Assembly: GCA_000961635.1 (NCBI GenBank)
Contig: LADQ01000241.1
Location: 1-57,916 of the forward strand
DNA: 57,916 bases
Direction of reading: 5' to 3'
Source: Hoeflea sp. BRH_c9
GTDB lineage: Bacteria > Pseudomonadota > Alphaproteobacteria > Rhizobiales > Rhizobiaceae
Positions 1 through 57,916 of the stretch are shown piece after piece. The translations under genes and the position numbers were made by a program. The notes beneath the pieces were generated by a model. The model did no database searches and was not told where the DNA came from. It saw only the letters and a list, made by a program, of their open reading frames with translations. Positions within the stretch are counted from its first letter, which is position 1, and every line of letters starts with the position of its first letter.

Positions 1-1620
1 CACTGGCTCGGCGGCTTGCGGCTCGCCCTGCTGGCGGGCGGCTGTTTTCTGTTTCTGGCGGTGTTCGGACAATGGACCAGCGCCATGATCACGCTCGCCT
101 CGATCCTGGTGGCCGCCCCCTTGGGCGTTCTCTTCGGACTGTTGTTCGGCATCGCCGCCTGGCGCTGGCGCTGGGTCGAGCGGATGATCGCGCCCTTGCT
201 CGATCTGATGCAGACCATTCCGGTGTTCGCCTATCTCGTCCCGGTACTTTTCCTGTTCGGTTTCGGCCCGACGGCGGCGGTGATCGCCACCCTGATCTTT
301 GCCACCCCGCCAATCACCCGCATCACCATTCTGGCCTTGCGCGCGGTGCCGGGCGAAATCATCGATCTCGGGCACATGGTTGGCTGCACCGAGCGCCAGA
401 TGACCTGGCGAGTGATGGTGCCTGCCGCGCGCGAAAGCCTGATGGTCGGCATGAACCAGGTCATCATGCTGTCGCTCAACATGGTCATCATCGCCTCGAT
501 GATCGGCGCTGGCGGCCTGGGGTTCGATGTGCTGGCGGCGCTTCGTCGGCTTGATTTTGGCGCCGGCCTGGAAGCGGGATTCGCCATCGTGGCATTGGCG
601 ATCGCGATGGACCGGTTGAGCCAGGCTGCGGCCGAGAGATTGTCGGCGCCTGCCGCCGAAATTCAGAATTCCGGATTGATTGCCCGCCACCCCTATCTGA
701 TCGCGGCGCTGGCTCTGGTGCTAATCACCACGCTGCTGGGATATGTCGTGCCGGGCATCCACACCTATCCCGAGGCGCTGCAACTGTCGACCGGCACATT
801 CTGGTCGGAAGTCGTGGCCTGGATCAACATCAACTATTTCGACACGCTCGAAGCCATCAAGAACGCGATGCTGCTCAATGTGCTGATCCCGTTCAAGCGC
901 TTTCTCGGCGATCTGCCGTGGTTTGGTGTAACCGCACTGCTGGCTTTTGCCGGATACCGGCTTGGCGGCTGGAAGCTGGCGCTGTTGACAGCAAGCCTGG
1001 CCACCTTCATCGCCGCCACCGGCCAATGGGAAAAGGCCATGATCACCGTCTATCTCTGCGGCATCTCCGCGGTGCTCGCAGCAGCGATCGGCCTGCCGAT
1101 CGGCATCTTTGCCGCCACCCGCGACCGGGTCTGGTCCTGGGTGCAGGTGGCCATCGACACGCTGCAGACCTTGCCGAGCTTCGTCTATCTGATGCCGGCG
1201 GTGATGCTGTTCCGAGTCGGTGATTTCACCGCCATGATCGCCGTCGTGGCCTTCGCCATCGCACCCGCAATCCGCTACACCGCGCTCGGCATCCGCAAGG
1301 TCGACCCGAAACTGATCGAGGCCGGCAGGGCCATGGGCTGCACCGAGTGGCAGATCCTCACCCGCATCCGGCTCAAGCTGGCGCTGCCGGAAATCATGCT
1401 GGGGCTCAACCAGACCATCATGTTCGCCCTGTCGATGCTGGTCATCACCGCTCTGGTCGGCACCCGCGACCTCGGCCAGGAAGTCTATATCGCGCTGACC
1501 AAGGCCGACACCGGAAGGGGTTTGGTCGCGGGCCTCTCCATCGCCGCCATCGCCATCATCGCCGACCGGCTGATTTCAGCCGGCGCCAGCCACGCCCGCC
1601 GCCGCCTCGGTCTGGAGTGA
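1..1620 (+). CDS. Betaine/proline-type ABC importer permease with two permease domains, 5' end outside window
   Basis: Inner-membrane part of a glycine betaine/choline/proline-type (ProW/OpuAB family) ABC importer. The frame is open from base 1, so the N-terminus is missing; 539 codons are visible. Two permease domains sit in one chain, at about residues 15-205 and 340-535. Each has the cytoplasmic coupling loop that contacts the ATPase; the matching cores are GHMVGCTERQ near residue 125 and GRAMGCTEWQ near residue 445, each followed by a similar helix. Family members usually have one such domain and act as homodimers, so this chain may supply both halves of the pore. The next gene starts 3 bases after the stop. 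The downstream phosphotransferase and dimethylglycine-dehydrogenase-like genes fit a methylated-amine substrate, but the substrate is inferred. The ATPase and binding protein presumably lie upstream. Confidence 0.88.
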   Translation, partial: HWLGGLRLALLAGGCFLFLAVFGQWTSAMITLASILVAAPLGVLFGLLFGIAAWRWRWVERMIAPLLDLMQTIPVFAYLVPVLFLFGFGPTAAVIATLIFATPPITRITILALRAVPGEIIDLGHMVGCTERQMTWRVMVPAARESLMVGMNQVIMLSLNMVIIASMIGAGGLGFDVLAALRRLDFGAGLEAGFAIVALAIAMDRLSQAAAERLSAPAAEIQNSGLIARHPYLIAALALVLITTLLGYVVPGIHTYPEALQLSTGTFWSEVVAWININYFDTLEAIKNAMLLNVLIPFKRFLGDLPWFGVTALLAFAGYRLGGWKLALLTASLATFIAATGQWEKAMITVYLCGISAVLAAAIGLPIGIFAATRDRVWSWVQVAIDTLQTLPSFVYLMPAVMLFRVGDFTAMIAVVAFAIAPAIRYTALGIRKVDPKLIEAGRAMGCTEWQILTRIRLKLALPEIMLGLNQTIMFALSMLVITALVGTRDLGQEVYIALTKADTGRGLVAGLSIAAIAIIADRLISAGASHARRRLGLE

Positions 1621-1623
1621 ACC

Positions 1624-2520
1624 ATGACTGATCTCGCCTCTCTCGACCATATCCGCGCCCTGCCCTGCTTCCACGGCTCAATCGAGATCGAGCCGCTCTC
1701 AGGCGGGTTGAGCAATGAGAACTGGCTGGTCACCGATGCAGCGGGCCGGCATGTCGTCCGGCTTGGGCGGGACTTTCCTTTTCACCATGTCGACCGCAGC
1801 CGCGAAGTGATGACCGCCCGCGCCGCCCATGAAGCAGGCTTCGCCCCGCGCGTCGAATATGCTGAACCGGGCATCATGGTGTCGGCCTTTCTCGATGCGA
1901 AAACCTATGCACCGGCCGATGTCCGCGCCAATGCCGCGCGGATCGGACAATTGATCCGCGATTTCCACCGAACGATGCCCGGCCACATCGAGGGACCCGG
2001 TTTTATGTTCTGGGTCTTTCATGTGATCCGCGACTATGCCCGCACGCTCAGATCGGGCGGTTCGCGCATGGTCGACCAATTGCCTGCCTGGCTTGACCTT
2101 TCCGATCAGCTTGAGGCTATCCAGTCGCCGCTGCCGATCATCTTCGGCCACAACGACCTGCTGCCCGCCAATTTTCTCGACGACGGCCACAAGCTGTGGC
2201 TGATCGATTTCGAGTATGCCGGATTCTCCACCGCCATGTTTGACATCGCTGGCGCGGCCTCGAACGCTGAAATGAGCGAGCACGAAGCCGGCATTCTGAT
2301 CGAGGCTGCATTGGGCATCCGGCCAGACGCGGCTCTCACCCGCTCCTTCCACGCCATGCAATGCGCCTCGCTGCTGCGTGAAACGCTGTGGAGCCTTGTC
2401 TCGGAGCTCCATCTCGAAGCGCCGGGCGTCGACTATCAGGCCTATACCGCCGAGAACCTTGCTCGCCTTGACGCCGCACTTGACCAGTACCAAACGACCT
2501 ATGGAAAGACATCATCATGA
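1624..2520 (+). CDS. Choline-kinase-like phosphotransferase (APH superfamily)
   Basis: Cytoplasmic protein of 298 residues with the aminoglycoside phosphotransferase/choline kinase fold. The catalytic loop is visible as FGHNDLLPANF (about residues 176-186; Asp as base, Asn as metal ligand), followed by the magnesium-binding LIDFEYAG near residue 199. An N-terminal GGLSNENW segment matches the nucleotide-binding loop of choline/ethanolamine kinases. It starts 3 bases after the permease stop and its own stop overlaps the start of the next gene (ATGA), so it is in the same operon. The likely role is phosphorylation of a choline- or ethanolamine-like alcohol brought in by the importer; the true substrate cannot be read from sequence. 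A second member of the family lies about 4 kb downstream. Confidence 0.85.
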   Translation: MTDLASLDHIRALPCFHGSIEIEPLSGGLSNENWLVTDAAGRHVVRLGRDFPFHHVDRSREVMTARAAHEAGFAPRVEYAEPGIMVSAFLDAKTYAPADVRANAARIGQLIRDFHRTMPGHIEGPGFMFWVFHVIRDYARTLRSGGSRMVDQLPAWLDLSDQLEAIQSPLPIIFGHNDLLPANFLDDGHKLWLIDFEYAGFSTAMFDIAGAASNAEMSEHEAGILIEAALGIRPDAALTRSFHAMQCASLLRETLWSLVSELHLEAPGVDYQAYTAENLARLDAALDQYQTTYGKTSS

Positions 2521-4958
2521 CACTCCCTGACCGGGCTCAAATCGTCGTCATCGGCGGCGGCATCATCGGTTGCTCGACAGCCTACCATCTGGCCCGCGAT
2601 CACAAGGCCGATGTCATTGTGCTGGAACAGGGCCGGCTGACCTCGGGCTCCACCTGGCACGCGGCGGGTCTTGTCGGACAATTGCGCTCTTCGGCCTCGA
2701 TCACCAAGGTGCTCAAATATTCGGTCGATCTCTACAAGCGGCTCGACCAGGAAACCGGGCTTGAAACCGGCTGGAAGATGTCGGGTTGCCTGCGGCTTGC
2801 CACCAACCAGGACCGCTGGATCGAATACCGGCGGCTGGCGACGACTGCGCAGAGCTTCGGCATGGACATGCAGTTGCTGTCGCCGCAGGAAGCCAGATCA
2901 AAATTTCCGCTGATGGAAATCGATGATCTGGTTGGCGCCAGCTGGCTGCCCACCGACGGACAGGCGAGCCCGTCCGACATCACCCAGTCGCTGGCCAAGG
3001 GCGCGCGCATGCACGGCGCGAAAATATTCGAGAACGTCCGGGTCACCGGCTTCGAGATGAAGGACGGCCGCATCCTGGCGGTCAAGACCAACAAGGGCGA
3101 CATCGCCTGCGAGAAGGTGGTCAATTGTGCCGGACAATGGGCGCGGCAGATCGGCGTGATGGCGGGCATCAATGTGCCGCTGCAGCCGGTCAAGCACCAA
3201 TATGTCATCACCGAGAAGATCGACGGGCTGTCGAGCGACGCACCCACCATTCGCGACCCCGACCGCCGCACCTATTTCAAGGAAGAGGTCGGCGGCCTTT
3301 GCTTCGGCGGCTATGAACCCAACCCTGTGGGCTGGACCATGGATGATGTTCCCAATGAGTGGGAATTCCAGCTGTTCGATGATGATTACGATCATTTCGA
3401 ACAGCACATGCTGCAGGCGATCGAGCGGGTTCCGGCGCTGAACTCGGTCGGCGTCAAGCAGATGATCAACGGTCCGGAAAGCTTCACGCCGGACGGAAAT
3501 TTCATCCTCGGGCCCGCGCCGGAATGCGTCAACATGTTCGTCGGCGCCGGCTTCAACGCCTTCGGCATCGCCTCGGGCGGCGGCGCCGGCTGGGTGCTGG
3601 CGCAATGGGTGATGGACGGCGAAGCACCGCTCGATCTCTGGGTCGTAGACATCCGCCGTTTTTCCGACATGCACAGGGACCGGCAGTGGGTCAACGACCG
3701 TACGCTCGAAGCCTATGGCAAGCACTATGCCATCGGCTTTCCCCATGTGGAGTATGAGTCCGGCCGTCCGCGCATCGTCTCGCCGCTGTACGAGCGGCTG
3801 AAATCACACCGTGCGGTTTTCGGCTCCAAACTAGGCTGGGAAAGGCCCAACTGGTTCGCGCCCATTGGCATGGATGCTGCCGACATCCCGACCATGGGCC
3901 GCCAGAACTGGTTCGACGCCGTGGGCGAGGAACACCGCCATGTGCGCGAGAATGTCGGCATCTTCGACCAGTCCTCTTTCGCCAAATACGAGATCAGCGG
4001 ACCGGGCGCGCTTGCCGCTCTGAGCAACATTTGCGCCAACAACGTGGCCAAACCTGTCGGACGGCTGACCTACACGCAACTGCTCAACAGCCGCGGCGGC
4101 ATCGAGGCCGACCTGACGGTGGCGCGCCTGTCCGATGAACGCTTCTATGTCGTCACCGGCACCGGCTTCCGCACCCACGATCTGGCATGGATCAGCGAGC
4201 ACGTGCCGGAAGGCGCCGATGTCCGGATCGACGACATCACCGAAGACTTTGGCACCTTGTCGCTGATGGGGCCGCATGCCAGGGACGTGCTGACCAAGGT
4301 TACCGCAAGCGATGTATCCAACGCGGCATTTCCCTTTGGCCATGTCCGCGAAATCGACATTCGCGGCCACACGGTGCGGGCGCTGCGCGTGACCTATGTC
4401 GGCGAACTCGGTTGGGAGTTGCACATTCCGATCGCGGCCACCGGCGAGGTCTTCGACGCGCTGATGCAGGCCGGTGCGCCGTACAAGATCCGCCCGGTCG
4501 GATATCGGGCACTGGAATCGCTCAGGCTGGAAAAGGGCTACCGCGCCTGGGGCTCCGACATCACCCCCAATGACACGCCGTTCGAAGCCGGGCTCGGCTG
4601 GGCGGTGAAACTCAAATCCAACACCGATTTCATCGGCGCGCCGGCGCTTCGCGCCATCGCCGGAAAACCGCTGACAAAGCGCTTCGCCGGTTTCGTCATC
4701 GATGATCCGGATGCAGTTCTGGTTGGCCGCGAAACCATCCTTCGCAATGGCGAGCCGGTGGGCTATCTGACTTCGGGCGGCTACGGCTATACGATCGGCA
4801 AGAGCATCGGCTACGGTTATGTCCGCAATGAAGACGGCGTATCGGACGATTTCCTCACCGGCGCCAGCTACGAACTGGTCATCGCGCTCACGAAATTTCC
4901 GGCCAGCATCCATCTCGAGCCGCTGATTGACCCGGAGAATGCACGCGTGAAAGCGTAA
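2517..4958 (+). CDS. Dimethylglycine/sarcosine dehydrogenase-like flavoprotein (FAD domain plus GcvT domain)
   Basis: 813-residue two-domain enzyme. Residues 9-400 form a DAO-type FAD domain, with the dinucleotide motif VIGGGIIG at 11-18 and the STWHAAG motif at 45-51; His48 corresponds to the residue that carries covalent FAD in dimethylglycine and sarcosine dehydrogenases. Residues from about 430 to 810 form the tetrahydrofolate-binding GcvT/aminomethyltransferase domain. Known members remove an N-methyl group from dimethylglycine or sarcosine and hand the one-carbon unit to tetrahydrofolate. Its ATG overlaps the preceding stop by 4 bases, so translation is probably coupled. With the betaine-type permease, this suggests import and stepwise demethylation of an N-methylated glycine derivative; other N-methyl amines are possible. 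Confidence 0.88.
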   Translation: MTLPDRAQIVVIGGGIIGCSTAYHLARDHKADVIVLEQGRLTSGSTWHAAGLVGQLRSSASITKVLKYSVDLYKRLDQETGLETGWKMSGCLRLATNQDRWIEYRRLATTAQSFGMDMQLLSPQEARSKFPLMEIDDLVGASWLPTDGQASPSDITQSLAKGARMHGAKIFENVRVTGFEMKDGRILAVKTNKGDIACEKVVNCAGQWARQIGVMAGINVPLQPVKHQYVITEKIDGLSSDAPTIRDPDRRTYFKEEVGGLCFGGYEPNPVGWTMDDVPNEWEFQLFDDDYDHFEQHMLQAIERVPALNSVGVKQMINGPESFTPDGNFILGPAPECVNMFVGAGFNAFGIASGGGAGWVLAQWVMDGEAPLDLWVVDIRRFSDMHRDRQWVNDRTLEAYGKHYAIGFPHVEYESGRPRIVSPLYERLKSHRAVFGSKLGWERPNWFAPIGMDAADIPTMGRQNWFDAVGEEHRHVRENVGIFDQSSFAKYEISGPGALAALSNICANNVAKPVGRLTYTQLLNSRGGIEADLTVARLSDERFYVVTGTGFRTHDLAWISEHVPEGADVRIDDITEDFGTLSLMGPHARDVLTKVTASDVSNAAFPFGHVREIDIRGHTVRALRVTYVGELGWELHIPIAATGEVFDALMQAGAPYKIRPVGYRALESLRLEKGYRAWGSDITPNDTPFEAGLGWAVKLKSNTDFIGAPALRAIAGKPLTKRFAGFVIDDPDAVLVGRETILRNGEPVGYLTSGGYGYTIGKSIGYGYVRNEDGVSDDFLTGASYELVIALTKFPASIHLEPLIDPENARVKA

Positions 4959-4984
4959 GCAGGTATCGGACGGTCGTAGCCGGA

Positions 4985-5776
4985 TCAGAAATCGAACTGG
5001 AACTTGCGGATCAGGCCGATCTTGGCGGTGTATTGATCCTTCGAACCGGCGGCGATCAGCGGTGAGTTCGCCGCGTCACCGACCAGCCGGTTCCAGCTGG
5101 CGCCCGCTTCGCCCGCCCACTGGTCGTTGAAATCATAGCGGGCATTGGCCGCGACGCCGGCGGACTTGATGCCACCGCCGGCGCTGTAGGCGGTGAAGCC
5201 GGAGGTGACGGCCTCGGCGGCCGTCACGCCGAAATAGGTATTGGTGTAACCGGACGAGGCAAAGGACAGCCGCGGTCCCAGGGACAGGGTCAAAGCCTCG
5301 GTGGGTTTGATCGCATAGTCAGCGCCAATTTCGCCGACCACGCCATTGTGACCGCTGACGCCATAACGGATGTCGCCGAAGACGCTGATCGGCCCGGCTG
5401 TATATTTCAATCCGGCACCGAGTTCGAGCGCGGCATCAACGGTGTTCATCCCGATGAGCGCCGGTTCATCCTTGGCATTGCGCTCTCCAATGAAGCCAAA
5501 GGAGGGACGGAAGGACAGGCCCTGACCGTCGCCGCCGCCAAGCGAGAAGCCGTTGGAAAGTTTGAGATAGTTGAAACTGATGATCGGGTAGGGGCTCAAC
5601 AGGTAACGCTTCGACCCCTCATAGCTCGGCGCCACGATGCCGCCCAGGCCGATTTCGAAACCGATCCCGGGGGCGGTCGCATCCTGGGCTGACACAGCGC
5701 CCATGAGTGGAAGCATCAACACCGCAACTGAGCAGCCAAGCATGGTCGTTCTGGTGCAGAGTCTGTGCAGTGTCAT
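4985..5776 (-). CDS. MipA/OmpV family outer-membrane protein
   Basis: 263 residues from the chosen start, which gives a typical signal peptide (basic start, hydrophobic core at about residues 10-27, cleavage near VSAQDA); a frame extension 19 codons further up lacks a signal-like start. The mature part has alternating short beta strands with many Gly, Tyr and Ser and ends in a C-terminal Phe (KFQFDF), the usual outer-membrane barrel signature. The segment PSYEGSKRYLLSPYPI near residue 45 is typical of MipA/OmpV. Some relatives act as scaffolds for murein synthesis, others are antibiotic- or osmolarity-responsive porin-like proteins; neither role can be assigned here. It converges on the dehydrogenase gene, 26 bases away. 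Confidence 0.85.
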   Translation of the reverse strand: MTLHRLCTRTTMLGCSVAVLMLPLMGAVSAQDATAPGIGFEIGLGGIVAPSYEGSKRYLLSPYPIISFNYLKLSNGFSLGGGDGQGLSFRPSFGFIGERNAKDEPALIGMNTVDAALELGAGLKYTAGPISVFGDIRYGVSGHNGVVGEIGADYAIKPTEALTLSLGPRLSFASSGYTNTYFGVTAAEAVTSGFTAYSAGGGIKSAGVAANARYDFNDQWAGEAGASWNRLVGDAANSPLIAAGSKDQYTAKIGLIRKFQFDF

Positions 5777-5895
5777 GAAAATTCGCTCTCGATTGTTCGC
5801 CACCCAAGGCCGGACTGGCCCAGGAAGTAGCATCCATTAGCAACGGGATGTCTAAACATTGTCTTTCATTTTAAAACAAACAGGCAATTGCAGGC

Positions 5896-6528
5896 TCACA
5901 GTACCTTCAATGCCACACAGCGGCTTGGTTCGGTCCCGGCTTCGCCCGGCATCGAGATATAGGGACCGGTGTCGTCAATCAGCGCAAGCATGCCCTTGGC
6001 CTCGAAGCTGGCGACATAAGCGCCAAATCCATTGCCCCACATCAAATCCTTGATGGTAAGCACGATGACGCCGCCGGGCCGGCAGATGCGGATGAGGTCA
6101 TCAAGCCCTTCGACGCCGACATGGCCGGCGGTGAACACGCCGGTGGAGATGATGGCGGCGAAACGGTCGCTCGGAAACGGCAATTCGCCGCCCAGCGGCG
6201 CCTGGTGCAGCGCCGAATAGACCTGCTTGCGCGCGGCCACTTTCAGCATGCCTTCGGAAATGTCGAGCGCTTCGGTCTCCGGATAGCCGATGATCGCCAG
6301 CCATTCACCCACCAGGCCGGTGCCCGCGCCGGCGTCGAGCAGCGGCGTCGCACCTTTTTCGACATGGCGTGCCAGCATCGCCAGCCCGATGGCCGGATGC
6401 CGGTAACCGACTGTCGACATGTCGGAATCGTAATTCTCCGCCCAGGCGTCGTAGACCCTTGCCAGTTCCTCGGGTTTTTGCGCCGAATAGACCTGGCCCA
6501 GCCTTGCCGTCTTGTCCTGGTCGTTCAT
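5896..6528 (-). CDS. Class I SAM-dependent methyltransferase
   Basis: 210 residues from the ATG preceded by GGGAGAG at proper spacing; the frame runs open further up but without a ribosome site. Motif I for S-adenosylmethionine binding is clear: LLDAGAGTGLVGEWL near residue 63. The acidic motif II (ALDISEGML) and the post-III segment with RPGG near residue 155 follow. The domain is the common Rossmann methyltransferase with no extra domain, so the acceptor is unknown; a YDAWAENYD segment near the N-terminus is common in small-molecule methyltransferases. It is divergent from the second phosphotransferase gene, 112 bases away. The link to methylated amine metabolism is only by neighbourhood. 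Confidence 0.82.
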   Translation of the reverse strand: MNDQDKTARLGQVYSAQKPEELARVYDAWAENYDSDMSTVGYRHPAIGLAMLARHVEKGATPLLDAGAGTGLVGEWLAIIGYPETEALDISEGMLKVAARKQVYSALHQAPLGGELPFPSDRFAAIISTGVFTAGHVGVEGLDDLIRICRPGGVIVLTIKDLMWGNGFGAYVASFEAKGMLALIDDTGPYISMPGEAGTEPSRCVALKVL

Positions 6529-6640
6529 CAAGCTCTCCCATGGTGATTGAATCTTTGTCAACCAAACCATAGCCTTGCCGGACGCATTGTGGAACTGTGC
6601 CCGCACGGTATTCCAAAAAAATCGGCGAAGGGAGATGAGG

Positions 6641-7552
6641 ATGGACGACGAAACCGAAGCCCGGATCTCGCATGCGCTGGCAACGATTGCGGCGCTGGAT
6701 GGTCATATCGGGCCGGTCGAGCGGCTTGGCGGGCTGACCAATCTGGTGTTTCGCGTCGGCGACTATTGTCTGCGGCTGCCGGGCCGGGGAACCGAGGAAT
6801 ACATCAACCGTGAACACGAGGCGGTGGCGGCGCGCCTGGCGGCGGCGGCCCTGGTCAGCCCGGAACTGATCCACGCCGATGCGGCAACCGGTGTAATGGT
6901 CACCCGCTTCATCGAGGGCGCCAGGACCATGTCGCCTGACGCATTTCGCGCCGATCCCGGCTCGGTGCGCCGCGCCGGCGAAGCATTCCGGCAGTTGCAC
7001 CAATCCGGCGCCATCTTCCCTTTCACCTTCGACCTGTTCGCCATGATCGATGATTATCTCAGCATCCTGTCGAAAAAGGATGTGGCGCTGCCCGAAGGCT
7101 ATCATGACGTGGTCGCGCGGGCCGAAATGGTGCGCGCCGCACTTGCCGTCCGGCCGCTGCCCTCTGTGGCGTGTCATTGCGACCCGCTGTGCGAGAACTT
7201 TCTCGACACCGGCGAACGCATCTGGATTGTCGACTGGGAATATTCCGGCATGAACGATCCGATGTGGGATCTGGGCGATCTTTCCGTCGAAGGCGGCTTT
7301 GATGCGGCACAGGACGCGGCCCTGCTGGATGCCTATTGCGGCGGCGCGCCCGGTCCTTCCGATCACGCCCGAATGATCATCTACAAGGCCATGTGCGACC
7401 TGTTGTGGACGCTTTGGGGGCTGATCCAACTCGCCAACGGCAATCCGGCCGAAGACTTCCGCGCCTATGCCGATGGCCGTTTCGCCCGCTGCAAGACACT
7501 GATGGCCAGCGCCGAATTCGCCGACAGTCTGGCCACCCTGCACTCCGCCTGA
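6641..7552 (+). CDS. Second choline-kinase-like phosphotransferase (APH superfamily)
   Basis: 303 residues. Two ATGs lie six bases apart; the second was chosen because the GGAG ribosome site is 6 bases before it and directly abuts the first. The catalytic loop reads CHCDPLCENF (about residue 180) and the metal site IVDWEYSGMNDP (about residue 195), the pattern of choline/ethanolamine kinases. The nucleotide loop is LGGLTNLVFRV near residue 27. It is a diverged paralogue of the phosphotransferase about 4 kb upstream. It stands alone on its strand: a convergent operon ends one base after its stop. The substrate is probably a small amino alcohol, but this is a family-level inference. Confidence 0.84.
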   Translation: MDDETEARISHALATIAALDGHIGPVERLGGLTNLVFRVGDYCLRLPGRGTEEYINREHEAVAARLAAAALVSPELIHADAATGVMVTRFIEGARTMSPDAFRADPGSVRRAGEAFRQLHQSGAIFPFTFDLFAMIDDYLSILSKKDVALPEGYHDVVARAEMVRAALAVRPLPSVACHCDPLCENFLDTGERIWIVDWEYSGMNDPMWDLGDLSVEGGFDAAQDAALLDAYCGGAPGPSDHARMIIYKAMCDLLWTLWGLIQLANGNPAEDFRAYADGRFARCKTLMASAEFADSLATLHSA

Positions 7553-8746
7553 TTATCTCGGCTCGAAATGGCGGGAGATCTTGAATTTGCGCTTCTCAAG
7601 CTCCGCGAAATAGGCCGGAATCTCGAAATATTCCTCCGGCGCCCAGACGCCAGGCCGGCGTGATCCGGCCAGGATCAACTGCACCGCGATCGAGCCGTTC
7701 ATCGACGTGCAGGCGTCGGTGTAGGGCGCATACATGGGATCGGGAGAAACCGTCACATCGAAACGCACGGTCCGCGCGGCACCGTCTTTGCGGCCGCGGC
7801 CAATGGCAAAATGGATCTCGTGGCTGTCTTGTGAAGGGATCCTGTCGGCATTGGCGGCGATGTTGCGTTCAATCACCTTGTTGAGAACATCCAGCGGCTT
7901 GATCTCGACCCCACCGATCGTCACCGGTGTGTCGAAATCGCCGAATCCAGCCTTGACCAGTCCGACCCAGGCCTCGTGTTCGCGGTGAGGAAGATGCAGT
8001 TTCCAGGAAAATTCCTTGATGCCCTTCTCTTTGATGCCGTCAGCCAGGGGCACGGTGAGCTGTTCTGAATGGGGTGAGTGCATGAACTCGCATCTGCCCC
8101 AGGGCTCCGGCAGATCGAGGATTTCGACGCCGCTCATCGGCGGACATTGCACATGCTTGCCGTCATAGAACTGGGTGCTCGGGTGGGCGTATTCGGCCAA
8201 CACCGTCGATACGCTGTAGGGCGGCACCAGCACCGGGTTTTCATCGCCGACAAATTCCGCCGCCCAATAGAGATTGATGCTGTCAATCTCGTCAAGTTCG
8301 TCGGCGACAGCGCGGCAGATTACATTGGACATGCCCGGATCGGCGCCAACGCCGATAACCGCGGTGACGCCCGCCTGTTTGAACCGCTCATGTTCGGCCA
8401 GTTGCTTGACCGTGTAGGTCCCCAGACCACCAAGATCGACATAGCTGACCTTTGCCGCCAGCGCCGCCTCGAATATCCGCATCTGGAAACCGAGCAATGT
8501 CGGCACGCAATTGACACAGATATCAGCGCCTTCGATCGCGCTCTTCAACCGTTCCGGATCAGTGACGTCGAGATCCACCAGCTCGATCTTCGGATCCGCC
8601 AGTTCACCGGCCAGCGCCTGCATTCGCGGACGCGACGTGTCGCACAGCCGGATCCGGCTGATGTCGATGATGGCGCGGTCGGACAGGAGATCGCGGAGTA
8701 TGCCCGCGCCCATCAATCCGGCGCCGCCAAGCAGGGTGATAATCAT
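7553..8746 (-). CDS. Saccharopine dehydrogenase-like NAD(P)-dependent oxidoreductase
   Basis: 397 residues. The ATG was chosen for its AAAGGA ribosome site 8 bases upstream and because the Rossmann fold then begins at once (GGAGLMG at residues 7-13). The family joins or splits amino acids through a secondary amine (saccharopine, carboxynorspermidine) or deaminates amino acids. A conserved GVGADPGMSN segment lies near residue 140, with the C-terminal half rich in family-type substrate residues. It is the last gene of the long leftward operon that begins with a polyamine-type binding protein and is 58 bases after the aldehyde dehydrogenase. A carboxynorspermidine or lysine-type reaction would suit the neighbours, but the substrate is not determined. 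Confidence 0.8.
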   Translation of the reverse strand: MIITLLGGAGLMGAGILRDLLSDRAIIDISRIRLCDTSRPRMQALAGELADPKIELVDLDVTDPERLKSAIEGADICVNCVPTLLGFQMRIFEAALAAKVSYVDLGGLGTYTVKQLAEHERFKQAGVTAVIGVGADPGMSNVICRAVADELDEIDSINLYWAAEFVGDENPVLVPPYSVSTVLAEYAHPSTQFYDGKHVQCPPMSGVEILDLPEPWGRCEFMHSPHSEQLTVPLADGIKEKGIKEFSWKLHLPHREHEAWVGLVKAGFGDFDTPVTIGGVEIKPLDVLNKVIERNIAANADRIPSQDSHEIHFAIGRGRKDGAARTVRFDVTVSPDPMYAPYTDACTSMNGSIAVQLILAGSRRPGVWAPEEYFEIPAYFAELEKRKFKISRHFEPR

Positions 8747-8804
8747 TGCAGTGTCCTTTGAATTGTCGATCGCGTGCACGCACGCAGTGTTGGTATTGGT
8801 GGCG

Positions 8805-10310
8805 TCAGACGTGGGACCGCCCGCTTTCCTCATAAAACCAGTCGTCCGGATAGGGGTACCACCAGTCCTGGACCACCGGCTTGTGATCGATGATCACCAT
8901 TTTCGAGCGGCGGAACGCATCAAGCCCGAGCCGTGACAGCTCGCGCCCCAGCCCGGATTTCTTCCAGCCGCCGAACGGCAGCGCGTCATTGTCGATCAGC
9001 GGATTGTTGACCCAGACCATGCCGGCCTCGAGCCGGTCGGCGGCTTCCATCGCCTCTTCCAGCGATGTGGTGAACACCGAGGCGCCGAGACCGAATTCGC
9101 TGTCATTGGCGCCGGCGATCGCCGCGTCAAAATCCGCCACCCGCATGATCGCGGCGACGGGCCCGAAACATTCCTCCCGCAGGATCGCCATGTCCGTGGT
9201 GCAGCCGGTGAGAATGGTCGGTTCATAGAACCAGCCGGTAGGCTGGTCAGCCGGAATCCTGCCGCCTAGAACAACGGTGGCGCCCTTGGCTTTGGCATCC
9301 TCGACCAGGCGGATCACCTTGTCGCGGGCGGCCTTGCTCACCAATGGACCGATCTCCGACTTTTTCAACCCATGACCGATCCGGAGCTTTTCGGCCTTGG
9401 CTTTGAACAACGCCACGAACTCGTCATGGATGGCGTCGACCACGAAGAAGCGCTCCGCCGAGGTGCAGACCTGCCCGGACATGTGAAAGGCGGCGGTGAC
9501 CGCGCCAGCGGCCGCGACATCCAGCGGCGCATGAGCCGTGATGATCATCGGATCGCTGCCGCCGGCTTCGATCACCGCCGGTTTCATCTGCGCGGTGGCC
9601 GCCATGGCGACGGCCTTGCCGGCAGCCACGGATCCGGTGAAGGCCACGGCATGGGTTTGCGGCGAGGCGATCAGCGCCTGGGACAGTTCGACGCCACCTG
9701 GCAGGCAGGCCACCAGACCATCGGGCAGCGCCGCAAAGATCTTCATGAACTCAAGCGTCGACAAGGTCGTCGCCGGCGCCGGCTTGATGATGCAACCATT
9801 GCCCGCGGCCAGTGACGCGGCAACCGTCCAACACATCAAAAGGATCGGAAAATTGAACGGCATGATGTGCACACTCAGCCCAAGCGCCTCGTAGCGGCAA
9901 TGCTGGAAGGAGCCGGCCTGGGTGGTGCCCGCCACCTTGCCCGCGTCATCGCGCGCCATCTCGGCGAAATAGCGAAACGCGCCTGCACAATTGGCCACCT
10001 CGCCAATCGCCTCGGGATAGGGCTTTCCCATCTCGCGTGACATCAACTCGGCGCAACGGCGCATGTCGGCCGCCTCGATCGCTCCGGCGACACGGTGGAG
10101 CATGGTGGCGCGGGATTTCGCGTCGAGCTTGTTCCATTTCCGCTGTGCTTCCGTGGCCGTGGTCAGCACCTCCTCCATGACCTCCAGAGTGGTCTCGGCT
10201 GCCTTGCCGACATGCTCCAGATTGGCCGGGTCGATCACGTCCCAGGCGACCCCGGTACTCGCCACATAGCGGTTGTCGGCAAAGTAGACGGGTACATTGG
10301 GGTCAAACAT
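8805..10310 (-). CDS. NAD(P)-dependent aldehyde dehydrogenase, succinate-semialdehyde (Sad/YneI) type
   Basis: 501 residues; the ATG with an upstream AGGA gives the normal family N-terminus. Catalytic residues are visible: Cys282 in SGQVCTSAE, general base Glu248 in VIEAGGSDP, and the cofactor Lys176 in IIKPAPAT. The GGSDP sequence and overall length resemble Sad/YneI succinate-semialdehyde dehydrogenases. It would oxidise an aldehyde made from an amine to the acid, using NAD(P). It lies between the twin cupin genes and the saccharopine-dehydrogenase-like gene in an operon with a polyamine-type importer, so a 4-aminobutanal or succinate-semialdehyde-like substrate is plausible. Confidence 0.88.
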   Translation of the reverse strand: MFDPNVPVYFADNRYVASTGVAWDVIDPANLEHVGKAAETTLEVMEEVLTTATEAQRKWNKLDAKSRATMLHRVAGAIEAADMRRCAELMSREMGKPYPEAIGEVANCAGAFRYFAEMARDDAGKVAGTTQAGSFQHCRYEALGLSVHIMPFNFPILLMCWTVAASLAAGNGCIIKPAPATTLSTLEFMKIFAALPDGLVACLPGGVELSQALIASPQTHAVAFTGSVAAGKAVAMAATAQMKPAVIEAGGSDPMIITAHAPLDVAAAGAVTAAFHMSGQVCTSAERFFVVDAIHDEFVALFKAKAEKLRIGHGLKKSEIGPLVSKAARDKVIRLVEDAKAKGATVVLGGRIPADQPTGWFYEPTILTGCTTDMAILREECFGPVAAIMRVADFDAAIAGANDSEFGLGASVFTTSLEEAMEAADRLEAGMVWVNNPLIDNDALPFGGWKKSGLGRELSRLGLDAFRRSKMVIIDHKPVVQDWWYPYPDDWFYEESGRSHV

Positions 10311-10363
10311 AGGGGCATTCCTGATTTTAAGACAAACTCCGGATAATCCGCTTTGGCCCAAGC

Positions 10364-10711
10364 CTAGCGGATCATGTAGACTTTCTTGACCGTCTCATGG
10401 ACGGTGCATTCGCCTTTCCAGTCCTTTGGGAAAAAGGCGGCGGTATCCGGCGTGATCTCGATGACCTCGCCGCTTTCATGCACATAGGTGCAACTGCCTT
10501 CCAGGAAATGGCAGAACTCGTCGCTGGTGACATGGCAGGCCCATTTGCCCGGCGTGCAGACCCACAATCCGCACTCGCTCCGGCCCTCGGGACCTTTGTG
10601 AATGACAAGTCCGGATGTGCGGCTTTCACCCTCTATCATGGTGGGGATCACGCCCCAGTCTTTCAAATCAGTCTGTTCGAGTGGCTTGCGCATCAACGGG
10701 GTTGCGGTCAT
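10364..10711 (-). CDS. Small single-domain cupin protein (first of a pair)
   Basis: 115 residues of one small beta-barrel cupin (Cupin_3, the type found in ureidoglycine aminohydrolase-like proteins). Visible features are GLWVCTPGKW near residue 50, DEFCHFLEG near residue 65 and the second conserved motif around ITPDTAAFFPKDW near residue 85. The first motif has only one of the usual histidines, so metal binding is uncertain. It is 28 bases downstream of a closely similar cupin; both share the CTPG(K/R)W and DEFCHF cores, indicating tandem duplication. Such proteins often act as small isomerases or sensors in nitrogen-compound operons; no specific activity can be named. Confidence 0.8.
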   Translation of the reverse strand: MTATPLMRKPLEQTDLKDWGVIPTMIEGESRTSGLVIHKGPEGRSECGLWVCTPGKWACHVTSDEFCHFLEGSCTYVHESGEVIEITPDTAAFFPKDWKGECTVHETVKKVYMIR

Positions 10712-10739
10712 GGATCGATCCTTGAATTTGTCTGGCGGT

Positions 10740-11102
10740 TCAGGCCAGCATGTAGATATTGCGCATGGTCTCAATGACGTTGCATTCGCCGGTCCATCCG
10801 GCCCTAAACATCACGGCGTCTCCCGGTCCGATTTCGATGACTTCACCCTCATCGGATGTGTAGACCGCCCGCCCCGCGACGAAGTGGCAGAACTCGTCAC
10901 GCGGAATCGACAGCCGCCAGCGGCCGGGAGTGCAAACCCAGATGCCGGTTTCCGGCTGGTTGTTCGGTCCCTTGTACAGAAGCCTGCCGGACGAATGCGA
11001 TCGTCCCTCCAGACTGTCAGCCTGTTCACCCCAATCGGCCAGATCGTCAAAGCTGGTGGCGCCATGAATATGCGGCGCCGACGAAGTGAGCGTCTCAACC
11101 AT
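10740..11102 (-). CDS. Small single-domain cupin protein (second of a pair)
   Basis: 120 residues; one Cupin_3 barrel. GIWVCTPGRW lies near residue 55, DEFCHFVAG near residue 70 and IGPGDAVMFRAGW near residue 90. It resembles the neighbouring cupin but has its own N-terminus. The ATG overlaps the end of the glycosyltransferase gene by 8 bases, which suggests coupled translation; an in-frame GTG lies three codons further up. Having two cupins rather than one raises the chance that they form a heteromer or act on successive intermediates. Function is unknown. Confidence 0.8.
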   Translation of the reverse strand: MVETLTSSAPHIHGATSFDDLADWGEQADSLEGRSHSSGRLLYKGPNNQPETGIWVCTPGRWRLSIPRDEFCHFVAGRAVYTSDEGEVIEIGPGDAVMFRAGWTGECNVIETMRNIYMLA

Positions 11103-12387
11103 TGAAGACACCGCCGGTCACCAGTTGATCGAGAATGCCCGCGGCCTTCTTCGGGCCATTGCGGGCCTGCATATGTGCGGATGTCGCTTCAAGCTTTGCC
11201 TTCATCGCGGGGTCCGTGATGCAGGCTTCGAGCTTCTGGGCCAGGTCCGCATCGGTCCAGTCATAACGCGGCATCTTGAAGCCGTGACCGGTCTCATCGA
11301 CGCGGGTGGCATTGTCGTGGCCGTCCCAGACATAAGGCATGATGATCGCCGGCTTGCCGAAATAGAGGCACTCCGTGAACGAGTTGTTGCCGCCGTGATG
11401 GATCACCGCATCCACCTGCGGGATCACTGACGGCTGCGGGAACCAGCTGTCGATGATGACATTGCCCGGCAGATCGGTGTACTCGCCCTTGTAATCGCCA
11501 ACATTGACCAGCGCCCGGTATGGCAGCTTGCCGACGGTGGTAATGATCCGCTTGAGCAATTCGGTGTCGCCGGCGCCGAGGCTGCCAAAGCTGACATAGA
11601 GCAGAGGCTTGTCATTGTTCTGAGCAAATTCCGGCACCTCATAGGGTTTCTCGGTGCGGATGCAGCCTTCGAGATACTGGAACCGCTTGGGGTCGAGCGG
11701 ATGCGCGCGGTTGAACTTCACCGGCTCGGGATAAAGCAGGAGGTTCATGAATGGCGAGGCTTCAAAGAACTGGCCCAGTGGATAGGGATCTTCGTTGCAG
11801 GAAGCGAGGAAGCTGTTGAAATCATCATGGATCGGCTTGATCACTTCGTTGAAGCGGTTCTGAAACGCGGTGTGGCAGGCATGATCATTCTCGCCGCAGC
11901 CGGACAGGTGCGGCGGGATGTTCGGATCCTCGATCTCGTTTTCCGAGCACGATATGATCCGGACCCAGGGATTGCCGAACTGCTTGATTGCCGGAAACAG
12001 GATGACATTGTCGACGCAGATCAGATCCGGCTGGATCCGGGCGAGAACCGCCGGCAGATCCTTCTCCGCCCACTTGGCGCTGTCGACGATGGCCTCCCAG
12101 CAATCCTTGACGTAGGTGTCGATCTGCTCATAGGGGCTTTTGCGGAAATTCGGGATATGACCATTGATGAAGTCCTCCCAGAATTTGGCCATCTGTTCCG
12201 GCGGCATCGGCGCGGACAGGGCGACCGGATGGGCCTCGAAACCGTAACCTTCGTAGACCGCGACGAACCCCGGATCGGACAGGAACACGGCCTTGTGGCC
12301 AAGCGCCTGAACCGCCTGCGCGATGCCGACCGAGTTCAATGCCGGGCCATAAGCGGCTTCGGGAAAGAATGCGATGGTTTTGGACAT
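11095..12387 (-). CDS. Family-1 (UGT/MGT-like) glycosyltransferase A
   Basis: 430-residue GT-B glycosyltransferase. The N-terminal acceptor domain starts FFPEAAYGPALN; the C-terminal donor domain has the sugar-nucleotide site HHGGNNSFTE at about residues 328-337, followed by MPYVWDGHDNATR, matching the HGG-xx-S and acceptor loops of macrolide/plant-type UGTs. The start is preceded by GGGGAG. It follows the ATPase gene by 20 bases and overlaps the cupin gene, so it is firmly inside the importer operon. A clear paralogue sits in the divergent operon. Family members glycosylate small hydroxyl- or amino-bearing molecules with UDP- or TDP-sugars. Why a catabolic polyamine-type operon would need one is not explained by known pathways. 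Confidence 0.83.
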   Translation of the reverse strand: MSKTIAFFPEAAYGPALNSVGIAQAVQALGHKAVFLSDPGFVAVYEGYGFEAHPVALSAPMPPEQMAKFWEDFINGHIPNFRKSPYEQIDTYVKDCWEAIVDSAKWAEKDLPAVLARIQPDLICVDNVILFPAIKQFGNPWVRIISCSENEIEDPNIPPHLSGCGENDHACHTAFQNRFNEVIKPIHDDFNSFLASCNEDPYPLGQFFEASPFMNLLLYPEPVKFNRAHPLDPKRFQYLEGCIRTEKPYEVPEFAQNNDKPLLYVSFGSLGAGDTELLKRIITTVGKLPYRALVNVGDYKGEYTDLPGNVIIDSWFPQPSVIPQVDAVIHHGGNNSFTECLYFGKPAIIMPYVWDGHDNATRVDETGHGFKMPRYDWTDADLAQKLEACITDPAMKAKLEATSAHMQARNGPKKAAGILDQLVTGGVFNG

Positions 12388-12407
12388 GGTGCTCCCCTTT
12401 TCGTGTC

Positions 12408-13466
12408 TTAATCTGGAAATAGCCGGCAACGATCAGGATCGATGCCAAGATGGATTGGGCTGCCGATGCCAAGATCAGCACTGGTGTGGGCCGGAACACG
12501 CACTTGCAGCGGCGTCTCGCAAGCGGCGATCTTGACGTGCAGCACCCGGTCAAGTCCGTGATAGGCAGCGTCAACGAGGGAACCGGCGATGCCGCCGCCA
12601 TTCATTGAAACCGCAATGCTCTCGGGACGTATCGCAAGTGTCGCCGGTCCCGCCGCGGCGCCCGGCATCGGCACTGACAATCCATCCGCCTCGAAGCTGC
12701 CGTTTGGCGTGACAACGCCACTGATAAAATTCATCACGCCGATGAAATTGGCGACAAACCGGTCTGCCGGGTGTTCATAGATCTCCTCCGGCGCGCCGCA
12801 TTGGAGCAACCGGCCATCCTTCAGGATCGCCATGCGGTCGGCCATCACCAGCGCTTCCTCCTGGTCATGGGTGACGATGATGAAGGTGATGCCGACCTCG
12901 TGTTGCAGCCGCTTCAGTTCAAGCTGCATGCGCTCGCGCAATTTCTTGTCGAGCGCGCCGAGCGGCTCGTCGAGCAGCAGCACTTTCGGCCGCTTGATCA
13001 GCGACCGGGCCAGCGCCACGCGCTGTTTCTGGCCGCCGGACAGCTGCTCGGGCTTGCGCTCGGCAAAAGGCGTCAGGTCGGTGACAGCCATGATCTCGTC
13101 GACACGGTGATTGATCTCGGTTTTCGCCAGGCGCTCCATCTCCAGGCCATAGGAGAGGTTCTTCCGGATCGTCATATGCGGAAACAGCGCATAGGACTGG
13201 AACATCAGGTTGAGCGGGCGCTTCTCGGGTGACAATGGCGCGATATCGGTTCCATCGAGCAGGATGCGCCCGCTGCCCGGCGTCTCGAAACCGGCGAGCA
13301 TGCGCAGCAGCGTGGTCTTGCCGCAGCCCGACGGACCAAGCAGCGCGAAGAATTCGTTCCTTTGGATATCGAGCGACACATTGTCGACGGCCCTGACCGG
13401 GCCGAACGACTTCGACAGTCCGTCGATTCTCAGGATTGGCTCTTGCGCTGTCGGCTCTTGGTTCAT
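12408..13466 (-). CDS. Spermidine/putrescine-type ABC importer ATPase (PotA family)
   Basis: 352 residues. Walker A GPSGCGKTT is at 44-52, the ABC signature LSGGQKQRVALARS and Walker B VLLLDEP follow near residues 145-170, the H-loop is VTHDQEEA near residue 203, and a C-terminal TOBE domain fills about residues 290-350. This is the layout of PotA/PotG/FbpC-type ATPases that power import of polyamines and similar cations. A much longer open frame continues upstream but overlaps the permease gene; the ATG chosen overlaps the permease stop as ATGA, and the PotA-like sequence begins right there. Confidence 0.92.
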   Translation of the reverse strand: MNQEPTAQEPILRIDGLSKSFGPVRAVDNVSLDIQRNEFFALLGPSGCGKTTLLRMLAGFETPGSGRILLDGTDIAPLSPEKRPLNLMFQSYALFPHMTIRKNLSYGLEMERLAKTEINHRVDEIMAVTDLTPFAERKPEQLSGGQKQRVALARSLIKRPKVLLLDEPLGALDKKLRERMQLELKRLQHEVGITFIIVTHDQEEALVMADRMAILKDGRLLQCGAPEEIYEHPADRFVANFIGVMNFISGVVTPNGSFEADGLSVPMPGAAAGPATLAIRPESIAVSMNGGGIAGSLVDAAYHGLDRVLHVKIAACETPLQVRVPAHTSADLGIGSPIHLGIDPDRCRLFPD

Positions 13467-14251
13467 GACATCTGTTCTTTGTTGACCCATTGGGAAATCA
13501 AAAGCGCCAGCGCGCTCACGCCCATGACGATGGTCGCCAGCGCATTGATTTCGGGGGTAATGCCGAAGCGGATCATCGAGTAGATCTGGATCGGCAGGGT
13601 GATTGATGACCGACCGGCCCCCGCGGTGAAAAAGGCTATGATGAACTCGTCCACCGACAGCGTGAACGCCAGCAGCGCGCCGGCGATGATTGCCGGCAGC
13701 AGCACCGGGAACGTCACCCGCCAGAACGTGGTCCAGCCCGACGCGCCGAGGTCGCGCGAGGCTTCCACGATCGAATAGTCGAAATGCTTGAGCCGCGCCC
13801 TGACGATGGAGCAGACGAAAGCCAGATCGAAGATCACGTGGCTCAGGATGATGGTGTGCAGCCCGAGGGTCAGGTTGAGGCGCGAAAAGAATGTGAGCAA
13901 TGCCACCGCCAGAACAATGTCGGGAATGACCATCGGCGCGAAGGCCAGGGCTTCGAGCCCCGTGCTCTTGCGGCGGCGCGTTTCCATGCCGATTGCCAGA
14001 AGCGTTCCGAGCACCGTGGAGATCAGTGTCGCGGCGACGGCGACCACCAACGTGTTCCAGGCCGCACCCAGGATCTCGGAATTGCCGGCCAGCGCAACAT
14101 ACCATTTCGTCGAGAAACCGGACCATGTGGTGGGTAGGCCGGCCTCGTTGAACGACAAAAGCACCAGAACCGCGATAGGCAGGTAGAGAAACCCGAAGAC
14201 GCAAAACAGCACGATCCGGCCCGGCAGCCTGGCGCCGGCAGCGGAGCTCAT
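13463..14251 (-). CDS. Spermidine/putrescine-type ABC importer permease (PotC family)
   Basis: 262-residue inner-membrane permease with about six transmembrane helices; the first covers roughly residues 15-35. The coupling loop is EASRDLGASGWTTFWRVTFP near residue 165, the EAA motif that docks on the ATPase. PotC-type proteins start with a short basic stretch before the first helix, as here. The start overlaps the PotB-type gene by 4 bases and the stop overlaps the ATPase gene by 4 bases, giving a tightly coupled B-C-A order. It pairs with the neighbouring PotB-type subunit to make the pore. Confidence 0.92.
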   Translation of the reverse strand: MSSAAGARLPGRIVLFCVFGFLYLPIAVLVLLSFNEAGLPTTWSGFSTKWYVALAGNSEILGAAWNTLVVAVAATLISTVLGTLLAIGMETRRRKSTGLEALAFAPMVIPDIVLAVALLTFFSRLNLTLGLHTIILSHVIFDLAFVCSIVRARLKHFDYSIVEASRDLGASGWTTFWRVTFPVLLPAIIAGALLAFTLSVDEFIIAFFTAGAGRSSITLPIQIYSMIRFGITPEINALATIVMGVSALALLISQWVNKEQMS

Positions 14252-15111
14252 GACGGCGCTCCGGCGCGTTCGCCGCTGGCATGCGCCGTGGCGCGACCCT
14301 GCAGAAACAGCAAGATGATCATGGTGGCGATCAGAACCATGCCAAGGGCCGCGCCAAAGGGCCAGTCATTGGCGGTAAGGAACTGGTCGTAGACGACATT
14401 GCCGATCATCTGGAACCGGCCGCCGCCCAGGAGCGCGGGCGTGACGAAATTGCCGATCGACAGCACGAAAACGAAGACTCCGCCGGCCGCCACGCCGGAC
14501 ATGGTCAGGGGCAGCGTAACCCGCAGGAAGGTGCTCACCGGTCCGCCGCCGAGATCGCGCGAGGCTTCCATCAATTCCGGATTGAGGCGCGACAGGGTTG
14601 AATAGATCGCCAGGATGACGAAGGGCAGGTAATTGTAGACCAGACCGACGATCACCGCCCCTTCGCTGTAGAGCAGCGACAACGGTTCGCCGTCATATCC
14701 TGCCATGCGCAACAGGTTGTTGAGCAATCCTTCGCGGTTGAGCAGCACGATCCAGGCATAGGTGCGGATCAAATAATTGCTCCAGAACGGCAACACGGCG
14801 AAGAACAGCAGCATCGCCTGCCGGTGTTTCGGCGCGCGGTTGATGGCGTAAGCCGCGGGATAGGCGATCAGGATGGCGATCAGGGTCACCAGACCGGCGA
14901 TCCGGGCGGAATTGAGGAAAATCTTCGCATACAGCGGGTCGACAACGCGCTGGAAGTTCTCAAGCGTGAAATCATAGACGACGCCACCCCACGTACCGCG
15001 CTCGAAAAAGGCGTAGCTGAGGATCAACAGGCACGGCAGCACCATGAAGACAAGCAGCCAGGCGACGGCCGGCGCCGCGAGCAGATTGGGTCTTGAAGCT
15101 TGAAAGGACAT
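14248..15111 (-). CDS. Spermidine/putrescine-type ABC importer permease (PotB family)
   Basis: 287-residue permease with six predicted membrane helices, the first at about residues 12-33. The EAA coupling loop reads EASRDLGGGPVSTFLRVTLP near residue 180. It has the larger periplasmic loop after helix 1 that is typical of PotB/PotH. It is the partner of the downstream PotC-type permease. A strong 12-bp hairpin separates it from the binding-protein gene, 79 bases upstream, which may lower its expression relative to the binding protein. Confidence 0.92.
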   Translation of the reverse strand: MSFQASRPNLLAAPAVAWLLVFMVLPCLLILSYAFFERGTWGGVVYDFTLENFQRVVDPLYAKIFLNSARIAGLVTLIAILIAYPAAYAINRAPKHRQAMLLFFAVLPFWSNYLIRTYAWIVLLNREGLLNNLLRMAGYDGEPLSLLYSEGAVIVGLVYNYLPFVILAIYSTLSRLNPELMEASRDLGGGPVSTFLRVTLPLTMSGVAAGGVFVFVLSIGNFVTPALLGGGRFQMIGNVVYDQFLTANDWPFGAALGMVLIATMIILLFLQGRATAHASGERAGAPS

Positions 15112-15135
15112 CGGTTTCCACCGCGGAAAGAAATT

Positions 15136-15171
15136 CCTCCCCGGCCGCCACGTAGGCGACGGCCGGGGAGG
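15136..15171 (-). terminator. Strong hairpin between binding-protein gene and permease genes (attenuator-like)
   Basis: A perfect 12-bp inverted repeat (CCTCCCCGGCCG / CGGCCGGGGAGG) with a 12-base loop lies between the substrate-binding protein gene and the permease gene. Read on the minus strand it is followed by AATTTCTTT, a weak U-rich tail. It could stop part of the transcripts or protect the upstream mRNA from 3' decay, so that the binding protein is made in excess, as in the malE-malF spacer. The hairpin is seen; the function is inferred. Confidence 0.6.
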
Positions 15172-15190
15172 CGCCGGGAGGCCTAAAGGG

Positions 15191-16237
15191 TCAATTCGAG
15201 GCCTTGATCTCGCTGACAGCGCGCGAATAGTCCTTCTGGGCGTCGCCCAGATCGCGCATCAATTCAAGCTTGGTCAATTCCGCGGGCGCCATCGCCATGT
15301 TGGGATACTGCGCGGCGATCGCCGGATCGAGGCTTTCCATGGCGGCCTTGTTGGGCACCTTGTAAAGGATGTTCTCCGCTGCCCAGGCATGGTTCTTGGT
15401 GTCGAGAATGAAGTTGATGAACTTCATTGCCGCATCCTTGTTTTCCGAGCCCTTCATCACCACGATGGTATCGACCCAGAGGTCTGAGCCTTCCTTGGGC
15501 ACGATGAACTTGATCTCGGCATTCTCGCCAATGCCGTAATTGCACCAGCCATCCCAGGCATGCACCAGCGAGGCCTCTCCGGAGACAAGCTTCGAGTAGA
15601 AGGTTGTGTCATCATAGGCGAGCAGCGTTTTCTTGGCTTCGATCAGAAGATCCTTCGCGGCATTGATCTTGGCTGGATCAGATTCATTGACCGACGAGCC
15701 GGTGGCGAAAAGCCCGGCGGCCATCAGCCAGCGATCGGTGGCCAGCATCGTTGTCTTGCCGGTGACGTCATCGGCCGGCTTGAGCAGGTTCATCCAGCTG
15801 TCGGGCGTGCCCGCGACCAGATCCGACCGATAGCACAGGCCAGTGGTGCCCCAGGTGTAAGGCACCGAAAACTCGGTGCCCGGATCATAGGCGAGCGCCG
15901 CAGCTTCCGGATAGAGATTGGCGAGATTCGGCACGGCTGCCTTGTCGATCGGCTCGGCCAGACCCTGCTTGTTGAGCACTTCGGCGAATGGCGAGGAGAC
16001 GAAAACCACGTCATATCCCTTGCCCTGGCTCGCCATCAGCTTGCCCATGATCTCTTCATTGGTGGCGTGATTGACAACTTCCAACTCAAGCCCGGTCGCG
16101 GCCTTGAAACTGTCCGCGATATCGGGCGCCATGTAGCCGTCCCAATTGGAAATGACGAGATCCGCGGCCCCGGCTGGCGCCGCGGCAAGGAGCGCGACGG
16201 CGCTGCATGTCGCAATAAATCTGTTCTTCACGGTCAT
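15191..16237 (-). CDS. Spermidine/putrescine-type ABC importer binding protein (PotD/PotF family)
   Basis: 348-residue periplasmic protein. A signal peptide is clear: basic start, hydrophobic core at about residues 8-20, cleavage after PAGA (residue 24). The mature part begins ADLVISNWDGYMAPD, the standard start of PotD/PotF-like proteins (SBP_bac_8). It binds the ligand and delivers it to the PotB/PotC-type pore. The ATG is preceded by GGAGGT at 6 bases. It is the first gene of the nine-gene leftward operon and faces the GntR regulator, 202 bases away. Sequence alone does not separate spermidine, putrescine and other cationic ligands. Confidence 0.9.
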   Translation of the reverse strand: MTVKNRFIATCSAVALLAAAPAGAADLVISNWDGYMAPDIADSFKAATGLELEVVNHATNEEIMGKLMASQGKGYDVVFVSSPFAEVLNKQGLAEPIDKAAVPNLANLYPEAAALAYDPGTEFSVPYTWGTTGLCYRSDLVAGTPDSWMNLLKPADDVTGKTTMLATDRWLMAAGLFATGSSVNESDPAKINAAKDLLIEAKKTLLAYDDTTFYSKLVSGEASLVHAWDGWCNYGIGENAEIKFIVPKEGSDLWVDTIVVMKGSENKDAAMKFINFILDTKNHAWAAENILYKVPNKAAMESLDPAIAAQYPNMAMAPAELTKLELMRDLGDAQKDYSRAVSEIKASN

Positions 16238-16439
16238 GGAAGACCTCCGTTTCGATTGTTCCACCTCTGTGCAGCGCCCGCCGGGTTTGGGCCCGGTCTG
16301 TTTCCGCCCTGATTACAACGGTACAATTTATAAAAATAATACGTCAATAGGGAAAATGATGCGTTGGGGATTTCTTGCTTGCGGCCTTGCGGAATTCTCA
16401 AAAATGAACAGAATGCACCCATAACGAAGGGATGCGACC
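16238..16439. promoter_or_regulatory. Divergent promoter region between PotD-type gene and GntR gene
   Basis: 202 bases between two outward-facing operons. An AT-rich tract at 16319-16350 stands out from the GC-rich surroundings and contains the small dyad TTAT-N4-ATAA and a TTGACG hexamer on the minus strand near 16348. No hexamer pair with standard spacing and no convincing GntR palindrome was found. It must hold both promoters and probably the site for the adjacent two-domain GntR regulator. Confidence 0.35.
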
Positions 16440-17366
16440 ATGACCGCCAAGACAGATCGCCCCAATCCGCGCCATGTATCTTTGGCTCAAATGATACTGG
16501 ACATTGCGCTGGAGCGCGGGATCGAACCCGGCGAAAGGCTTGCCGAGCAGGCGCTGGCGTCAATGTGCAATGTCTCGCGCACGCCGATCCGCAAGGCGCT
16601 GAAGCTGTTGGCCGACAATGACTTGGTTACCGCTGACGCCGATGGCGGCTTCGTTCTGACCGCAGACCCGTCCAGCACGCCGCGGCTTGATGACGCCGTC
16701 AAAATCGCCAATGACCAGCAAATCAACAGCGCTATCTTGCGGGATCTGACCGCCGGACGGATTTCCGCCACGCAAACCGTGGCAAGCCTGCAGCGGCGCT
16801 ATGGCGTTTCCCGGCAGGCGATACAGAACGGGCTGACAAAACTGGCCGAACAGAACCTCGCCGAGCGCGCCTCGGGCCAGCAATGGCTGCTCAACCAGTT
16901 TGCCGTCAGCCGCGAAGCGATCGCCAAGAGTTATGAATTCCGGCTGGCGACGGAGCCCCTCGCCCTGACCCTGCCGGATTTCCATCGCGACCTCACCGCT
17001 CTCGCCTCATTGAGACAGATGATGCAGGCGCTCAGAGTGATGAATGAAGCGACATTTGACCGCAACATGTTCGAGCGGACGGATTTCGAATTTCACATGA
17101 TGGTCGCCAAGGGCTGCGGAAACCCGTTCATGGTCGAGGCGCTGACAAACCATCACCGGATGCGCCGCGAGACCCACGGCGGCAGCAAGGTCGGCACATT
17201 TCGGCTGATGCAGTCAAATATTGACCATATCCAGATCCTCGAGCAGATCGAAACCGGCAGGATGGAACTTGCGGCAGACCTCATGCGTGTGCATATACAG
17301 ATGTCACAATCGCATCGCCCAAAGCTTGCCGGCCGTGGCGTTCCCCCCACCTTCAAGATTGCATGA
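16440..17366 (+). CDS. GntR family regulator with two winged-helix domains and an FCD-like ligand domain
   Basis: 308 residues. Most FCD-type GntR regulators are 220-250 residues with a single DNA-binding domain. Here residues 14-75 form a first winged helix (recognition helix VSRTPIRKALKLL) and residues 93-152 form a second (VSRQAIQNGLTKLAEQNL). The ligand domain follows from about 160, with an FCD-type DxxxH pair (TDFEFHMM) and later histidines near NIDHIQ and RVHIQM. The protein probably senses a ligand of the locus and controls both divergent operons. Its stop overlaps the start of the second glycosyltransferase as ATGA, so regulator and enzyme are translated together. Confidence 0.85.
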   Translation: MTAKTDRPNPRHVSLAQMILDIALERGIEPGERLAEQALASMCNVSRTPIRKALKLLADNDLVTADADGGFVLTADPSSTPRLDDAVKIANDQQINSAILRDLTAGRISATQTVASLQRRYGVSRQAIQNGLTKLAEQNLAERASGQQWLLNQFAVSREAIAKSYEFRLATEPLALTLPDFHRDLTALASLRQMMQALRVMNEATFDRNMFERTDFEFHMMVAKGCGNPFMVEALTNHHRMRRETHGGSKVGTFRLMQSNIDHIQILEQIETGRMELAADLMRVHIQMSQSHRPKLAGRGVPPTFKIA

Positions 17367-18676
17367 GGCAACGCCAGATGCCCGCTTCCAAGGTCATTGT
17401 CCTGTTTCCCGAAGCCAGTTACGGCGCGGCTCTGAATTGCGTCGGCATCGCCCAAGAGCTGCGCCGGAACGGCGCTCAGCCGGTTTTCATCTGTCACCCG
17501 GGTTTCAGCGGTGTCTTTGCTGAATATGGCTTTGCGGAATACCAGCTGGCAGGCGAAATCGCCGGCGCCCCCACCGACTGGAACGAATTCATCGAGAGCC
17601 ACAAGCATGCCTTCCGGCAATCGCCGATGGAACAACTGCAATCCTATGTCGCGCCGACCTGGAATGCGATTGTCGACACCGCCATTCGCGCCGAGGAGCC
17701 GCTGAGCAAATTGCTGGCGCGGCTCAAGCCGGACGCAATCGTGCTCGACAACGTCGTCATGTTTCCGGCGATCGCCAATGCCGGCGTGCCCTGGGTCCGG
17801 GTCGTTTCCTGTGCCGAGACCGAGATTCCCGATCCAAATGTGCCACCCTATCTGTCCGGCTGCCAGAGCGGCCATCCGGCCGGGTGGCGAGCCTTCGAAA
17901 GCGCCTATGAAAAGGCTGTGGCGCCAGCCCACAAGCGCTTTGCCGCGTTTGTGGCGGATACCGGCTTGAAGGCGCCGCAAGCGCCGGGTTTTCTTGACCC
18001 GTCGCCCTGGCTCAACCTCTTGTTGGCGCCCGAAATCATCCGCCACGAGCGAGCAATCGCACTTGATCCCGAGACTTTCGTGTTTCTCGACGGCTGCGTC
18101 CGCAAGGAGGCTCCCTACACGCCACCTCGGTTTGCCAGCAACAATGACGATCCGCTGGTCCTGACCAGTTTCGGATCCTTGGGCGCCATCGATGTCGACA
18201 TGATGCAGCGGATGATCGCGGTCTTCGCCGACCTTCCCGGCCGTTTTCTCATCAATGCCGGCAACTGGCGCGACGCCTATCAACATGTCCCCGACAATGT
18301 CTTCATCGACAGTTGGTTTCCGCAACCATCGGTGGTCGAGCAGTCGAGCCTTTTCATCCATCATGGCGGCAACAACAGCTTCTGCGAAGCGCTCTATTTC
18401 GGTGTGCCCTCGCTGATCATGCCCTATTGCTGGGACGGCCATGACAATGCCACCCGTGCCGTGGAAACCGGCGTCGGGAAGACGCTCGACCGCTATTCCT
18501 GGAGTGATGCGGACCTCGCTCAGTCCATACGGTCCTTGTTGAGCGACGAAGCCATGCGCCAGCGGCTCAAGGCCAACGCCGCAATCATGCAGAATGCCGC
18601 GGGCACGAGCCGCGCCGCCGTCGAAATTCTCAAGCTCACCGAAACCGCCAGCGGCCAGGCCCGCGCATCCGCCTGA
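17363..18676 (+). CDS. Family-1 (UGT/MGT-like) glycosyltransferase B
   Basis: 437-residue GT-B enzyme, a paralogue of the glycosyltransferase in the divergent operon. Shared landmarks are FPEASYGAALN at the N-terminus, DNVVMFPAI near residue 132, SGCQ near residue 165 and the donor-binding HHGGNNSFCE near residue 331 followed by MPYCWDGHDNATR. The first ATG overlaps the regulator stop; a second one five codons later (MPASK) would also serve. It lies in an operon with a GntR regulator and an aldehyde dehydrogenase. Two copies, one in each divergent operon, suggest two steps or two acceptors, or a heteromeric enzyme; which is unknown. Confidence 0.83.
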   Translation: MRQRQMPASKVIVLFPEASYGAALNCVGIAQELRRNGAQPVFICHPGFSGVFAEYGFAEYQLAGEIAGAPTDWNEFIESHKHAFRQSPMEQLQSYVAPTWNAIVDTAIRAEEPLSKLLARLKPDAIVLDNVVMFPAIANAGVPWVRVVSCAETEIPDPNVPPYLSGCQSGHPAGWRAFESAYEKAVAPAHKRFAAFVADTGLKAPQAPGFLDPSPWLNLLLAPEIIRHERAIALDPETFVFLDGCVRKEAPYTPPRFASNNDDPLVLTSFGSLGAIDVDMMQRMIAVFADLPGRFLINAGNWRDAYQHVPDNVFIDSWFPQPSVVEQSSLFIHHGGNNSFCEALYFGVPSLIMPYCWDGHDNATRAVETGVGKTLDRYSWSDADLAQSIRSLLSDEAMRQRLKANAAIMQNAAGTSRAAVEILKLTETASGQARASA

Positions 18677-18695
18677 CCAGACACCGGAGGCCACC

Positions 18696-20171
18696 ATGCA
18701 GACACATTTGTTCATCAACGGCGCTTGGGAAAGCCCTTTGAGAGGCGGCACTCTGGAGGTGATCGATCCGGCCACCGAAGCGGTCATCCATCAAGCGCCG
18801 GCCGGGACCGCGGAAGACATCGACCGCGCCGTCTCAGCCGCACGAACCGCGTTCGATACCGGACCCTGGCCGAAAATGTCCGGCGCCGATCGGGCGGTCT
18901 ACCTGCGCAAGATCGCCCGGAAGATTACCGAGAAACGGGAGGCGCTGGCGCTGCTTGAAGTCCGCGACAATGGCAAGCCGCTTCCCGAGGCGCTGTGGGA
19001 CATTGACGACGCCGCTGGCTGCTTTGAGTTTTATGCCGGCCTTGCCGAGGAACTCGACGCCAATCCGGAAGAGATCGTTCCGCTCGGCGACGCCCGCTTC
19101 GCCTCGAAAGTGGTTCAGGAGCCGATCGGCGTTGCAGGCACGATCACGCCCTGGAATTATCCGCTGCTGATGGTCAGCTGGAAAGTCGCGCCCGCGCTTG
19201 CGGCCGGCTGCACGGTCGTGCTCAAGCCGTCGGAGCTGACGCCGCTGAACGCGCTCGAACTCGGGCTGATTGCTCAGGAGACCGGTTTGCCGCCGGGCGT
19301 GCTTAACATTGTTACTGGCACCGGCCCGGACGCCGGAGAGCCGCTCACCCGGCATCCGGATGTCGACAAGCTTGCCTTCACCGGGTCGGTGGCCACCGGC
19401 CGCAAGGTGATGATCGCCGGCGCCCAGGACATCAAGAATGTCAGCCTCGAACTGGGCGGCAAGTCGCCCTTCATCGTCTTTGCCGACAGCGATATCGAGC
19501 AGGCGGTCGAATGGATCATGTTCGGCATCTTCTGGAACCAGGGGCAGGTCTGCTCGGCCACGTCACGGGTGCTGATCGAAGCGCCGGTCTACGACGCCGT
19601 GCTGGCGCGGCTGGTCGAGGCGGCTGGAAAAATCCGCATCGGCAACGGGCTCGACGATGGCACTCTGCTGGGGCCGATCGTGTCCAGGGGGCAATATGAC
19701 AAGGTGCTTGCGGCGATCGAACGCGGCCGCACCGAAGGCGCCACGATTGCCGCTGGCGGTGGCCGCGCGGAAGGCTTCGACAGGGGCTATTTCATCGCGC
19801 CGACGGTGCTGACCGGAATGTCCGAGGACAATTATGCCTGGCGGGAGGAGATTTTCGGACCGGTGGTCTGCGTCAGATCCTTTGAGACCGAGGACGAAGC
19901 GGTCAGAAGCGCCAACAACAGCCGCTTCGGATTGGCGGCTGCGGTGATGTCGAAGGACCTTGCCCGGTGCGAGCGTGTCGCCCGCGCGCTGCAGGCGGGC
20001 ATCCTGTGGATCAACTGCTCCCAGCCAACCTTCACCGAAGCCCCCTGGGGCGGCTACAAGCAATCCGGTATCGGCCGTGAACTGGGACGCTGGGGACTGT
20101 CGAACTATCTCCAGACCAAACAGATCACCAGCTATCTGTCGGACGAGCCCTGGGGCTGGTACATCAAGTAG
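18696..20171 (+). CDS. NAD-dependent aldehyde dehydrogenase, betaine-aldehyde/aminoaldehyde type
   Basis: 491 residues, starting at an ATG with CCGGAGG ahead. Catalytic Cys286 is in NQGQVCSATS, general base Glu252 in LELGGKSP and the cofactor Lys177 in VVLKPSE. The sequence pattern and the C-terminal GGYKQSGIGRELG segment fit betaine-aldehyde and aminoaldehyde dehydrogenases (BetB/AMADH group), which oxidise aldehydes carrying an amino or trimethylamino group. It is 19 bases after the glycosyltransferase gene. With the polyamine-type importer in the divergent operon, an aminoaldehyde made by oxidation of an imported amine is the likely substrate. Confidence 0.88.
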   Translation: MQTHLFINGAWESPLRGGTLEVIDPATEAVIHQAPAGTAEDIDRAVSAARTAFDTGPWPKMSGADRAVYLRKIARKITEKREALALLEVRDNGKPLPEALWDIDDAAGCFEFYAGLAEELDANPEEIVPLGDARFASKVVQEPIGVAGTITPWNYPLLMVSWKVAPALAAGCTVVLKPSELTPLNALELGLIAQETGLPPGVLNIVTGTGPDAGEPLTRHPDVDKLAFTGSVATGRKVMIAGAQDIKNVSLELGGKSPFIVFADSDIEQAVEWIMFGIFWNQGQVCSATSRVLIEAPVYDAVLARLVEAAGKIRIGNGLDDGTLLGPIVSRGQYDKVLAAIERGRTEGATIAAGGGRAEGFDRGYFIAPTVLTGMSEDNYAWREEIFGPVVCVRSFETEDEAVRSANNSRFGLAAAVMSKDLARCERVARALQAGILWINCSQPTFTEAPWGGYKQSGIGRELGRWGLSNYLQTKQITSYLSDEPWGWYIK

Positions 20172-20251
20172 AAGCTGTTTCGCACCAGAGCGCCAGGTTT
20201 GCCTTGGCGCTCCCAACAACCGCCGTTCACCTCTGAAAACGAGTCCATTCG

Positions 20252-20956
20252 ATGCGTATTCTTGTCATACAGCATTCAGACCAAGAGCATGCCGGCGGCT
20301 TCAGGCCGATGTTTGCAAGTGACGGTCACGAGATCTCCGTCTGCGTGGCGCCCCGTGATATCGGCGATGTCGATCTGGGCGCGTTCGATGGCCTTTGGGT
20401 GCTTGGCGGCCCGATGCAGGTTTGGCAGTCGGCCGAGCTGCCCTGGCTTGGCCGGGAAATCGAGGTAATCCGTCACGCTGTGCTGGATCGCAAAATGCCC
20501 TATTTTGGCGTCTGTCTCGGCCATCAGCTTCTTGCCCATGTGCTGGGCGGCAAGGTCGGTCAGGCAGCGGAGTCAGAGATAGGCTTGCTCCATGTGACAA
20601 AATCCGGTGAACCGCCAATGTTCAGCGGTATTGCGGAGCAGTTTCCGTGTTTCCAATGGCACAGCGCCGAGGTCAGCCGTCTGCCGGATGGCGCCGAAAT
20701 CACGGCAGGTTCCAAGCAGTGTGCCGTGCAGGCCATGACCTGGGGAAAAACGGCCAGCTCGGTCCAATTCCACGCCGAACTCGATGCGGCGACGCTTGCG
20801 GATTGGTACGACATCGACGGCTGCGAAGAGGTTCTGAGGCAGGAGATCGGCAACGCCGCGGATCATGTTTTTGACAATCTTGCCGCAGCCGAAGCCGATC
20901 TCAGCCGCATGAGATCCGGCCTCTACCAGCATTGGCTTGCCGGTTTGACGCGATAG
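20252..20956 (+). CDS. Class I glutamine amidotransferase-like protein
   Basis: 234-residue stand-alone GATase1 domain. The nucleophile Cys88 sits in the elbow YFGVCLGHQL, and His174 with Glu176 complete the triad in VQFHAEL. Proteins of this GuaA-like, free-standing type hydrolyse glutamine or gamma-glutamyl bonds, but no synthase partner is encoded nearby. In the gamma-glutamyl putrescine pathway, another class I amidotransferase-like hydrolase (PuuD) removes the glutamyl group; the present protein belongs to a different subgroup, so that role is only a suggestion. It is 80 bases after the aldehyde dehydrogenase, with a hairpin in between, and may be in the same operon. Confidence 0.83.
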   Translation: MRILVIQHSDQEHAGGFRPMFASDGHEISVCVAPRDIGDVDLGAFDGLWVLGGPMQVWQSAELPWLGREIEVIRHAVLDRKMPYFGVCLGHQLLAHVLGGKVGQAAESEIGLLHVTKSGEPPMFSGIAEQFPCFQWHSAEVSRLPDGAEITAGSKQCAVQAMTWGKTASSVQFHAELDAATLADWYDIDGCEEVLRQEIGNAADHVFDNLAAAEADLSRMRSGLYQHWLAGLTR

Positions 20957-21076
20957 GCCATCGCGCGCCATCTGCACCGGCACGTCACAACCCGGGAACT
21001 TTATCCGCGCATCAACGTTGGGGAACGGTGGGGCCGACGCGTTGTGCTGGCCTGATGACTTTCAAGGAGATACCCA

Positions 21077-21151
21077 ATGCACGGAATCATTTATCTGGTC
21101 GGCCTCGTGGTCGTAGTCCTGTTCATCCTGTCGCTTCTCGGCTTGCGGTAA
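21077..21151 (+). CDS. 24-residue hydrophobic membrane peptide
   Basis: A short frame starting MHGIIYLVG and ending LLGLR, with one hydrophobic stretch covering residues 4-23 and a single Arg at the C-terminus. It is preceded by AAGGAGA at 6 bases, one of the best ribosome sites in the window, and ends 4 bases before the next gene. The composition is that of a single-span inner-membrane peptide. Similar short peptides are common in alphaproteobacteria but rarely annotated. No function is known; it may work with the downstream membrane protein. Confidence 0.65.
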   Translation: MHGIIYLVGLVVVVLFILSLLGLR

Positions 21152-21155
21152 GACC

Positions 21156-21767
21156 ATGGAACCCTTAGCAGTCAAAACTGCGCCGGTTCATTCGGAGAAC
21201 TTGCCCAGCGGGCAATCCTATCTCGAATGGGGTGCAGTATGGGGTGGTGGCGTCGTCGCTATCGCCACATCAACCGTCCTTGGACAATTTGGTGGAACGG
21301 CTGGTCTGGCGCTCGGTGAGCCGATGCTTGCCAACGGCGAACCATCCTGGCAAGTCCTGGTGGCAAGCCTGTGGTTGTTCGTGACCGCATTGGCGAGTTC
21401 AGCCGGCGGCGGGTACATAGCCGGTCGCATGCGCAGCCGCTGGAACGACGCCGCCAAGACCGAAGTCGAATTCCGTGACGGCGTGCATGGATTGGCCGTG
21501 TGGGCCGTCTCGACCCTGGCCGTCGCGGCTTTCGTGGCGATCACGGCAGCGCTGTCAAGCATCGGCGTGGAAACGGGCGCGATTTCCGAGATCCCGGAAA
21601 ACGTTGCTCAATACACCAGGACGATTACCGTGGTGTATGGTTTCGCAGCAGGCGCCGCGGCTGCACTGGGCGCCGGTGCTGCCTGGTGGTTTGCCAGCCT
21701 TGGCGGCAATCATCGTGACGAAGCCACGGATGTCCATCTGATCACTCCAGGCTTCCTCAGACGCTGA
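21156..21767 (+). CDS. Small integral membrane protein of unknown function
   Basis: 203 residues with about four hydrophobic segments (roughly 28-55, 66-90, 108-132 and 152-178). Gly- and Ala-rich pairs such as WGAVWGGG near the first helix and SSAGGGYIAGRMRSR near the second resemble small membrane proteins found widely in rhizobia. Between the second and third helices a charged segment (RSRWNDAAKTEVEFRDG) probably faces the cytoplasm. No catalytic motif is visible. It starts 4 bases after the 24-residue peptide, so the two are likely co-translated, and a terminator follows. Confidence 0.72.
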   Translation: MEPLAVKTAPVHSENLPSGQSYLEWGAVWGGGVVAIATSTVLGQFGGTAGLALGEPMLANGEPSWQVLVASLWLFVTALASSAGGGYIAGRMRSRWNDAAKTEVEFRDGVHGLAVWAVSTLAVAAFVAITAALSSIGVETGAISEIPENVAQYTRTITVVYGFAAGAAAALGAGAAWWFASLGGNHRDEATDVHLITPGFLRR

Positions 21768-21810
21768 GCAACCTGCCTGCCAACGCCGAACGCTCGGCAA
21801 TGAGACAATT

Positions 21811-21841
21811 AAGGGGCGCCTCCCGCAGCGCCCCTTTTTCT
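21811..21841 (+). terminator. Rho-independent terminator after the small membrane protein gene
   Basis: A perfect 9-bp stem (AAGGGGCGC / GCGCCCCTT) with an 8-base loop is followed directly by a T run. It closes the peptide/membrane-protein unit and separates it from the convergent binding-protein gene 30 bases on. Confidence 0.88.
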
Positions 21842-21870
21842 GTACTATCTACCTGATTGGACCGTGAAGC

Positions 21871-23127
21871 CTACTGCATCGAGGCTTTGACCGCGGCCAC
21901 GTCCTCGGCGGTCATTTGACCATTGGTGACAACCTCGCCTGCCTTGATCTGCCAGAGCCGGAACGGACCGGAAATGTCGCCATACTGGTCAAACGACACA
22001 TTGCCGATAACGCCCTGATAGTTGATCGGCTTGCCTTCGGCGATCAATGCCAGCGCCTTCTTGAACTCTTCCGGTCCGGCATAGATCACCTCGCCGGCCG
22101 GGTCGACCACTGAACGGATGGCGTCGCGGATGGCGTCGGCTTCGGCCTTGCCAGCCTTGGCGACAGCCAGTCCGACAATCGCGCCCGCATCATAGGACCT
22201 GTCCGCCGCCGGCGCCGATGGCGCGATACCGCCGGAGAAGGCTTCATAATTGGCATAGAAATATTTGGTTGAGTCGGTCTCGGTTGTTCCCGATGAGGTG
22301 CCATAGGCGCCCTCGAGATAGTCCGCGCCGACAGCCTCGATGAAGTCCGTCGAGTTCATGCCGTCGTTGAGCAGGAATTTCTGCGGTCCGCCCTGGCTGA
22401 TCCAGGCCCGCGCCAAGGTGGCGCCATCGACAGGATAGCTGACCAGATAAAGCGCTTCCGGTTCGCCCGCCATCGCCGCGGTCACTTCAGCGCTGTAATT
22501 GGGCTGGTTTTCATTGTAGGGCGTGGCTGACGTGATGACGCCGCCGAGAGCCTCGTAGGAGGCGGTGAACTCGCGCATCATGTTGAGCCCGAAATCATTG
22601 TTGACATGAATGATGGCAAGCTTTGTCAGGCCTGAATCAATGGCGTATTTCGCGGCCGCGATTCCCTGCAAGGCATCAGACGTGATGGTGCGGAAGAAAT
22701 AGCCGCCAGTCTTGCCGTCACGGCTCAACTGCGTCAGCGTCGGGCTGGACGACGCCGGAGAAACCTGCACAACCCCGGCTGCGGCGGTCACCGAAGTCAG
22801 GATCGGGATCGACACCGACGAGATGATGCCGCCGATCACCACCGGCACTTGCTTGATGTTGACCAATTGCGTCGCCTGATCCACAGCCACATTGCCCTGG
22901 CTCTGGCTGTCGCGGGTGTCGGTGACAAGATCGCAACCCAGAACGCCGCCGGCTTCATTGATGTCGCGGAAAGCCATTTCCACAGATTTGGCTCCCGCCT
23001 GCCCGTAGGCGCCCGCCGGACCGGTCAGTTCCATCACCATGCCGATGGTGATGTCGCAGGCCTGTGAACTCAACGCCGAGGCGCAAAGCATGGCCATGGC
23101 AAGGCCCGATTTCCTGATCATGTTCAT
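21871..23127 (-). CDS. Branched-chain-amino-acid-type ABC importer binding protein (LivJ family)
   Basis: 418-residue periplasmic protein. The signal peptide ends at QA (residue 23), and the mature chain begins CDITIGMVMELTGPAG, the standard start of LivJ-like Peripla_BP_6 proteins. The ATG follows AAGGAG by 7 bases. A Ser/Thr-rich ligand loop is visible around VSPASSSPTLTQ. The family binds leucine-type amino acids but also amides, urea, aromatic acids and polyols. It is the last gene of a leftward operon whose permeases and ATPases are in the divergent operon 2.6 kb away. Confidence 0.9.
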   Translation of the reverse strand: MNMIRKSGLAMAMLCASALSSQACDITIGMVMELTGPAGAYGQAGAKSVEMAFRDINEAGGVLGCDLVTDTRDSQSQGNVAVDQATQLVNIKQVPVVIGGIISSVSIPILTSVTAAAGVVQVSPASSSPTLTQLSRDGKTGGYFFRTITSDALQGIAAAKYAIDSGLTKLAIIHVNNDFGLNMMREFTASYEALGGVITSATPYNENQPNYSAEVTAAMAGEPEALYLVSYPVDGATLARAWISQGGPQKFLLNDGMNSTDFIEAVGADYLEGAYGTSSGTTETDSTKYFYANYEAFSGGIAPSAPAADRSYDAGAIVGLAVAKAGKAEADAIRDAIRSVVDPAGEVIYAGPEEFKKALALIAEGKPINYQGVIGNVSFDQYGDISGPFRLWQIKAGEVVTNGQMTAEDVAAVKASMQ

Positions 23128-23165
23128 TCTCGTTCTCCTTGTTATGGGGCCTCTCTCGCCCGCTT

Positions 23166-23573
23166 TCATTCCGTGGTAATCCAGGTTTCCTGAAGCTGCC
23201 GCCAGACCACCCCTTCAGGCGCGTCTGGGTCAGCGGTGAACACAGCAGAAGAGCGACGGGCGGTTTTTTCGCCATCGATCACCTGATGCTCGTCGTAGAT
23301 CACCAGCGCAACATCGTCTCCGATCTGCCGCGCCGCGACCAATTCCACTCTGATTTCGAAATCCGCCGGGCGCTTGCCGCGCGCGGACGTGATCATCGCG
23401 ATGATGTCCGCCTGGCCGATGGTCGAGGCATCCGGTTCGATCATCATCATGTCGGGCGCAAAGGCGCGCAATGACATCTCCAGCTCCGCCTCAGCGGCGC
23501 GGCCCGTGAACCATTCCACAAAGAACTGGTGCCGGTTGATGACTTCCGCCTTTGCGCACGAGATCAGATCCAT
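23166..23573 (-). CDS. SnoaL/DUF4440-like small protein
   Basis: 135 residues with the NTF2-like cone fold pattern: an N-terminal helix (EVINRHQFFVEWFTG), then a strand/loop with FAPDMMMIEPD and a C-terminal sheet ending EGVVWRQLQETWITTE. Such proteins are small isomerases, cyclases or binding partners; no catalytic residues can be singled out. It is 4 bases after the aldo/keto reductase gene and 38 bases before the binding-protein gene, so it belongs to this operon. A steering or isomerising role on the imported compound is possible but not shown. Confidence 0.72.
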   Translation of the reverse strand: MDLISCAKAEVINRHQFFVEWFTGRAAEAELEMSLRAFAPDMMMIEPDASTIGQADIIAMITSARGKRPADFEIRVELVAARQIGDDVALVIYDEHQVIDGEKTARRSSAVFTADPDAPEGVVWRQLQETWITTE

Positions 23574-23577
23574 CGGG

Positions 23578-24627
23578 TCAATGTCCCTCTTTGTTCAGAT
23601 TGTATTTCATCACCGATCCGTGCTTGCCATTGCGGTCGCGTTCCAGCGTGTAAACGTCACCCGGGACCGGATTGGCCCGCGCCAGAACCGCGTTGATCTC
23701 GGCAAAATCCTGCCCGGTCAGGGCAATATCGGGAATGGCCAGATTGCGCGCCAGATGATCGCGATTGCGCGCGCCGACGATAACCGCCGCCACGCCCGGA
23801 CGCTCGAGCACCGCCCGGCTGGCGATCGACGCAATGTCGCTGCCATGGCGCGCGGCAATGTCGGAGAGCACCTGGAGCAATTCCTGAAACAGCTCCCAGC
23901 CACCGAACTCATCGACGATCAGCTTGTATTTGATCAGGGACCTGTTCTCGAAAGGGGCTTGCGGTTCGGGCGCGCCAAGCGACCGCTCCGAAAACAAGCC
24001 GCCGCCAACCGAGCCGTAACACAACAGGCTGACTCCGGCGGCGGCTGCCGCTTGTGCCATGGATCGCGACGGCCGGTCATCAATCAGCGAGTACTGCACT
24101 TGCATTGACACCAGCGGCACCCCGGCATCGAGGATGCGGTTCATCTGCACGGTGTCGAAATTGGTGCCGCCAATATTGGCGATCTTGCCTTCCCGGCGCA
24201 GATCGGCGAGCCAGGTCGCCACTTCGACTTGACGGTCAATCTCGTAATCCCACCAATGAAACTGAACCAGGTTGAGCTGCTCCATGCCCAGCCGCTGCAG
24301 CGAGACGTCGATGGCCTTGGCAACATCGCCCTTGCTGATGCTGGAGAGCTTGCCAAGGTCGGGCACGAACTTGGTGTGCACCTTGATGCGGTTCAGGGCG
24401 TCGGCGCCGCGAACGCGCGCATACTCGGCCCGAAACGCCCCGATCAGCGCTTCGACACCGGTGTAGATGTCCGCACAGTCAAATGTGGTGATGCCTGCAT
24501 CGGCGAAGGCGATCATGTCCTCGATCCCCGTCTGCCGGTCGATTTCGCCATGGCCACCGGCCAGCTGCCAGCCGCCCTTGATCACGCGCGATATCCGGTG
24601 GCCGGGCGCCAGATCAAAGGTCTGCAT
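23578..24627 (-). CDS. Aldo/keto reductase
   Basis: 349 residues, (beta/alpha)8 aldo/keto reductase. The catalytic tetrad is visible: Asp and Tyr in FDCADIYTG near residue 50, Lys in HTKFVPD near residue 86 and His in VQFHWWDYE near residue 122. The C-terminal NADPH site includes VIVGARNRDHL near residue 275. The QFHWW segment is shared with the aldo/keto reductase part of the fusion protein in the divergent operon, so the two are paralogues of one subfamily. It overlaps the upstream TIGR04076-type gene by 14 bases. It probably interconverts a carbonyl and an alcohol derived from the imported substrate. Confidence 0.87.
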   Translation of the reverse strand: MQTFDLAPGHRISRVIKGGWQLAGGHGEIDRQTGIEDMIAFADAGITTFDCADIYTGVEALIGAFRAEYARVRGADALNRIKVHTKFVPDLGKLSSISKGDVAKAIDVSLQRLGMEQLNLVQFHWWDYEIDRQVEVATWLADLRREGKIANIGGTNFDTVQMNRILDAGVPLVSMQVQYSLIDDRPSRSMAQAAAAAGVSLLCYGSVGGGLFSERSLGAPEPQAPFENRSLIKYKLIVDEFGGWELFQELLQVLSDIAARHGSDIASIASRAVLERPGVAAVIVGARNRDHLARNLAIPDIALTGQDFAEINAVLARANPVPGDVYTLERDRNGKHGSVMKYNLNKEGH

Positions 24628-24970
24628 GATCGTCTCCGAGCGGCACTGCGGTTGTGTCGGAATGATTGAACCGGCGTAGCTTTGTGCGGGTGATTTTCAA
24701 CCGCGAAGGGCAGTGCGGATCGGGACAGGCAATTTCCGCATCCGTGGACATCCAGTCATTCGGGTCGGTTTGACGTTGCTTGGCCGCCAGCAATGGCAGC
24801 ACCGAGGCCAGCGAGTAAATCGACATTCCCTGGCCAGGCGGCAGATGCAGCATTTCACCGCGCAATTCGAAATAGTCGCCGACTTCCGCGCCGCACCAGA
24901 TCTTGGCCCCTTCCGGCGCCACAACTTCCACCTTGAGATCCCACAGATCGAATCCCTCGTTCGCACTCAT
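24614..24970 (-). CDS. TIGR04076-type small protein
   Basis: 118 residues. The pattern of an N-terminal strand (LWDLKVEVV), a central GDYFELRGEMLHLPPGQG segment and a C-terminal pair of cysteines (IACPDPHCP) matches the small TIGR04076 family, which is often found beside aldo/keto reductases and radical-SAM or importer genes. Its biochemical role is unknown. The start overlaps the GntR stop by 4 bases and the stop overlaps the aldo/keto reductase gene by 14 bases, so it is translationally coupled on both sides. Confidence 0.72.
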   Translation of the reverse strand: MSANEGFDLWDLKVEVVAPEGAKIWCGAEVGDYFELRGEMLHLPPGQGMSIYSLASVLPLLAAKQRQTDPNDWMSTDAEIACPDPHCPSRLKITRTKLRRFNHSDTTAVPLGDDHADL

Positions 24971-25692
24971 GACTCAGCTCCGTTCTCTGCAACCCAGAAG
25001 TCCGGGCCGGCTCGTTCCAGAATGGCAAAAGCCTGATTGATGTCCGCCTTCAGTTCGGCCGCCACCAGCGCCTTGTCGCCGGCCTTGATCGCCGCGAGGA
25101 TGCCGCGGTGATGCAATGTTGCCGCCGTATCCGTGAGGGGGCTGTGAAGTCTTGCTGCTGCCCGGACATAGGGTCCAGCCTGCATCCACAGGCTTTCGAC
25201 GATCGGAAGGAACACCGAAGAGCCGGCCGCCTCATAAAGCTGGAAATGGAAGGCATGGTTCAGCGTGGCGACATCCGGCGCTTCCCGGGTTCCCTCATAT
25301 TCGGCGGTCAACGCATCAAGCCGGGATATATCGGCGCCGGAGAGGTTCGCGATCGCGCGCGCGGCCAATTCCCCCTCGATCAGCGCGCGGGCCTGAGCAA
25401 TGTCGCGGGCGCGCTCCAGCGTTAAGAGAGGCACCCGGACCCGGCGATTGGGCATGGCCTCGAGCGCCCTTTCCGACACCAGCCGCGCCAGCGCTTCGCG
25501 CACGGGCATGGAGCTCACAGACATTCGCTGCGCCACATCGCCCGCGAGAAATATCTCGCCTGCGTCGAAGCGGCCCTGGATCAGGGCGTCACGCAGCTGC
25601 CGGTAGATCCGGTCCTGAACTGTCTCGCGCTCAACCGGCGACAGCCGGTCCAAGCCGGGTCCGTCCATCTTTGTGCTGGCCTGAATGTTCAT
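24967..25692 (-). CDS. GntR family regulator (FCD subgroup)
   Basis: 241 residues from the ATG chosen; open frame continues 28 codons up without a better ribosome site, and another ATG eight codons later is possible. The winged helix at about residues 18-82 has DVAQRMSVSSMPVREALARL as helix-turn-helix. The FCD ligand domain follows, with NHAFHFQLY near residue 142 and TLHHRGI near residue 190 as metal-site segments. It is the first gene of the leftward half of the LIV-type system and faces the first ATPase gene across 98 bases containing a perfect 12-bp palindrome, so it probably regulates both halves. Confidence 0.86.
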   Translation of the reverse strand: MNIQASTKMDGPGLDRLSPVERETVQDRIYRQLRDALIQGRFDAGEIFLAGDVAQRMSVSSMPVREALARLVSERALEAMPNRRVRVPLLTLERARDIAQARALIEGELAARAIANLSGADISRLDALTAEYEGTREAPDVATLNHAFHFQLYEAAGSSVFLPIVESLWMQAGPYVRAAARLHSPLTDTAATLHHRGILAAIKAGDKALVAAELKADINQAFAILERAGPDFWVAENGAES

Positions 25693-25766
25693 TCCGTTGA
25701 TGTCCGCCTTCTGCGTTCGAGACTTTACTTTAGGCCTGAAACATGATCTTGTAAATGATAATTGAT

Positions 25767-25778
25767 AGTTGATCAACT
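25767..25778. promoter_or_regulatory. Perfect 12-bp palindrome in divergent GntR/LivG promoter region
   Basis: AGTTGATCAACT is a perfect palindrome, 12 bases before the LivG-type start, in the 98-base spacer between the GntR gene and the rightward importer operon. FCD-type GntR regulators bind short palindromes of this size in their own divergent promoters. Being so close to the start codon, a bound protein would block transcription. It is a candidate site only. Confidence 0.5.
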
Positions 25779-25790
25779 TTGGCTGATTGA

Positions 25791-26573
25791 ATGACCAAAC
25801 CCGTTCAGGTTCCCATCCTCAAGGCGCGCGGCATCAGCAAATCCTATGGCGGACAATGTGTGGTCAACGATATGTCGCTGGATCTGGGCGGTTCCGAAAT
25901 TCTGGGCATCATCGGCCCCAACGGCGCCGGGAAAACCACTCTTTTCAATCTTTTGGCCGGCGCGGTTGCGATTGACGCAGGAACCATCATTCTTGATGGC
26001 AAGGACCTGAGCCACGCCCCCGCCGAGGCCCGCATCCAGCATGGATTGGGACGGACATTCCAGATTCCCCGGCCGTTTCCGCGCATGACCATTCTGGAAA
26101 ATGTCATGACTGCGGCTCAGAACCAGCGCGGTGAAAGCCTGTTCAAGGCGTTGATCGCGCCGCGTCAGGTCGCGGCACAGGAGCGCGCCAATGCGGACCG
26201 GGCCCGCGACATTCTCGATTTCGTCTCGCTCGCGCATCTCGAAGACCAGCCGGCGGCGGTGCTGTCCGGCGGACAACGGAAATTGCTCGAACTCGCGCGA
26301 GTCATGATGGCCGAGCCGCGCGCCATTCTGCTTGATGAACCCGCTGCCGGGGTCAATCCGGCGCTTCTCGATCTGATCATCGACAGGATCATCGCCATCA
26401 ACAAGCTCGGGATCGCGGTGTTGCTGATCGAGCACAACATGGAGATGATCGCCAGGCTTTGCCCGCGCGTCATCGTCATGGCGGCCGGCAAGGCGCTGGC
26501 CGAGGGAGCACCATCGGAGATCACCAAACGCGCCGACGTGATCGATGTCTATCTTGAGGGAATGCCGGCATGA
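25791..26573 (+). CDS. LIV-type ABC importer ATPase (LivG family)
   Basis: 260 residues. Walker A GPNGAGKTT is at 43-51; the signature LSGGQRKLLELARV and Walker B AILLDEPAAGV follow near residues 155-185, and the H-loop is LLIEHNME near residue 213. The long insert between Walker A and signature, with GLGRTFQIPRPF near residue 84, is the mark of LivG rather than LivF. It powers uptake together with the LivF-type protein whose gene overlaps it by 4 bases. First gene of the rightward operon. Confidence 0.92.
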   Translation: MTKPVQVPILKARGISKSYGGQCVVNDMSLDLGGSEILGIIGPNGAGKTTLFNLLAGAVAIDAGTIILDGKDLSHAPAEARIQHGLGRTFQIPRPFPRMTILENVMTAAQNQRGESLFKALIAPRQVAAQERANADRARDILDFVSLAHLEDQPAAVLSGGQRKLLELARVMMAEPRAILLDEPAAGVNPALLDLIIDRIIAINKLGIAVLLIEHNMEMIARLCPRVIVMAAGKALAEGAPSEITKRADVIDVYLEGMPA

Positions 26574-27301
26574 CGGCGCTTTCCCTCACCAACCTGCGCG
26601 CCGGCTACGATCGTGATCTCCCGATCGTCAAGGGCGTCAGCTTTACCGTGAACAAGGGTGAAGCAGTGTGCATTCTCGGGCCCAACGGGGCCGGAAAATC
26701 CTCCATGATCAAGGCGGTTGCCGGTCAGGTACCCTGTTTCGGCGGACAGGTCCGCCTCGGCGAAGCCGATGTCACCGGGCTCTCCTCCCACGAACTGGTG
26801 CGCAAGGGCATGGGGTTCGTGCCGCAGACCGAGAACATCTTCACCCGCCTCACCATCCTGGAAAACCTGCAGATAGCGGCCCAGCTGCTGCCGCGCCCGG
26901 ATCGCGCTGCACGGATAGCGGCAATGTTCGACATGTTCCCCGATCTTGGCGCGCGTCCGCGTGAACTCGCCGGCGCGCTTTCAGGCGGGCAGCGGCAAAT
27001 GCTTGCGGCGGCGCGGGCGTTGCTCACCGAACCGCCGGTGCTGATGCTGGATGAGCCCTCTGCCGGCCTGTCGCCGAAACTGGTCGGACAGGTGTTCGAC
27101 ACCTTGCGGCGCATTTCCGAAGCCGGCGTGACCCTGGTTCTGGTGGAACAGAATGTCCGCGCGGCATTGGCGCTCACCTCACGTGCGCTTGTGCTCGTCG
27201 ACGGGCAGCTGGCACATGACGGACCGACATCCGCGCTGCATGACGGCAACCTCTTGGGCGAATTGTTTCTCGGCCATCGTAGCGTGGAGGCGAGCGCATG
27301 A
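26570..27301 (+). CDS. LIV-type ABC importer ATPase (LivF family)
   Basis: 243 residues. Walker A GPNGAGKSS is at 37-45, the signature LSGGQRQMLAAARAL and Walker B VLMLDEPSAGLSP lie near residues 135-165, and GFVPQTENIFTRLTILENL near residue 80 is the LivF-type Q-loop region. It starts and ends with 4-base overlaps (ATGA) with the LivG- and LivH-type genes, so the operon is translated as a block. It forms the heterodimeric motor with the LivG-type subunit. Confidence 0.92.
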   Translation: MTALSLTNLRAGYDRDLPIVKGVSFTVNKGEAVCILGPNGAGKSSMIKAVAGQVPCFGGQVRLGEADVTGLSSHELVRKGMGFVPQTENIFTRLTILENLQIAAQLLPRPDRAARIAAMFDMFPDLGARPRELAGALSGGQRQMLAAARALLTEPPVLMLDEPSAGLSPKLVGQVFDTLRRISEAGVTLVLVEQNVRAALALTSRALVLVDGQLAHDGPTSALHDGNLLGELFLGHRSVEASA

Positions 27302-28212
27302 ACCCGCAAGCCTTCATCGACGGGCTGATATCCGGATCAACCATTGGTCTCGGCGCCATCGGCCTGACGCTGACCTATTCAATCCTGCGATTCGCCAATT
27401 TCACCCATGGCGACTTCCTCGCCTGGGGCGCCTACCTCACCCTGACTGTCGCCGGCGTGTTGGGCGGGTTGGCGGCAGGACTCGGCGCGCCGCTCTATCC
27501 GTTCAGCTTTGGCTGGGGCCTGCCCTTGGCGGTGATGGGCGGCGTCATTCTGACCGTGGCGCTGGCGCTCGGACTTGATCGCATCCTGTTCGGGCGGCTG
27601 CGCGCCCGCGGCGCCGATGCCATCATCATCGTGATGGCGAGCTTTGGCGCGTCCATGGCGCTGCGCTCCCTGCTGGAATTCATCTTCACCGCCAAGCCCG
27701 CCTATTTCACCAAGGCGCTGCAGATCGCCAAGCCGCTGGGCCTGGGCATGCGCGCAACGCCGGACCAGCTTCTGGTGATCGGTCTCACCGGCGCTCTCGT
27801 GCTGGCCTTGCATTTGTTCGTCACCCGCAGCGACACCGGGCGCGCCATGCGCGCGGTGTCGGAGAACCCCAATCTTGCAAGCGTTTTCGGGGTTGATGTC
27901 GACAAGATCGTGCGCGTTACCTGGATCATCGGCGCGGGCATGGCCTGTCTGGCCGGCGTCATGGCCGGACTGTTGGTGCAGATCAGGCCCTATATGGGGT
28001 TTGACCTGTTGCTGCCGCTTTTCGCCGCGGCCATTCTCGGCGGCATCGGCTCCATTCCCGGCGCCATGCTGGGCGGCCTGATTATCGGCCTCGCCGAGGC
28101 TTTCACCGTCCAGATCATCGGCGCCGAATGGCGGGCGGCCATCTCTTTCATCATTCTGGTGCTGGTGCTGATGCTGCGCCCACAGGGCCTTTTCGGTCAA
28201 AGGGGAGCATGA
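27298..28212 (+). CDS. LIV-type ABC importer permease (LivH family)
   Basis: 304-residue membrane protein with about eight hydrophobic helices. The N-terminal GLISGSTIGLGAIGLTLTYS and FANFTHGDFLAWGAY segments are the standard LivH motifs, and the coupling loop RAVSENPNLASVFGVDVDKI lies near residue 185. The C-terminal GGIGSIPGAMLGGLIIGL is also typical. It forms the pore with the LivM-type protein. Some other family members move amides or urea, so the substrate is not fixed. Confidence 0.91.
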   Translation: MNPQAFIDGLISGSTIGLGAIGLTLTYSILRFANFTHGDFLAWGAYLTLTVAGVLGGLAAGLGAPLYPFSFGWGLPLAVMGGVILTVALALGLDRILFGRLRARGADAIIIVMASFGASMALRSLLEFIFTAKPAYFTKALQIAKPLGLGMRATPDQLLVIGLTGALVLALHLFVTRSDTGRAMRAVSENPNLASVFGVDVDKIVRVTWIIGAGMACLAGVMAGLLVQIRPYMGFDLLLPLFAAAILGGIGSIPGAMLGGLIIGLAEAFTVQIIGAEWRAAISFIILVLVLMLRPQGLFGQRGA

Positions 28213-29171
28213 TGGAAATTCTCGCCTATGCCGCGTTCTTTCTCACCGTGGCCCTGACCTATGCGATCATGTGCCTGGGATTGAATGTGCAATGGGGACA
28301 AACCGGCCTGTTCAATGTCGGCATTGCGGGTTTCGTCGGATTGGGCGCCTACGTCTCTGCCGCGCTGACCACGCCGGATGCGGCGGATCGCATCGGCGGC
28401 TTCGACTTGCCCATCGTTGTCGGCTGGCTTGCGGCCATGGCGGCGGGTGGCTTGCTGGCGCTGGCTGTCGGTCTGCTCACCCTCAGAATGCGCTCCGATT
28501 ACCTGGCGATCACCACCTTTGGCATCGCCGTGGCCCTGCAACTGGTGTTTCAGAACGCCGAAATCCTGACCGGTGGCGCCTTCGGAATGGCTTTCATCCC
28601 GCGCCCGTTTGCCGGGTTGCAGGGACAGGCCTTCGCCTTCAACATTGTCAATCTGGCTTTGACCGGATTGGTCGTCGCAGCGCTTTATCTGCTGCTTGAG
28701 CACCTGCTGCGCAGCCCCTGGGGCCGGGCGCTGCGGGCGGTGCGCGAGGACGAAGTGGCAGCGCAGGCGCTCGGCAAGAATCCGGTCCTGTTGCGCATCC
28801 AGGCCTTTGCGCTTGGCGGCGCCATCATGGCGCTGGCGGGTGCGGTGCAAGCCCATTTCATCGGCTTCATCGCACCGGGCAATTATCTGCCGATGATGAC
28901 ATTTCAGGTCTGGGCCATGTTGATCGTCGGCGGCTCGGGCAACAATCGCGGCGCGCTGCTGGGCGCTGTTCTTGTCTGGGCGATCTGGGCCTTGTCGGGC
29001 GCGCTGATTTCGGAAGTCTTCCCCGCCGATCAGCAGGCCCGCGCCGCATCCCTGCAGATCGTGACCATCGGCGTCATGCTCTGTGTCATTCTTCTCTGGC
29101 GGCCGCAAGGCATTTTGCCCGAGGTGCGCTCGGTATCGCGCCACCTCGGCCGCCGCAACAAGGACCAGTGA
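28209..29171 (+). CDS. LIV-type ABC importer permease (LivM family)
   Basis: 320 residues from the first of two adjacent ATGs, preceded by AAAGGGGAGC and overlapping the LivH-type stop. About nine membrane helices. Family signatures are GLNVQWGQTGLFNVGIAGF near residue 24, the coupling segment RAVREDEVAAQALGKNP near residue 180 and GGSGNNRGALLGAVLVW near residue 242. It completes the pore. The next gene starts 4 bases after its stop. Confidence 0.91.
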   Translation: MMEILAYAAFFLTVALTYAIMCLGLNVQWGQTGLFNVGIAGFVGLGAYVSAALTTPDAADRIGGFDLPIVVGWLAAMAAGGLLALAVGLLTLRMRSDYLAITTFGIAVALQLVFQNAEILTGGAFGMAFIPRPFAGLQGQAFAFNIVNLALTGLVVAALYLLLEHLLRSPWGRALRAVREDEVAAQALGKNPVLLRIQAFALGGAIMALAGAVQAHFIGFIAPGNYLPMMTFQVWAMLIVGGSGNNRGALLGAVLVWAIWALSGALISEVFPADQQARAASLQIVTIGVMLCVILLWRPQGILPEVRSVSRHLGRRNKDQ

Positions 29172-29175
29172 ATCC

Positions 29176-30642
29176 ATGAAACCCGACCGCAAGGATCTCG
29201 CGCCCGGCCTCTCCATCAGTCGCATTCTCACCGGCCTCTGGCAGGTTGCCGATCAGGAGAAGGACGGCGTGGCGCTCAACCCCTTGGCCGGCGCCCAGGC
29301 GCTGACAGACTATGCCGAAGCAGGTTTCGACACATTCGACATGGCCGATCACTACGGCAGCGCCGAACTGATCGCCGGCGAAATGTTGCGCGGCTGGAAA
29401 GGTTCGCCCCGTCCCAGGGCCTTTACCAAATGGTGCCCGGAACCTGGACCAATGACTGCCGAGATCGTTCGCGCCGGCGTTCAGCAGCGGCTCGACCGGC
29501 TCGGCGTCGATCGTGTCGATCTGCTGCAATTCCACTGGTGGACGTTCGAGCATCCCGCCTGGCTCGATGCTCTGCACGAACTGACGCGGCTTAGGCAGGA
29601 AGGTCTGATTGGCGAAATCGGCGTCACCAATTTTGATTCAGCCCATCTCAACCTTGCGCTCGCTGATGGCATTCCCCTGGTCTCCAACCAGGTGTCTTTC
29701 TCCCTGATTGATCGCCGCGCGGCGGGCCATCTCGCGGAGACCTGCAAAAAGCACAATGTGCAATTGCTGGCCTATGGCACATTGTGCGGCGGTTTCCTGT
29801 CAGAACGCTGGCTTGGCAAGGCCGAGCCGGACTCCGTCCAGGACTGGAGCGGCGCCAAATATCTGCGCTTCATCCATGCCGCCGGCGGCTGGGAGGGCTA
29901 TCAGGGCATCCTGACCGCCGCAGAACGCATTGCCCGGAAACACAAGGTTTCGATATCCAACGTGGCGACGCGATGGGTGCTGGAACATGCCCATGTCGCC
30001 GGTGTGATCGTCGGGGCGCGCTTGGGCGAAAATCAGCATCGCGCCGATAATCTGCAGCTGTTCCGGTTTGAACTTGATTCCGACGACCATGCATTGTTGA
30101 ATCTGGCGTTCGCGGCGACCCGCCCAATCCCCGGCGATTGCGGCGATGAATATCGCCAGCCCCCCTTTCTCACCGCGTCGGGAGATCTGAGCCATCATCT
30201 GGCCGAAATGCCCAGCGCCATGCAGGCTGTCGCCGACCCCGAAATCCCGGACCGGGCTCGGGTCTTTTCAGGCTCGCTGTGGGAGCCGATCGCCGGCTAT
30301 TGCCGTGCGTTGCGCGATGGCGACCGGATCGTGGTGTCGGGAACCACCGCCACCCACGGCGTTGACCGCACCGTTGCTCCCGGCGACGCAGGCGCGCAGG
30401 CAACCTACATTCTCGACAAGATCGCCGCCGCGGTGCGGGCGCTTGGCGGCGACCCGAAAGATATCCTGCGCACCCGCATGTATCTGCGCGGCGATGAAGA
30501 TGTGGAGGCGGCAGCGCGTGCCCACGGGCTGCGCTTCACCGCCAACCCACCGGCCAATACCGCGTTCCTGGTCGGCGATCTGATTGGCGATTTCCGGGTG
30601 GAGATCGAAGCCGAGGCAGTCGTGAGCCCGAAGCGGAGCTGA
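29176..30642 (+). CDS. Fusion protein: aldo/keto reductase domain plus RidA (YjgF) domain
   Basis: 488 residues in one uninterrupted frame. Residues 10-325 are an aldo/keto reductase with the tetrad visible: Asp and Tyr in FDMADHYGS near residue 58, Lys in AFTKWCPE near residue 84 and His in LQFHWWTFE near residue 121. Residues from about 365 to 488 are a RidA/YjgF domain (VSGTTATHGVDR, then DILRTRMYLRGDEDVEAA, ending FRVEIEAEAV). The Arg that binds the enamine carboxylate in true RidA, expected in the ARxxVEV segment, is replaced here (PANTAFLV), so imine deaminase activity is unlikely; other Rid subgroups also lack it. A paralogous aldo/keto reductase without the tail is in the divergent operon. 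The chain may couple reduction of a carbonyl to handling of a reactive imine or ketone. Confidence 0.85.
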   Translation: MKPDRKDLAPGLSISRILTGLWQVADQEKDGVALNPLAGAQALTDYAEAGFDTFDMADHYGSAELIAGEMLRGWKGSPRPRAFTKWCPEPGPMTAEIVRAGVQQRLDRLGVDRVDLLQFHWWTFEHPAWLDALHELTRLRQEGLIGEIGVTNFDSAHLNLALADGIPLVSNQVSFSLIDRRAAGHLAETCKKHNVQLLAYGTLCGGFLSERWLGKAEPDSVQDWSGAKYLRFIHAAGGWEGYQGILTAAERIARKHKVSISNVATRWVLEHAHVAGVIVGARLGENQHRADNLQLFRFELDSDDHALLNLAFAATRPIPGDCGDEYRQPPFLTASGDLSHHLAEMPSAMQAVADPEIPDRARVFSGSLWEPIAGYCRALRDGDRIVVSGTTATHGVDRTVAPGDAGAQATYILDKIAAAVRALGGDPKDILRTRMYLRGDEDVEAAARAHGLRFTANPPANTAFLVGDLIGDFRVEIEAEAVVSPKRS

Positions 30643-30644
30643 AT

Positions 30645-30956
30645 TAGAGCCGATCATCTTTAGCTGGAAGCGATTTGATGGACAGGATTTTTCGCGTCAG
30701 CTAGGAAAAACCGCAAGCGCGATGCAGCGCATCGTGCGAGGATTTTGACGACGCTGCCGCGGAAAAGACGTCCAAGCATGGCGAAGCCGGGATACTGGCT
30801 CAGGAACGAGCCATTATAATCGTCTGAACTTGGTCTTTCGCGCTCTGGACAGCGTCGCGCGAGGCTAACGGCGCTCGCGCCGCGTCGCCTCACGCTCCTA
30901 GCCAGATCACGAAATCCCGGCGTTCAAACGATTCCATCTAAAGATGATCGGCTCTA
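30645..30956. repeat. 312-bp intergenic inverted-repeat element (MITE- or RIME-like)
   Basis: The ends are perfect 19-bp inverted repeats, TAGAGCCGATCATCTTTAG at the left and its complement at the right; similarity continues imperfectly for another 15-20 bases (TGGAA-CG-TTTGA) and includes a GGATTT...GCTAGGA block on each side. If the outermost TA is a duplicated target, the element has the form TA-GAGCC...GGCTC-TA, as for IS630/mariner-type insertions. It has no credible gene and no transposase. It fills the whole spacer between two convergent genes and supplies the stop codon (TAG) of the right-hand one. Short palindromic repeats are common between genes of rhizobia. I cannot tell copy number from this window. 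Confidence 0.68.
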
Positions 30957-32258
30957 GATGCCGAGCCGGTCTCGCAACCGGTAAACCGCGACGGACGGAG
31001 CAAGAAACCACGGATCTCCGGTGTAGAGAGGCCTGGTCTGGAACGGGATCTGGCTGAAGGCGCCGAGATCCTTTTCAAACCCCGCTGCCGCTTTGCCGAC
31101 CTTCGATCCCAGGTAACCCGCCATGCCGACGCCGGAGCCGCAATAACCCATGGCGTAGTAAAGACCGCTGTCCTCGCCGCAATGCATCAGCGTGTCGAAG
31201 GTGAAGGCCACGATCCCGGACCAGGAATGGCTGATACGGGTGTGTTTGAGTTCGGGGAAAAGCCTGACCAGCTCGGCAAGCAGCTTCGGGCCGCTCTTGC
31301 GCGGATCGGTCTCCTGCAGCGAAACACGCCCACCAAACAGGATGCGTTTGCGGTCCGGCGACGGCCGGTAATAATAGACAAGCTTTCTGGTGTCGGAGAG
31401 GATACGGTTGGTCGGAAACAACCGGTCCATCACCTCGGCAGGGATTTCCTCGGTCGCTATGACGTAGGAGCCGATCGGAATCACCCGCCGCTGATGCCAC
31501 GGCGTCAGCGGCCCCGTGTAGCCATTGGTGGCGATAATCACCTTGTTGGCGCGGATGCGGCCCTTGTCGGTCGAAACTTCAAAGCCTTGCGGGCTACGTT
31601 CGAGATCATTGACGCGGCACTGGCTGACGATGCTGGCGCCCGCGGCTTTCGCCACACCCAGAAGACCGGAATGATACTTGCCGGGATCAAGGCTGGCGTG
31701 GCGCGGGAAGACAATTCCGCCGTGATAGGCGTCAGTGCCGAGTTCGCTGTGTTGCTTGTCGCGCGACACCACGAAGGCGCCGGTTTCAAAGCCAGGATGA
31801 CGGACCTCGCAATCCCGCGCCAGTTTGTCGTACTGGCCCGCGGTGTGCGCGCCGTGAAACCTGCCGACGACCCCGAAATCACAGGCGATTTTTTCCTGGC
31901 CGACGAAATCCGAGACATGATCGAGCGATGCCTGGCCTTCTTTGAGAATGGCGATCGCACGCTGTTCGCCATATCGCCGTGTGAGTGCGGAAAAGGATGG
32001 TTTGACGCTGGTGGAAATTTGCCCGCCATTACGGGTGGAACAGCCGAAGCCGGCGGCCTCCGCGTCGACGACAACCGTCTCCAGACCCGCCCGCGCGGTC
32101 TGCACGGCCGCATGCAGGCCGGTGTAGCCCGATCCGATGATCACCACATCGGCCGAGGCAGGCAGCGCCGTCAAATCACCCGCCGGCCTGGGGCTCGCCT
32201 CCCACCAATAGGGCTCAGGCTTGAATTCCGGACTGAAGCAATCTTCTGGCTGTGTCAT
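30954..32258 (-). CDS. FAD-dependent amine/amino-acid oxidase (PuuB/OrdL-like, DAO family)
   Basis: 434 residues. The FAD-binding motif VVIIGSGYTGLHAA is near residue 38-51 and the conserved STRNGGQIS segment near residue 74 is typical of gamma-glutamylputrescine oxidoreductase-like enzymes. The C-terminal FAD contact YCGSGVGMAGYLGSK is near residue 373. Such enzymes oxidise an amine to imine/aldehyde with release of hydrogen peroxide. The gene is the last of the second polyamine-type operon, 1 base after the GMC gene. Its TAG stop is formed by the first bases of the inverted-repeat element that follows, so the insertion has not shortened the protein noticeably. Confidence 0.86.
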   Translation of the reverse strand: MTQPEDCFSPEFKPEPYWWEASPRPAGDLTALPASADVVIIGSGYTGLHAAVQTARAGLETVVVDAEAAGFGCSTRNGGQISTSVKPSFSALTRRYGEQRAIAILKEGQASLDHVSDFVGQEKIACDFGVVGRFHGAHTAGQYDKLARDCEVRHPGFETGAFVVSRDKQHSELGTDAYHGGIVFPRHASLDPGKYHSGLLGVAKAAGASIVSQCRVNDLERSPQGFEVSTDKGRIRANKVIIATNGYTGPLTPWHQRRVIPIGSYVIATEEIPAEVMDRLFPTNRILSDTRKLVYYYRPSPDRKRILFGGRVSLQETDPRKSGPKLLAELVRLFPELKHTRISHSWSGIVAFTFDTLMHCGEDSGLYYAMGYCGSGVGMAGYLGSKVGKAAAGFEKDLGAFSQIPFQTRPLYTGDPWFLAPSVAVYRLRDRLGI

Positions 32259-32259
32259 G

Positions 32260-33882
32260 TCATGTTCCCGCGTGGTCGGAGAGGATCATGTCGGCGCCTT
32301 TTTCCGCCACCATGATAGTCGGCGCATTGGTGTTTCCCGAGGTGACGGCCGGAAAGACCGAGGCATCGATCACCCGAAGCCCCGCCAGACCGTGAACCTG
32401 AAGCCGGGCATTGACAACACTGTCAGTCTCGTCCGCGCCCATGCGGCAGGTGCTGACGGGATGGAACACCGTCCCGGCGCGCGCCCTGATGTCGGCGATC
32501 ATCTCCTCATCCGTTTCCACCTGCTGCCCGGGCCGGATCTCGGTTTCAAGGATTTCGGCAAAAGCAGGCGCGGCGGCGAGCTTGCGCAGGAACCGCGCGC
32601 CTTCAAGTTGCTCGGCCACATCATGATTGGTCGACAGGTAATTGGGGTGGATCGCCGGCGCGTCGAAGGGATCGGCCGATCTGAGTTCCAGATGGCCCCG
32701 GCTGGTCGGCCGTGTCGGCTGGGTCCCCATGATCACGCCGGGGAACGGATCAGGGCTCATCAGCGGCCGCTTGCCCGGCGGCGCCTTGGTGTAGCTGACC
32801 GGTGAAAAATAGAGCTGCATGTTGGGGCGCTCAAGCTCTGGCCGTGTCCGGATGAAGCCGCCGGCCTGATTGACCCCGAGCGACAACGGTCCGCGACGGC
32901 GCAAGACATAGTTCAGCCCGTGCCACAGCTTGCCATGCAACGGCCGGAGTTCGTCATTGAGGGTCCGAACCCTGGCTTTCCAGGTGTGATCGATACACAG
33001 ATGATCCTGCAGGTTCTGGCCAACATTCGGTTGCTGGCGCACGACATCAAGTCCATGGCGTTTGAGCACATCAGCGGGTCCGACGCCGGACAGCATCAGC
33101 AATTGCGGCGAATTCACCGATCCACCGGAGACAATGACCTCGCGTCCGGCATGGACCCGCTCCACTTTGCCATTGCGGATATATTCGACACCGGTGGCGC
33201 GCTGGCCGTCAAACAGGATCCGCGTGGCGTGGGCGCGTGACTTGACGGTCAGGTTGGATCGCTTGCGCGCCGGCTGCAGATAGGCGCGCGCCGCCGACAT
33301 GCGAAAACCGCCCTTGGCGGTGTTCTGGTAAAACCCGATTCCCTCATTCGTGGCCGCATTGAAATCGGCATTATGGGCGAGCCCGCACTGCTCGCCGGCC
33401 CGGATGAAATTCTGGCAGGTCGGGTGCAGATCGCGGTCCATGGTCGACACATGGAGCGGGCCATCACTGCCGCGCCACTCGCTTCCGCCCTGATCGCTGG
33501 TCTCGCTTTTCCGGAAATAGGGCAAAACATCTTTCCAGCCCCATCCCGGATTGCCCATTGCCTCCCAATCGTCAAAATCACCGGGATGGCCGCGGACATA
33601 GACCATCGCGTTGATCGAGGACGACCCGCCGATCACCTTGCCGCGCGGCCAGTAGCTGACGCGATTGTCCGTACCTGGATCAGGTTCGGACCGGTACATC
33701 CAGTTGATGCGCTTGTCGTAAAACGCCATGCCGTAGCCGATCGGCATCCAGATCTTGAAGTTCTTGTCATGGCCGCCGGCTTCGAGCAGCAGCACCGAAT
33801 ATCTGCCGCTCTCGGTCAACCGGTTGGCGAGCACACACCCGGCCGATCCGGCGCCAACAATCACAAAGTCATAGGTTTGCAC
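32260..33882 (-). CDS. GMC oxidoreductase, choline-dehydrogenase-like
   Basis: 540 residues. N-terminal FAD motif [16 protein letters not shown] at about 7-22, GMC signature 1 around [14 protein letters not shown] near residue 83, signature 2 around [16 protein letters not shown] near residue 255, and the C-terminal active-site pair in [10 protein letters not shown] near residue 467 and [16 protein letters not shown] near residue 512. This matches the BetA/alcohol-dehydrogenase branch of GMC, which oxidises primary alcohols such as choline. It follows the permease gene by 29 bases in an operon with a polyamine-type importer and an amine oxidase. An amino-alcohol substrate is plausible; choline itself is not proven. 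Confidence 0.87.
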
Positions 33883-33911
33883 GTAAAAGCGCCAGTCTTG
33901 GGTTTGGGGGC

Positions 33912-34769
33912 TCAGGTTTGGGGTTTGTCGCGTTGAACCAGCACGGAAACCAGGGCGAGCAGCGCGGAGCCGACCATCAGGAAGAACGAGACCGCATTGA
34001 GCACCGGCGTCGATCCGACCTTGACCATGCGGTCATACATGGTGATGGTCAACGGCGCTTCGGAGCCGACCAGGAACAGCGTGGTGTTGAAGTTCTCGAA
34101 CGAGACCAGAAACGCCACGATGCCGGCGGCCGCCATTGCCGGGAACAGGAACGGCAGGGTGATCGTCCTGAGCACCCGCACCCGGCTGGCGCCAAGATTG
34201 TACGCCGCTTCTTCCATCGACTCATCGAACTTCTTCAACCGGGCGATGATCACCAGCGAGGTGATCGTGGTGATGAAGGAGAACTGCCCGAGCACCACGA
34301 GCACGATGCCCGGGCGCAGGAAATCCAGATCCAGCGAAAGGCTCTCTTCCGCTCCGTTGGCGATATTGCTGGCAAGCAGCAGGATCGAGATGCCCAGAAT
34401 GACGCCGGGAATGACCAGCGGCACCACCATCATGATGTAGAAGAAATCCTTCGCCGGAAACTTGCAGCGCACAAACAGGAAGGCGTTGCAGGTGCCGACG
34501 AACACCGACAGCAGCGAAACGAAGCTGGCGATGACGAAGGAGTAATAAAGCCCGCGCAGCAATCTGCGGTCATGAAACATCCCGAGCTTCGGCTCGGTGT
34601 CATTGAAGAACCAATCGAGCGTGAAGCCCTGCCATGGCAGCGACGGGAAAACCGAATCATTGAAAGCAAACATGCCCGCGGCCACCAGCGGCGCCGCCAG
34701 GAACACGAAGAAGGCGGCCACATAGATGCGATAGCTGGCCAGAAAAGCGGTGTTGGGTTTGATCGCCAT
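33912..34769 (-). CDS. Spermidine/putrescine-type ABC importer permease (PotC/PotI family)
   Basis: 285-residue membrane protein with about six helices; the first spans roughly residues 13-34. The ATPase-coupling EAA loop is [21 protein letters not shown] near residue 180. The start, [10 protein letters not shown], overlaps the stop of the preceding permease gene by one base (TGATG), which fixes it against a longer frame. It pairs with the upstream PotB/PotH-type permease. It belongs to the second polyamine-type importer of the window, distinct in sequence from the first. Confidence 0.9.
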
Positions 34770-35638
34770 CAGCTTCTCGCCACCGTGCTGTTGAGGGTCT
34801 GGCCCGAAAGCTTCAGACCGATCCAGATCACCAGCGACGTGAAGGCCAGCAGCACAAAGCCAAAGGCGGCGCCCGATTCCCAATTGTAACGGGTAATGAA
34901 CTGGTCATAGATCTGCTCGGTGAACCAGCTTGAATTCTTGCCGCCAAGCAGGATTGGCGTGAGATAGCTGCCGGCCGTCAGCATGAAGACGACGATACAG
35001 CCCGAAACGATGCCGGGCATGGCATAGGGAATGATTATCCGGCGCAGAACGGTCGGGCCGTTGCCGCCGAGATTGTAGCCGGCCTCTATCATCGCATTGT
35101 CCATGCCATCAAGCGTCGAGACCAGCGGCACGATCATGAACAGGATCACGGTGTAGACCAGTCCCATGATCACCGTGGCGTCATTGTACAGAAACTCGAT
35201 CGGCGCATCGATCAGTCCGGCCCATTGCAGGCTGCTGGAAATGACGCCGGTTTCCCTGAGCAACAGGATCCAGCCAAACGCGCGGATGAGATCGCTCACC
35301 CACAGCGGAATGAGACACATCAGGAACAGCGCGCCGCGTGTGCGATTGCCGGCGATCTTGGCGATGTAATAGGCGATCGGAAATCCGAGCAGCAGCGCCA
35401 GCACGGTGACCAGCAGCGACATCGAACCGGTGCGCAGGAGAGTATTCCAGTAGATCGGCTCGGTGAAAAAATTGACGTAATTCGAAAAACCGAACTCATA
35501 GACCCGCGGCGCCACTTTCTCCCGCAGTGAAATAAACAGCATTCCCACATGTGGCAGGATGATCAGCAGCACGATCCAGAGCGCGAACGGCGCAAAAAGC
35601 AGAATGAGCGAAAGCCGCTTGATGTCTTTTTGCATCAT
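34769..35638 (-). CDS. Spermidine/putrescine-type ABC importer permease (PotB/PotH family)
   Basis: 289 residues from the first of two adjacent ATGs (MMQKDIKRL), with a GAGGG-type ribosome site. About six membrane helices; residues 10-33 form the first. The coupling loop reads EAGYNLGGNGPTVLRRIIIP near residue 185. The large periplasmic segment after the first helix (VAPRVYEFGFSNYVNFF) is typical of PotB/PotH. It is 10 bases after the ATPase gene and makes the pore with the following PotC-type protein. Confidence 0.9.
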   Translation of the reverse strand: MMQKDIKRLSLILLFAPFALWIVLLIILPHVGMLFISLREKVAPRVYEFGFSNYVNFFTEPIYWNTLLRTGSMSLLVTVLALLLGFPIAYYIAKIAGNRTRGALFLMCLIPLWVSDLIRAFGWILLLRETGVISSSLQWAGLIDAPIEFLYNDATVIMGLVYTVILFMIVPLVSTLDGMDNAMIEAGYNLGGNGPTVLRRIIIPYAMPGIVSGCIVVFMLTAGSYLTPILLGGKNSSWFTEQIYDQFITRYNWESGAAFGFVLLAFTSLVIWIGLKLSGQTLNSTVARS

Positions 35639-35648
35639 CGGATCGCCC

Positions 35649-36764
35649 TCAAACCGCAAAGCTCATGGTCTGTTCGGCTGACCATGAAAGTGTGACGTGA
35701 TCTTTTGGTTTGAGGTCCTGCGTCCCGCCGGTCAACACGACATCAGCCTCGATGAGTTCGCCCGCCTGATCGCGGACGAGAACCCGGCTGTTGGCGCCAT
35801 TGAACAGGATTGAATCGATTTTGCCTTCGATCACATTCTGGTTTGCGTCAACCTTGCCTGCTTTCCCGTCGGATCTTTCCGCCGTGATGAATTCCGGCCG
35901 GACAAAGGCGTTAACCGCGTCGCCAACACTGGGAACGCCGCCGCTGCCGCGCACCGATCCGCGCATGGTCAGGCCGGCCCCGGTTTCAACCTCGACAATT
36001 GTGCCCTCGACGCGCGACACGCGGCCGGACCAGCGATTGGTGTCTCCGACAAACCCAGCGACGAAAGCTGCGGCAGGCTTGTGATAAAGTTCCTGCGGGG
36101 TGCCTATCTGGACAAACTTGCCCTCATTCATGATCGCCACATTGTCCGACATCACCAGCGCTTCGGACTGGTCGTGGGTGATGTAGACAAAGGTCGTGTC
36201 AAACTGGTGCTGCAGCAGTTTGAGCTCGATCTTCATCGCCTCGCGCAACTTCAGATCCAGCGCGCCGAGCGGCTCGTCAAGCAACAGCACATCCGGATCG
36301 AGCACCATGCAGCGGGCAATCGCGATGCGCTGTTTCTGGCCGCCGGAAAGCTGGGTGATTTCGCGACCCGCGACATCGGGCAGTGAAATGCGCTCCAGAA
36401 CGTCGTGCACCTTGGTGCGGATGACCTCTTTCGAGGCCCCGGCACAGCGCAGGCCATAGGCGATGTTTTCATAGACATTCATCATCGGAAACAAGGCGAG
36501 GTGCTGAAACACCATCTTCACATTGCGCCGGTTCGGTGGCGTGCCGACAACGGATTGTCCCTTGATCCGGATGTCGCCGGAGGTCGGCTGCTCGAACCCG
36601 GCGATCATCCGCATCAGGGTCGTCTTGCCGCAACCCGAAGGGCCAAGGATGGAAAAGAAGGAGCCTTTGGGAATCTCAAAGGAAACGTTGTCAACGGCGC
36701 GGACTGAACCGAAGTGCCGTTTGACCTGAATACATTCCAGATCGTTCTCGGTGTTTGATTGCAT
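35649..36764 (-). CDS. Spermidine/putrescine-type ABC importer ATPase (PotA/PotG family)
   Basis: 371 residues. Walker A GPSGCGKTT at 41-49, signature LSGGQKQRIAIARCM near residue 142, Walker B VLLLDEPLGALD near residue 163, H-loop THDQSEA near residue 200, TOBE domain at about 285-368. The ATG chosen follows a TTG in the same frame. It lies 109 bases downstream of the binding-protein gene across a strong hairpin, and 10 bases before the first permease gene. It powers the second polyamine-type importer. Confidence 0.91.
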   Translation of the reverse strand: MQSNTENDLECIQVKRHFGSVRAVDNVSFEIPKGSFFSILGPSGCGKTTLMRMIAGFEQPTSGDIRIKGQSVVGTPPNRRNVKMVFQHLALFPMMNVYENIAYGLRCAGASKEVIRTKVHDVLERISLPDVAGREITQLSGGQKQRIAIARCMVLDPDVLLLDEPLGALDLKLREAMKIELKLLQHQFDTTFVYITHDQSEALVMSDNVAIMNEGKFVQIGTPQELYHKPAAAFVAGFVGDTNRWSGRVSRVEGTIVEVETGAGLTMRGSVRGSGGVPSVGDAVNAFVRPEFITAERSDGKAGKVDANQNVIEGKIDSILFNGANSRVLVRDQAGELIEADVVLTGGTQDLKPKDHVTLSWSAEQTMSFAV

Positions 36765-36805
36765 CAAGTGCCCAGTGCAGTGTCATCGAAGGTCTTGAAG
36801 GTCTG

Positions 36806-36842
36806 GATGCGGCTGCGCAATTCTTTACTGCGCAGCCGCATC
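36806..36842 (-). other. Perfect 14-bp hairpin between binding-protein gene and ATPase gene
   Basis: GATGCGGCTGCGCA and its exact complement are separated by 9 bases in the spacer of the second polyamine-type operon. No U run follows on the minus strand, so it is not a classical terminator; it more likely protects the 3' end of the binding-protein message or slows polymerase. The first polyamine-type operon has a hairpin in the same kind of place, after its binding-protein gene. Confidence 0.6.
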
Positions 36843-36873
36843 ATGTCACGAAAGGACAATCGTGGCGCCTGGC

Positions 36874-37950
36874 TTATTCGGAGCCGGTGGCAGCCTTGAT
36901 CTTTTCGAGTGTCTTGCCTTCCATGTCCTCGACGCCCGCCGGGATATTGGCGAAGAACTTCAGATTGTTGATGTCTTCGTCGGTAAAGGCGGCGTTGACG
37001 GCAGCCTTCTTGTCATCCGGCAACAGGTCCTTGCCGCCTTCAACGGCTGCAATCGCACCGGTGCTGGCCGACATGATCTTGACGTTTTCCGGCTCGAGCA
37101 CGAAGTTGATCCACTTGTAGGCGGCATCATCGGCTTCGCCCTTGCGCGGTATCGCAAATGTGTCGATCCAGGCAAGCGCGCCGGTCTTCGGCGGCACGAA
37201 GACGATGTCCTTGTTCTCGCCATAGAGCTTGTAAGCGGTCGAGTCCCAGGTTTCCGACGCCACGATCTCGCCCGACATCATCATCGCCGAAAGGTCGTCG
37301 CCGCCCTTCCAGTAGGCCTTGAGATTGTCCTTGCAGGAGATCAGCTTGTCGGCAACCTTGTCCAAAATGGACTGGTACTTGTCGAGATCGGCGTAAGCCG
37401 CAAACGGATCTTCACCCATGTCGAACGCCATCCCGAGCAGGATCGTACGCTTCAGGCGCATCGAGGTCTTGCCCTTGTACTGCGGATCGCAAAGATCGCC
37501 CCAGGCCTTGATATCCGGAGCCATCGTCTTGTTGGCCATCAGTCCCGATGTGCCCCACTGGTGCGGAACGGCATAGACTTCGCCGTCGATGGTGGTGTTG
37601 GCCTTCACGCCCTCAAGCAGCTTGGCCTGCATGGCCGAAGTGTTGATCTTGGACAGATCCATCGGCTTGTAGATATTGTATTCCTGCTGCACCGCAAAAA
37701 TGCGGTCATGGCTCGGCTGGGCCAGATCGAAGCCAGCGCCGCCGGTGGCGCGCAGCTTGGCGATCATTTCCTCGTTGTTGGAAAAAGTCACCTCGACGGT
37801 GATGTCGGGATATTTGGCTTCGAACTTTTTCACCAATTCATCAGGAGCGTAGGAGCCCCATGTCAAAAGCCGCAGGGTTTCCGCCTGCGCCGGCACGGCC
37901 GCCATCACTGTTGTGGCCAACAGCCCGGCAATTGCTAGTTTCATGATCAT
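36874..37950 (-). CDS. Spermidine/putrescine-type ABC importer binding protein (PotD/PotF family)
   Basis: 358-residue periplasmic protein with a signal peptide ending at PAQA (residue 23). The mature chain starts ETLRLLTWGSYAPDELV, the usual SBP_bac_8 polyamine-binder start. The ATG chosen has AAGGGAG 6 bases ahead; a second ATG is two codons on. First gene of the operon binding protein - ATPase - permease - permease - GMC enzyme - FAD oxidase. It captures an amine-type ligand; which one is undetermined. The gene faces the MocR regulator's 3' end across 234 bases that hold its promoter. Confidence 0.9.
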   Translation of the reverse strand: MIMKLAIAGLLATTVMAAVPAQAETLRLLTWGSYAPDELVKKFEAKYPDITVEVTFSNNEEMIAKLRATGGAGFDLAQPSHDRIFAVQQEYNIYKPMDLSKINTSAMQAKLLEGVKANTTIDGEVYAVPHQWGTSGLMANKTMAPDIKAWGDLCDPQYKGKTSMRLKRTILLGMAFDMGEDPFAAYADLDKYQSILDKVADKLISCKDNLKAYWKGGDDLSAMMMSGEIVASETWDSTAYKLYGENKDIVFVPPKTGALAWIDTFAIPRKGEADDAAYKWINFVLEPENVKIMSASTGAIAAVEGGKDLLPDDKKAAVNAAFTDEDINNLKFFANIPAGVEDMEGKTLEKIKAATGSE

Positions 37951-38030
37951 GTCGAACTCCCTTTGAACCCTCTGAATATCAGCGCATTATTGATTATGCC
38001 CCGCGCGGATGACAAGAAGCGTAGTCCCTC

Positions 38031-38057
38031 ATTGGACTGCACCGCATATCCATTATA
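38031..38057 (-). promoter_or_regulatory. Promoter of second polyamine-type operon with a possible MocR site
   Basis: On the minus strand a consensus -10 box TATAAT lies at 38057-38052, about 100 bases before the binding-protein start; the -35 region (near 38075-38080) is poor, as in activator-dependent promoters. Overlapping it is ATTGGAC-N10-ATCCATT (38031-38054), which matches 12 of 14 positions of the perfect inverted repeat upstream of the enolase gene, with identical spacing. Because it covers -10 to the start point, binding would be expected to repress. The -10 box is direct; the MocR link is inferred. Confidence 0.5.
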
Positions 38058-38184
38058 GATATTTTTCCATACCAATTTGTGACATCTCCCCGCATGCGCC
38101 AACCTGCCCCTGAGCGAACTGGGGGTCAAGTCCGGCAGCCGATTGAACGCCAACCGGGCGCAGGATCAGCGCGGAACTCCGCTT

Positions 38185-39657
38185 TCAGGCGAATAGTTGC
38201 GCCATTACATCCATGCCGTGCCTGATTTCGCTTTCGCTCGCCGCTCCGTAGCCGATCACGACGCCCTTGCGGTCGATAGGGGTGAGGCAATAGCGGCCGA
38301 TGCCGGACAGGGTGAGGCCGGCCGCATGGGCCGCCTTGATGAACTGATCCTCGTCCCTGGCCTGATCCAGGAAATACCCGACCGTATGAAACCCCGCCGA
38401 CGCTTTCTGAAGATGCATATGCCCGGCAAGCTGGGTGGCGTATTTGTGCAGAATCTCATGCCGCTTTTTATAGTGCTGCCGCATGGTTCGGATATGTGTC
38501 GAAAAATGCCCCTCATCAATGAAATCGGCAACCACGGCCTGTGGCCAGGTCGGCACCCCGCTTAGTGCAGACGAAAAAATGCTCGACATGGCGTCAACCA
38601 TGCTGACGGGAGCCACCAGAAAACCTAGCCGAAGCGACGGAAACAGGGTCTTGGAAAAGGTGCCGACATAGATCACCCGGTCATGGGTATCGATGCTCTT
38701 TAATGTCGGAAGCGGCTGATCCCCGAAATAGAAATCGCCATCATAATCGTCCTCCACGACAAAGGCGTCGGCCTGGTCAGCAGCATCCAGAAGCGCCAGC
38801 CGGCGCGACAGGCTCAACACCTTGCTCAAGGGCTGCTGGTGCGAGGGCGTGACGAACGCCAGTCTGAAGTCTGGCGCCTTCGCCAATCCATCTTCCACGA
38901 CAATGCCCTCATCATCCACCGCCACCGGAACAAGTTCGGCGCCTTGTGAAATGAACGCATTGCGCGCACCGATGGCGCCGGGATTTTCAAACCAGACCTT
39001 CTCGCCCTGATCCAGCAGCATGCCGCCAATCAGCGAGAAGGCCTGCTGCGCCCCGCCGACGATGAAGATCTGTTCGGGTTCGCATTGAATGCCACGGCTG
39101 GCATTGAGATGCGCCGCGATCGCCGCACGCAGGCGCGACAGTCCAAACGGATTGCCATATCCCATCACCGCATCCCGGTCCGAGCGGAGATGACGCGCCG
39201 AAAGCCGCGCCCATTGTGCCATCGGAAACAGGCCGAGCGCTGGCAGCGCCGTGACGAAAGCCTGGGATTTGTGGGGAAGCCGCCGGCGTTCGGCGAACAT
39301 CTGGCAGGCCAGCAGCGTCGAAGAAGACAGCCGAGGCTTGGGTGCTTCCCTGCTTGTGGCTGTCTCCGGCTTGACCCGCACCCGGCCGGTCATCGTATGG
39401 CTGACAAAAGTGCCGGCGCCGATATGCGATTCCAGCAGACCTTCCGATATCAACCGGCTGACGGCGTCGAGCGCGGTTGTCCGCGACACGCCGAGCTCGC
39501 CGGCAAGCGTCCGCGTTGCGGGCAGGCGCTCGCCGCCCTTCAACCCGCCGGACAGGATGATGTCGCGCAATCCCATGTAGAGCTGAACGCTGATCTTGCG
39601 GTCCTGACCTCTGTCGATCCGGATCGAAGAGAGAATCGCCCCTGCCCTGGTCTTCAT
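38185..39657 (-). CDS. MocR-type regulator (GntR winged helix plus aminotransferase domain)
   Basis: 490 residues. Residues 20-87 are a GntR winged helix (ELGVSRTTALDAVSRLI), linked to a fold-type I aminotransferase domain from about 125. The lysine expected to bind pyridoxal phosphate is Lys336 in TFSKTLFPSLRLGF, and the cofactor-ring Asp lies in VVEDDYDGDFYF near residue 304. MocR proteins (GabR, PdxR, TauR and relatives) sense amino compounds or the cofactor through this domain and act on nearby amine-metabolism genes. Here the polyamine-type operon lies downstream and the enolase/aldo-keto reductase pair is divergent, and similar repeats occur before both. Confidence 0.9.
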   Translation of the reverse strand: MKTRAGAILSSIRIDRGQDRKISVQLYMGLRDIILSGGLKGGERLPATRTLAGELGVSRTTALDAVSRLISEGLLESHIGAGTFVSHTMTGRVRVKPETATSREAPKPRLSSSTLLACQMFAERRRLPHKSQAFVTALPALGLFPMAQWARLSARHLRSDRDAVMGYGNPFGLSRLRAAIAAHLNASRGIQCEPEQIFIVGGAQQAFSLIGGMLLDQGEKVWFENPGAIGARNAFISQGAELVPVAVDDEGIVVEDGLAKAPDFRLAFVTPSHQQPLSKVLSLSRRLALLDAADQADAFVVEDDYDGDFYFGDQPLPTLKSIDTHDRVIYVGTFSKTLFPSLRLGFLVAPVSMVDAMSSIFSSALSGVPTWPQAVVADFIDEGHFSTHIRTMRQHYKKRHEILHKYATQLAGHMHLQKASAGFHTVGYFLDQARDEDQFIKAAHAAGLTLSGIGRYCLTPIDRKGVVIGYGAASESEIRHGMDVMAQLFA

Positions 39658-39704
39658 GAAGGATATCCCGCGATAATTTGAAATTGGTCTGGAAGCTTTG
39701 CGAG

Positions 39705-39728
39705 ATTGGACCTTATCGTAAGTCCAAT
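39705..39728. promoter_or_regulatory. Perfect inverted repeat between MocR and enolase genes, likely MocR operator
   Basis: ATTGGAC-N10-GTCCAAT is an exact inverted repeat in the 116-base spacer between the MocR gene and the divergent enolase-superfamily gene. A further half site, ATTGGTC, starts at 39683, exactly 22 bases (two helical turns) upstream of the first. Repeated half sites at such spacing are usual for dimeric MocR regulators. A close relative of the repeat lies in the promoter of the second polyamine-type operon. Confidence 0.55.
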
Positions 39729-39773
39729 CTACCCGCTACGGTTTCCTCAAACACAGGCATGGATTCGCTGATC

Positions 39774-40880
39774 ATGAAAATCGCCCACATCGAAACATTC
39801 ACCAACGAGCATGTCTGCTTCGTCAAGGTCACCACCGATTCAGGAGACATTGGCTGGGGCCAGGTTGCGCCATACTGCGCTGATATCACTGCCCAAATCG
39901 TCCACCGGCAGATCGCCCCCCATGCCCTTGGCCAATCGGCGCTCGACATCGACTTCCTCGTCGATCTGATTCCCGAGAAGGAGCACAAATTCCCCGGCTC
40001 CTACCTCAAGCGCGCCCTTGGCGGGCTCGATACGGCACTTTGGGACCTGCGCGGACGCCTGGAAGGCAAGCCGGTTTGCGAACTGATCGGCGGAACGCCG
40101 GGAACCATCCGCGCCTATGGCTCGTCGATGAAACGCGACATCACACCGAAGGATGAAGCGGCGCGGTTGAGCCGCCTGCGCGACGAATTCGGCTTTGACG
40201 CGTTCAAGTTCCGGATCGGCGCCGAATGCGGCCGCGGCAAGGACGAATGGCCTGGCCGGACCGAGGAAATCGTCCCGACCATGCGCAAGGCGATGGGGGA
40301 CAAGATCGCGCTGCTGGTCGACGCCAATTCCTGCTATGCGCCGCAACAGGCCATCGAGATCGGCAAGCTGCTGATCGACAATGACATCAGCCATTTTGAG
40401 GAGCCCTGCCCTTACTGGGAATATGAGCAAACCAAACAGGTCACCGAGGCGCTATCCATTGATGTCACCGGCGGCGAGCAGGATTGCGAACTGACAAACT
40501 GGCGCTGGATGATCGAAATGAAGGCCGTCGATATCGTCCAGCCCGACATCTGCTATCTCGGCGGATTGACGCGGACATTGCGCGTCGCCGACATGGCGCA
40601 CAAGGCGGGGCTGCCTTGCACGCCCCATTGCGCCAACTGGTCGATGGTGACGCTGTTCACCATGCACCTGCTGCGCGCCATCCCCAACGCCGGAAAATAC
40701 CTCGAATTCTCCATCGAGGGCGAAGATTACTATCCCTGGCAGGACGGGCTTTTCGTTGAATCGCCCTATGCGATTGTCGACGGCAAGGCGACCGTGACCG
40801 ATGCGCCCGGCTGGGGCGTCGACATCAACCCCGCCTGGCTGGAGCGCTCCAAGCATCAGATCAGCAGCGCCTCGTCGTAA
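39774..40880 (+). CDS. Mandelate racemase/muconate lactonizing enzyme family protein (acid-sugar dehydratase-like)
   Basis: 368 residues from [10 protein letters not shown], the usual start of the family; an ATG five codons earlier is possible and neither has a clear ribosome site. Metal ligands of the barrel are visible: Asp in LVDANS near residue 180, Glu in HFEEPCP near residue 207 and Glu in TGGEQDC near residue 231. The His-Asp dyad has Asp in [10 protein letters not shown] near residue 258 and His in CTPHCANWS near residue 284. The second-strand lysine motif reads AFKFRIG (K-x-R instead of K-x-K). This pattern fits acid-sugar dehydratases rather than racemases; the substrate is unknown. 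It is 90 bases before an aldo/keto reductase gene and probably MocR-controlled. Confidence 0.85.
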
Positions 40881-40970
40881 CTGTTCTCTCGCAAGCGCAA
40901 GGTGTTCTGGACTCTTTGGATAATGCGGTGTCGAATGGCGATTCCACGCGTCGACCTTCAGAAAGAGATC

Positions 40971-41963
40971 ATGCAACAGCGTCAATTGGGAAAAGCTGGC
41001 CCGCGCGTTTCGGCCATCGGGCTTGGCTGCTGGAACTTTGCGGGCCCCTACGGACCGACCTCCGAGCAGGAAAGCCATGAAACCCTGGCCGCAGCCCGGG
41101 ATCTCGGCATCGATCTGCTCGACACCGCCAATGTCTATGGCATGGGCGTGTCGGAGACGGTCATCGGAAATTATCTCAGGAAACATCCGGGTCATTTCAG
41201 GATTGCCACGAAAGCCGGCATTCGCGTTGATCGCTCCACCGGTGCCCGGTTCTTCGACAATTCCCCCGATCACCTGAGAAGCGAGCTCGAAGCGTCGCTC
41301 AGCCGTCTCGGCGTTGATCATGTCGATCTGTTCTACATCCACCGGCGCGAGGCGGACCGGCCGATAGAGGAGGTGGTCGACACGCTTGGGCGCTTCAAAC
41401 GGGAAGGCAAGATCGGCGGTTTCGGATTCTCGGAAATTTCGCCGGCGTCGCTGAAAGCAGCGCATGCGGTCGCGCCGGTGGCGGCGGTGCAAAGCGAGTA
41501 TTCCCTTTGGACCCGGCAACCCGATCTGGGACTGGTTCAGGCCTGCAAGGAACTTGGGGTCGCCTTTGTTGCGTTCTGCCCGCTCGGACGCGGCATTTTT
41601 GGCCAACAGGCGCCGGATCCCGCGACATTCGGGGATCAGGACTTCCGCAAGTCAAATCCACGCTTCACTGAGCCCAACCTGTCCCGCAACATTGCCGCCA
41701 TCAGCCCCTTCAAGGATTATGCGCGCGACATCGGCGCCACACCGGTAGCCCTGGCCATTGCCTGGCTTCTGGCTCGCGGCCCGCATGTGATTCCCATTCC
41801 TGGCACGCGCTCGGCCAGTCACCTGACAGACTGCGCAAACGGTGTCTCGCTTAAGCTCACTCCCGCCCATCTCGCCGAGATCGAGCGTATCCTTCCCGCA
41901 GGCTTTGCCCATGGCGGCCGCTATTCCGGCACCCAGGCGATCGGCGTCGAATCCTATTGCTGA
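40971..41963 (+). CDS. Aldo/keto reductase
   Basis: 330 residues starting at MQQRQLGKAGPRVSAIGLG, the usual family start, with AAAGAGA ahead of the ATG. The tetrad residues are visible: Asp and Tyr in LLDTANVYGMG near residue 51, Lys in IATKAGI near residue 83 and His in FYIHRRE near residue 124. The NADPH-binding IPIPGTRSASHL lies near residue 275. It is of the large AKR11/13-like group and is not close to the two FHWW-type reductases elsewhere in the window. It probably acts with the enolase-type enzyme on a sugar-acid or keto intermediate. A GC-rich hairpin follows. Confidence 0.86.
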   Translation: MQQRQLGKAGPRVSAIGLGCWNFAGPYGPTSEQESHETLAAARDLGIDLLDTANVYGMGVSETVIGNYLRKHPGHFRIATKAGIRVDRSTGARFFDNSPDHLRSELEASLSRLGVDHVDLFYIHRREADRPIEEVVDTLGRFKREGKIGGFGFSEISPASLKAAHAVAPVAAVQSEYSLWTRQPDLGLVQACKELGVAFVAFCPLGRGIFGQQAPDPATFGDQDFRKSNPRFTEPNLSRNIAAISPFKDYARDIGATPVALAIAWLLARGPHVIPIPGTRSASHLTDCANGVSLKLTPAHLAEIERILPAGFAHGGRYSGTQAIGVESYC

Positions 41964-42078
41964 GCGCGCAAGCGATCCAGTTCGCTGATCCAGACCTTCT
42001 GCGCAATCCGCATGAAGCCGTCGCCGCCGATCATGCAGACGGATAAGTCATCTTTCCAATGCCGGCGTTCACCTGAGC

Positions 42079-42119
42079 CCCGGGCGCGGACGAAAAATCC
42101 ATCCGCGCCCGGGAATTTT
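42079..42119 (+). terminator. Terminator between aldo/keto reductase and katG (convergent)
   Basis: A perfect 12-bp stem (CCCGGGCGCGGA / TCCGCGCCCGGG) with an 11-base loop is followed on the plus strand by AATTTT. It can end transcripts of the rightward aldo/keto reductase gene; on the minus strand it lies just past katG but has no U run, so it would act there only as an mRNA-stabilising stem. Confidence 0.75.
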
Positions 42120-42129
42120 GCTGCCCGGA

Positions 42130-44343
<2,214 letters not shown>

Positions 44344-44541
44344 TCACATCTGGGTTGATCAGGTTCACTTTCGATGAGCCCGGAAATCTCTGGAAGCTGG
44401 TAGATCTTGTCTCAACAGGCCCGTCTGATTGCATTCCACGCAACGCAAAACCTGGGGCCATGCGCACCAGGGCCATCGAGACAGATAACAGGTGAGTCCT
44501 ATCACCTCCCCCGTTCCTCCCCTTAATGTATAGCAAAATCA

Positions 44542-44571
44542 GATCATTAATTTAAGTTGAATTATATGATC
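44542..44571. promoter_or_regulatory. AT-rich dyad between katG and oxyR, candidate OxyR site
   Basis: In the 259-base spacer an AT-rich block contains GATCAT...ATGATC with an 18-base, partly symmetric AT-rich interior (30 bases in all), 20 bases before the oxyR start. LysR-type regulators bind such interrupted dyads in their divergent promoter, and OxyR protects long sites of about this size. It does not match the enterobacterial OxyR consensus well. The rest of the spacer shows nothing else clear. Confidence 0.4.
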
Positions 44572-44590
44572 ACAGTGATAATTTGAAATT

Positions 44591-45538
44591 ATGAAAAATC
44601 TGAGCCTCAAACAACTGCGCTACTTCGAGGCGCTGGCGCTACACAGCCATTTTGGACGCGCAGCCAATGCCTGTGCGGTATCTCAGCCAGCCCTGTCCGT
44701 GCAGATCAGGGATCTGGAAATCTCGCTCGGCGCCAAGCTCTTTGAAAGAGGCGCGCGTCGGGCCCGGCTCACCAGTTTCGGGGAAGAATTCGCCTTGCGT
44801 GTCCGTTTGATTCTGCGGTCCGTGGATGAGCTGAGCGAATTGGCGCTCGCCTCCCGGGATCGTTTGGTCGGCCGCCTTCGCATCGGCATCATCCCGACGA
44901 TCGCCCCCTATCTGCTCCCCGCCATCATTGGCAACATGACCCGGATGCACGATGGGATCGATCTGCAGATTCGCGAAACGCTGACGCCTCAACTCGTCGA
45001 GGAATTGATCGAGGGACGGCTTGATGCAGCCATCGTGGCGCTGCCGATCTCCGAGCCGTCCCTGACGGAGGTGACATTGTTTGAAGAAAACTTCGTACTG
45101 GTCCGGCCAGACAGGGATGCCGGCAAACCGGTGCCCAACCGCAAGGCCTTGCGTGAAATGAAACTGCTTCTGCTCGAAGAGGGACACTGCTTTCGCAATC
45201 AGGCGCTGTCATTCTGCAACATCGCGTCATCCCGGCCCCGGGAAATCCTCGACGCCAGTTCCCTTGCCACATTGGTCCAGATGGTGGGCGCAGGCATGGG
45301 CGTCACGCTGATCCCGGAAATGGCGATCGCGGTGGAAACCCGCTCGGCGCCGGTTTCCATCGCCCGCTTCAGTGCGCCACAGCCGACGCGGACCATCGGC
45401 ATGATATGGCGCAAGACCAGCCCCTTGTCCAAACAGCTGATCGAAATCTCGGAAATTGTCCGGCAATCCGCAGCCGCTCTGGAGCCATGCGATCAGGCCC
45501 TCGCAGCAACGCCGGACACGCTCGCGCAACAGCCCTGA
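44591..45538 (+). CDS. oxyR: Hydrogen peroxide sensor and LysR-type regulator
   Basis: 315 residues. An N-terminal winged helix (residues 5-64, VSQPALSVQIRDLEISLG) is followed by the LysR effector domain. The redox pair is plain: EEGHCFRNQALSFC places Cys200 and Cys209 nine residues apart, as Cys199 and Cys208 in E. coli OxyR, which form a disulphide on contact with hydrogen peroxide. It is divergent from katG, its usual target; a dyad lies in between. The start is the ATG at which the LysR domain begins. Confidence 0.95.
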   Translation: MKNLSLKQLRYFEALALHSHFGRAANACAVSQPALSVQIRDLEISLGAKLFERGARRARLTSFGEEFALRVRLILRSVDELSELALASRDRLVGRLRIGIIPTIAPYLLPAIIGNMTRMHDGIDLQIRETLTPQLVEELIEGRLDAAIVALPISEPSLTEVTLFEENFVLVRPDRDAGKPVPNRKALREMKLLLLEEGHCFRNQALSFCNIASSRPREILDASSLATLVQMVGAGMGVTLIPEMAIAVETRSAPVSIARFSAPQPTRTIGMIWRKTSPLSKQLIEISEIVRQSAAALEPCDQALAATPDTLAQQP

Positions 45539-45593
45539 GTCGGCGCCCGGACAGCGGCCAGGAACTGCCTCAGTTCCTGTGATGCCGGAGATT

Positions 45594-46640
45594 TTAGAAC
45601 ACCAGCCCATCCATGAGCTTTCTCGCGGTCCGCAGCGTGCCGGCGCCGGTGATCTCGCCATTGCCGTCCTGGCTGATCAGCACCTCGGCGGCGCCGGTTG
45701 GATGCTCGATGGAAAACCGCCCGTCCCTGGGGAGAACAGCCAGGCCATGTGCCGGCGACCCCTCGAGAATGCAGGCGGTGGCAACGCTGACGGCGGCGAA
45801 TACCCCGATCGTGGCATGGCAGCGGTGAGGAATGAAGCTGCGCGTATTGATCGCGCCACCAGCCCGAGCTTTTGAGACCAGGGTCATTTTCGGCACCGAT
45901 TTGTCCTTGACGTCCCCGAGTTTCATCATCGGGCCAGCTTGAAGCCGGATTTTTTCCAGTTGCGCCTTCAAAGACGAATTGGCGTCCAGTTCGTCCCGGC
46001 TTTCATACCCTGTGATGCCAAAATCGGAAGCGCGGACAATGACGCAGGGCATGCCATTGTCGATAAGGGTGCATTCGATGCCGTCAATCGGATCGACAAT
46101 ATTGCCTGTCGGAAGCAGCGCGCCGCACATCGAGCCTGCGATATTCTCAAACATCAATGGCACGGCGGCGTGAGTGCCGGGAACCCCGTCGATCGCCGCA
46201 TCGCCCGCATAAGTTACCTTGCCGTCTGGGGTCGAGATCCGTGCGGTTGCGACCTCCCCGGTGTTGAGCATGTGAATGCGCACCGGCGTGGTTTCCCCTG
46301 AAACGGCAACGAGCCCCCGCTCGATCGCCGCCGGGCCGACGGCTGCAAGGATGTTACCGCACCCTTGCGCGTCCGAGACAAGCGCCTGATCGACAAAGAT
46401 CTGAAGGAACAGATAGTCGACATCGGCATCATCCCGCGTGGAGGGAGACAGGACCGCAACTTTCGAGGTCAGCGGATCGCCGCCGCCAATGCCGTCAATC
46501 TGGCGCGGGTCGGGCGAGCCCATGATCCGCAGCAACAGGGCGTCCCGTTCCACCGTGTTTTCGGGCAGGTCGCGTTTGAGGAAAAACGCACCCTTGGAGG
46601 TGCCGCCGCGCATCCACAGGCATGGAATGCCTTCAGACAT
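45594..46640 (-). CDS. galD: 4-oxalomesaconate tautomerase (PrpF/GalD family)
   Basis: 348 residues, of the PrpF isomerase fold. [11 protein letters not shown] near residue 10 and [15 protein letters not shown] near residue 48 are family signatures; a catalytic cysteine is expected in DAQGCGN near residue 92. GalD-type members convert keto-form 4-oxalomesaconate to the enol form in gallate degradation (LigU does the equivalent step in the protocatechuate 4,5-route). The gene starts 8 bases inside the preceding aldolase gene, and it is last in an operon with a hydratase, a dioxygenase and the aldolase, which fits exactly this step. Aconitate-type isomerase activity is the alternative. Confidence 0.87.
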
Positions 46641-47304
46641 ATTTCAGGCCCTTTTCGGCCAGCCGGGGCCGCATGTCGTAAATGTCCAGACCCAGTTCGC
46701 CCGCGGCAAGCCTCACACGTTTGGCTTCCTCGGCATCCAGCCGTTTCTGGGTCGCCGCCATGACGGTCTCAGCGGATGCACGGGGCACAACACAGACGCC
46801 GTCATCGTCGGCGATGACGATGTCGCCTGGATTGACCAATGCGCCGGCGCAAACCACCGGCACATTGACGCTGCCGAGCGTTTCCTTGACCGTGCCTTGC
46901 GCCGATACAGCGCTCGACCACACCCCAAACCGCATCCTGCGAAGATCGCGAGTGTCGCGCACGCCGGCATCGATCACCAGCGCCCTGCAGCCGCGCGCCA
47001 TGGCCGAGGTCGCAAGCAGGTCGCCGAAATAGCCCATGTCGCAGGGCGCCGTCGGCGCCAGAACCATGATGTCGCCCTCCCGCAATTGTTCGATCGCCAC
47101 ATGGATCATCCAGTTGTCGCCGGGCGCTGCGGAAATGGTCACGGCGGAGCCGGCGATCGCGAAATCCTGCTGGATCGGCCGCATAATTGCCTTCATCAAT
47201 CCGGTCCGGCCCTGGGCCTCATGCACGGTGGCGACACCTGCTTCGCCCAACCGCTTGATGATCTCCGCGTCAGCGCGCTCGATATGCTGTTTGACGACCG
47301 CCAT
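46633..47304 (-). CDS. galC: 4-carboxy-4-hydroxy-2-oxoadipate aldolase (RraA-like, GalC/LigK family)
   Basis: 223 residues of the RraA-like fold. The divalent-metal and substrate motif [11 protein letters not shown] is near residue 91, with the catalytic Arg116 and Asp117 in [10 protein letters not shown], the pair that distinguishes the aldolases from RraA proper. GalC/LigK/HMG aldolase cleaves 4-carboxy-4-hydroxy-2-oxoadipate to pyruvate and oxaloacetate and can decarboxylate oxaloacetate. It lies one base after the dioxygenase gene and overlaps the tautomerase gene by 8 bases. This is the last step of the route in this operon. Confidence 0.89.
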
Positions 47305-47305
47305 C

Positions 47306-48268
47306 TCAGTGATCCTTGTCCACCGGCGGGGTGCCGTGGGTGTGGAAACTCTCGATCGTCTTGAGACCCCAGGCCTGGCCCTTCTTGCGGTCGGCCTCGG
47401 TCCAGACCACCGGCTCCCAGTCCGGTTGCAGCATCAGCCTTGCGCCGGAATTGGCCAGTTCGACGCGGTTGCCCGCCGGTTCCCAGACATAGAGAAAGAA
47501 CGTGCCCTGAATGGCATGCTTGTGCGGTCCGGTTTCAATGTGAACGCCGTTCTCGAGGAAAATGTCGGCGGCACGCAGAATGTCTTCGCGAGTATCTGTC
47601 GCATAGGTGACATGGTGCAGACGGCCATCGCCGCCGCCATGCTCTTCGGTGCATGCCAGATCATAGGTCTTGTTGTTGATCGTGAACCAGCAACCGCCCA
47701 GGCGGCCATTGTCGAGCTGGATGATTTCGGTGACGCGCGAACCGAGACATGTCTCCATGAAGGCGCGGAACTCGCTCACATCGGTCGCCAGCAGGTTCAG
47801 GTGATCGATGCGGCGCGGACAGGCGCCGGTGGCGTGAAAGCGGCTGGACATGTTCTTGAGCGCGGGCTTGTGCGCCGCGTCGGGCTGATACTTGACCGTG
47901 TCCCAGTAGATCTCGAAGACATGGCCGAACGGATCCTCGAACCGGTAGGCGCGACCATGGCCGAGATCGCCTTCCACCCAGCCCAGGCTGGTGAAGCGGC
48001 TTGCCTCGATTGCGGCCACGCGCCGTTCCAGCGCCTCCGGCGAAGAGGCGCGATAGGCAATGTGACCCACACCAGTGGTGTGGTGCCGGGTCAGCTTCAG
48101 GCTGTGGAACTCATAGTCATCCCAGGCGCGCAGATAGGCCGAATTTTCATCCTGCCCCGACACCGTCAGACCGTAGACCCGGGTGAAAAAGTCGAGACTC
48201 TCCTCGAACTTGTCGGTGTACATCTCGACATGGGCCAGATGTGCGAGATCAAAACAGGGTTCAGTCAT
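47306..48268 (-). CDS. Extradiol ring-cleavage dioxygenase, XylE-like (VOC superfamily)
   Basis: 320 residues with two VOC modules (about 8-125 and 150-280), the type I catechol 2,3-dioxygenase layout. Iron ligands are visible in the C-terminal module: His156 in RRIDHLNLL, His219 in RLHHVTY and Glu270 in GNRVELAN. These match His153, His214 and Glu265 of XylE in order and spacing, and His251 and Tyr260 correspond to its second-sphere acid-base residues. All enzymes around it belong to the gallate/protocatechuate meta-route, whose known dioxygenases (GalA, LigAB) are of the unrelated type II fold and are not seen here. This enzyme may therefore cleave gallate or a similar acid; the substrate is inferred. 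Confidence 0.88.
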
Positions 48269-48310
48269 GGTTTGCTCCAGTCATTTCAGGTCCGCAGGCA
48301 AACAGGGCCT

Positions 48311-49045
48311 TCACAGCTCATCCACCGTGCGCGGGAAGATCGATTCAAATCCTTCGGCATATCTGCAGTCGCGACCTCCGGACTGACCGCCCGAATTGCG
48401 CTTGAAATGATTGGCGCGCTGTTGCGCCACCCTGGTGTAGTACTCCCACAGATGCTCTTGCCCCTGCATGCATTCGATCGCCGCGCGTTTCTTGTCCCAT
48501 ACCGGCGTAATGTCGAGGAATGTATCAGGCTTCCATCCCATCTGTTCGGTCTGATGCGGCTCGAACAGATAGAGCTGGGGCGCGCCAAGCACCTTTTCAC
48601 CCGGATTATGCCCCCAGGCCTGCGCGATCATCCGGCACTCAAGCGCCACTTGCGTCGCATACATGTGGTCGGTGTTGTAGGGATCATATTTCGAGTGCGA
48701 CAGCATGAAGGCCGGCTGCACCTTGCGGATGACTTCGACAACCCGGTTCTTGTCTTCCCGGACGAGCTCCAGCGGATAGTCGCCGAGATCAAGGCAGACC
48801 AGATCATGCACCCCGAGCGCCCTGGCCGCCTCTTCGGCTTCCTTGCGGCGGGCATCCTTGACCTTCTGCAGCGTCATGCCCTCCTGCTTCCAAAGCTTGG
48901 CGCTCTCGCCGCGCTCGCCAAATGAGAGACACAGCACAGTCACTTCATATCCAAGCTCGGCATGGGCGGCGATGGCGCCACCGCAGCGCCAGACGAAATC
49001 AGCGGCATGGGCGCTGATGACGAGCGCCGTTTTCTTCACAGGCAT
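48311..49045 (-). CDS. galB: 4-oxalomesaconate hydratase (PIG-L fold, GalB family)
   Basis: 244 residues, the length of Pseudomonas GalB. The PIG-L zinc motif is present in the GalB variant form SAHAADFVWRCGG (residues 11-23; His13 and Asp16), and the third ligand is in NTDHMYAT (His127). In true PIG-L deacetylases the motif is AHPDDE, so the change favours hydratase over deacetylase. GalB adds water to 4-oxalomesaconate to give 4-carboxy-4-hydroxy-2-oxoadipate, the substrate of the aldolase two genes on. It is the first gene of the operon. A LysR-controlled spacer divides it from the divergent dehydrogenase gene. Confidence 0.85.
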   Translation of the reverse strand: MPVKKTALVISAHAADFVWRCGGAIAAHAELGYEVTVLCLSFGERGESAKLWKQEGMTLQKVKDARRKEAEEAARALGVHDLVCLDLGDYPLELVREDKNRVVEVIRKVQPAFMLSHSKYDPYNTDHMYATQVALECRMIAQAWGHNPGEKVLGAPQLYLFEPHQTEQMGWKPDTFLDITPVWDKKRAAIECMQGQEHLWEYYTRVAQQRANHFKRNSGGQSGGRDCRYAEGFESIFPRTVDEL

Positions 49046-49121
49046 AAATCTCTCTCCAATTCGATGGATGATTTTTGCCCCTTCGCATCGACATGAGCAA
49101 TTTCAATGCCGCGCGCATGGC

Positions 49122-49136
49122 ATAAGAATTTGCTAT
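49122..49136. promoter_or_regulatory. LysR-type T-N11-A box between galB and the divergent dehydrogenase gene
   Basis: ATAAGAATTTGCTAT fits ATA-N9-TAT, the T-N11-A form of LysR-family sites, in the 156-base spacer between the two divergent units, one of which encodes a LysR regulator. Such short boxes arise by chance in AT-rich spacers, so the call is weak. Confidence 0.35.
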
Positions 49137-49201
49137 AGTGTGTGGATCGAGCGTTCCATTTCTGCCAGACTTGGCACACGGAAACGCGGGAGACCCAAGC
49201 C

Positions 49202-50101
49202 ATGAAACACCTGCCGGAAAGACTGGCCACCATTGGATTTGGCGAGGCGGCGGAAGCCTTTTCATCGGGATGGCGCGAGACCTATCATGGCGGAATCGCC
49301 TGTTTCGATGTGAAGGTCAGCCAACCCGAAGGACGGGCCGGGCTCGAAGCACGCGCGAGCGGGTCAGGCGTGACAACTGCCGAAACCGCCGCCGAAGCGG
49401 TGGCCGGCGCGCCGGTCATCTTCAGCCTGGTCACCGCCGATCAGGCGCTGATCGCCGCGCAGGAGTGCGCGCCGTATCTGGGTTCCGGAGTCCTTTGGTT
49501 CGACTGCAATTCCTGCTCGCCGGGAACGAAACGCCAGGCCGCCCAGACGATCGAAGCCGCCGGAGGCGTCTATGTCGATGTCGCGGTGATGGCGCCGGTT
49601 CATCCAAAACGGCACCAGACGCCGCTGCTGGTCTCCGGCCCTCAGACCGGCGCCGCGGTCGATGTGCTTGAGGCGCTCGGCATGAAACCGGTTCTGGCAG
49701 GCGACACGGTCGGACAGGCGTCATCCATCAAGATGTTCCGCTCGGTGATGATCAAGGGGCTGGAAGCGCTGACCGGTGAATGCCTGCTGGCGGCGCGGCG
49801 CGCCGGCGTCGAGCGCGATGTCCTGGCCTCGCTTCAGGCGTCCGATCCGGGATTTGACTGGACGGCCAGGTGCGCCTACAGCCTTGAGCGGATGATGATT
49901 CACGGCGAACGGCGGGCGGCGGAAATGCGGGAAGTCTCCAGGACCATTGCCGAACTGGAATTGCCGTCGCGCATGTCGGACGCCATCACCGAATGGCAGG
50001 CGCAGATCGCAGAACTGCAGCTTGACGGCGGCACGGCGGATCTCGGCGACCGGGCAGACAGGATTCTCAACGCCCTGTCCGCGGACACGGCCATGCCATG
50101 A
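49202..50101 (+). CDS. NAD(P)-dependent dehydrogenase of the 6PGDH/3-hydroxyisobutyrate type (DUF1932 C-terminus)
   Basis: 299 residues from the ATG with GGGAG ahead. The N-terminal Rossmann part has the motif TIGFGEAAEAF near residue 10, a modified GxGxxG, followed by segments FSLVTADQALIAA and CNSCSPGTKRQA usual for beta-hydroxyacid dehydrogenases. The helical C-terminal half (from about 170) has SSIKMFRSVMIKGLEAL with the catalytic Lys, and resembles DUF1932. It is divergent from the galB operon and overlaps the regulator gene by 4 bases. It may reduce or oxidise an intermediate or entry compound; it is not LigC, which belongs to another family, so its step is open. Confidence 0.8.
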   Translation: MKHLPERLATIGFGEAAEAFSSGWRETYHGGIACFDVKVSQPEGRAGLEARASGSGVTTAETAAEAVAGAPVIFSLVTADQALIAAQECAPYLGSGVLWFDCNSCSPGTKRQAAQTIEAAGGVYVDVAVMAPVHPKRHQTPLLVSGPQTGAAVDVLEALGMKPVLAGDTVGQASSIKMFRSVMIKGLEALTGECLLAARRAGVERDVLASLQASDPGFDWTARCAYSLERMMIHGERRAAEMREVSRTIAELELPSRMSDAITEWQAQIAELQLDGGTADLGDRADRILNALSADTAMP

Positions 50102-51264
50102 ACCATAATATTCGCCATCTGCGGATTTTTCTCGCGGTCGCAAAGCTGGCTTCGATCAGCAAGGCCGCGCGGGAATGCGGGTTGTCGCAGCCGGCCGTGA
50201 CCCAGGCGATCAACAAGATGGAAGCGGAGTTCGATGCCGCCCTGTTCGACCGGACGCCGCAGGGGGTGTTCGCCACCCGGCTCGGCGCCCTTCATGCCGG
50301 GCGCATCGGGCGGGCGATGTCGATCATCGACGCGGCGTTCCTGTCGGTGGCGCCCCGCTTGCGGCTGACAGCGACGGCGTCTCAGCTTGAAGCCCTGATC
50401 GCGGTTCGCGAAACCGGCAATTTCACCCTGGCGGCGAGGCGGATCGGCATCGCGCAGCCGACCGTTCACCGCGCCGTCAGCCAATTGGAGAAGGAAGCGC
50501 TACGGCCGCTGTTTGAGCGCACTTCGGCGGGGATTGTCGCGACTCGCGGCGGGCAAATGCTCGCCAGCGCCGCGCGTCTGATGGAAGCGGAACTGGTTCA
50601 GGCGGACATGGAAATCGCGGAAGCGTTGGGCCGCGAAACCGGGCGTATCGTGGTGGGCGCGATGCCCTTGTCGCGCGCCTATCTCATGCCGAAGGTGATC
50701 GCGCAATTCAGGCGGGACTGGTCGCGGCTGCCGCTCCGCGTTCTTGACGGGCCGTATGACGAAATGATTTCGGGCCTGAGAAACGGAGAAATCGATTTTC
50801 TCATCGGCGCCTTGCGAAACCCCGCCCCGATCGGCGACATCGAACAGACGCCCTTGTTCGATGACACACTGGCGATCGTCGCAGGGCCTGACCATCCGCT
50901 GGCCGGCAAATCCGGACTCGGGGTCGAGGACCTCATCAATTATCCCTGGGCGGTGGCTGCCGCGGGAACGCCCACCCGCGACCATTTCGAGCGGATGTTT
51001 TCAAGCGCCGGGCTGAAGACGCCTGAAAGCATTGTCGAAACGGCGTCGCTCATCCTCATTCGCGAATTGCTGGCCAGCAGCGATCATTTGGGCTGCGTTT
51101 CAGCCCTGCAGGCCGAGGCGGAGATCAAGGCGGGACGAATCGCGCGTATCAATTTTGAATTGTCCGACACCGCGCGACCGATTGGGATCACCACCCGTCG
51201 CGGCTGGAAACCTACGCCCTCGCAGGCAAAACTTATCGAGCTGGTGAGCAATTACCAAGGCTGA
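50098..51264 (+). CDS. LysR-type regulator with two DNA-binding domains
   Basis: 388 residues; typical LysR proteins have 290-320. Residues 5-64 form a first winged helix (AARECGLSQPAVTQAINKME) and residues 93-152 a second (AARRIGIAQPTVHRAVSQLE), each followed by the usual FERT/FDRT strand and wing. The effector domain follows from about residue 175. The duplication is in frame, with no sign of frameshift or recent direct repeat. The gene overlaps the dehydrogenase gene (ATGA) and precedes the TRAP genes. It probably controls the divergent ring-cleavage operon and the importer. Extra specificity or looping may come from the second domain. Confidence 0.85.
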   Translation: MNHNIRHLRIFLAVAKLASISKAARECGLSQPAVTQAINKMEAEFDAALFDRTPQGVFATRLGALHAGRIGRAMSIIDAAFLSVAPRLRLTATASQLEALIAVRETGNFTLAARRIGIAQPTVHRAVSQLEKEALRPLFERTSAGIVATRGGQMLASAARLMEAELVQADMEIAEALGRETGRIVVGAMPLSRAYLMPKVIAQFRRDWSRLPLRVLDGPYDEMISGLRNGEIDFLIGALRNPAPIGDIEQTPLFDDTLAIVAGPDHPLAGKSGLGVEDLINYPWAVAAAGTPTRDHFERMFSSAGLKTPESIVETASLILIRELLASSDHLGCVSALQAEAEIKAGRIARINFELSDTARPIGITTRRGWKPTPSQAKLIELVSNYQG

Positions 51265-51390
51265 CTATAGCCTTAGATTATATGCTCCGCATGTCTTTGG
51301 AATGGTCTCAAAGGCCTTGGACTTGTAGGAATGACTGACATTCCGAAGCCGCGATGGTTTCGGCTGGACGATTCACTAGGGAGGATGACC

Positions 51391-52380
51391 ATGATTATTT
51401 CCAAAGCCATCACCGGCGCCGTCGCTGCGCTGGGACTTATGACCGGAGCCGTTTCAGCGGCTGATTTGAAGCTCGCTGATTTTCAGCCGCCGAGCCACTT
51501 CGTCGTCGACGCCGCCTACACGCCATTTGCCGAGAAGGTCGCGGCAGAGACCAATGGCGAAGTCACCGTCAGCGTTTTCATGGGCGGTGAACTCGGACCG
51601 GGTCCGAGGGAACAGTACAATCGCGCCGTGGACGGCGTGACCGACATCGCCTTCGGCCTGCCCGGCTACACGGCATCGAACTTTCCCCAGACGCTGCTGA
51701 CCGAGCTTCCAGGCGTCATTTCCGCCGAGACCGGTACCGCGCGCATCCTCGCCAACATCGACATGCTGTCGGACGAATACAAGCGCGTCGTGCTCCTGGG
51801 GCTTTGGAACAATGCGCCGAACGTGATTTTCACGGCGACAAAGCCGATCCGCGCAATGGAAGACCTCAAGGGTCTCAAGATCCGGGTCCCCTCGCGCAAT
51901 GCCGGCTTGGTCGTGGAAGCATGGGGCGCCTCCCCCGTGTCGATGCCCGCGCCTGAAATCTACAACGCCATGCAGACCGGCGTGATCGACGGCGCCATGA
52001 CCGACGCCACCACGCTCGGCGCGTTCAAGCTCGCCGAAGTGACCAACTACATCACTGTCGGCATGGAAACGACAATCTCCAGCTTCTTCCTGATCATGAA
52101 CCGCGACAGCTTCAACGATCTGAGCGAAGACCATCAGAAAATCGTCCTGGAAGCCGGCCGCGAAGCGGCCGTCAACGGCAACACGGCCTGGCTCGGGATC
52201 GCCGACAAGGCGTTGTCCGGTTTTGCCGCGACCGAAGGCAAGGAAGTGATCACGCTTTCGAGCGATGAAGCAGCAAAATTCAATGCTGCATCGGCGCCGG
52301 TCGTTGAAACTGTGATCGCCGAAGCCGAGGCTGAAGGGATTGCGGCGCAAGCCTTCGTCGACGCCCTGAAGAGCAAGTGA
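51391..52380 (+). CDS. TRAP importer substrate-binding protein (DctP family)
   Basis: 329 residues. The ATG was chosen because AGGGAGG lies 6 bases ahead; an ATG two codons up is too close to that site. The signal peptide ends near VSA (residue 23). The mature chain is DctP/TAXI-class: the ligand Arg lies in LKGLKIRVPSRNAG, and AVDGVTDIAFGLPGYT near residue 68 is characteristic. TRAP importers take up organic acids driven by a sodium gradient. Placed after the aromatic ring-cleavage regulator, it probably brings in an aromatic or dicarboxylic acid. It is 126 bases after the LysR gene. Confidence 0.9.
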   Translation: MIISKAITGAVAALGLMTGAVSAADLKLADFQPPSHFVVDAAYTPFAEKVAAETNGEVTVSVFMGGELGPGPREQYNRAVDGVTDIAFGLPGYTASNFPQTLLTELPGVISAETGTARILANIDMLSDEYKRVVLLGLWNNAPNVIFTATKPIRAMEDLKGLKIRVPSRNAGLVVEAWGASPVSMPAPEIYNAMQTGVIDGAMTDATTLGAFKLAEVTNYITVGMETTISSFFLIMNRDSFNDLSEDHQKIVLEAGREAAVNGNTAWLGIADKALSGFAATEGKEVITLSSDEAAKFNAASAPVVETVIAEAEAEGIAAQAFVDALKSK

Positions 52381-52387
52381 GACAGCC

Positions 52388-52900
52388 TTGAGCAATTCGC
52401 GACATGATCTGGTCCATTCGACATCCGTCGAATGGACCGTCCGCATGCTGACCCTTGCGTCGTCCCTGGCACTCGGCGTGCTGCTGGTGGTGACCTTCGC
52501 AGGGGTCGTCATGCGCTATTTTTTCAACGCGCCGATCCTTGGCAACAACGAGATCATCGAACTGGCTTCAGTCGTCGTGGTGATGCTCGCCATGCCGGGC
52601 GCCGCGCAAAACAACATGCATATCCGGGTCGATGTGTTCGACGGGCCGATTGGCGCGTTCGGCCGGTTTGCCGGCGACATTCTGACGCGCGGACTTTCGA
52701 TCTATCTGCTGACGCTTCTGGGCTGGCGCGCATGGGGCAAGCTTGCCGACGCCGCTGAATATGGCGACGCCACCAATATGCTCAGCATCCCGCTTTGGCC
52801 GTTCTACGGGCTTCTCGTTCTGGGCGCGGCGCTCTACGCCATCGTGCTGGCCATCCAGCTCGTCGACATCCTCCGCTCGGGAGTGGCCAGCAGTGAGTGA
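52388..52900 (+). CDS. TRAP importer small membrane subunit (DctQ family)
   Basis: 170 residues with four hydrophobic helices (about 20-42, 52-68, 92-112, 135-158). The TTG start lies 7 bases after the DctP stop with AGTGAGA nearby; the next in-frame ATG, 19 codons on, would cut the first membrane helix's lead-in, so TTG is preferred. GVVMRYFFNAPILGNNEIIE near residue 38 is the family motif. It overlaps the large subunit gene by 8 bases. Confidence 0.85.
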   Translation: MSNSRHDLVHSTSVEWTVRMLTLASSLALGVLLVVTFAGVVMRYFFNAPILGNNEIIELASVVVVMLAMPGAAQNNMHIRVDVFDGPIGAFGRFAGDILTRGLSIYLLTLLGWRAWGKLADAAEYGDATNMLSIPLWPFYGLLVLGAALYAIVLAIQLVDILRSGVASSE

Positions 52901-54197
52901 TTTCATGATCGGGGTCAGTGGCCTTCTGGCCATGTTCGGCCTCATGGTGTTCCGCATGCCCGTGGGCATGGCGATGCTGGCCGCGGGCTATTTCGGAACA
53001 GTGATGATCAGTGGCGGCCGTTCCGCCAACGCGATGCTTGTCACGGAAGCTTTTTCGGCAACGTCGAACTACAATCTGACGGTGATCCCGCTGTTCATCC
53101 TGATGGGCAACATCGCGTCCGTCGCGGGATTCAGCAGCCGTCTGTACGAAGCAGCTTTCGCCTGGGTCGGCTGGCTGCGCGGCGGGCTTGCTTCCGCCTC
53201 CATCATCGGCTGCGCCGCCTTTGCCGCCGTCAGCGGCTCTTCGGTCGCCACCGCGGTGACCATCGGCAAGGTGGCGCTGCCTGAAATGAAGCGCTTCGGC
53301 TATTCCGACGCATTGGCAACGGGCGCCATTGCCGCGGGCGGTACGCTCGGCTTTCTCATTCCGCCATCCACCGGCTTCGTGCTTTATGCGATCCTGACCG
53401 AGGAAAGCATCGGCCAGCTTTTCATGGCGGGCATTCTGCCCGGCCTGCTGCTGACGCTTTTGTTCATGGCGGCCGTGGCGGTGATGACCTTTGTCGACCC
53501 CAAGGCCGGTCCACGCGGTGAATGGGTGTCGATGTCGAAGCGCATGATGGCGCTGTTGCGCGCGTTTCCACTGCTGATCGTGATTGTCGTCTCCATCGGC
53601 GGCATCTATCTCGGCGTCTTCACGCCGGTCGAGGCCGCCGGTGTCGGCGCCGGGCTGGTCATCCTTTTGGCTCTCGCCATGCGCAAGCTCGAATGGCACG
53701 CGTTTAAGCAGGCTGTCACCGCAACCGTCGGCACCACGGCGATGCTCTATCTCATCATCATTGGCGCGAGCGTGCTCAATCCGTTCCTTGCGCTCACCCA
53801 TGTGCCGGCAACGTTGGGCGAGGCGATGACATCGGCGGGTCTCGGCCCCTACGGCGTTCTCATGTTGATCATCCTCGCCTATCTGCTGCTCGGCATGTTC
53901 ATGGACGGGCTTGCGATGCTGGTGGTGACAACCCCGATCTTCTTTCCGATCATCACCGGTCTGGGGTTCGATCCGATCTGGTTCGGCGTGATCGCGGTCA
54001 TCGTCATCGAGATGGGGATGATCACCCCGCCCGTCGGCCTGAATGTATTCGTCGTCAAGAGCGTTGCCCAGGATGTGCCAATGGCCACGATCTTCCGCGG
54101 CGTCATACCGTTCTGGATCGCTATGGCGGTGTGCCTGCTGGCCATCATCGTCTTCCCGCAGATCGCGCTGACGATTCCCCAGGCGATGTTCCAGTAG
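52893..54197 (+). CDS. TRAP importer large membrane subunit (DctM family)
   Basis: 434 residues with about 12 hydrophobic helices. The GTG start with GGGAG ahead gives the usual N-terminus (SDFMIGVSGLLAMFG); an ATG four codons on is an alternative. A longer frame upstream is only overlap with the DctQ gene. Family motifs: ASIIGCAAFAAVSGSSVATA near residue 108 and FLIPPSTGFVLYAI near residue 155 are sodium- and substrate-site loops, and the C-terminal half repeats the pattern (EMGMITPPVGLNVFVVK). It transports the ligand delivered by the DctP-type protein. Confidence 0.92.
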   Translation: MSDFMIGVSGLLAMFGLMVFRMPVGMAMLAAGYFGTVMISGGRSANAMLVTEAFSATSNYNLTVIPLFILMGNIASVAGFSSRLYEAAFAWVGWLRGGLASASIIGCAAFAAVSGSSVATAVTIGKVALPEMKRFGYSDALATGAIAAGGTLGFLIPPSTGFVLYAILTEESIGQLFMAGILPGLLLTLLFMAAVAVMTFVDPKAGPRGEWVSMSKRMMALLRAFPLLIVIVVSIGGIYLGVFTPVEAAGVGAGLVILLALAMRKLEWHAFKQAVTATVGTTAMLYLIIIGASVLNPFLALTHVPATLGEAMTSAGLGPYGVLMLIILAYLLLGMFMDGLAMLVVTTPIFFPIITGLGFDPIWFGVIAVIVIEMGMITPPVGLNVFVVKSVAQDVPMATIFRGVIPFWIAMAVCLLAIIVFPQIALTIPQAMFQ

Positions 54198-54204
54198 ATT
54201 GTCC

Positions 54205-54239
54205 GCCGCTCCGGTTTGCCGGGGCGGCAAAGTCTTTTT
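54205..54239 (+). terminator. Terminator after the TRAP operon
   Basis: GCCGCTCCGG and CCGGGGCGGC form a 10-bp stem with one G-U pair and a 4-base loop, followed after six bases by TTTTT. It lies between the DctM stop and the convergent MarR-type gene. Confidence 0.65.
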
Positions 54240-54242
54240 GGC

Positions 54243-54686
54243 TCAATCCTTGGCGACGGACCCGGCCGCCCTCGCCGCCTTGGCGGCCAGTTCGACGAAC
54301 ATCCGGTACTCGGCCTCGTCAAGACCGGACAGGATTTCTTTCTGAAGTTCTTCGACGATCGGCGACAGCGAGGCGACCAAGGCCTCCCCCTCCTCCGTCA
54401 GCGCCAGTTTCCGCGCCCGTTTGTCCATTGCATTGATCTTCCGGCTGACCAGCCCCTTGTGTTCGAGACGATCGGCAACGGCGCCGATGGTTGCCCGGTC
54501 CTTGGCGACCGCATCGGCAAGTCCGGCCTGATCAATCCCCGGGCTTTGACGGATCGCATCAAGGGCTGCAAATTGCACCGGCGTCAGGTCGAAGCCTGCT
54601 TCCCTCGTGCGCGTCATGAAGACATGGGTCGAGATCTGGTGCAGCCGCCGGATGAGATGTCCGGGCATCTTCGAAACATGTGTCAT
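54243..54686 (-). CDS. mobR: MarR family regulator, MobR-like
   Basis: 147 residues from the ATG with GAGAGA ahead; a longer frame runs into the operator region. The winged helix spans about residues 35-105 (GLADAVAKDRATIGAVADRLEHK), between two dimerisation helices, as in MarR. The gene is divergent from a MobA-like hydroxylase gene across 155 bases. In Comamonas testosteroni the MarR-type protein MobR represses mobA and is released by 3-hydroxybenzoate; the same pairing makes this name likely. Two matching operator-like repeats lie in the spacer. Confidence 0.82.
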   Translation of the reverse strand: MTHVSKMPGHLIRRLHQISTHVFMTRTREAGFDLTPVQFAALDAIRQSPGIDQAGLADAVAKDRATIGAVADRLEHKGLVSRKINAMDKRARKLALTEEGEALVASLSPIVEELQKEILSGLDEAEYRMFVELAAKAARAAGSVAKD

Positions 54687-54756
54687 CGTGTCTCTCGCTG
54701 TTGCGCCAACCGTCGCGGCAACGCCACGGGACGGCGATGCCTCAAGCCAGTCTACC

Positions 54757-54831
54757 CCAAAATAATATCTGTACATATCATTTGATTTATCGACGTTTCC
54801 GCGCTATTAATAAGTACACATATTATTTTGG
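54757..54831. promoter_or_regulatory. mobR-mobA intergenic region: paired operators flanking the mobA promoter
   Basis: Two related 26-base sites (54757-54782 and 54806-54831) face each other as an inverted repeat: the outer CCAAAATAATAT is exact on both sides and the inner parts agree at most places (TGTAC followed by a TAT/TTA block). Between and within them a good promoter can be read toward mobA: -35 TTGATT at 54782-54787, a 17-base spacer and -10 TATTAA at 54805-54810. One site touches the -35 box and the other covers the start point, so a bound MobR-like protein would shut the promoter. The repeats are seen; the repressor is inferred. Confidence 0.68.
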
Positions 54832-54841
54832 GAGAGTGGCA

Positions 54842-56764
54842 ATGCAATATCACCAAAACGGCTTCCGTCCCGGCGACCCACACATCTGTGATGCAGCGCC
54901 AGGCAGGCCATTGTCTGACCCGGATTTTTCCGAACCGGTGGATGTGCTGATCGTCGGCACCGGCCCGGCCGGGCTGACACTCGCAGCCCAGCTTGCCGCT
55001 TTCCCCGACATCAGGACGCGAATTGTCGAGCGCAGATCGGGAGCCCTGGACAAGGGCCAGGCCGACGGCATTTCCTGCCGCTCGATGGAGATGTTCAACG
55101 CGTTCGATTTCGCGGAAAAAATCCTCAAGCAGGGCTATTGGGTCAACGAGACGACCTTCTGGAAGCCGGATCCGAAAGCCCCGGAACACATTGTCCGCAA
55201 CGGCCGCATCCAGGATGTCGAGGACGGGCTCTCGGAAATGCCGCACATGATCCTCAACCAGGCCCGCGTGCACGACATGTATCTCGAAATCATGCGCAAT
55301 TCCCCATCGCGGCTGGAGCCGGACTATTCCGTGCAACTGGCGGGCCTCACAATCGATCCGGCCGGTGGCGACTATCCGGTGACCGCCACGCTCGAAAACG
55401 CGGAGCCCGGCCGCGAAGGCGAGACGTTTACGCTCAAGGCGCGTTATGTGGTTGGATGCGACGGCGCGCGCAGCGCGGTGCGCAAGGCCATCGGGCGCGA
55501 ACTCGTCGGCGATTCCGCCAATCAGGCCTGGGGTGTCATGGATGTTCTGGCTGTCACCAGTTTTCCCGACATCCGTTGCAAGACCCTGATCCAGTCGGCC
55601 GGCGAAGGCAATATCATCATCATTCCGCGCGAGGGCGGATATCTGACCCGGCTCTACATCGAGCTCGACAAACTGAAATCCGGCGAGCGGGTCGCAAACC
55701 GCAACATCACCATCGACCACCTGATCGCGGCGGCCCAGCGCATCTTCCGGCCCTATTCGCTCGACGTCAGGGATGTCGCCTGGTGGTCGGTCTACGAGAT
55801 CGGCCAGCGGCTGACCGACAAGTTCGACGACGTTCCCGCCAGCGGGGTCGCATCCCGCCTGCCGCATGTCTTCATCTGCGGCGATGCCTGCCACACCCAC
55901 AGCCCCAAGGCCGGCCAGGGCATGAACGTGTCGATGGGCGATGCGTTCAATCTCGGCTGGAAACTGGTCAGCGTGCTGCAGGGCCGCTGCCCGCCGGAAA
56001 TTCTGCACAGCTACTCCGCCGAGCGCCAGGCCGTCGCCAAGGACCTGATAGACTTTGACCGCGCATGGTCACGCATCATGAGTGAACGGCCCGAAACCGG
56101 CGACGGCGAGAACGGCGAGGCGCCGAAATTCCAGCTCTATTTCATCCAGCATGGCCGCTACACGGCCGGCATGTCGGTCAAATACGAGGCGTCGGACTTG
56201 ACAGGTGGGGACACCTGGCAATCGCTCGCCTCGGGTTTCGAAATCGGCACGCGGTTCCACTCGGCCCCGGTGGTCCGCCTTGCCGACGCCAAGCCGGTGC
56301 ATCTCGGTCATGTCGTGAAGGCGGACACGCGCTGGCGGTTCTTCGCCTTCTGCCCGGACCAGGATCCATCGGCACCGAATTCAGCAATTGCCAGGCTCTG
56401 CCGTTTCCTCGCCGAAGATCCCGCATCCCCTGTCCGACGCTACACCCCGCCGGACCAGGACATCGATGCCATCCTTGATGTTCGCGCGATCTTCCAGCAG
56501 GGCACGCGTGACCTCGCGCTTGAAACCCTGCCCACATTTCTCAAGCCGCAAAAGGGCAGGCTTGGCCTTGTCGATTATGAGAAGATGTTCTGCCCCGATC
56601 TGAAGACCGGGCCGGATATATTCGATATGCGCGGGATAGACAGGAAAAATGGGTGTCTGGTGATCGTGCGTCCGGACCAATATGTCGCCCATGTCCTTCC
56701 GATCGAGGCCCATGACGAACTGGCGGCTTTCTTCAGCGGCATCATGCTGGAACAAACGCCCTGA
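54842..56764 (+). CDS. mobA: 3-hydroxybenzoate 4-monooxygenase-like FAD hydroxylase (MobA family)
   Basis: 640 residues, almost exactly the length of Comamonas MobA (639). The ATG follows GGGAGAG by 5 bases. Single-component flavin hydroxylase layout: FAD motif VGTGPAGLTLAAQL near residue 38, the DG motif VVGCDGARSAVRKA near residue 204, and the GD motif FICGDACHTHSPKAG near residue 343; a thioredoxin-like C-terminal domain fills about 450-640, as in phenol hydroxylase and MobA. The reaction would be 3-hydroxybenzoate plus NADPH and oxygen to protocatechuate. Divergent mobR-like gene and flanking operators support the name; other hydroxyaromatics such as phenols are the alternative. Confidence 0.83.
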   Translation: MQYHQNGFRPGDPHICDAAPGRPLSDPDFSEPVDVLIVGTGPAGLTLAAQLAAFPDIRTRIVERRSGALDKGQADGISCRSMEMFNAFDFAEKILKQGYWVNETTFWKPDPKAPEHIVRNGRIQDVEDGLSEMPHMILNQARVHDMYLEIMRNSPSRLEPDYSVQLAGLTIDPAGGDYPVTATLENAEPGREGETFTLKARYVVGCDGARSAVRKAIGRELVGDSANQAWGVMDVLAVTSFPDIRCKTLIQSAGEGNIIIIPREGGYLTRLYIELDKLKSGERVANRNITIDHLIAAAQRIFRPYSLDVRDVAWWSVYEIGQRLTDKFDDVPASGVASRLPHVFICGDACHTHSPKAGQGMNVSMGDAFNLGWKLVSVLQGRCPPEILHSYSAERQAVAKDLIDFDRAWSRIMSERPETGDGENGEAPKFQLYFIQHGRYTAGMSVKYEASDLTGGDTWQSLASGFEIGTRFHSAPVVRLADAKPVHLGHVVKADTRWRFFAFCPDQDPSAPNSAIARLCRFLAEDPASPVRRYTPPDQDIDAILDVRAIFQQGTRDLALETLPTFLKPQKGRLGLVDYEKMFCPDLKTGPDIFDMRGIDRKNGCLVIVRPDQYVAHVLPIEAHDELAAFFSGIMLEQTP

Positions 56765-56820
56765 ACAAATCAGATCCGGCTGTTTGTCGCGTTACGCTAT
56801 TCGAAGCGCTCGGTCCGACG

Positions 56821-56849
56821 GAAAAATTGCGGTCGGGTCATGACCGCAA
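56821..56849 (-). terminator. Terminator after the XRE-cupin regulator gene
   Basis: On the minus strand an 8-bp perfect stem (TTGCGGTC / GACCGCAA, 7-base loop) directly follows the stop codon and is followed by TTTTT. It closes the regulator gene against the convergent mobA gene. Confidence 0.8.
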
Positions 56850-57434
56850 TCAGCCCGGCACGCAGACCACCAGAATGCGCGCGTCGTCTTCGCCACCAGA
56901 AGCATAGAGGTGGCCGACGGCGCTGTCGAAATAGATGCAGTCGCCCTGGTTCAGCACCACGGGGTCACGGTTTTCCACAAAAACCGTGACCTGTCCGGCC
57001 ATCACGATCAGAAACTCCTGCCCGGGATGGCGCACGAACTCCTCGAAATCGACCAGTTCCCGCGCCTTCAGCGATCCCATCATCGGGCTCATCGCCTTGT
57101 GCCAGACATCCGGAAACAGCATCTCGTAGACGTAGTTCTTGGTTTCCTGCATCTTGAAATCGCCCTTGCGGGCGACCGCGAAACTTCCCGGGGCAAAAAC
57201 CTCCCCCTCGGCATTGAAAAACGCCGCCAGATCCACATCCAGCGCCTGCGCCAGCATGGCAAGCCGGTCATAGGTCAGCGCAATGATGCCGCGTTCGGCC
57301 TTGGAAATCGTCGAGATCACCAGACCAGACCGCTCGGCGAGCTCCGCCAAGGTCCAACCCTTCTCCAGACGCAGCTTGCGCAGACGGCGGCCGAAGTCCA
57401 GTCTCGGATTGCCGTTTTCAGTCTGTTTCCTCAT
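56850..57434 (-). CDS. XRE family regulator with C-terminal cupin domain
   Basis: 194 residues. A helix-turn-helix of the lambda-repressor type lies at about 14-70 (LAELAERSGLVISTISKAERG), and a cupin ligand-binding domain at about 105-190 (HPGQEFLIVMAGQVTVFV, LNQGDCIYFDSAVGHLYA). XRE-cupin regulators such as PuuR, and those of amino-acid dehydrogenase genes, respond to small metabolites bound in the cupin. The gene is divergent from a D-arginine-dehydrogenase-like gene across 119 bases holding two equal palindromes. It very likely controls that gene and itself. Confidence 0.88.
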   Translation of the reverse strand: MRKQTENGNPRLDFGRRLRKLRLEKGWTLAELAERSGLVISTISKAERGIIALTYDRLAMLAQALDVDLAAFFNAEGEVFAPGSFAVARKGDFKMQETKNYVYEMLFPDVWHKAMSPMMGSLKARELVDFEEFVRHPGQEFLIVMAGQVTVFVENRDPVVLNQGDCIYFDSAVGHLYASGGEDDARILVVCVPG

Positions 57435-57474
57435 CCCTGCACCCTACGCGACAAATCGCTCCTGCGCCGTCTAT

Positions 57475-57510
57475 TTTCCAATAGGAAATATTCCTCTTTC
57501 CAAAAGGAAA
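57475..57510. promoter_or_regulatory. Two TTTCC-N4-GGAAA palindromes, likely XRE-cupin operators
   Basis: Identical palindromes TTTCC-N4-GGAAA lie at 57475-57488 and 57497-57510, their centres 22 bases apart, i.e. two helical turns on the same face of the DNA. They are in the 119-base spacer between the XRE-cupin gene and the divergent flavoprotein gene. Paired short palindromes on one helix face are the usual site pattern of dimeric XRE regulators. Confidence 0.65.
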
Positions 57511-57553
57511 ATTGGTGTTAACCTGTTTTGACAGGGACATTCAAGGGGAAGGC

Positions 57554-57916
57554 ATGGCCGGGCATCACCACTATGACATGATTGTCATCGGCGCCGGAAT
57601 GGCCGGCGCCTCGGTGGCCGCCGAACTGGCAGGCGCGGGGCGTATCGCGCTGCTGGAACGCGAAAGCCAGCCGGGCTACCACACCACCGGACGCTCCGCC
57701 GCTCTCTACACCCAGGCCTATGGTCCGCCCGTCATCCGGGCGCTGTCGCGCGCCTCGCATGAATTCTTTCTGGGTCGAGGCCCTGGCAATCCGCCCGAAG
57801 GTCTATTGCGCCCGCGCGGCGCGCTGTTCATCGCCCGCGCCGATCAGGCGGACAAGCTTGAGGCGATGCGGATCGCACTCGGCGCTGTCGCCCAGCCGCT
57901 CGATGCCGCCGGCCTT
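57554..57916 (+). CDS. D-arginine dehydrogenase-like FAD oxidoreductase (3' end outside window)
   Basis: 121 codons of an open frame that runs off the window; ATG preceded by AAGGGGAAGG. The FAD motif VIGAGMAGASVA is at residues 11-22. The segment LEREAQPGYH-like (here LERESQPGYHTTGRSAALYT) and the following AYGPPVIRALSRAS-type stretch closely resemble D-arginine dehydrogenase DauA of Pseudomonas, which oxidises D-arginine and other D-amino acids to keto acids. The missing C-terminal part holds most of the substrate site, so the exact substrate is unknown. It is divergent from the XRE-cupin regulator. Confidence 0.82.
   Translation, partial: MAGHHHYDMIVIGAGMAGASVAAELAGAGRIALLERESQPGYHTTGRSAALYTQAYGPPVIRALSRASHEFFLGRGPGNPPEGLLRPRGALFIARADQADKLEAMRIALGAVAQPLDAAGL

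Follow-up and report, generated by a model that had tools for sequence, protein, structure and literature searches.

The gal operon and its neighbours

The window, by which we mean the whole stretch of 57,916 nucleotides analysed here (contig LADQ01000241.1 of Hoeflea sp. BRH_c9), carries a single operon of galB, galC and galD with a gene for a type I extradiol dioxygenase of the VOC family between galB and galC. The operon is divergent from a DUF1932 dehydrogenase gene, a LysR-type regulator gene and the genes of a TRAP importer. An earlier note on this DNA had described an operon of GalB-, GalC- and GalD-type enzymes with a VOC dioxygenase. That description held up, as the parts lie at or near where it had placed them and profile models confirmed their families. 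On the minus strand, the 4-oxalomesaconate tautomerase GalD (PrpF fold, 45594–46640) scores 518.9 bits against NF033377 (cut-off 440), and the 4-carboxy-4-hydroxy-2-oxoadipate aldolase GalC/LigK (46633–47304) scores 365.0 bits against TIGR02798 (cut-off 304.5). The 4-oxalomesaconate hydratase GalB (PIG-L fold, PF02585; 48311–49045, minus strand) has no GalB model among its NCBIfam matches; its best PDB match is 5cgz, a 4-oxalomesaconate hydratase, at 319.5 bits, with the next match at 55.8. The only ring-cleavage enzyme of the operon is the VOC protein (47306–48268, minus strand), which belongs to PF00903 and not to the type II LigB fold. DesB, LigAB and DesZ are type II enzymes, with a fold unrelated to VOC.

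The plus strand begins with an NAD(P)-dependent dehydrogenase with a DUF1932 domain (49202–50101; PF09130, PF03446), a candidate stand-in for LigC. It is followed by the LysR-type regulator (50098–51264; PF03466 and two HTH_1 stretches of PF00126) and by the TRAP solute-binding protein DctP (51331–52380; PF03480), small permease DctQ (52388–52900; PF04290) and large permease DctM (52893–54197; PF06808, and TIGR00786 over its cut-off). Just beyond the cluster, a MarR regulator (54243–54776, minus strand; PF01047) is divergent from a FAD monooxygenase resembling 3-hydroxybenzoate hydroxylase (54842–56764, plus strand), which matches PDB 2dkh over its whole length at 901.9 bits. The earlier note mentioned neither the DUF1932 dehydrogenase nor this hydroxylase. 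Judged by its family, the hydroxylase could supply gallate by acting on 3,5-dihydroxybenzoate, or protocatechuate by acting on 3-hydroxybenzoate.

The earlier note had also seen no GalA/LigAB-type gene and no LigI-type hydrolase, and we searched the source genome for both. The LigB fold (PF02900) was not matched anywhere in this draft, whose 77% completeness and 279 contigs limit the absence, and the same 77% complete assembly gave no LigI-like match at E ≤ 1e-30. Nor did we find a LigC-type dehydrogenase among the ten cluster and neighbouring proteins scanned, in which the DUF1932 protein is a possible stand-in.

The VOC dioxygenase and its tyrosine clade

We identified the VOC protein from two stretches of PF00903, from PDB alignments spanning residues 6–317 of 320, and from residue counts across its relatives. 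It shares its family and its iron-site residues with the type I homoprotocatechuate 2,3-dioxygenase (PDB 1f1x, 1q0c). Alignment to that enzyme places a putative iron site at His156, His219 and Glu270, conserved in 117/117 members of the clade, so the intact His-His-Glu site described earlier is upheld. His251 and Tyr260 likewise align with its His248 and Tyr257. However, the match to homoprotocatechuate 2,3-dioxygenase is only ~131 bits, and Tyr202 stands where that enzyme has its catalytic second-sphere His200.

All 117 clade sequences have this tyrosine, whereas all 13 more distant homologues have histidine. The partition coincides with a gap in identity (≥56% vs <50%), and therefore Tyr202 marks one clade rather than repeated evolution. 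A tree of 126 rows, built without four remote members and PDB 9wgj, by a quick method and with long outgroup branches, places a single Tyr/His change with an SH-aLRT of 99. The closest solved chain is PDB 9wgj, deposited as “Catechol 1,2-dioxygenase,” at 348 bits. It also has Tyr at the Tyr202 position but is only about half identical to the VOC protein, and the plasmid records contain no relative of it at ≥60% identity.

The protein had been called “XylE-like,” a label that understates the difference. It scores 297.4 bits against TIGR03211, the catechol 2,3-dioxygenase equivalog, below the cut-off of 320.2, and a tyrosine replaces the catalytic second-sphere histidine. We therefore rejected “XylE-like” as a functional label.

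Linkage to gal genes and type II enzymes in related genomes

We collected 80 relatives of the VOC gene (80–95% identical) and counted gal genes within the flanking DNA examined. The full set of galB, galC and galD is present in 66/80 loci and at least one gal gene in 72/80; in 54/80, the VOC gene lies on the same strand as a gal gene and within 250 bp of it. The synteny suggested as a check on the earlier note is thus found in most relatives. The layouts vary. In Pantoea, the order is DUF1932-galD-galC-galB, LysR, an aromatic-acid MFS transporter and then VOC, and the cluster of Erwinia S63 consists of galD-galC-galB, LysR, transporter and VOC alone. Remote members at 56–62% identity retain the link, to GalB, GalC and GalD in Nonomuraea, to GalB and GalC in Thermus, and to GalC in Methylobacterium and Roseomonas, so that it spans three phyla (Pseudomonadota, Actinomycetota and Deinococcota). 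A chance neighbourhood was rejected on these grounds. A gene labelled “MetF-like” occurs in 5/80 loci; the label is weak, as the model scores are 23–31 bits where the cut-off is near 294, and no Pfam family matches the one copy scanned.

In a class-wide draw, GalD exceeded its cut-off in 5/6 genomes with this VOC gene (≥60%) versus 48/387 overall, and in 4/5 once the source genome was removed (P = 0.0009). The VOC gene itself is patchy, found at E ≤ 1e-100 in 5/18 genomes of the genus, the window included. Gal genes are absent from 8/80 loci, five of which have full 10-kb flanks on both sides. Two of the eight plasmid records examined (L107, L108) have VOC without gal genes, and a genome of the same order (L125) has no gal gene within about 9 kb of it.

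These loci without gal genes, together with the score against the catechol model, are what would favour an ordinary catechol 2,3-dioxygenase sitting in a gal operon by happenstance. We consider this highly improbable and rejected it, since the score is below the equivalog cut-off and the gal linkage is conserved across phyla. The tyrosine in place of histidine also argues against it, and the cluster proteins scanned include neither a hydrolase nor an aldehyde dehydrogenase of the meta route for catechol.

We then considered type II enzymes in 50 searched genomes that carry the VOC locus. The LigA domain (PF07746) is absent from 43 of them and a LigB-family gene (PF02900) from 16, and in all 16 LigB-free genomes the VOC locus includes galC and galD. 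Eight of the 16 also lack a LigI-like protein at ≥45% identity (five with no match at E ≤ 1e-30, three at 33–37%), and therefore no evident route from protocatechuate or 3-O-methylgallate to 4-oxalomesaconate. Thetidibacter is the clearest case: a LigM-like gene, VOC and galBCD are present, but neither a LigB-family gene nor a LigI-like match was found. The earlier expectation that galA/ligAB would be missing beside the VOC gene therefore stands for these genomes but not throughout: seven of the 50 carry the LigA domain, so replacement of the type II enzyme is not universal. Furthermore, the class-wide test fails to show that VOC fills most LigA-less genomes with GalD, as only 3/18 in the class sample have VOC and 15/18 have neither VOC nor a LigA domain. 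From gene content, the view that the VOC protein opens the ring for the GalB/GalC/GalD route is well supported, because of its linkage to galBCD and the LigB-free genomes.

A shared operator-like site was also found. The exact pattern ATAGC-N6-TTAT occurs twice in the window versus 0.04 expected, once before galB, between it and the DUF1932 gene (49122–49136, minus strand), and once before dctP (51267–51281, plus strand). Since the pattern was picked after inspecting spacers, its presence in 37/37 galB-DUF1932 spacers (window included) is no independent test; the window's copy before dctP was not used in choosing it. Among the relatives, with five single-base shuffles as background, the pattern precedes dctP in 7/80 loci, and in 34/80 it is not matched ahead of any cluster gene. 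The earlier note had the pathway fed by the TRAP importer and run by the two-domain LysR regulator. The same putative site at operon and importer agrees with this, with binding by LysR a prediction.

Substrate of the dioxygenase and comparison with known systems

Our preferred reading of the gene content is that the VOC protein is probably a type I Fe(II)-dependent gallate dioxygenase, non-homologous to GalA and DesB and acting in their place. Gallate is a plant tannin acid, and we infer that it, or a precursor, would be taken up by the TRAP importer. The VOC enzyme would bind the C3,C4-diol of gallate and cut the C4-C5 bond to yield 4-oxalomesaconate directly. This product would be tautomerised by GalD and hydrated by GalB, and the result split by GalC to pyruvate and oxaloacetate, with the two-HTH LysR protein governing operon and importer through the ATAGC-N6-TTAT sites. 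No description of a type I gallate dioxygenase was found among the matches listed from the openly licensed PMC literature.

The earlier note had the VOC enzyme cleave gallate to 4-oxalomesaconate. The ring-opening role is well supported, but gallate as its substrate is less certain because DUF1932 may replace LigC, LigI-like proteins at ≥45% identity are held by 14/47 genomes (one of them, G081, with an internal stop), and hydroxylases of the window's type make protocatechuate. These same observations point to the main alternative, which we regard as unlikely but serious. The VOC protein would be a protocatechuate 4,5-dioxygenase, acting on protocatechuate alone or on gallate too; the DUF1932 protein would replace LigC and oxidise the semialdehyde, the pyrone would be opened by LigI or by some unrelated hydrolase, and GalD, GalB and GalC would finish the route, with the window's hydroxylase making protocatechuate from 3-hydroxybenzoate. 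We know of no place for DUF1932 in the known gallate route, and its gene is present in 50/80 loci and in remote clusters, adjoining VOC in Methylobacterium and a LigI-like gene in Roseomonas and Agrobacterium rosae. However, it is absent from 21/66 loci with galB, galC and galD, within the flanking DNA examined. LigI-like genes occur in 7/80 loci, including two of the three closest (L003, L004). The names “LigI-like” and “LigJ-like” are labels that we presume fit these PF04909 proteins; the sole NCBIfam match of the LigI-like query is another hydrolase, below its cut-off. On the other side, no LigI-like protein at ≥45% was found in 33/47 genomes, including four of the five searched relatives that carry the hydroxylase, whose gene type is present in 7/80 loci. 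LigAB in the same locus (L005, L020 and Roseomonas) would also make a second protocatechuate dioxygenase redundant.

LigM, a neighbour that can make gallate, exceeds its own cut-off in Neorhizobium, and LigM-like genes occur in 10/80 loci; the model also covers vanillate, which gives protocatechuate. The Thermus cluster has DUF6282 and DUF1932 genes and, near by, a protocatechuate-forming 4-hydroxybenzoate 3-monooxygenase. Rhizobium johnstonii 3841 has no LigB-family gene, yet LigJ-like and LigI-like genes lie together in a second cluster of its genome. In favour of gallate, the protein encoded directly after galD on a walnut Agrobacterium plasmid belongs to PF07519 and is annotated “tannase/feruloyl esterase.” Such a protein was found in 0/80 loci and hence in only one plasmid lineage, and PF07519 also covers feruloyl esterases; with a LigM model that spans vanillate, this makes the evidence from gallate-feeding genes thin. 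The LigM-like and LigI-like genes could instead suggest that the VOC enzyme cleaves 3-O-methylgallate to a pyrone, with gallate handled otherwise. We give this very little credence: the two genes occur together in 0/80 loci, most genomes have no LigI-like protein at the above threshold, LigM itself consumes 3-O-methylgallate, and neither the walnut plasmid locus nor the small Erwinia cluster has a demethylase gene.

The protocatechuate alternative also draws on a biochemical report. As cited in a passage of PMC8431788, Chen and Lovell in 1994 purified a homodimeric protocatechuate 4,5-dioxygenase from Rhizobium leguminosarum. By that account it is a single-subunit 4,5-dioxygenase, and the species group includes two genomes with VOC and no LigB-family gene (L013, L021), but the enzyme came from another strain, USDA 2370 (printed as 23780). 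A close relative of these two genomes, L017, has two LigB-family matches and no LigA domain. From this passage and the genomes, we infer a link between the homodimeric enzyme and the VOC gene. A broader proposal, which we likewise regard as unlikely, is that the sequences with Tyr202 represent a separate invention of 4,5-extradiol cleavage, acting on gallate and protocatechuate and spread over three phyla, in which the tyrosine would do the second-sphere chemistry and direct C4-C5 cleavage. With an unrelated dehydrogenase, the DUF1932 protein, in the place of LigC, this clade would make up an alternative form of the entire upper meta-cleavage route and supply the missing gene of the 1994 homodimer.

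Annotated records name the VOC genes “VOC family protein” or “catechol 2,3-dioxygenase,” and therefore the breakdown of gallate or protocatechuate may go unnoticed in rhizobia, agrobacteria, marine alphaproteobacteria and Pantoea. Should the gallate reading be true, two unrelated folds evolved gallate opening, the Tyr-for-His change would be a natural test of proton handling and bond choice in type I enzymes, and lignin and tannin valorisation would gain a non-LigB enzyme option.

The gal pathway of Pseudomonas putida KT2440 (GalA, GalB, GalC, GalD, GalT and GalR) has the same lower enzymes as the window, GalB, GalC and GalD, and likewise a LysR regulator. In KT2440, the ring is opened by the LigB-fold GalA, whereas in the window it would be opened by the VOC enzyme, accompanied by a TRAP importer and DUF1932. 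An excerpt of PMC9649394 places galA with galT in KT2440, and the Pantoea VOC gene follows its aromatic-acid transporter in a like manner. In Sphingobium SYK-6, according to PMC3962378, DesB, LigAB and DesZ cleave gallate, protocatechuate and 3-O-methylgallate, the very set of acids considered here as substrates of the VOC enzyme.

The galB-VOC-galC-galD operon and its surroundings

The window is one contig of a draft genome that is 77% complete. Its minus strand carries a single tight operon of galB (48311-49045), the gene for the type I (VOC) extradiol dioxygenase (47306-48268), galC (46633-47304) and galD (45594-46640), with the VOC gene between galB and galC. GalB matches a solved 4-oxalomesaconate hydratase (PDB 5cgz) at 319.5 bits, the next match reaching 55.8; GalC scores 365.0 bits with TIGR02798 (equivalog cut-off 304.5) and GalD 518.9 bits with NF033377 (equivalog cut-off 440). 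Divergent from it, on the plus strand, are genes for a dehydrogenase with DUF1932, a LysR-type regulator carrying two HTH stretches and the TRAP importer DctP/DctQ/DctM. Past the importer are a MarR gene and a divergent FAD monooxygenase gene (54243-56764), the latter giving a full-length match to 3-hydroxybenzoate hydroxylase 2dkh at 901.9 bits. Immediately downstream of galD lie two divergent genes (42130-45538), one for a catalase-peroxidase that passes the TIGR00198 cut-off and one for an OxyR-like LysR protein; they are likely an unrelated stress pair. The stretch at 30954-41963, with an ABC importer, GMC and FAD-dependent oxidoreductases, a MocR-type regulator, a sugar-acid-dehydratase-like enolase and an aldo/keto reductase, is probably an unrelated catabolic island.

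The motif ATAGC-N6-TTAT, picked after inspection, is present in all 37 compared galB-DUF1932 spacers, window included. The best 80 of 582 VOC loci contain 76 copies, compared with an average of 3.6 after single-base shuffling; 68 of the 76, spread over 46 loci, precede the start of a cluster gene by no more than 450 bp, and 34 of the 80 loci have no copy so placed. The window has exactly two copies (0.04 expected), at 49122-49136 before galB and 51267-51281 before dctP, and the gal operon and TRAP importer are therefore probably one regulon. The earlier note had the pathway fed by this importer and run by the LysR protein; the shared sites support joining operon and importer, and LysR presumably binds them. 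The hydroxylase gene of the window has no such site, and MarR and the monooxygenase possibly form a small regulon of their own.

Linkage to the gal genes and co-occurrence with type II dioxygenases

We sampled the loci of the best 80 of 582 confirmed VOC-gene relatives (80-95% identical). GalB, GalC and GalD are all present at 66 of these 80 and at least one of them at 72; the other eight have no gal gene, five with full 10-kb flanks on both sides and three limited by contig ends. The VOC gene is on the same strand as, and less than 250 bp from, a gal gene in 54 of the same 80. Many relatives share the order galB-VOC-galC-galD. Pantoea has DUF1932-galD-galC-galB, LysR, an aromatic-acid transporter and then VOC, and Erwinia S63 has a small cluster of this layout without DUF1932. 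Distant members (56-62% identity range) are accompanied by GalB, GalC and GalD in Nonomuraea (Actinomycetota), by GalB, GalC and DUF1932 in Thermus oshimai (Deinococcota), and by DUF1932 and GalC in Methylobacterium and Roseomonas.

Within the genus the VOC gene is patchy (5 of 18 genomes at E<=1e-100, window included), and the window's protein shares 93-96% identity with its counterparts in four same-genus genomes and 94% with the one from Hoeflea alexandrii. Of 387 genomes drawn from across the class, six contain the gene (at least 60% identity), and five of these six have GalD over cut-off versus 48 of 387 overall; leaving out the window's genome, the figure is four of five (P = 0.0009). 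The two genes are less than ~3 kb apart in four of the five class-draw genomes that have both, and on separate contigs in the fifth, G210. The operon described in the earlier note is real, and its VOC-gal linkage is conserved, remote members included.

Gal genes accompany VOC in six of eight plasmid records inspected and are missing from two (L107, L108). L108, from a plasmid of Pantoea sp. At-9b, carries a VOC gene of the clade with Tyr202 on its own, next to genes for an oligopeptide-type ABC transporter; no gal gene lies within 12 kb of it. L125, a locus from the same order as the window, has a 63% identical Tyr-clade VOC gene with no gal gene within ~9 kb; it adjoins long genes that we take to be molybdenum-hydroxylase-like. 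In L154 and L155, from the same family as L125, a LigI-like gene, GalB, GalC and VOC are consecutive.

The VOC enzyme had also been proposed to take the place of a type II dioxygenase. Fifty of the 80 genomes (best 80 of 582) were searched with the LigB (PF02900) and LigA (PF07746) profiles at E<=0.001; PF02900 gave no match in 16 and PF07746 none in 43. The 16, among them Rhizobium johnstonii 3841 (L013) and Neorhizobium sp. SOG26, all carry galC and galD at the VOC locus, and 14 carry galB too. The exceptions for galB are L059, with a LigJ-like gene in its place, and L021, without a good galB. In eight of the 16, no LigI-like protein reaches 45% identity (five without a match at E<=1e-30, three at 33-37%). 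The clearest case is Thetidibacter halocola, whose locus holds a LigM-like gene, VOC, GalB, GalC and GalD but no DUF1932; a genome search found no LigB-family gene and no LigI-like match. Full replacement is argued against by the LigA domain in 7 of the 50 genomes and by LigAB inside the locus in two (L005, L020), so replacement would not be universal. Where the two are paired, there may be a division of labor, with protocatechuate left to LigAB and gallate to the VOC enzyme. Of the 48 GalD genomes in the class draw, 30 carry the LigA domain; among the remaining 18, three have VOC and 15 neither.

Gallate or protocatechuate as substrate

Gallate is opened to 4-oxalomesaconate in a single step, whereas with protocatechuate a dehydrogenase and a pyrone hydrolase must act after ring opening. 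On a plasmid of a walnut Agrobacterium, galD is directly followed by a gene whose product matches PF07519 (437.9 bits) and is annotated 'tannase/feruloyl esterase'; this is a single plasmid lineage, and no such protein occurs in the best 80 of 582 loci. LigM-like genes occur in 10 of those 80 loci, and the Neorhizobium protein scores 697.4 bits with NF047885 (cut-off 580). LigM turns 3-O-methylgallate into gallate and vanillate into protocatechuate. The window's hydroxylase type, found in 7 of the best 80 of 582 loci, would by analogy convert 3-hydroxybenzoate to protocatechuate or 3,5-dihydroxybenzoate to gallate; four of five searched genomes of relatives with the hydroxylase have no LigI-like match.

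Alternatively, the VOC enzyme may cleave protocatechuate, alone or with gallate, and DUF1932 could replace LigC. We know of no task for DUF1932 in the known gallate route, and it is present in 50 of the best 80 of 582 loci and in remote clusters. It adjoins LigI-like and LigJ-like genes in Agrobacterium rosae and a LigI-like gene in Roseomonas, with LigAB near by; in Thermus a 4-hydroxybenzoate 3-monooxygenase is close to DUF6282, GalB, GalC and DUF1932. The DUF6282 protein of the Thermus oshimai plasmid (L167, 9588-10508), encoded between VOC and GalB/GalC, is a candidate pyrone hydrolase of unassigned family. R. johnstonii 3841 contains LigJ-like and LigI-like genes in a second cluster. This cluster (L171) has a LysR protein 40% identical to the window's, and galB is kept at the VOC locus; L017 and L021, of the R. 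leguminosarum group, have no good galB there. A homodimeric protocatechuate 4,5-dioxygenase was purified in 1994 from another R. leguminosarum strain, as cited in PMC8431788. LigB-free L013 and L021 could not make such an enzyme from LigAB, although two LigB-family genes are present in their relative L017. A dual substrate, protocatechuate plus gallate, is quite possible.

Given the linkage and the LigB-free genomes, the enzyme that opens the ring in the galBCD route is very probably the VOC protein. That it opens gallate directly (the earlier note had gallate or a related trihydroxy acid) is favored less strongly; on sequence grounds we lean toward a gallate dioxygenase non-homologous to the known ones.

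Comparison with known extradiol dioxygenases

In the openly licensed literature we found no type I gallate dioxygenase; subscription journals or the work behind 9wgj, the closest solved chain, named 'Catechol 1,2-dioxygenase', may hold one. In AromaDeg, gallate dioxygenases belong to the LigB superfamily (PMC4250580), and DesB, LigAB and DesZ are all described as type II (PMC3962378).

By alignment, His156, His219 and Glu270 are the predicted iron ligands; these, together with His251 and Tyr260, are kept by all 117 distinct sequences of the clade and by all 13 more distant ones. At residue 202, which aligns with His200 of homoprotocatechuate 2,3-dioxygenase, every one of the 117 has Tyr and every one of the 13 has His. 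His200 is a second-sphere residue said to carry a proton from catechol to dioxygen, and the rate is vanishingly small without it (PMC10760822). The clade and the distant homologues are also split at His249 and six further positions, and of the five PDB chain alignments listed only 9wgj has Tyr at position 202. All 113 Tyr rows of the tree fall on one side of one branch (SH-aLRT 99), and galB, galC and galD were not found in the 18-19 kb context of each of seven His-type homologues. Homoprotocatechuate dioxygenase is a 2,3-cleaving enzyme, whereas the lower route in the window needs 4,5 cleavage, so Tyr202 may be part of a change in substrate and cleavage site.
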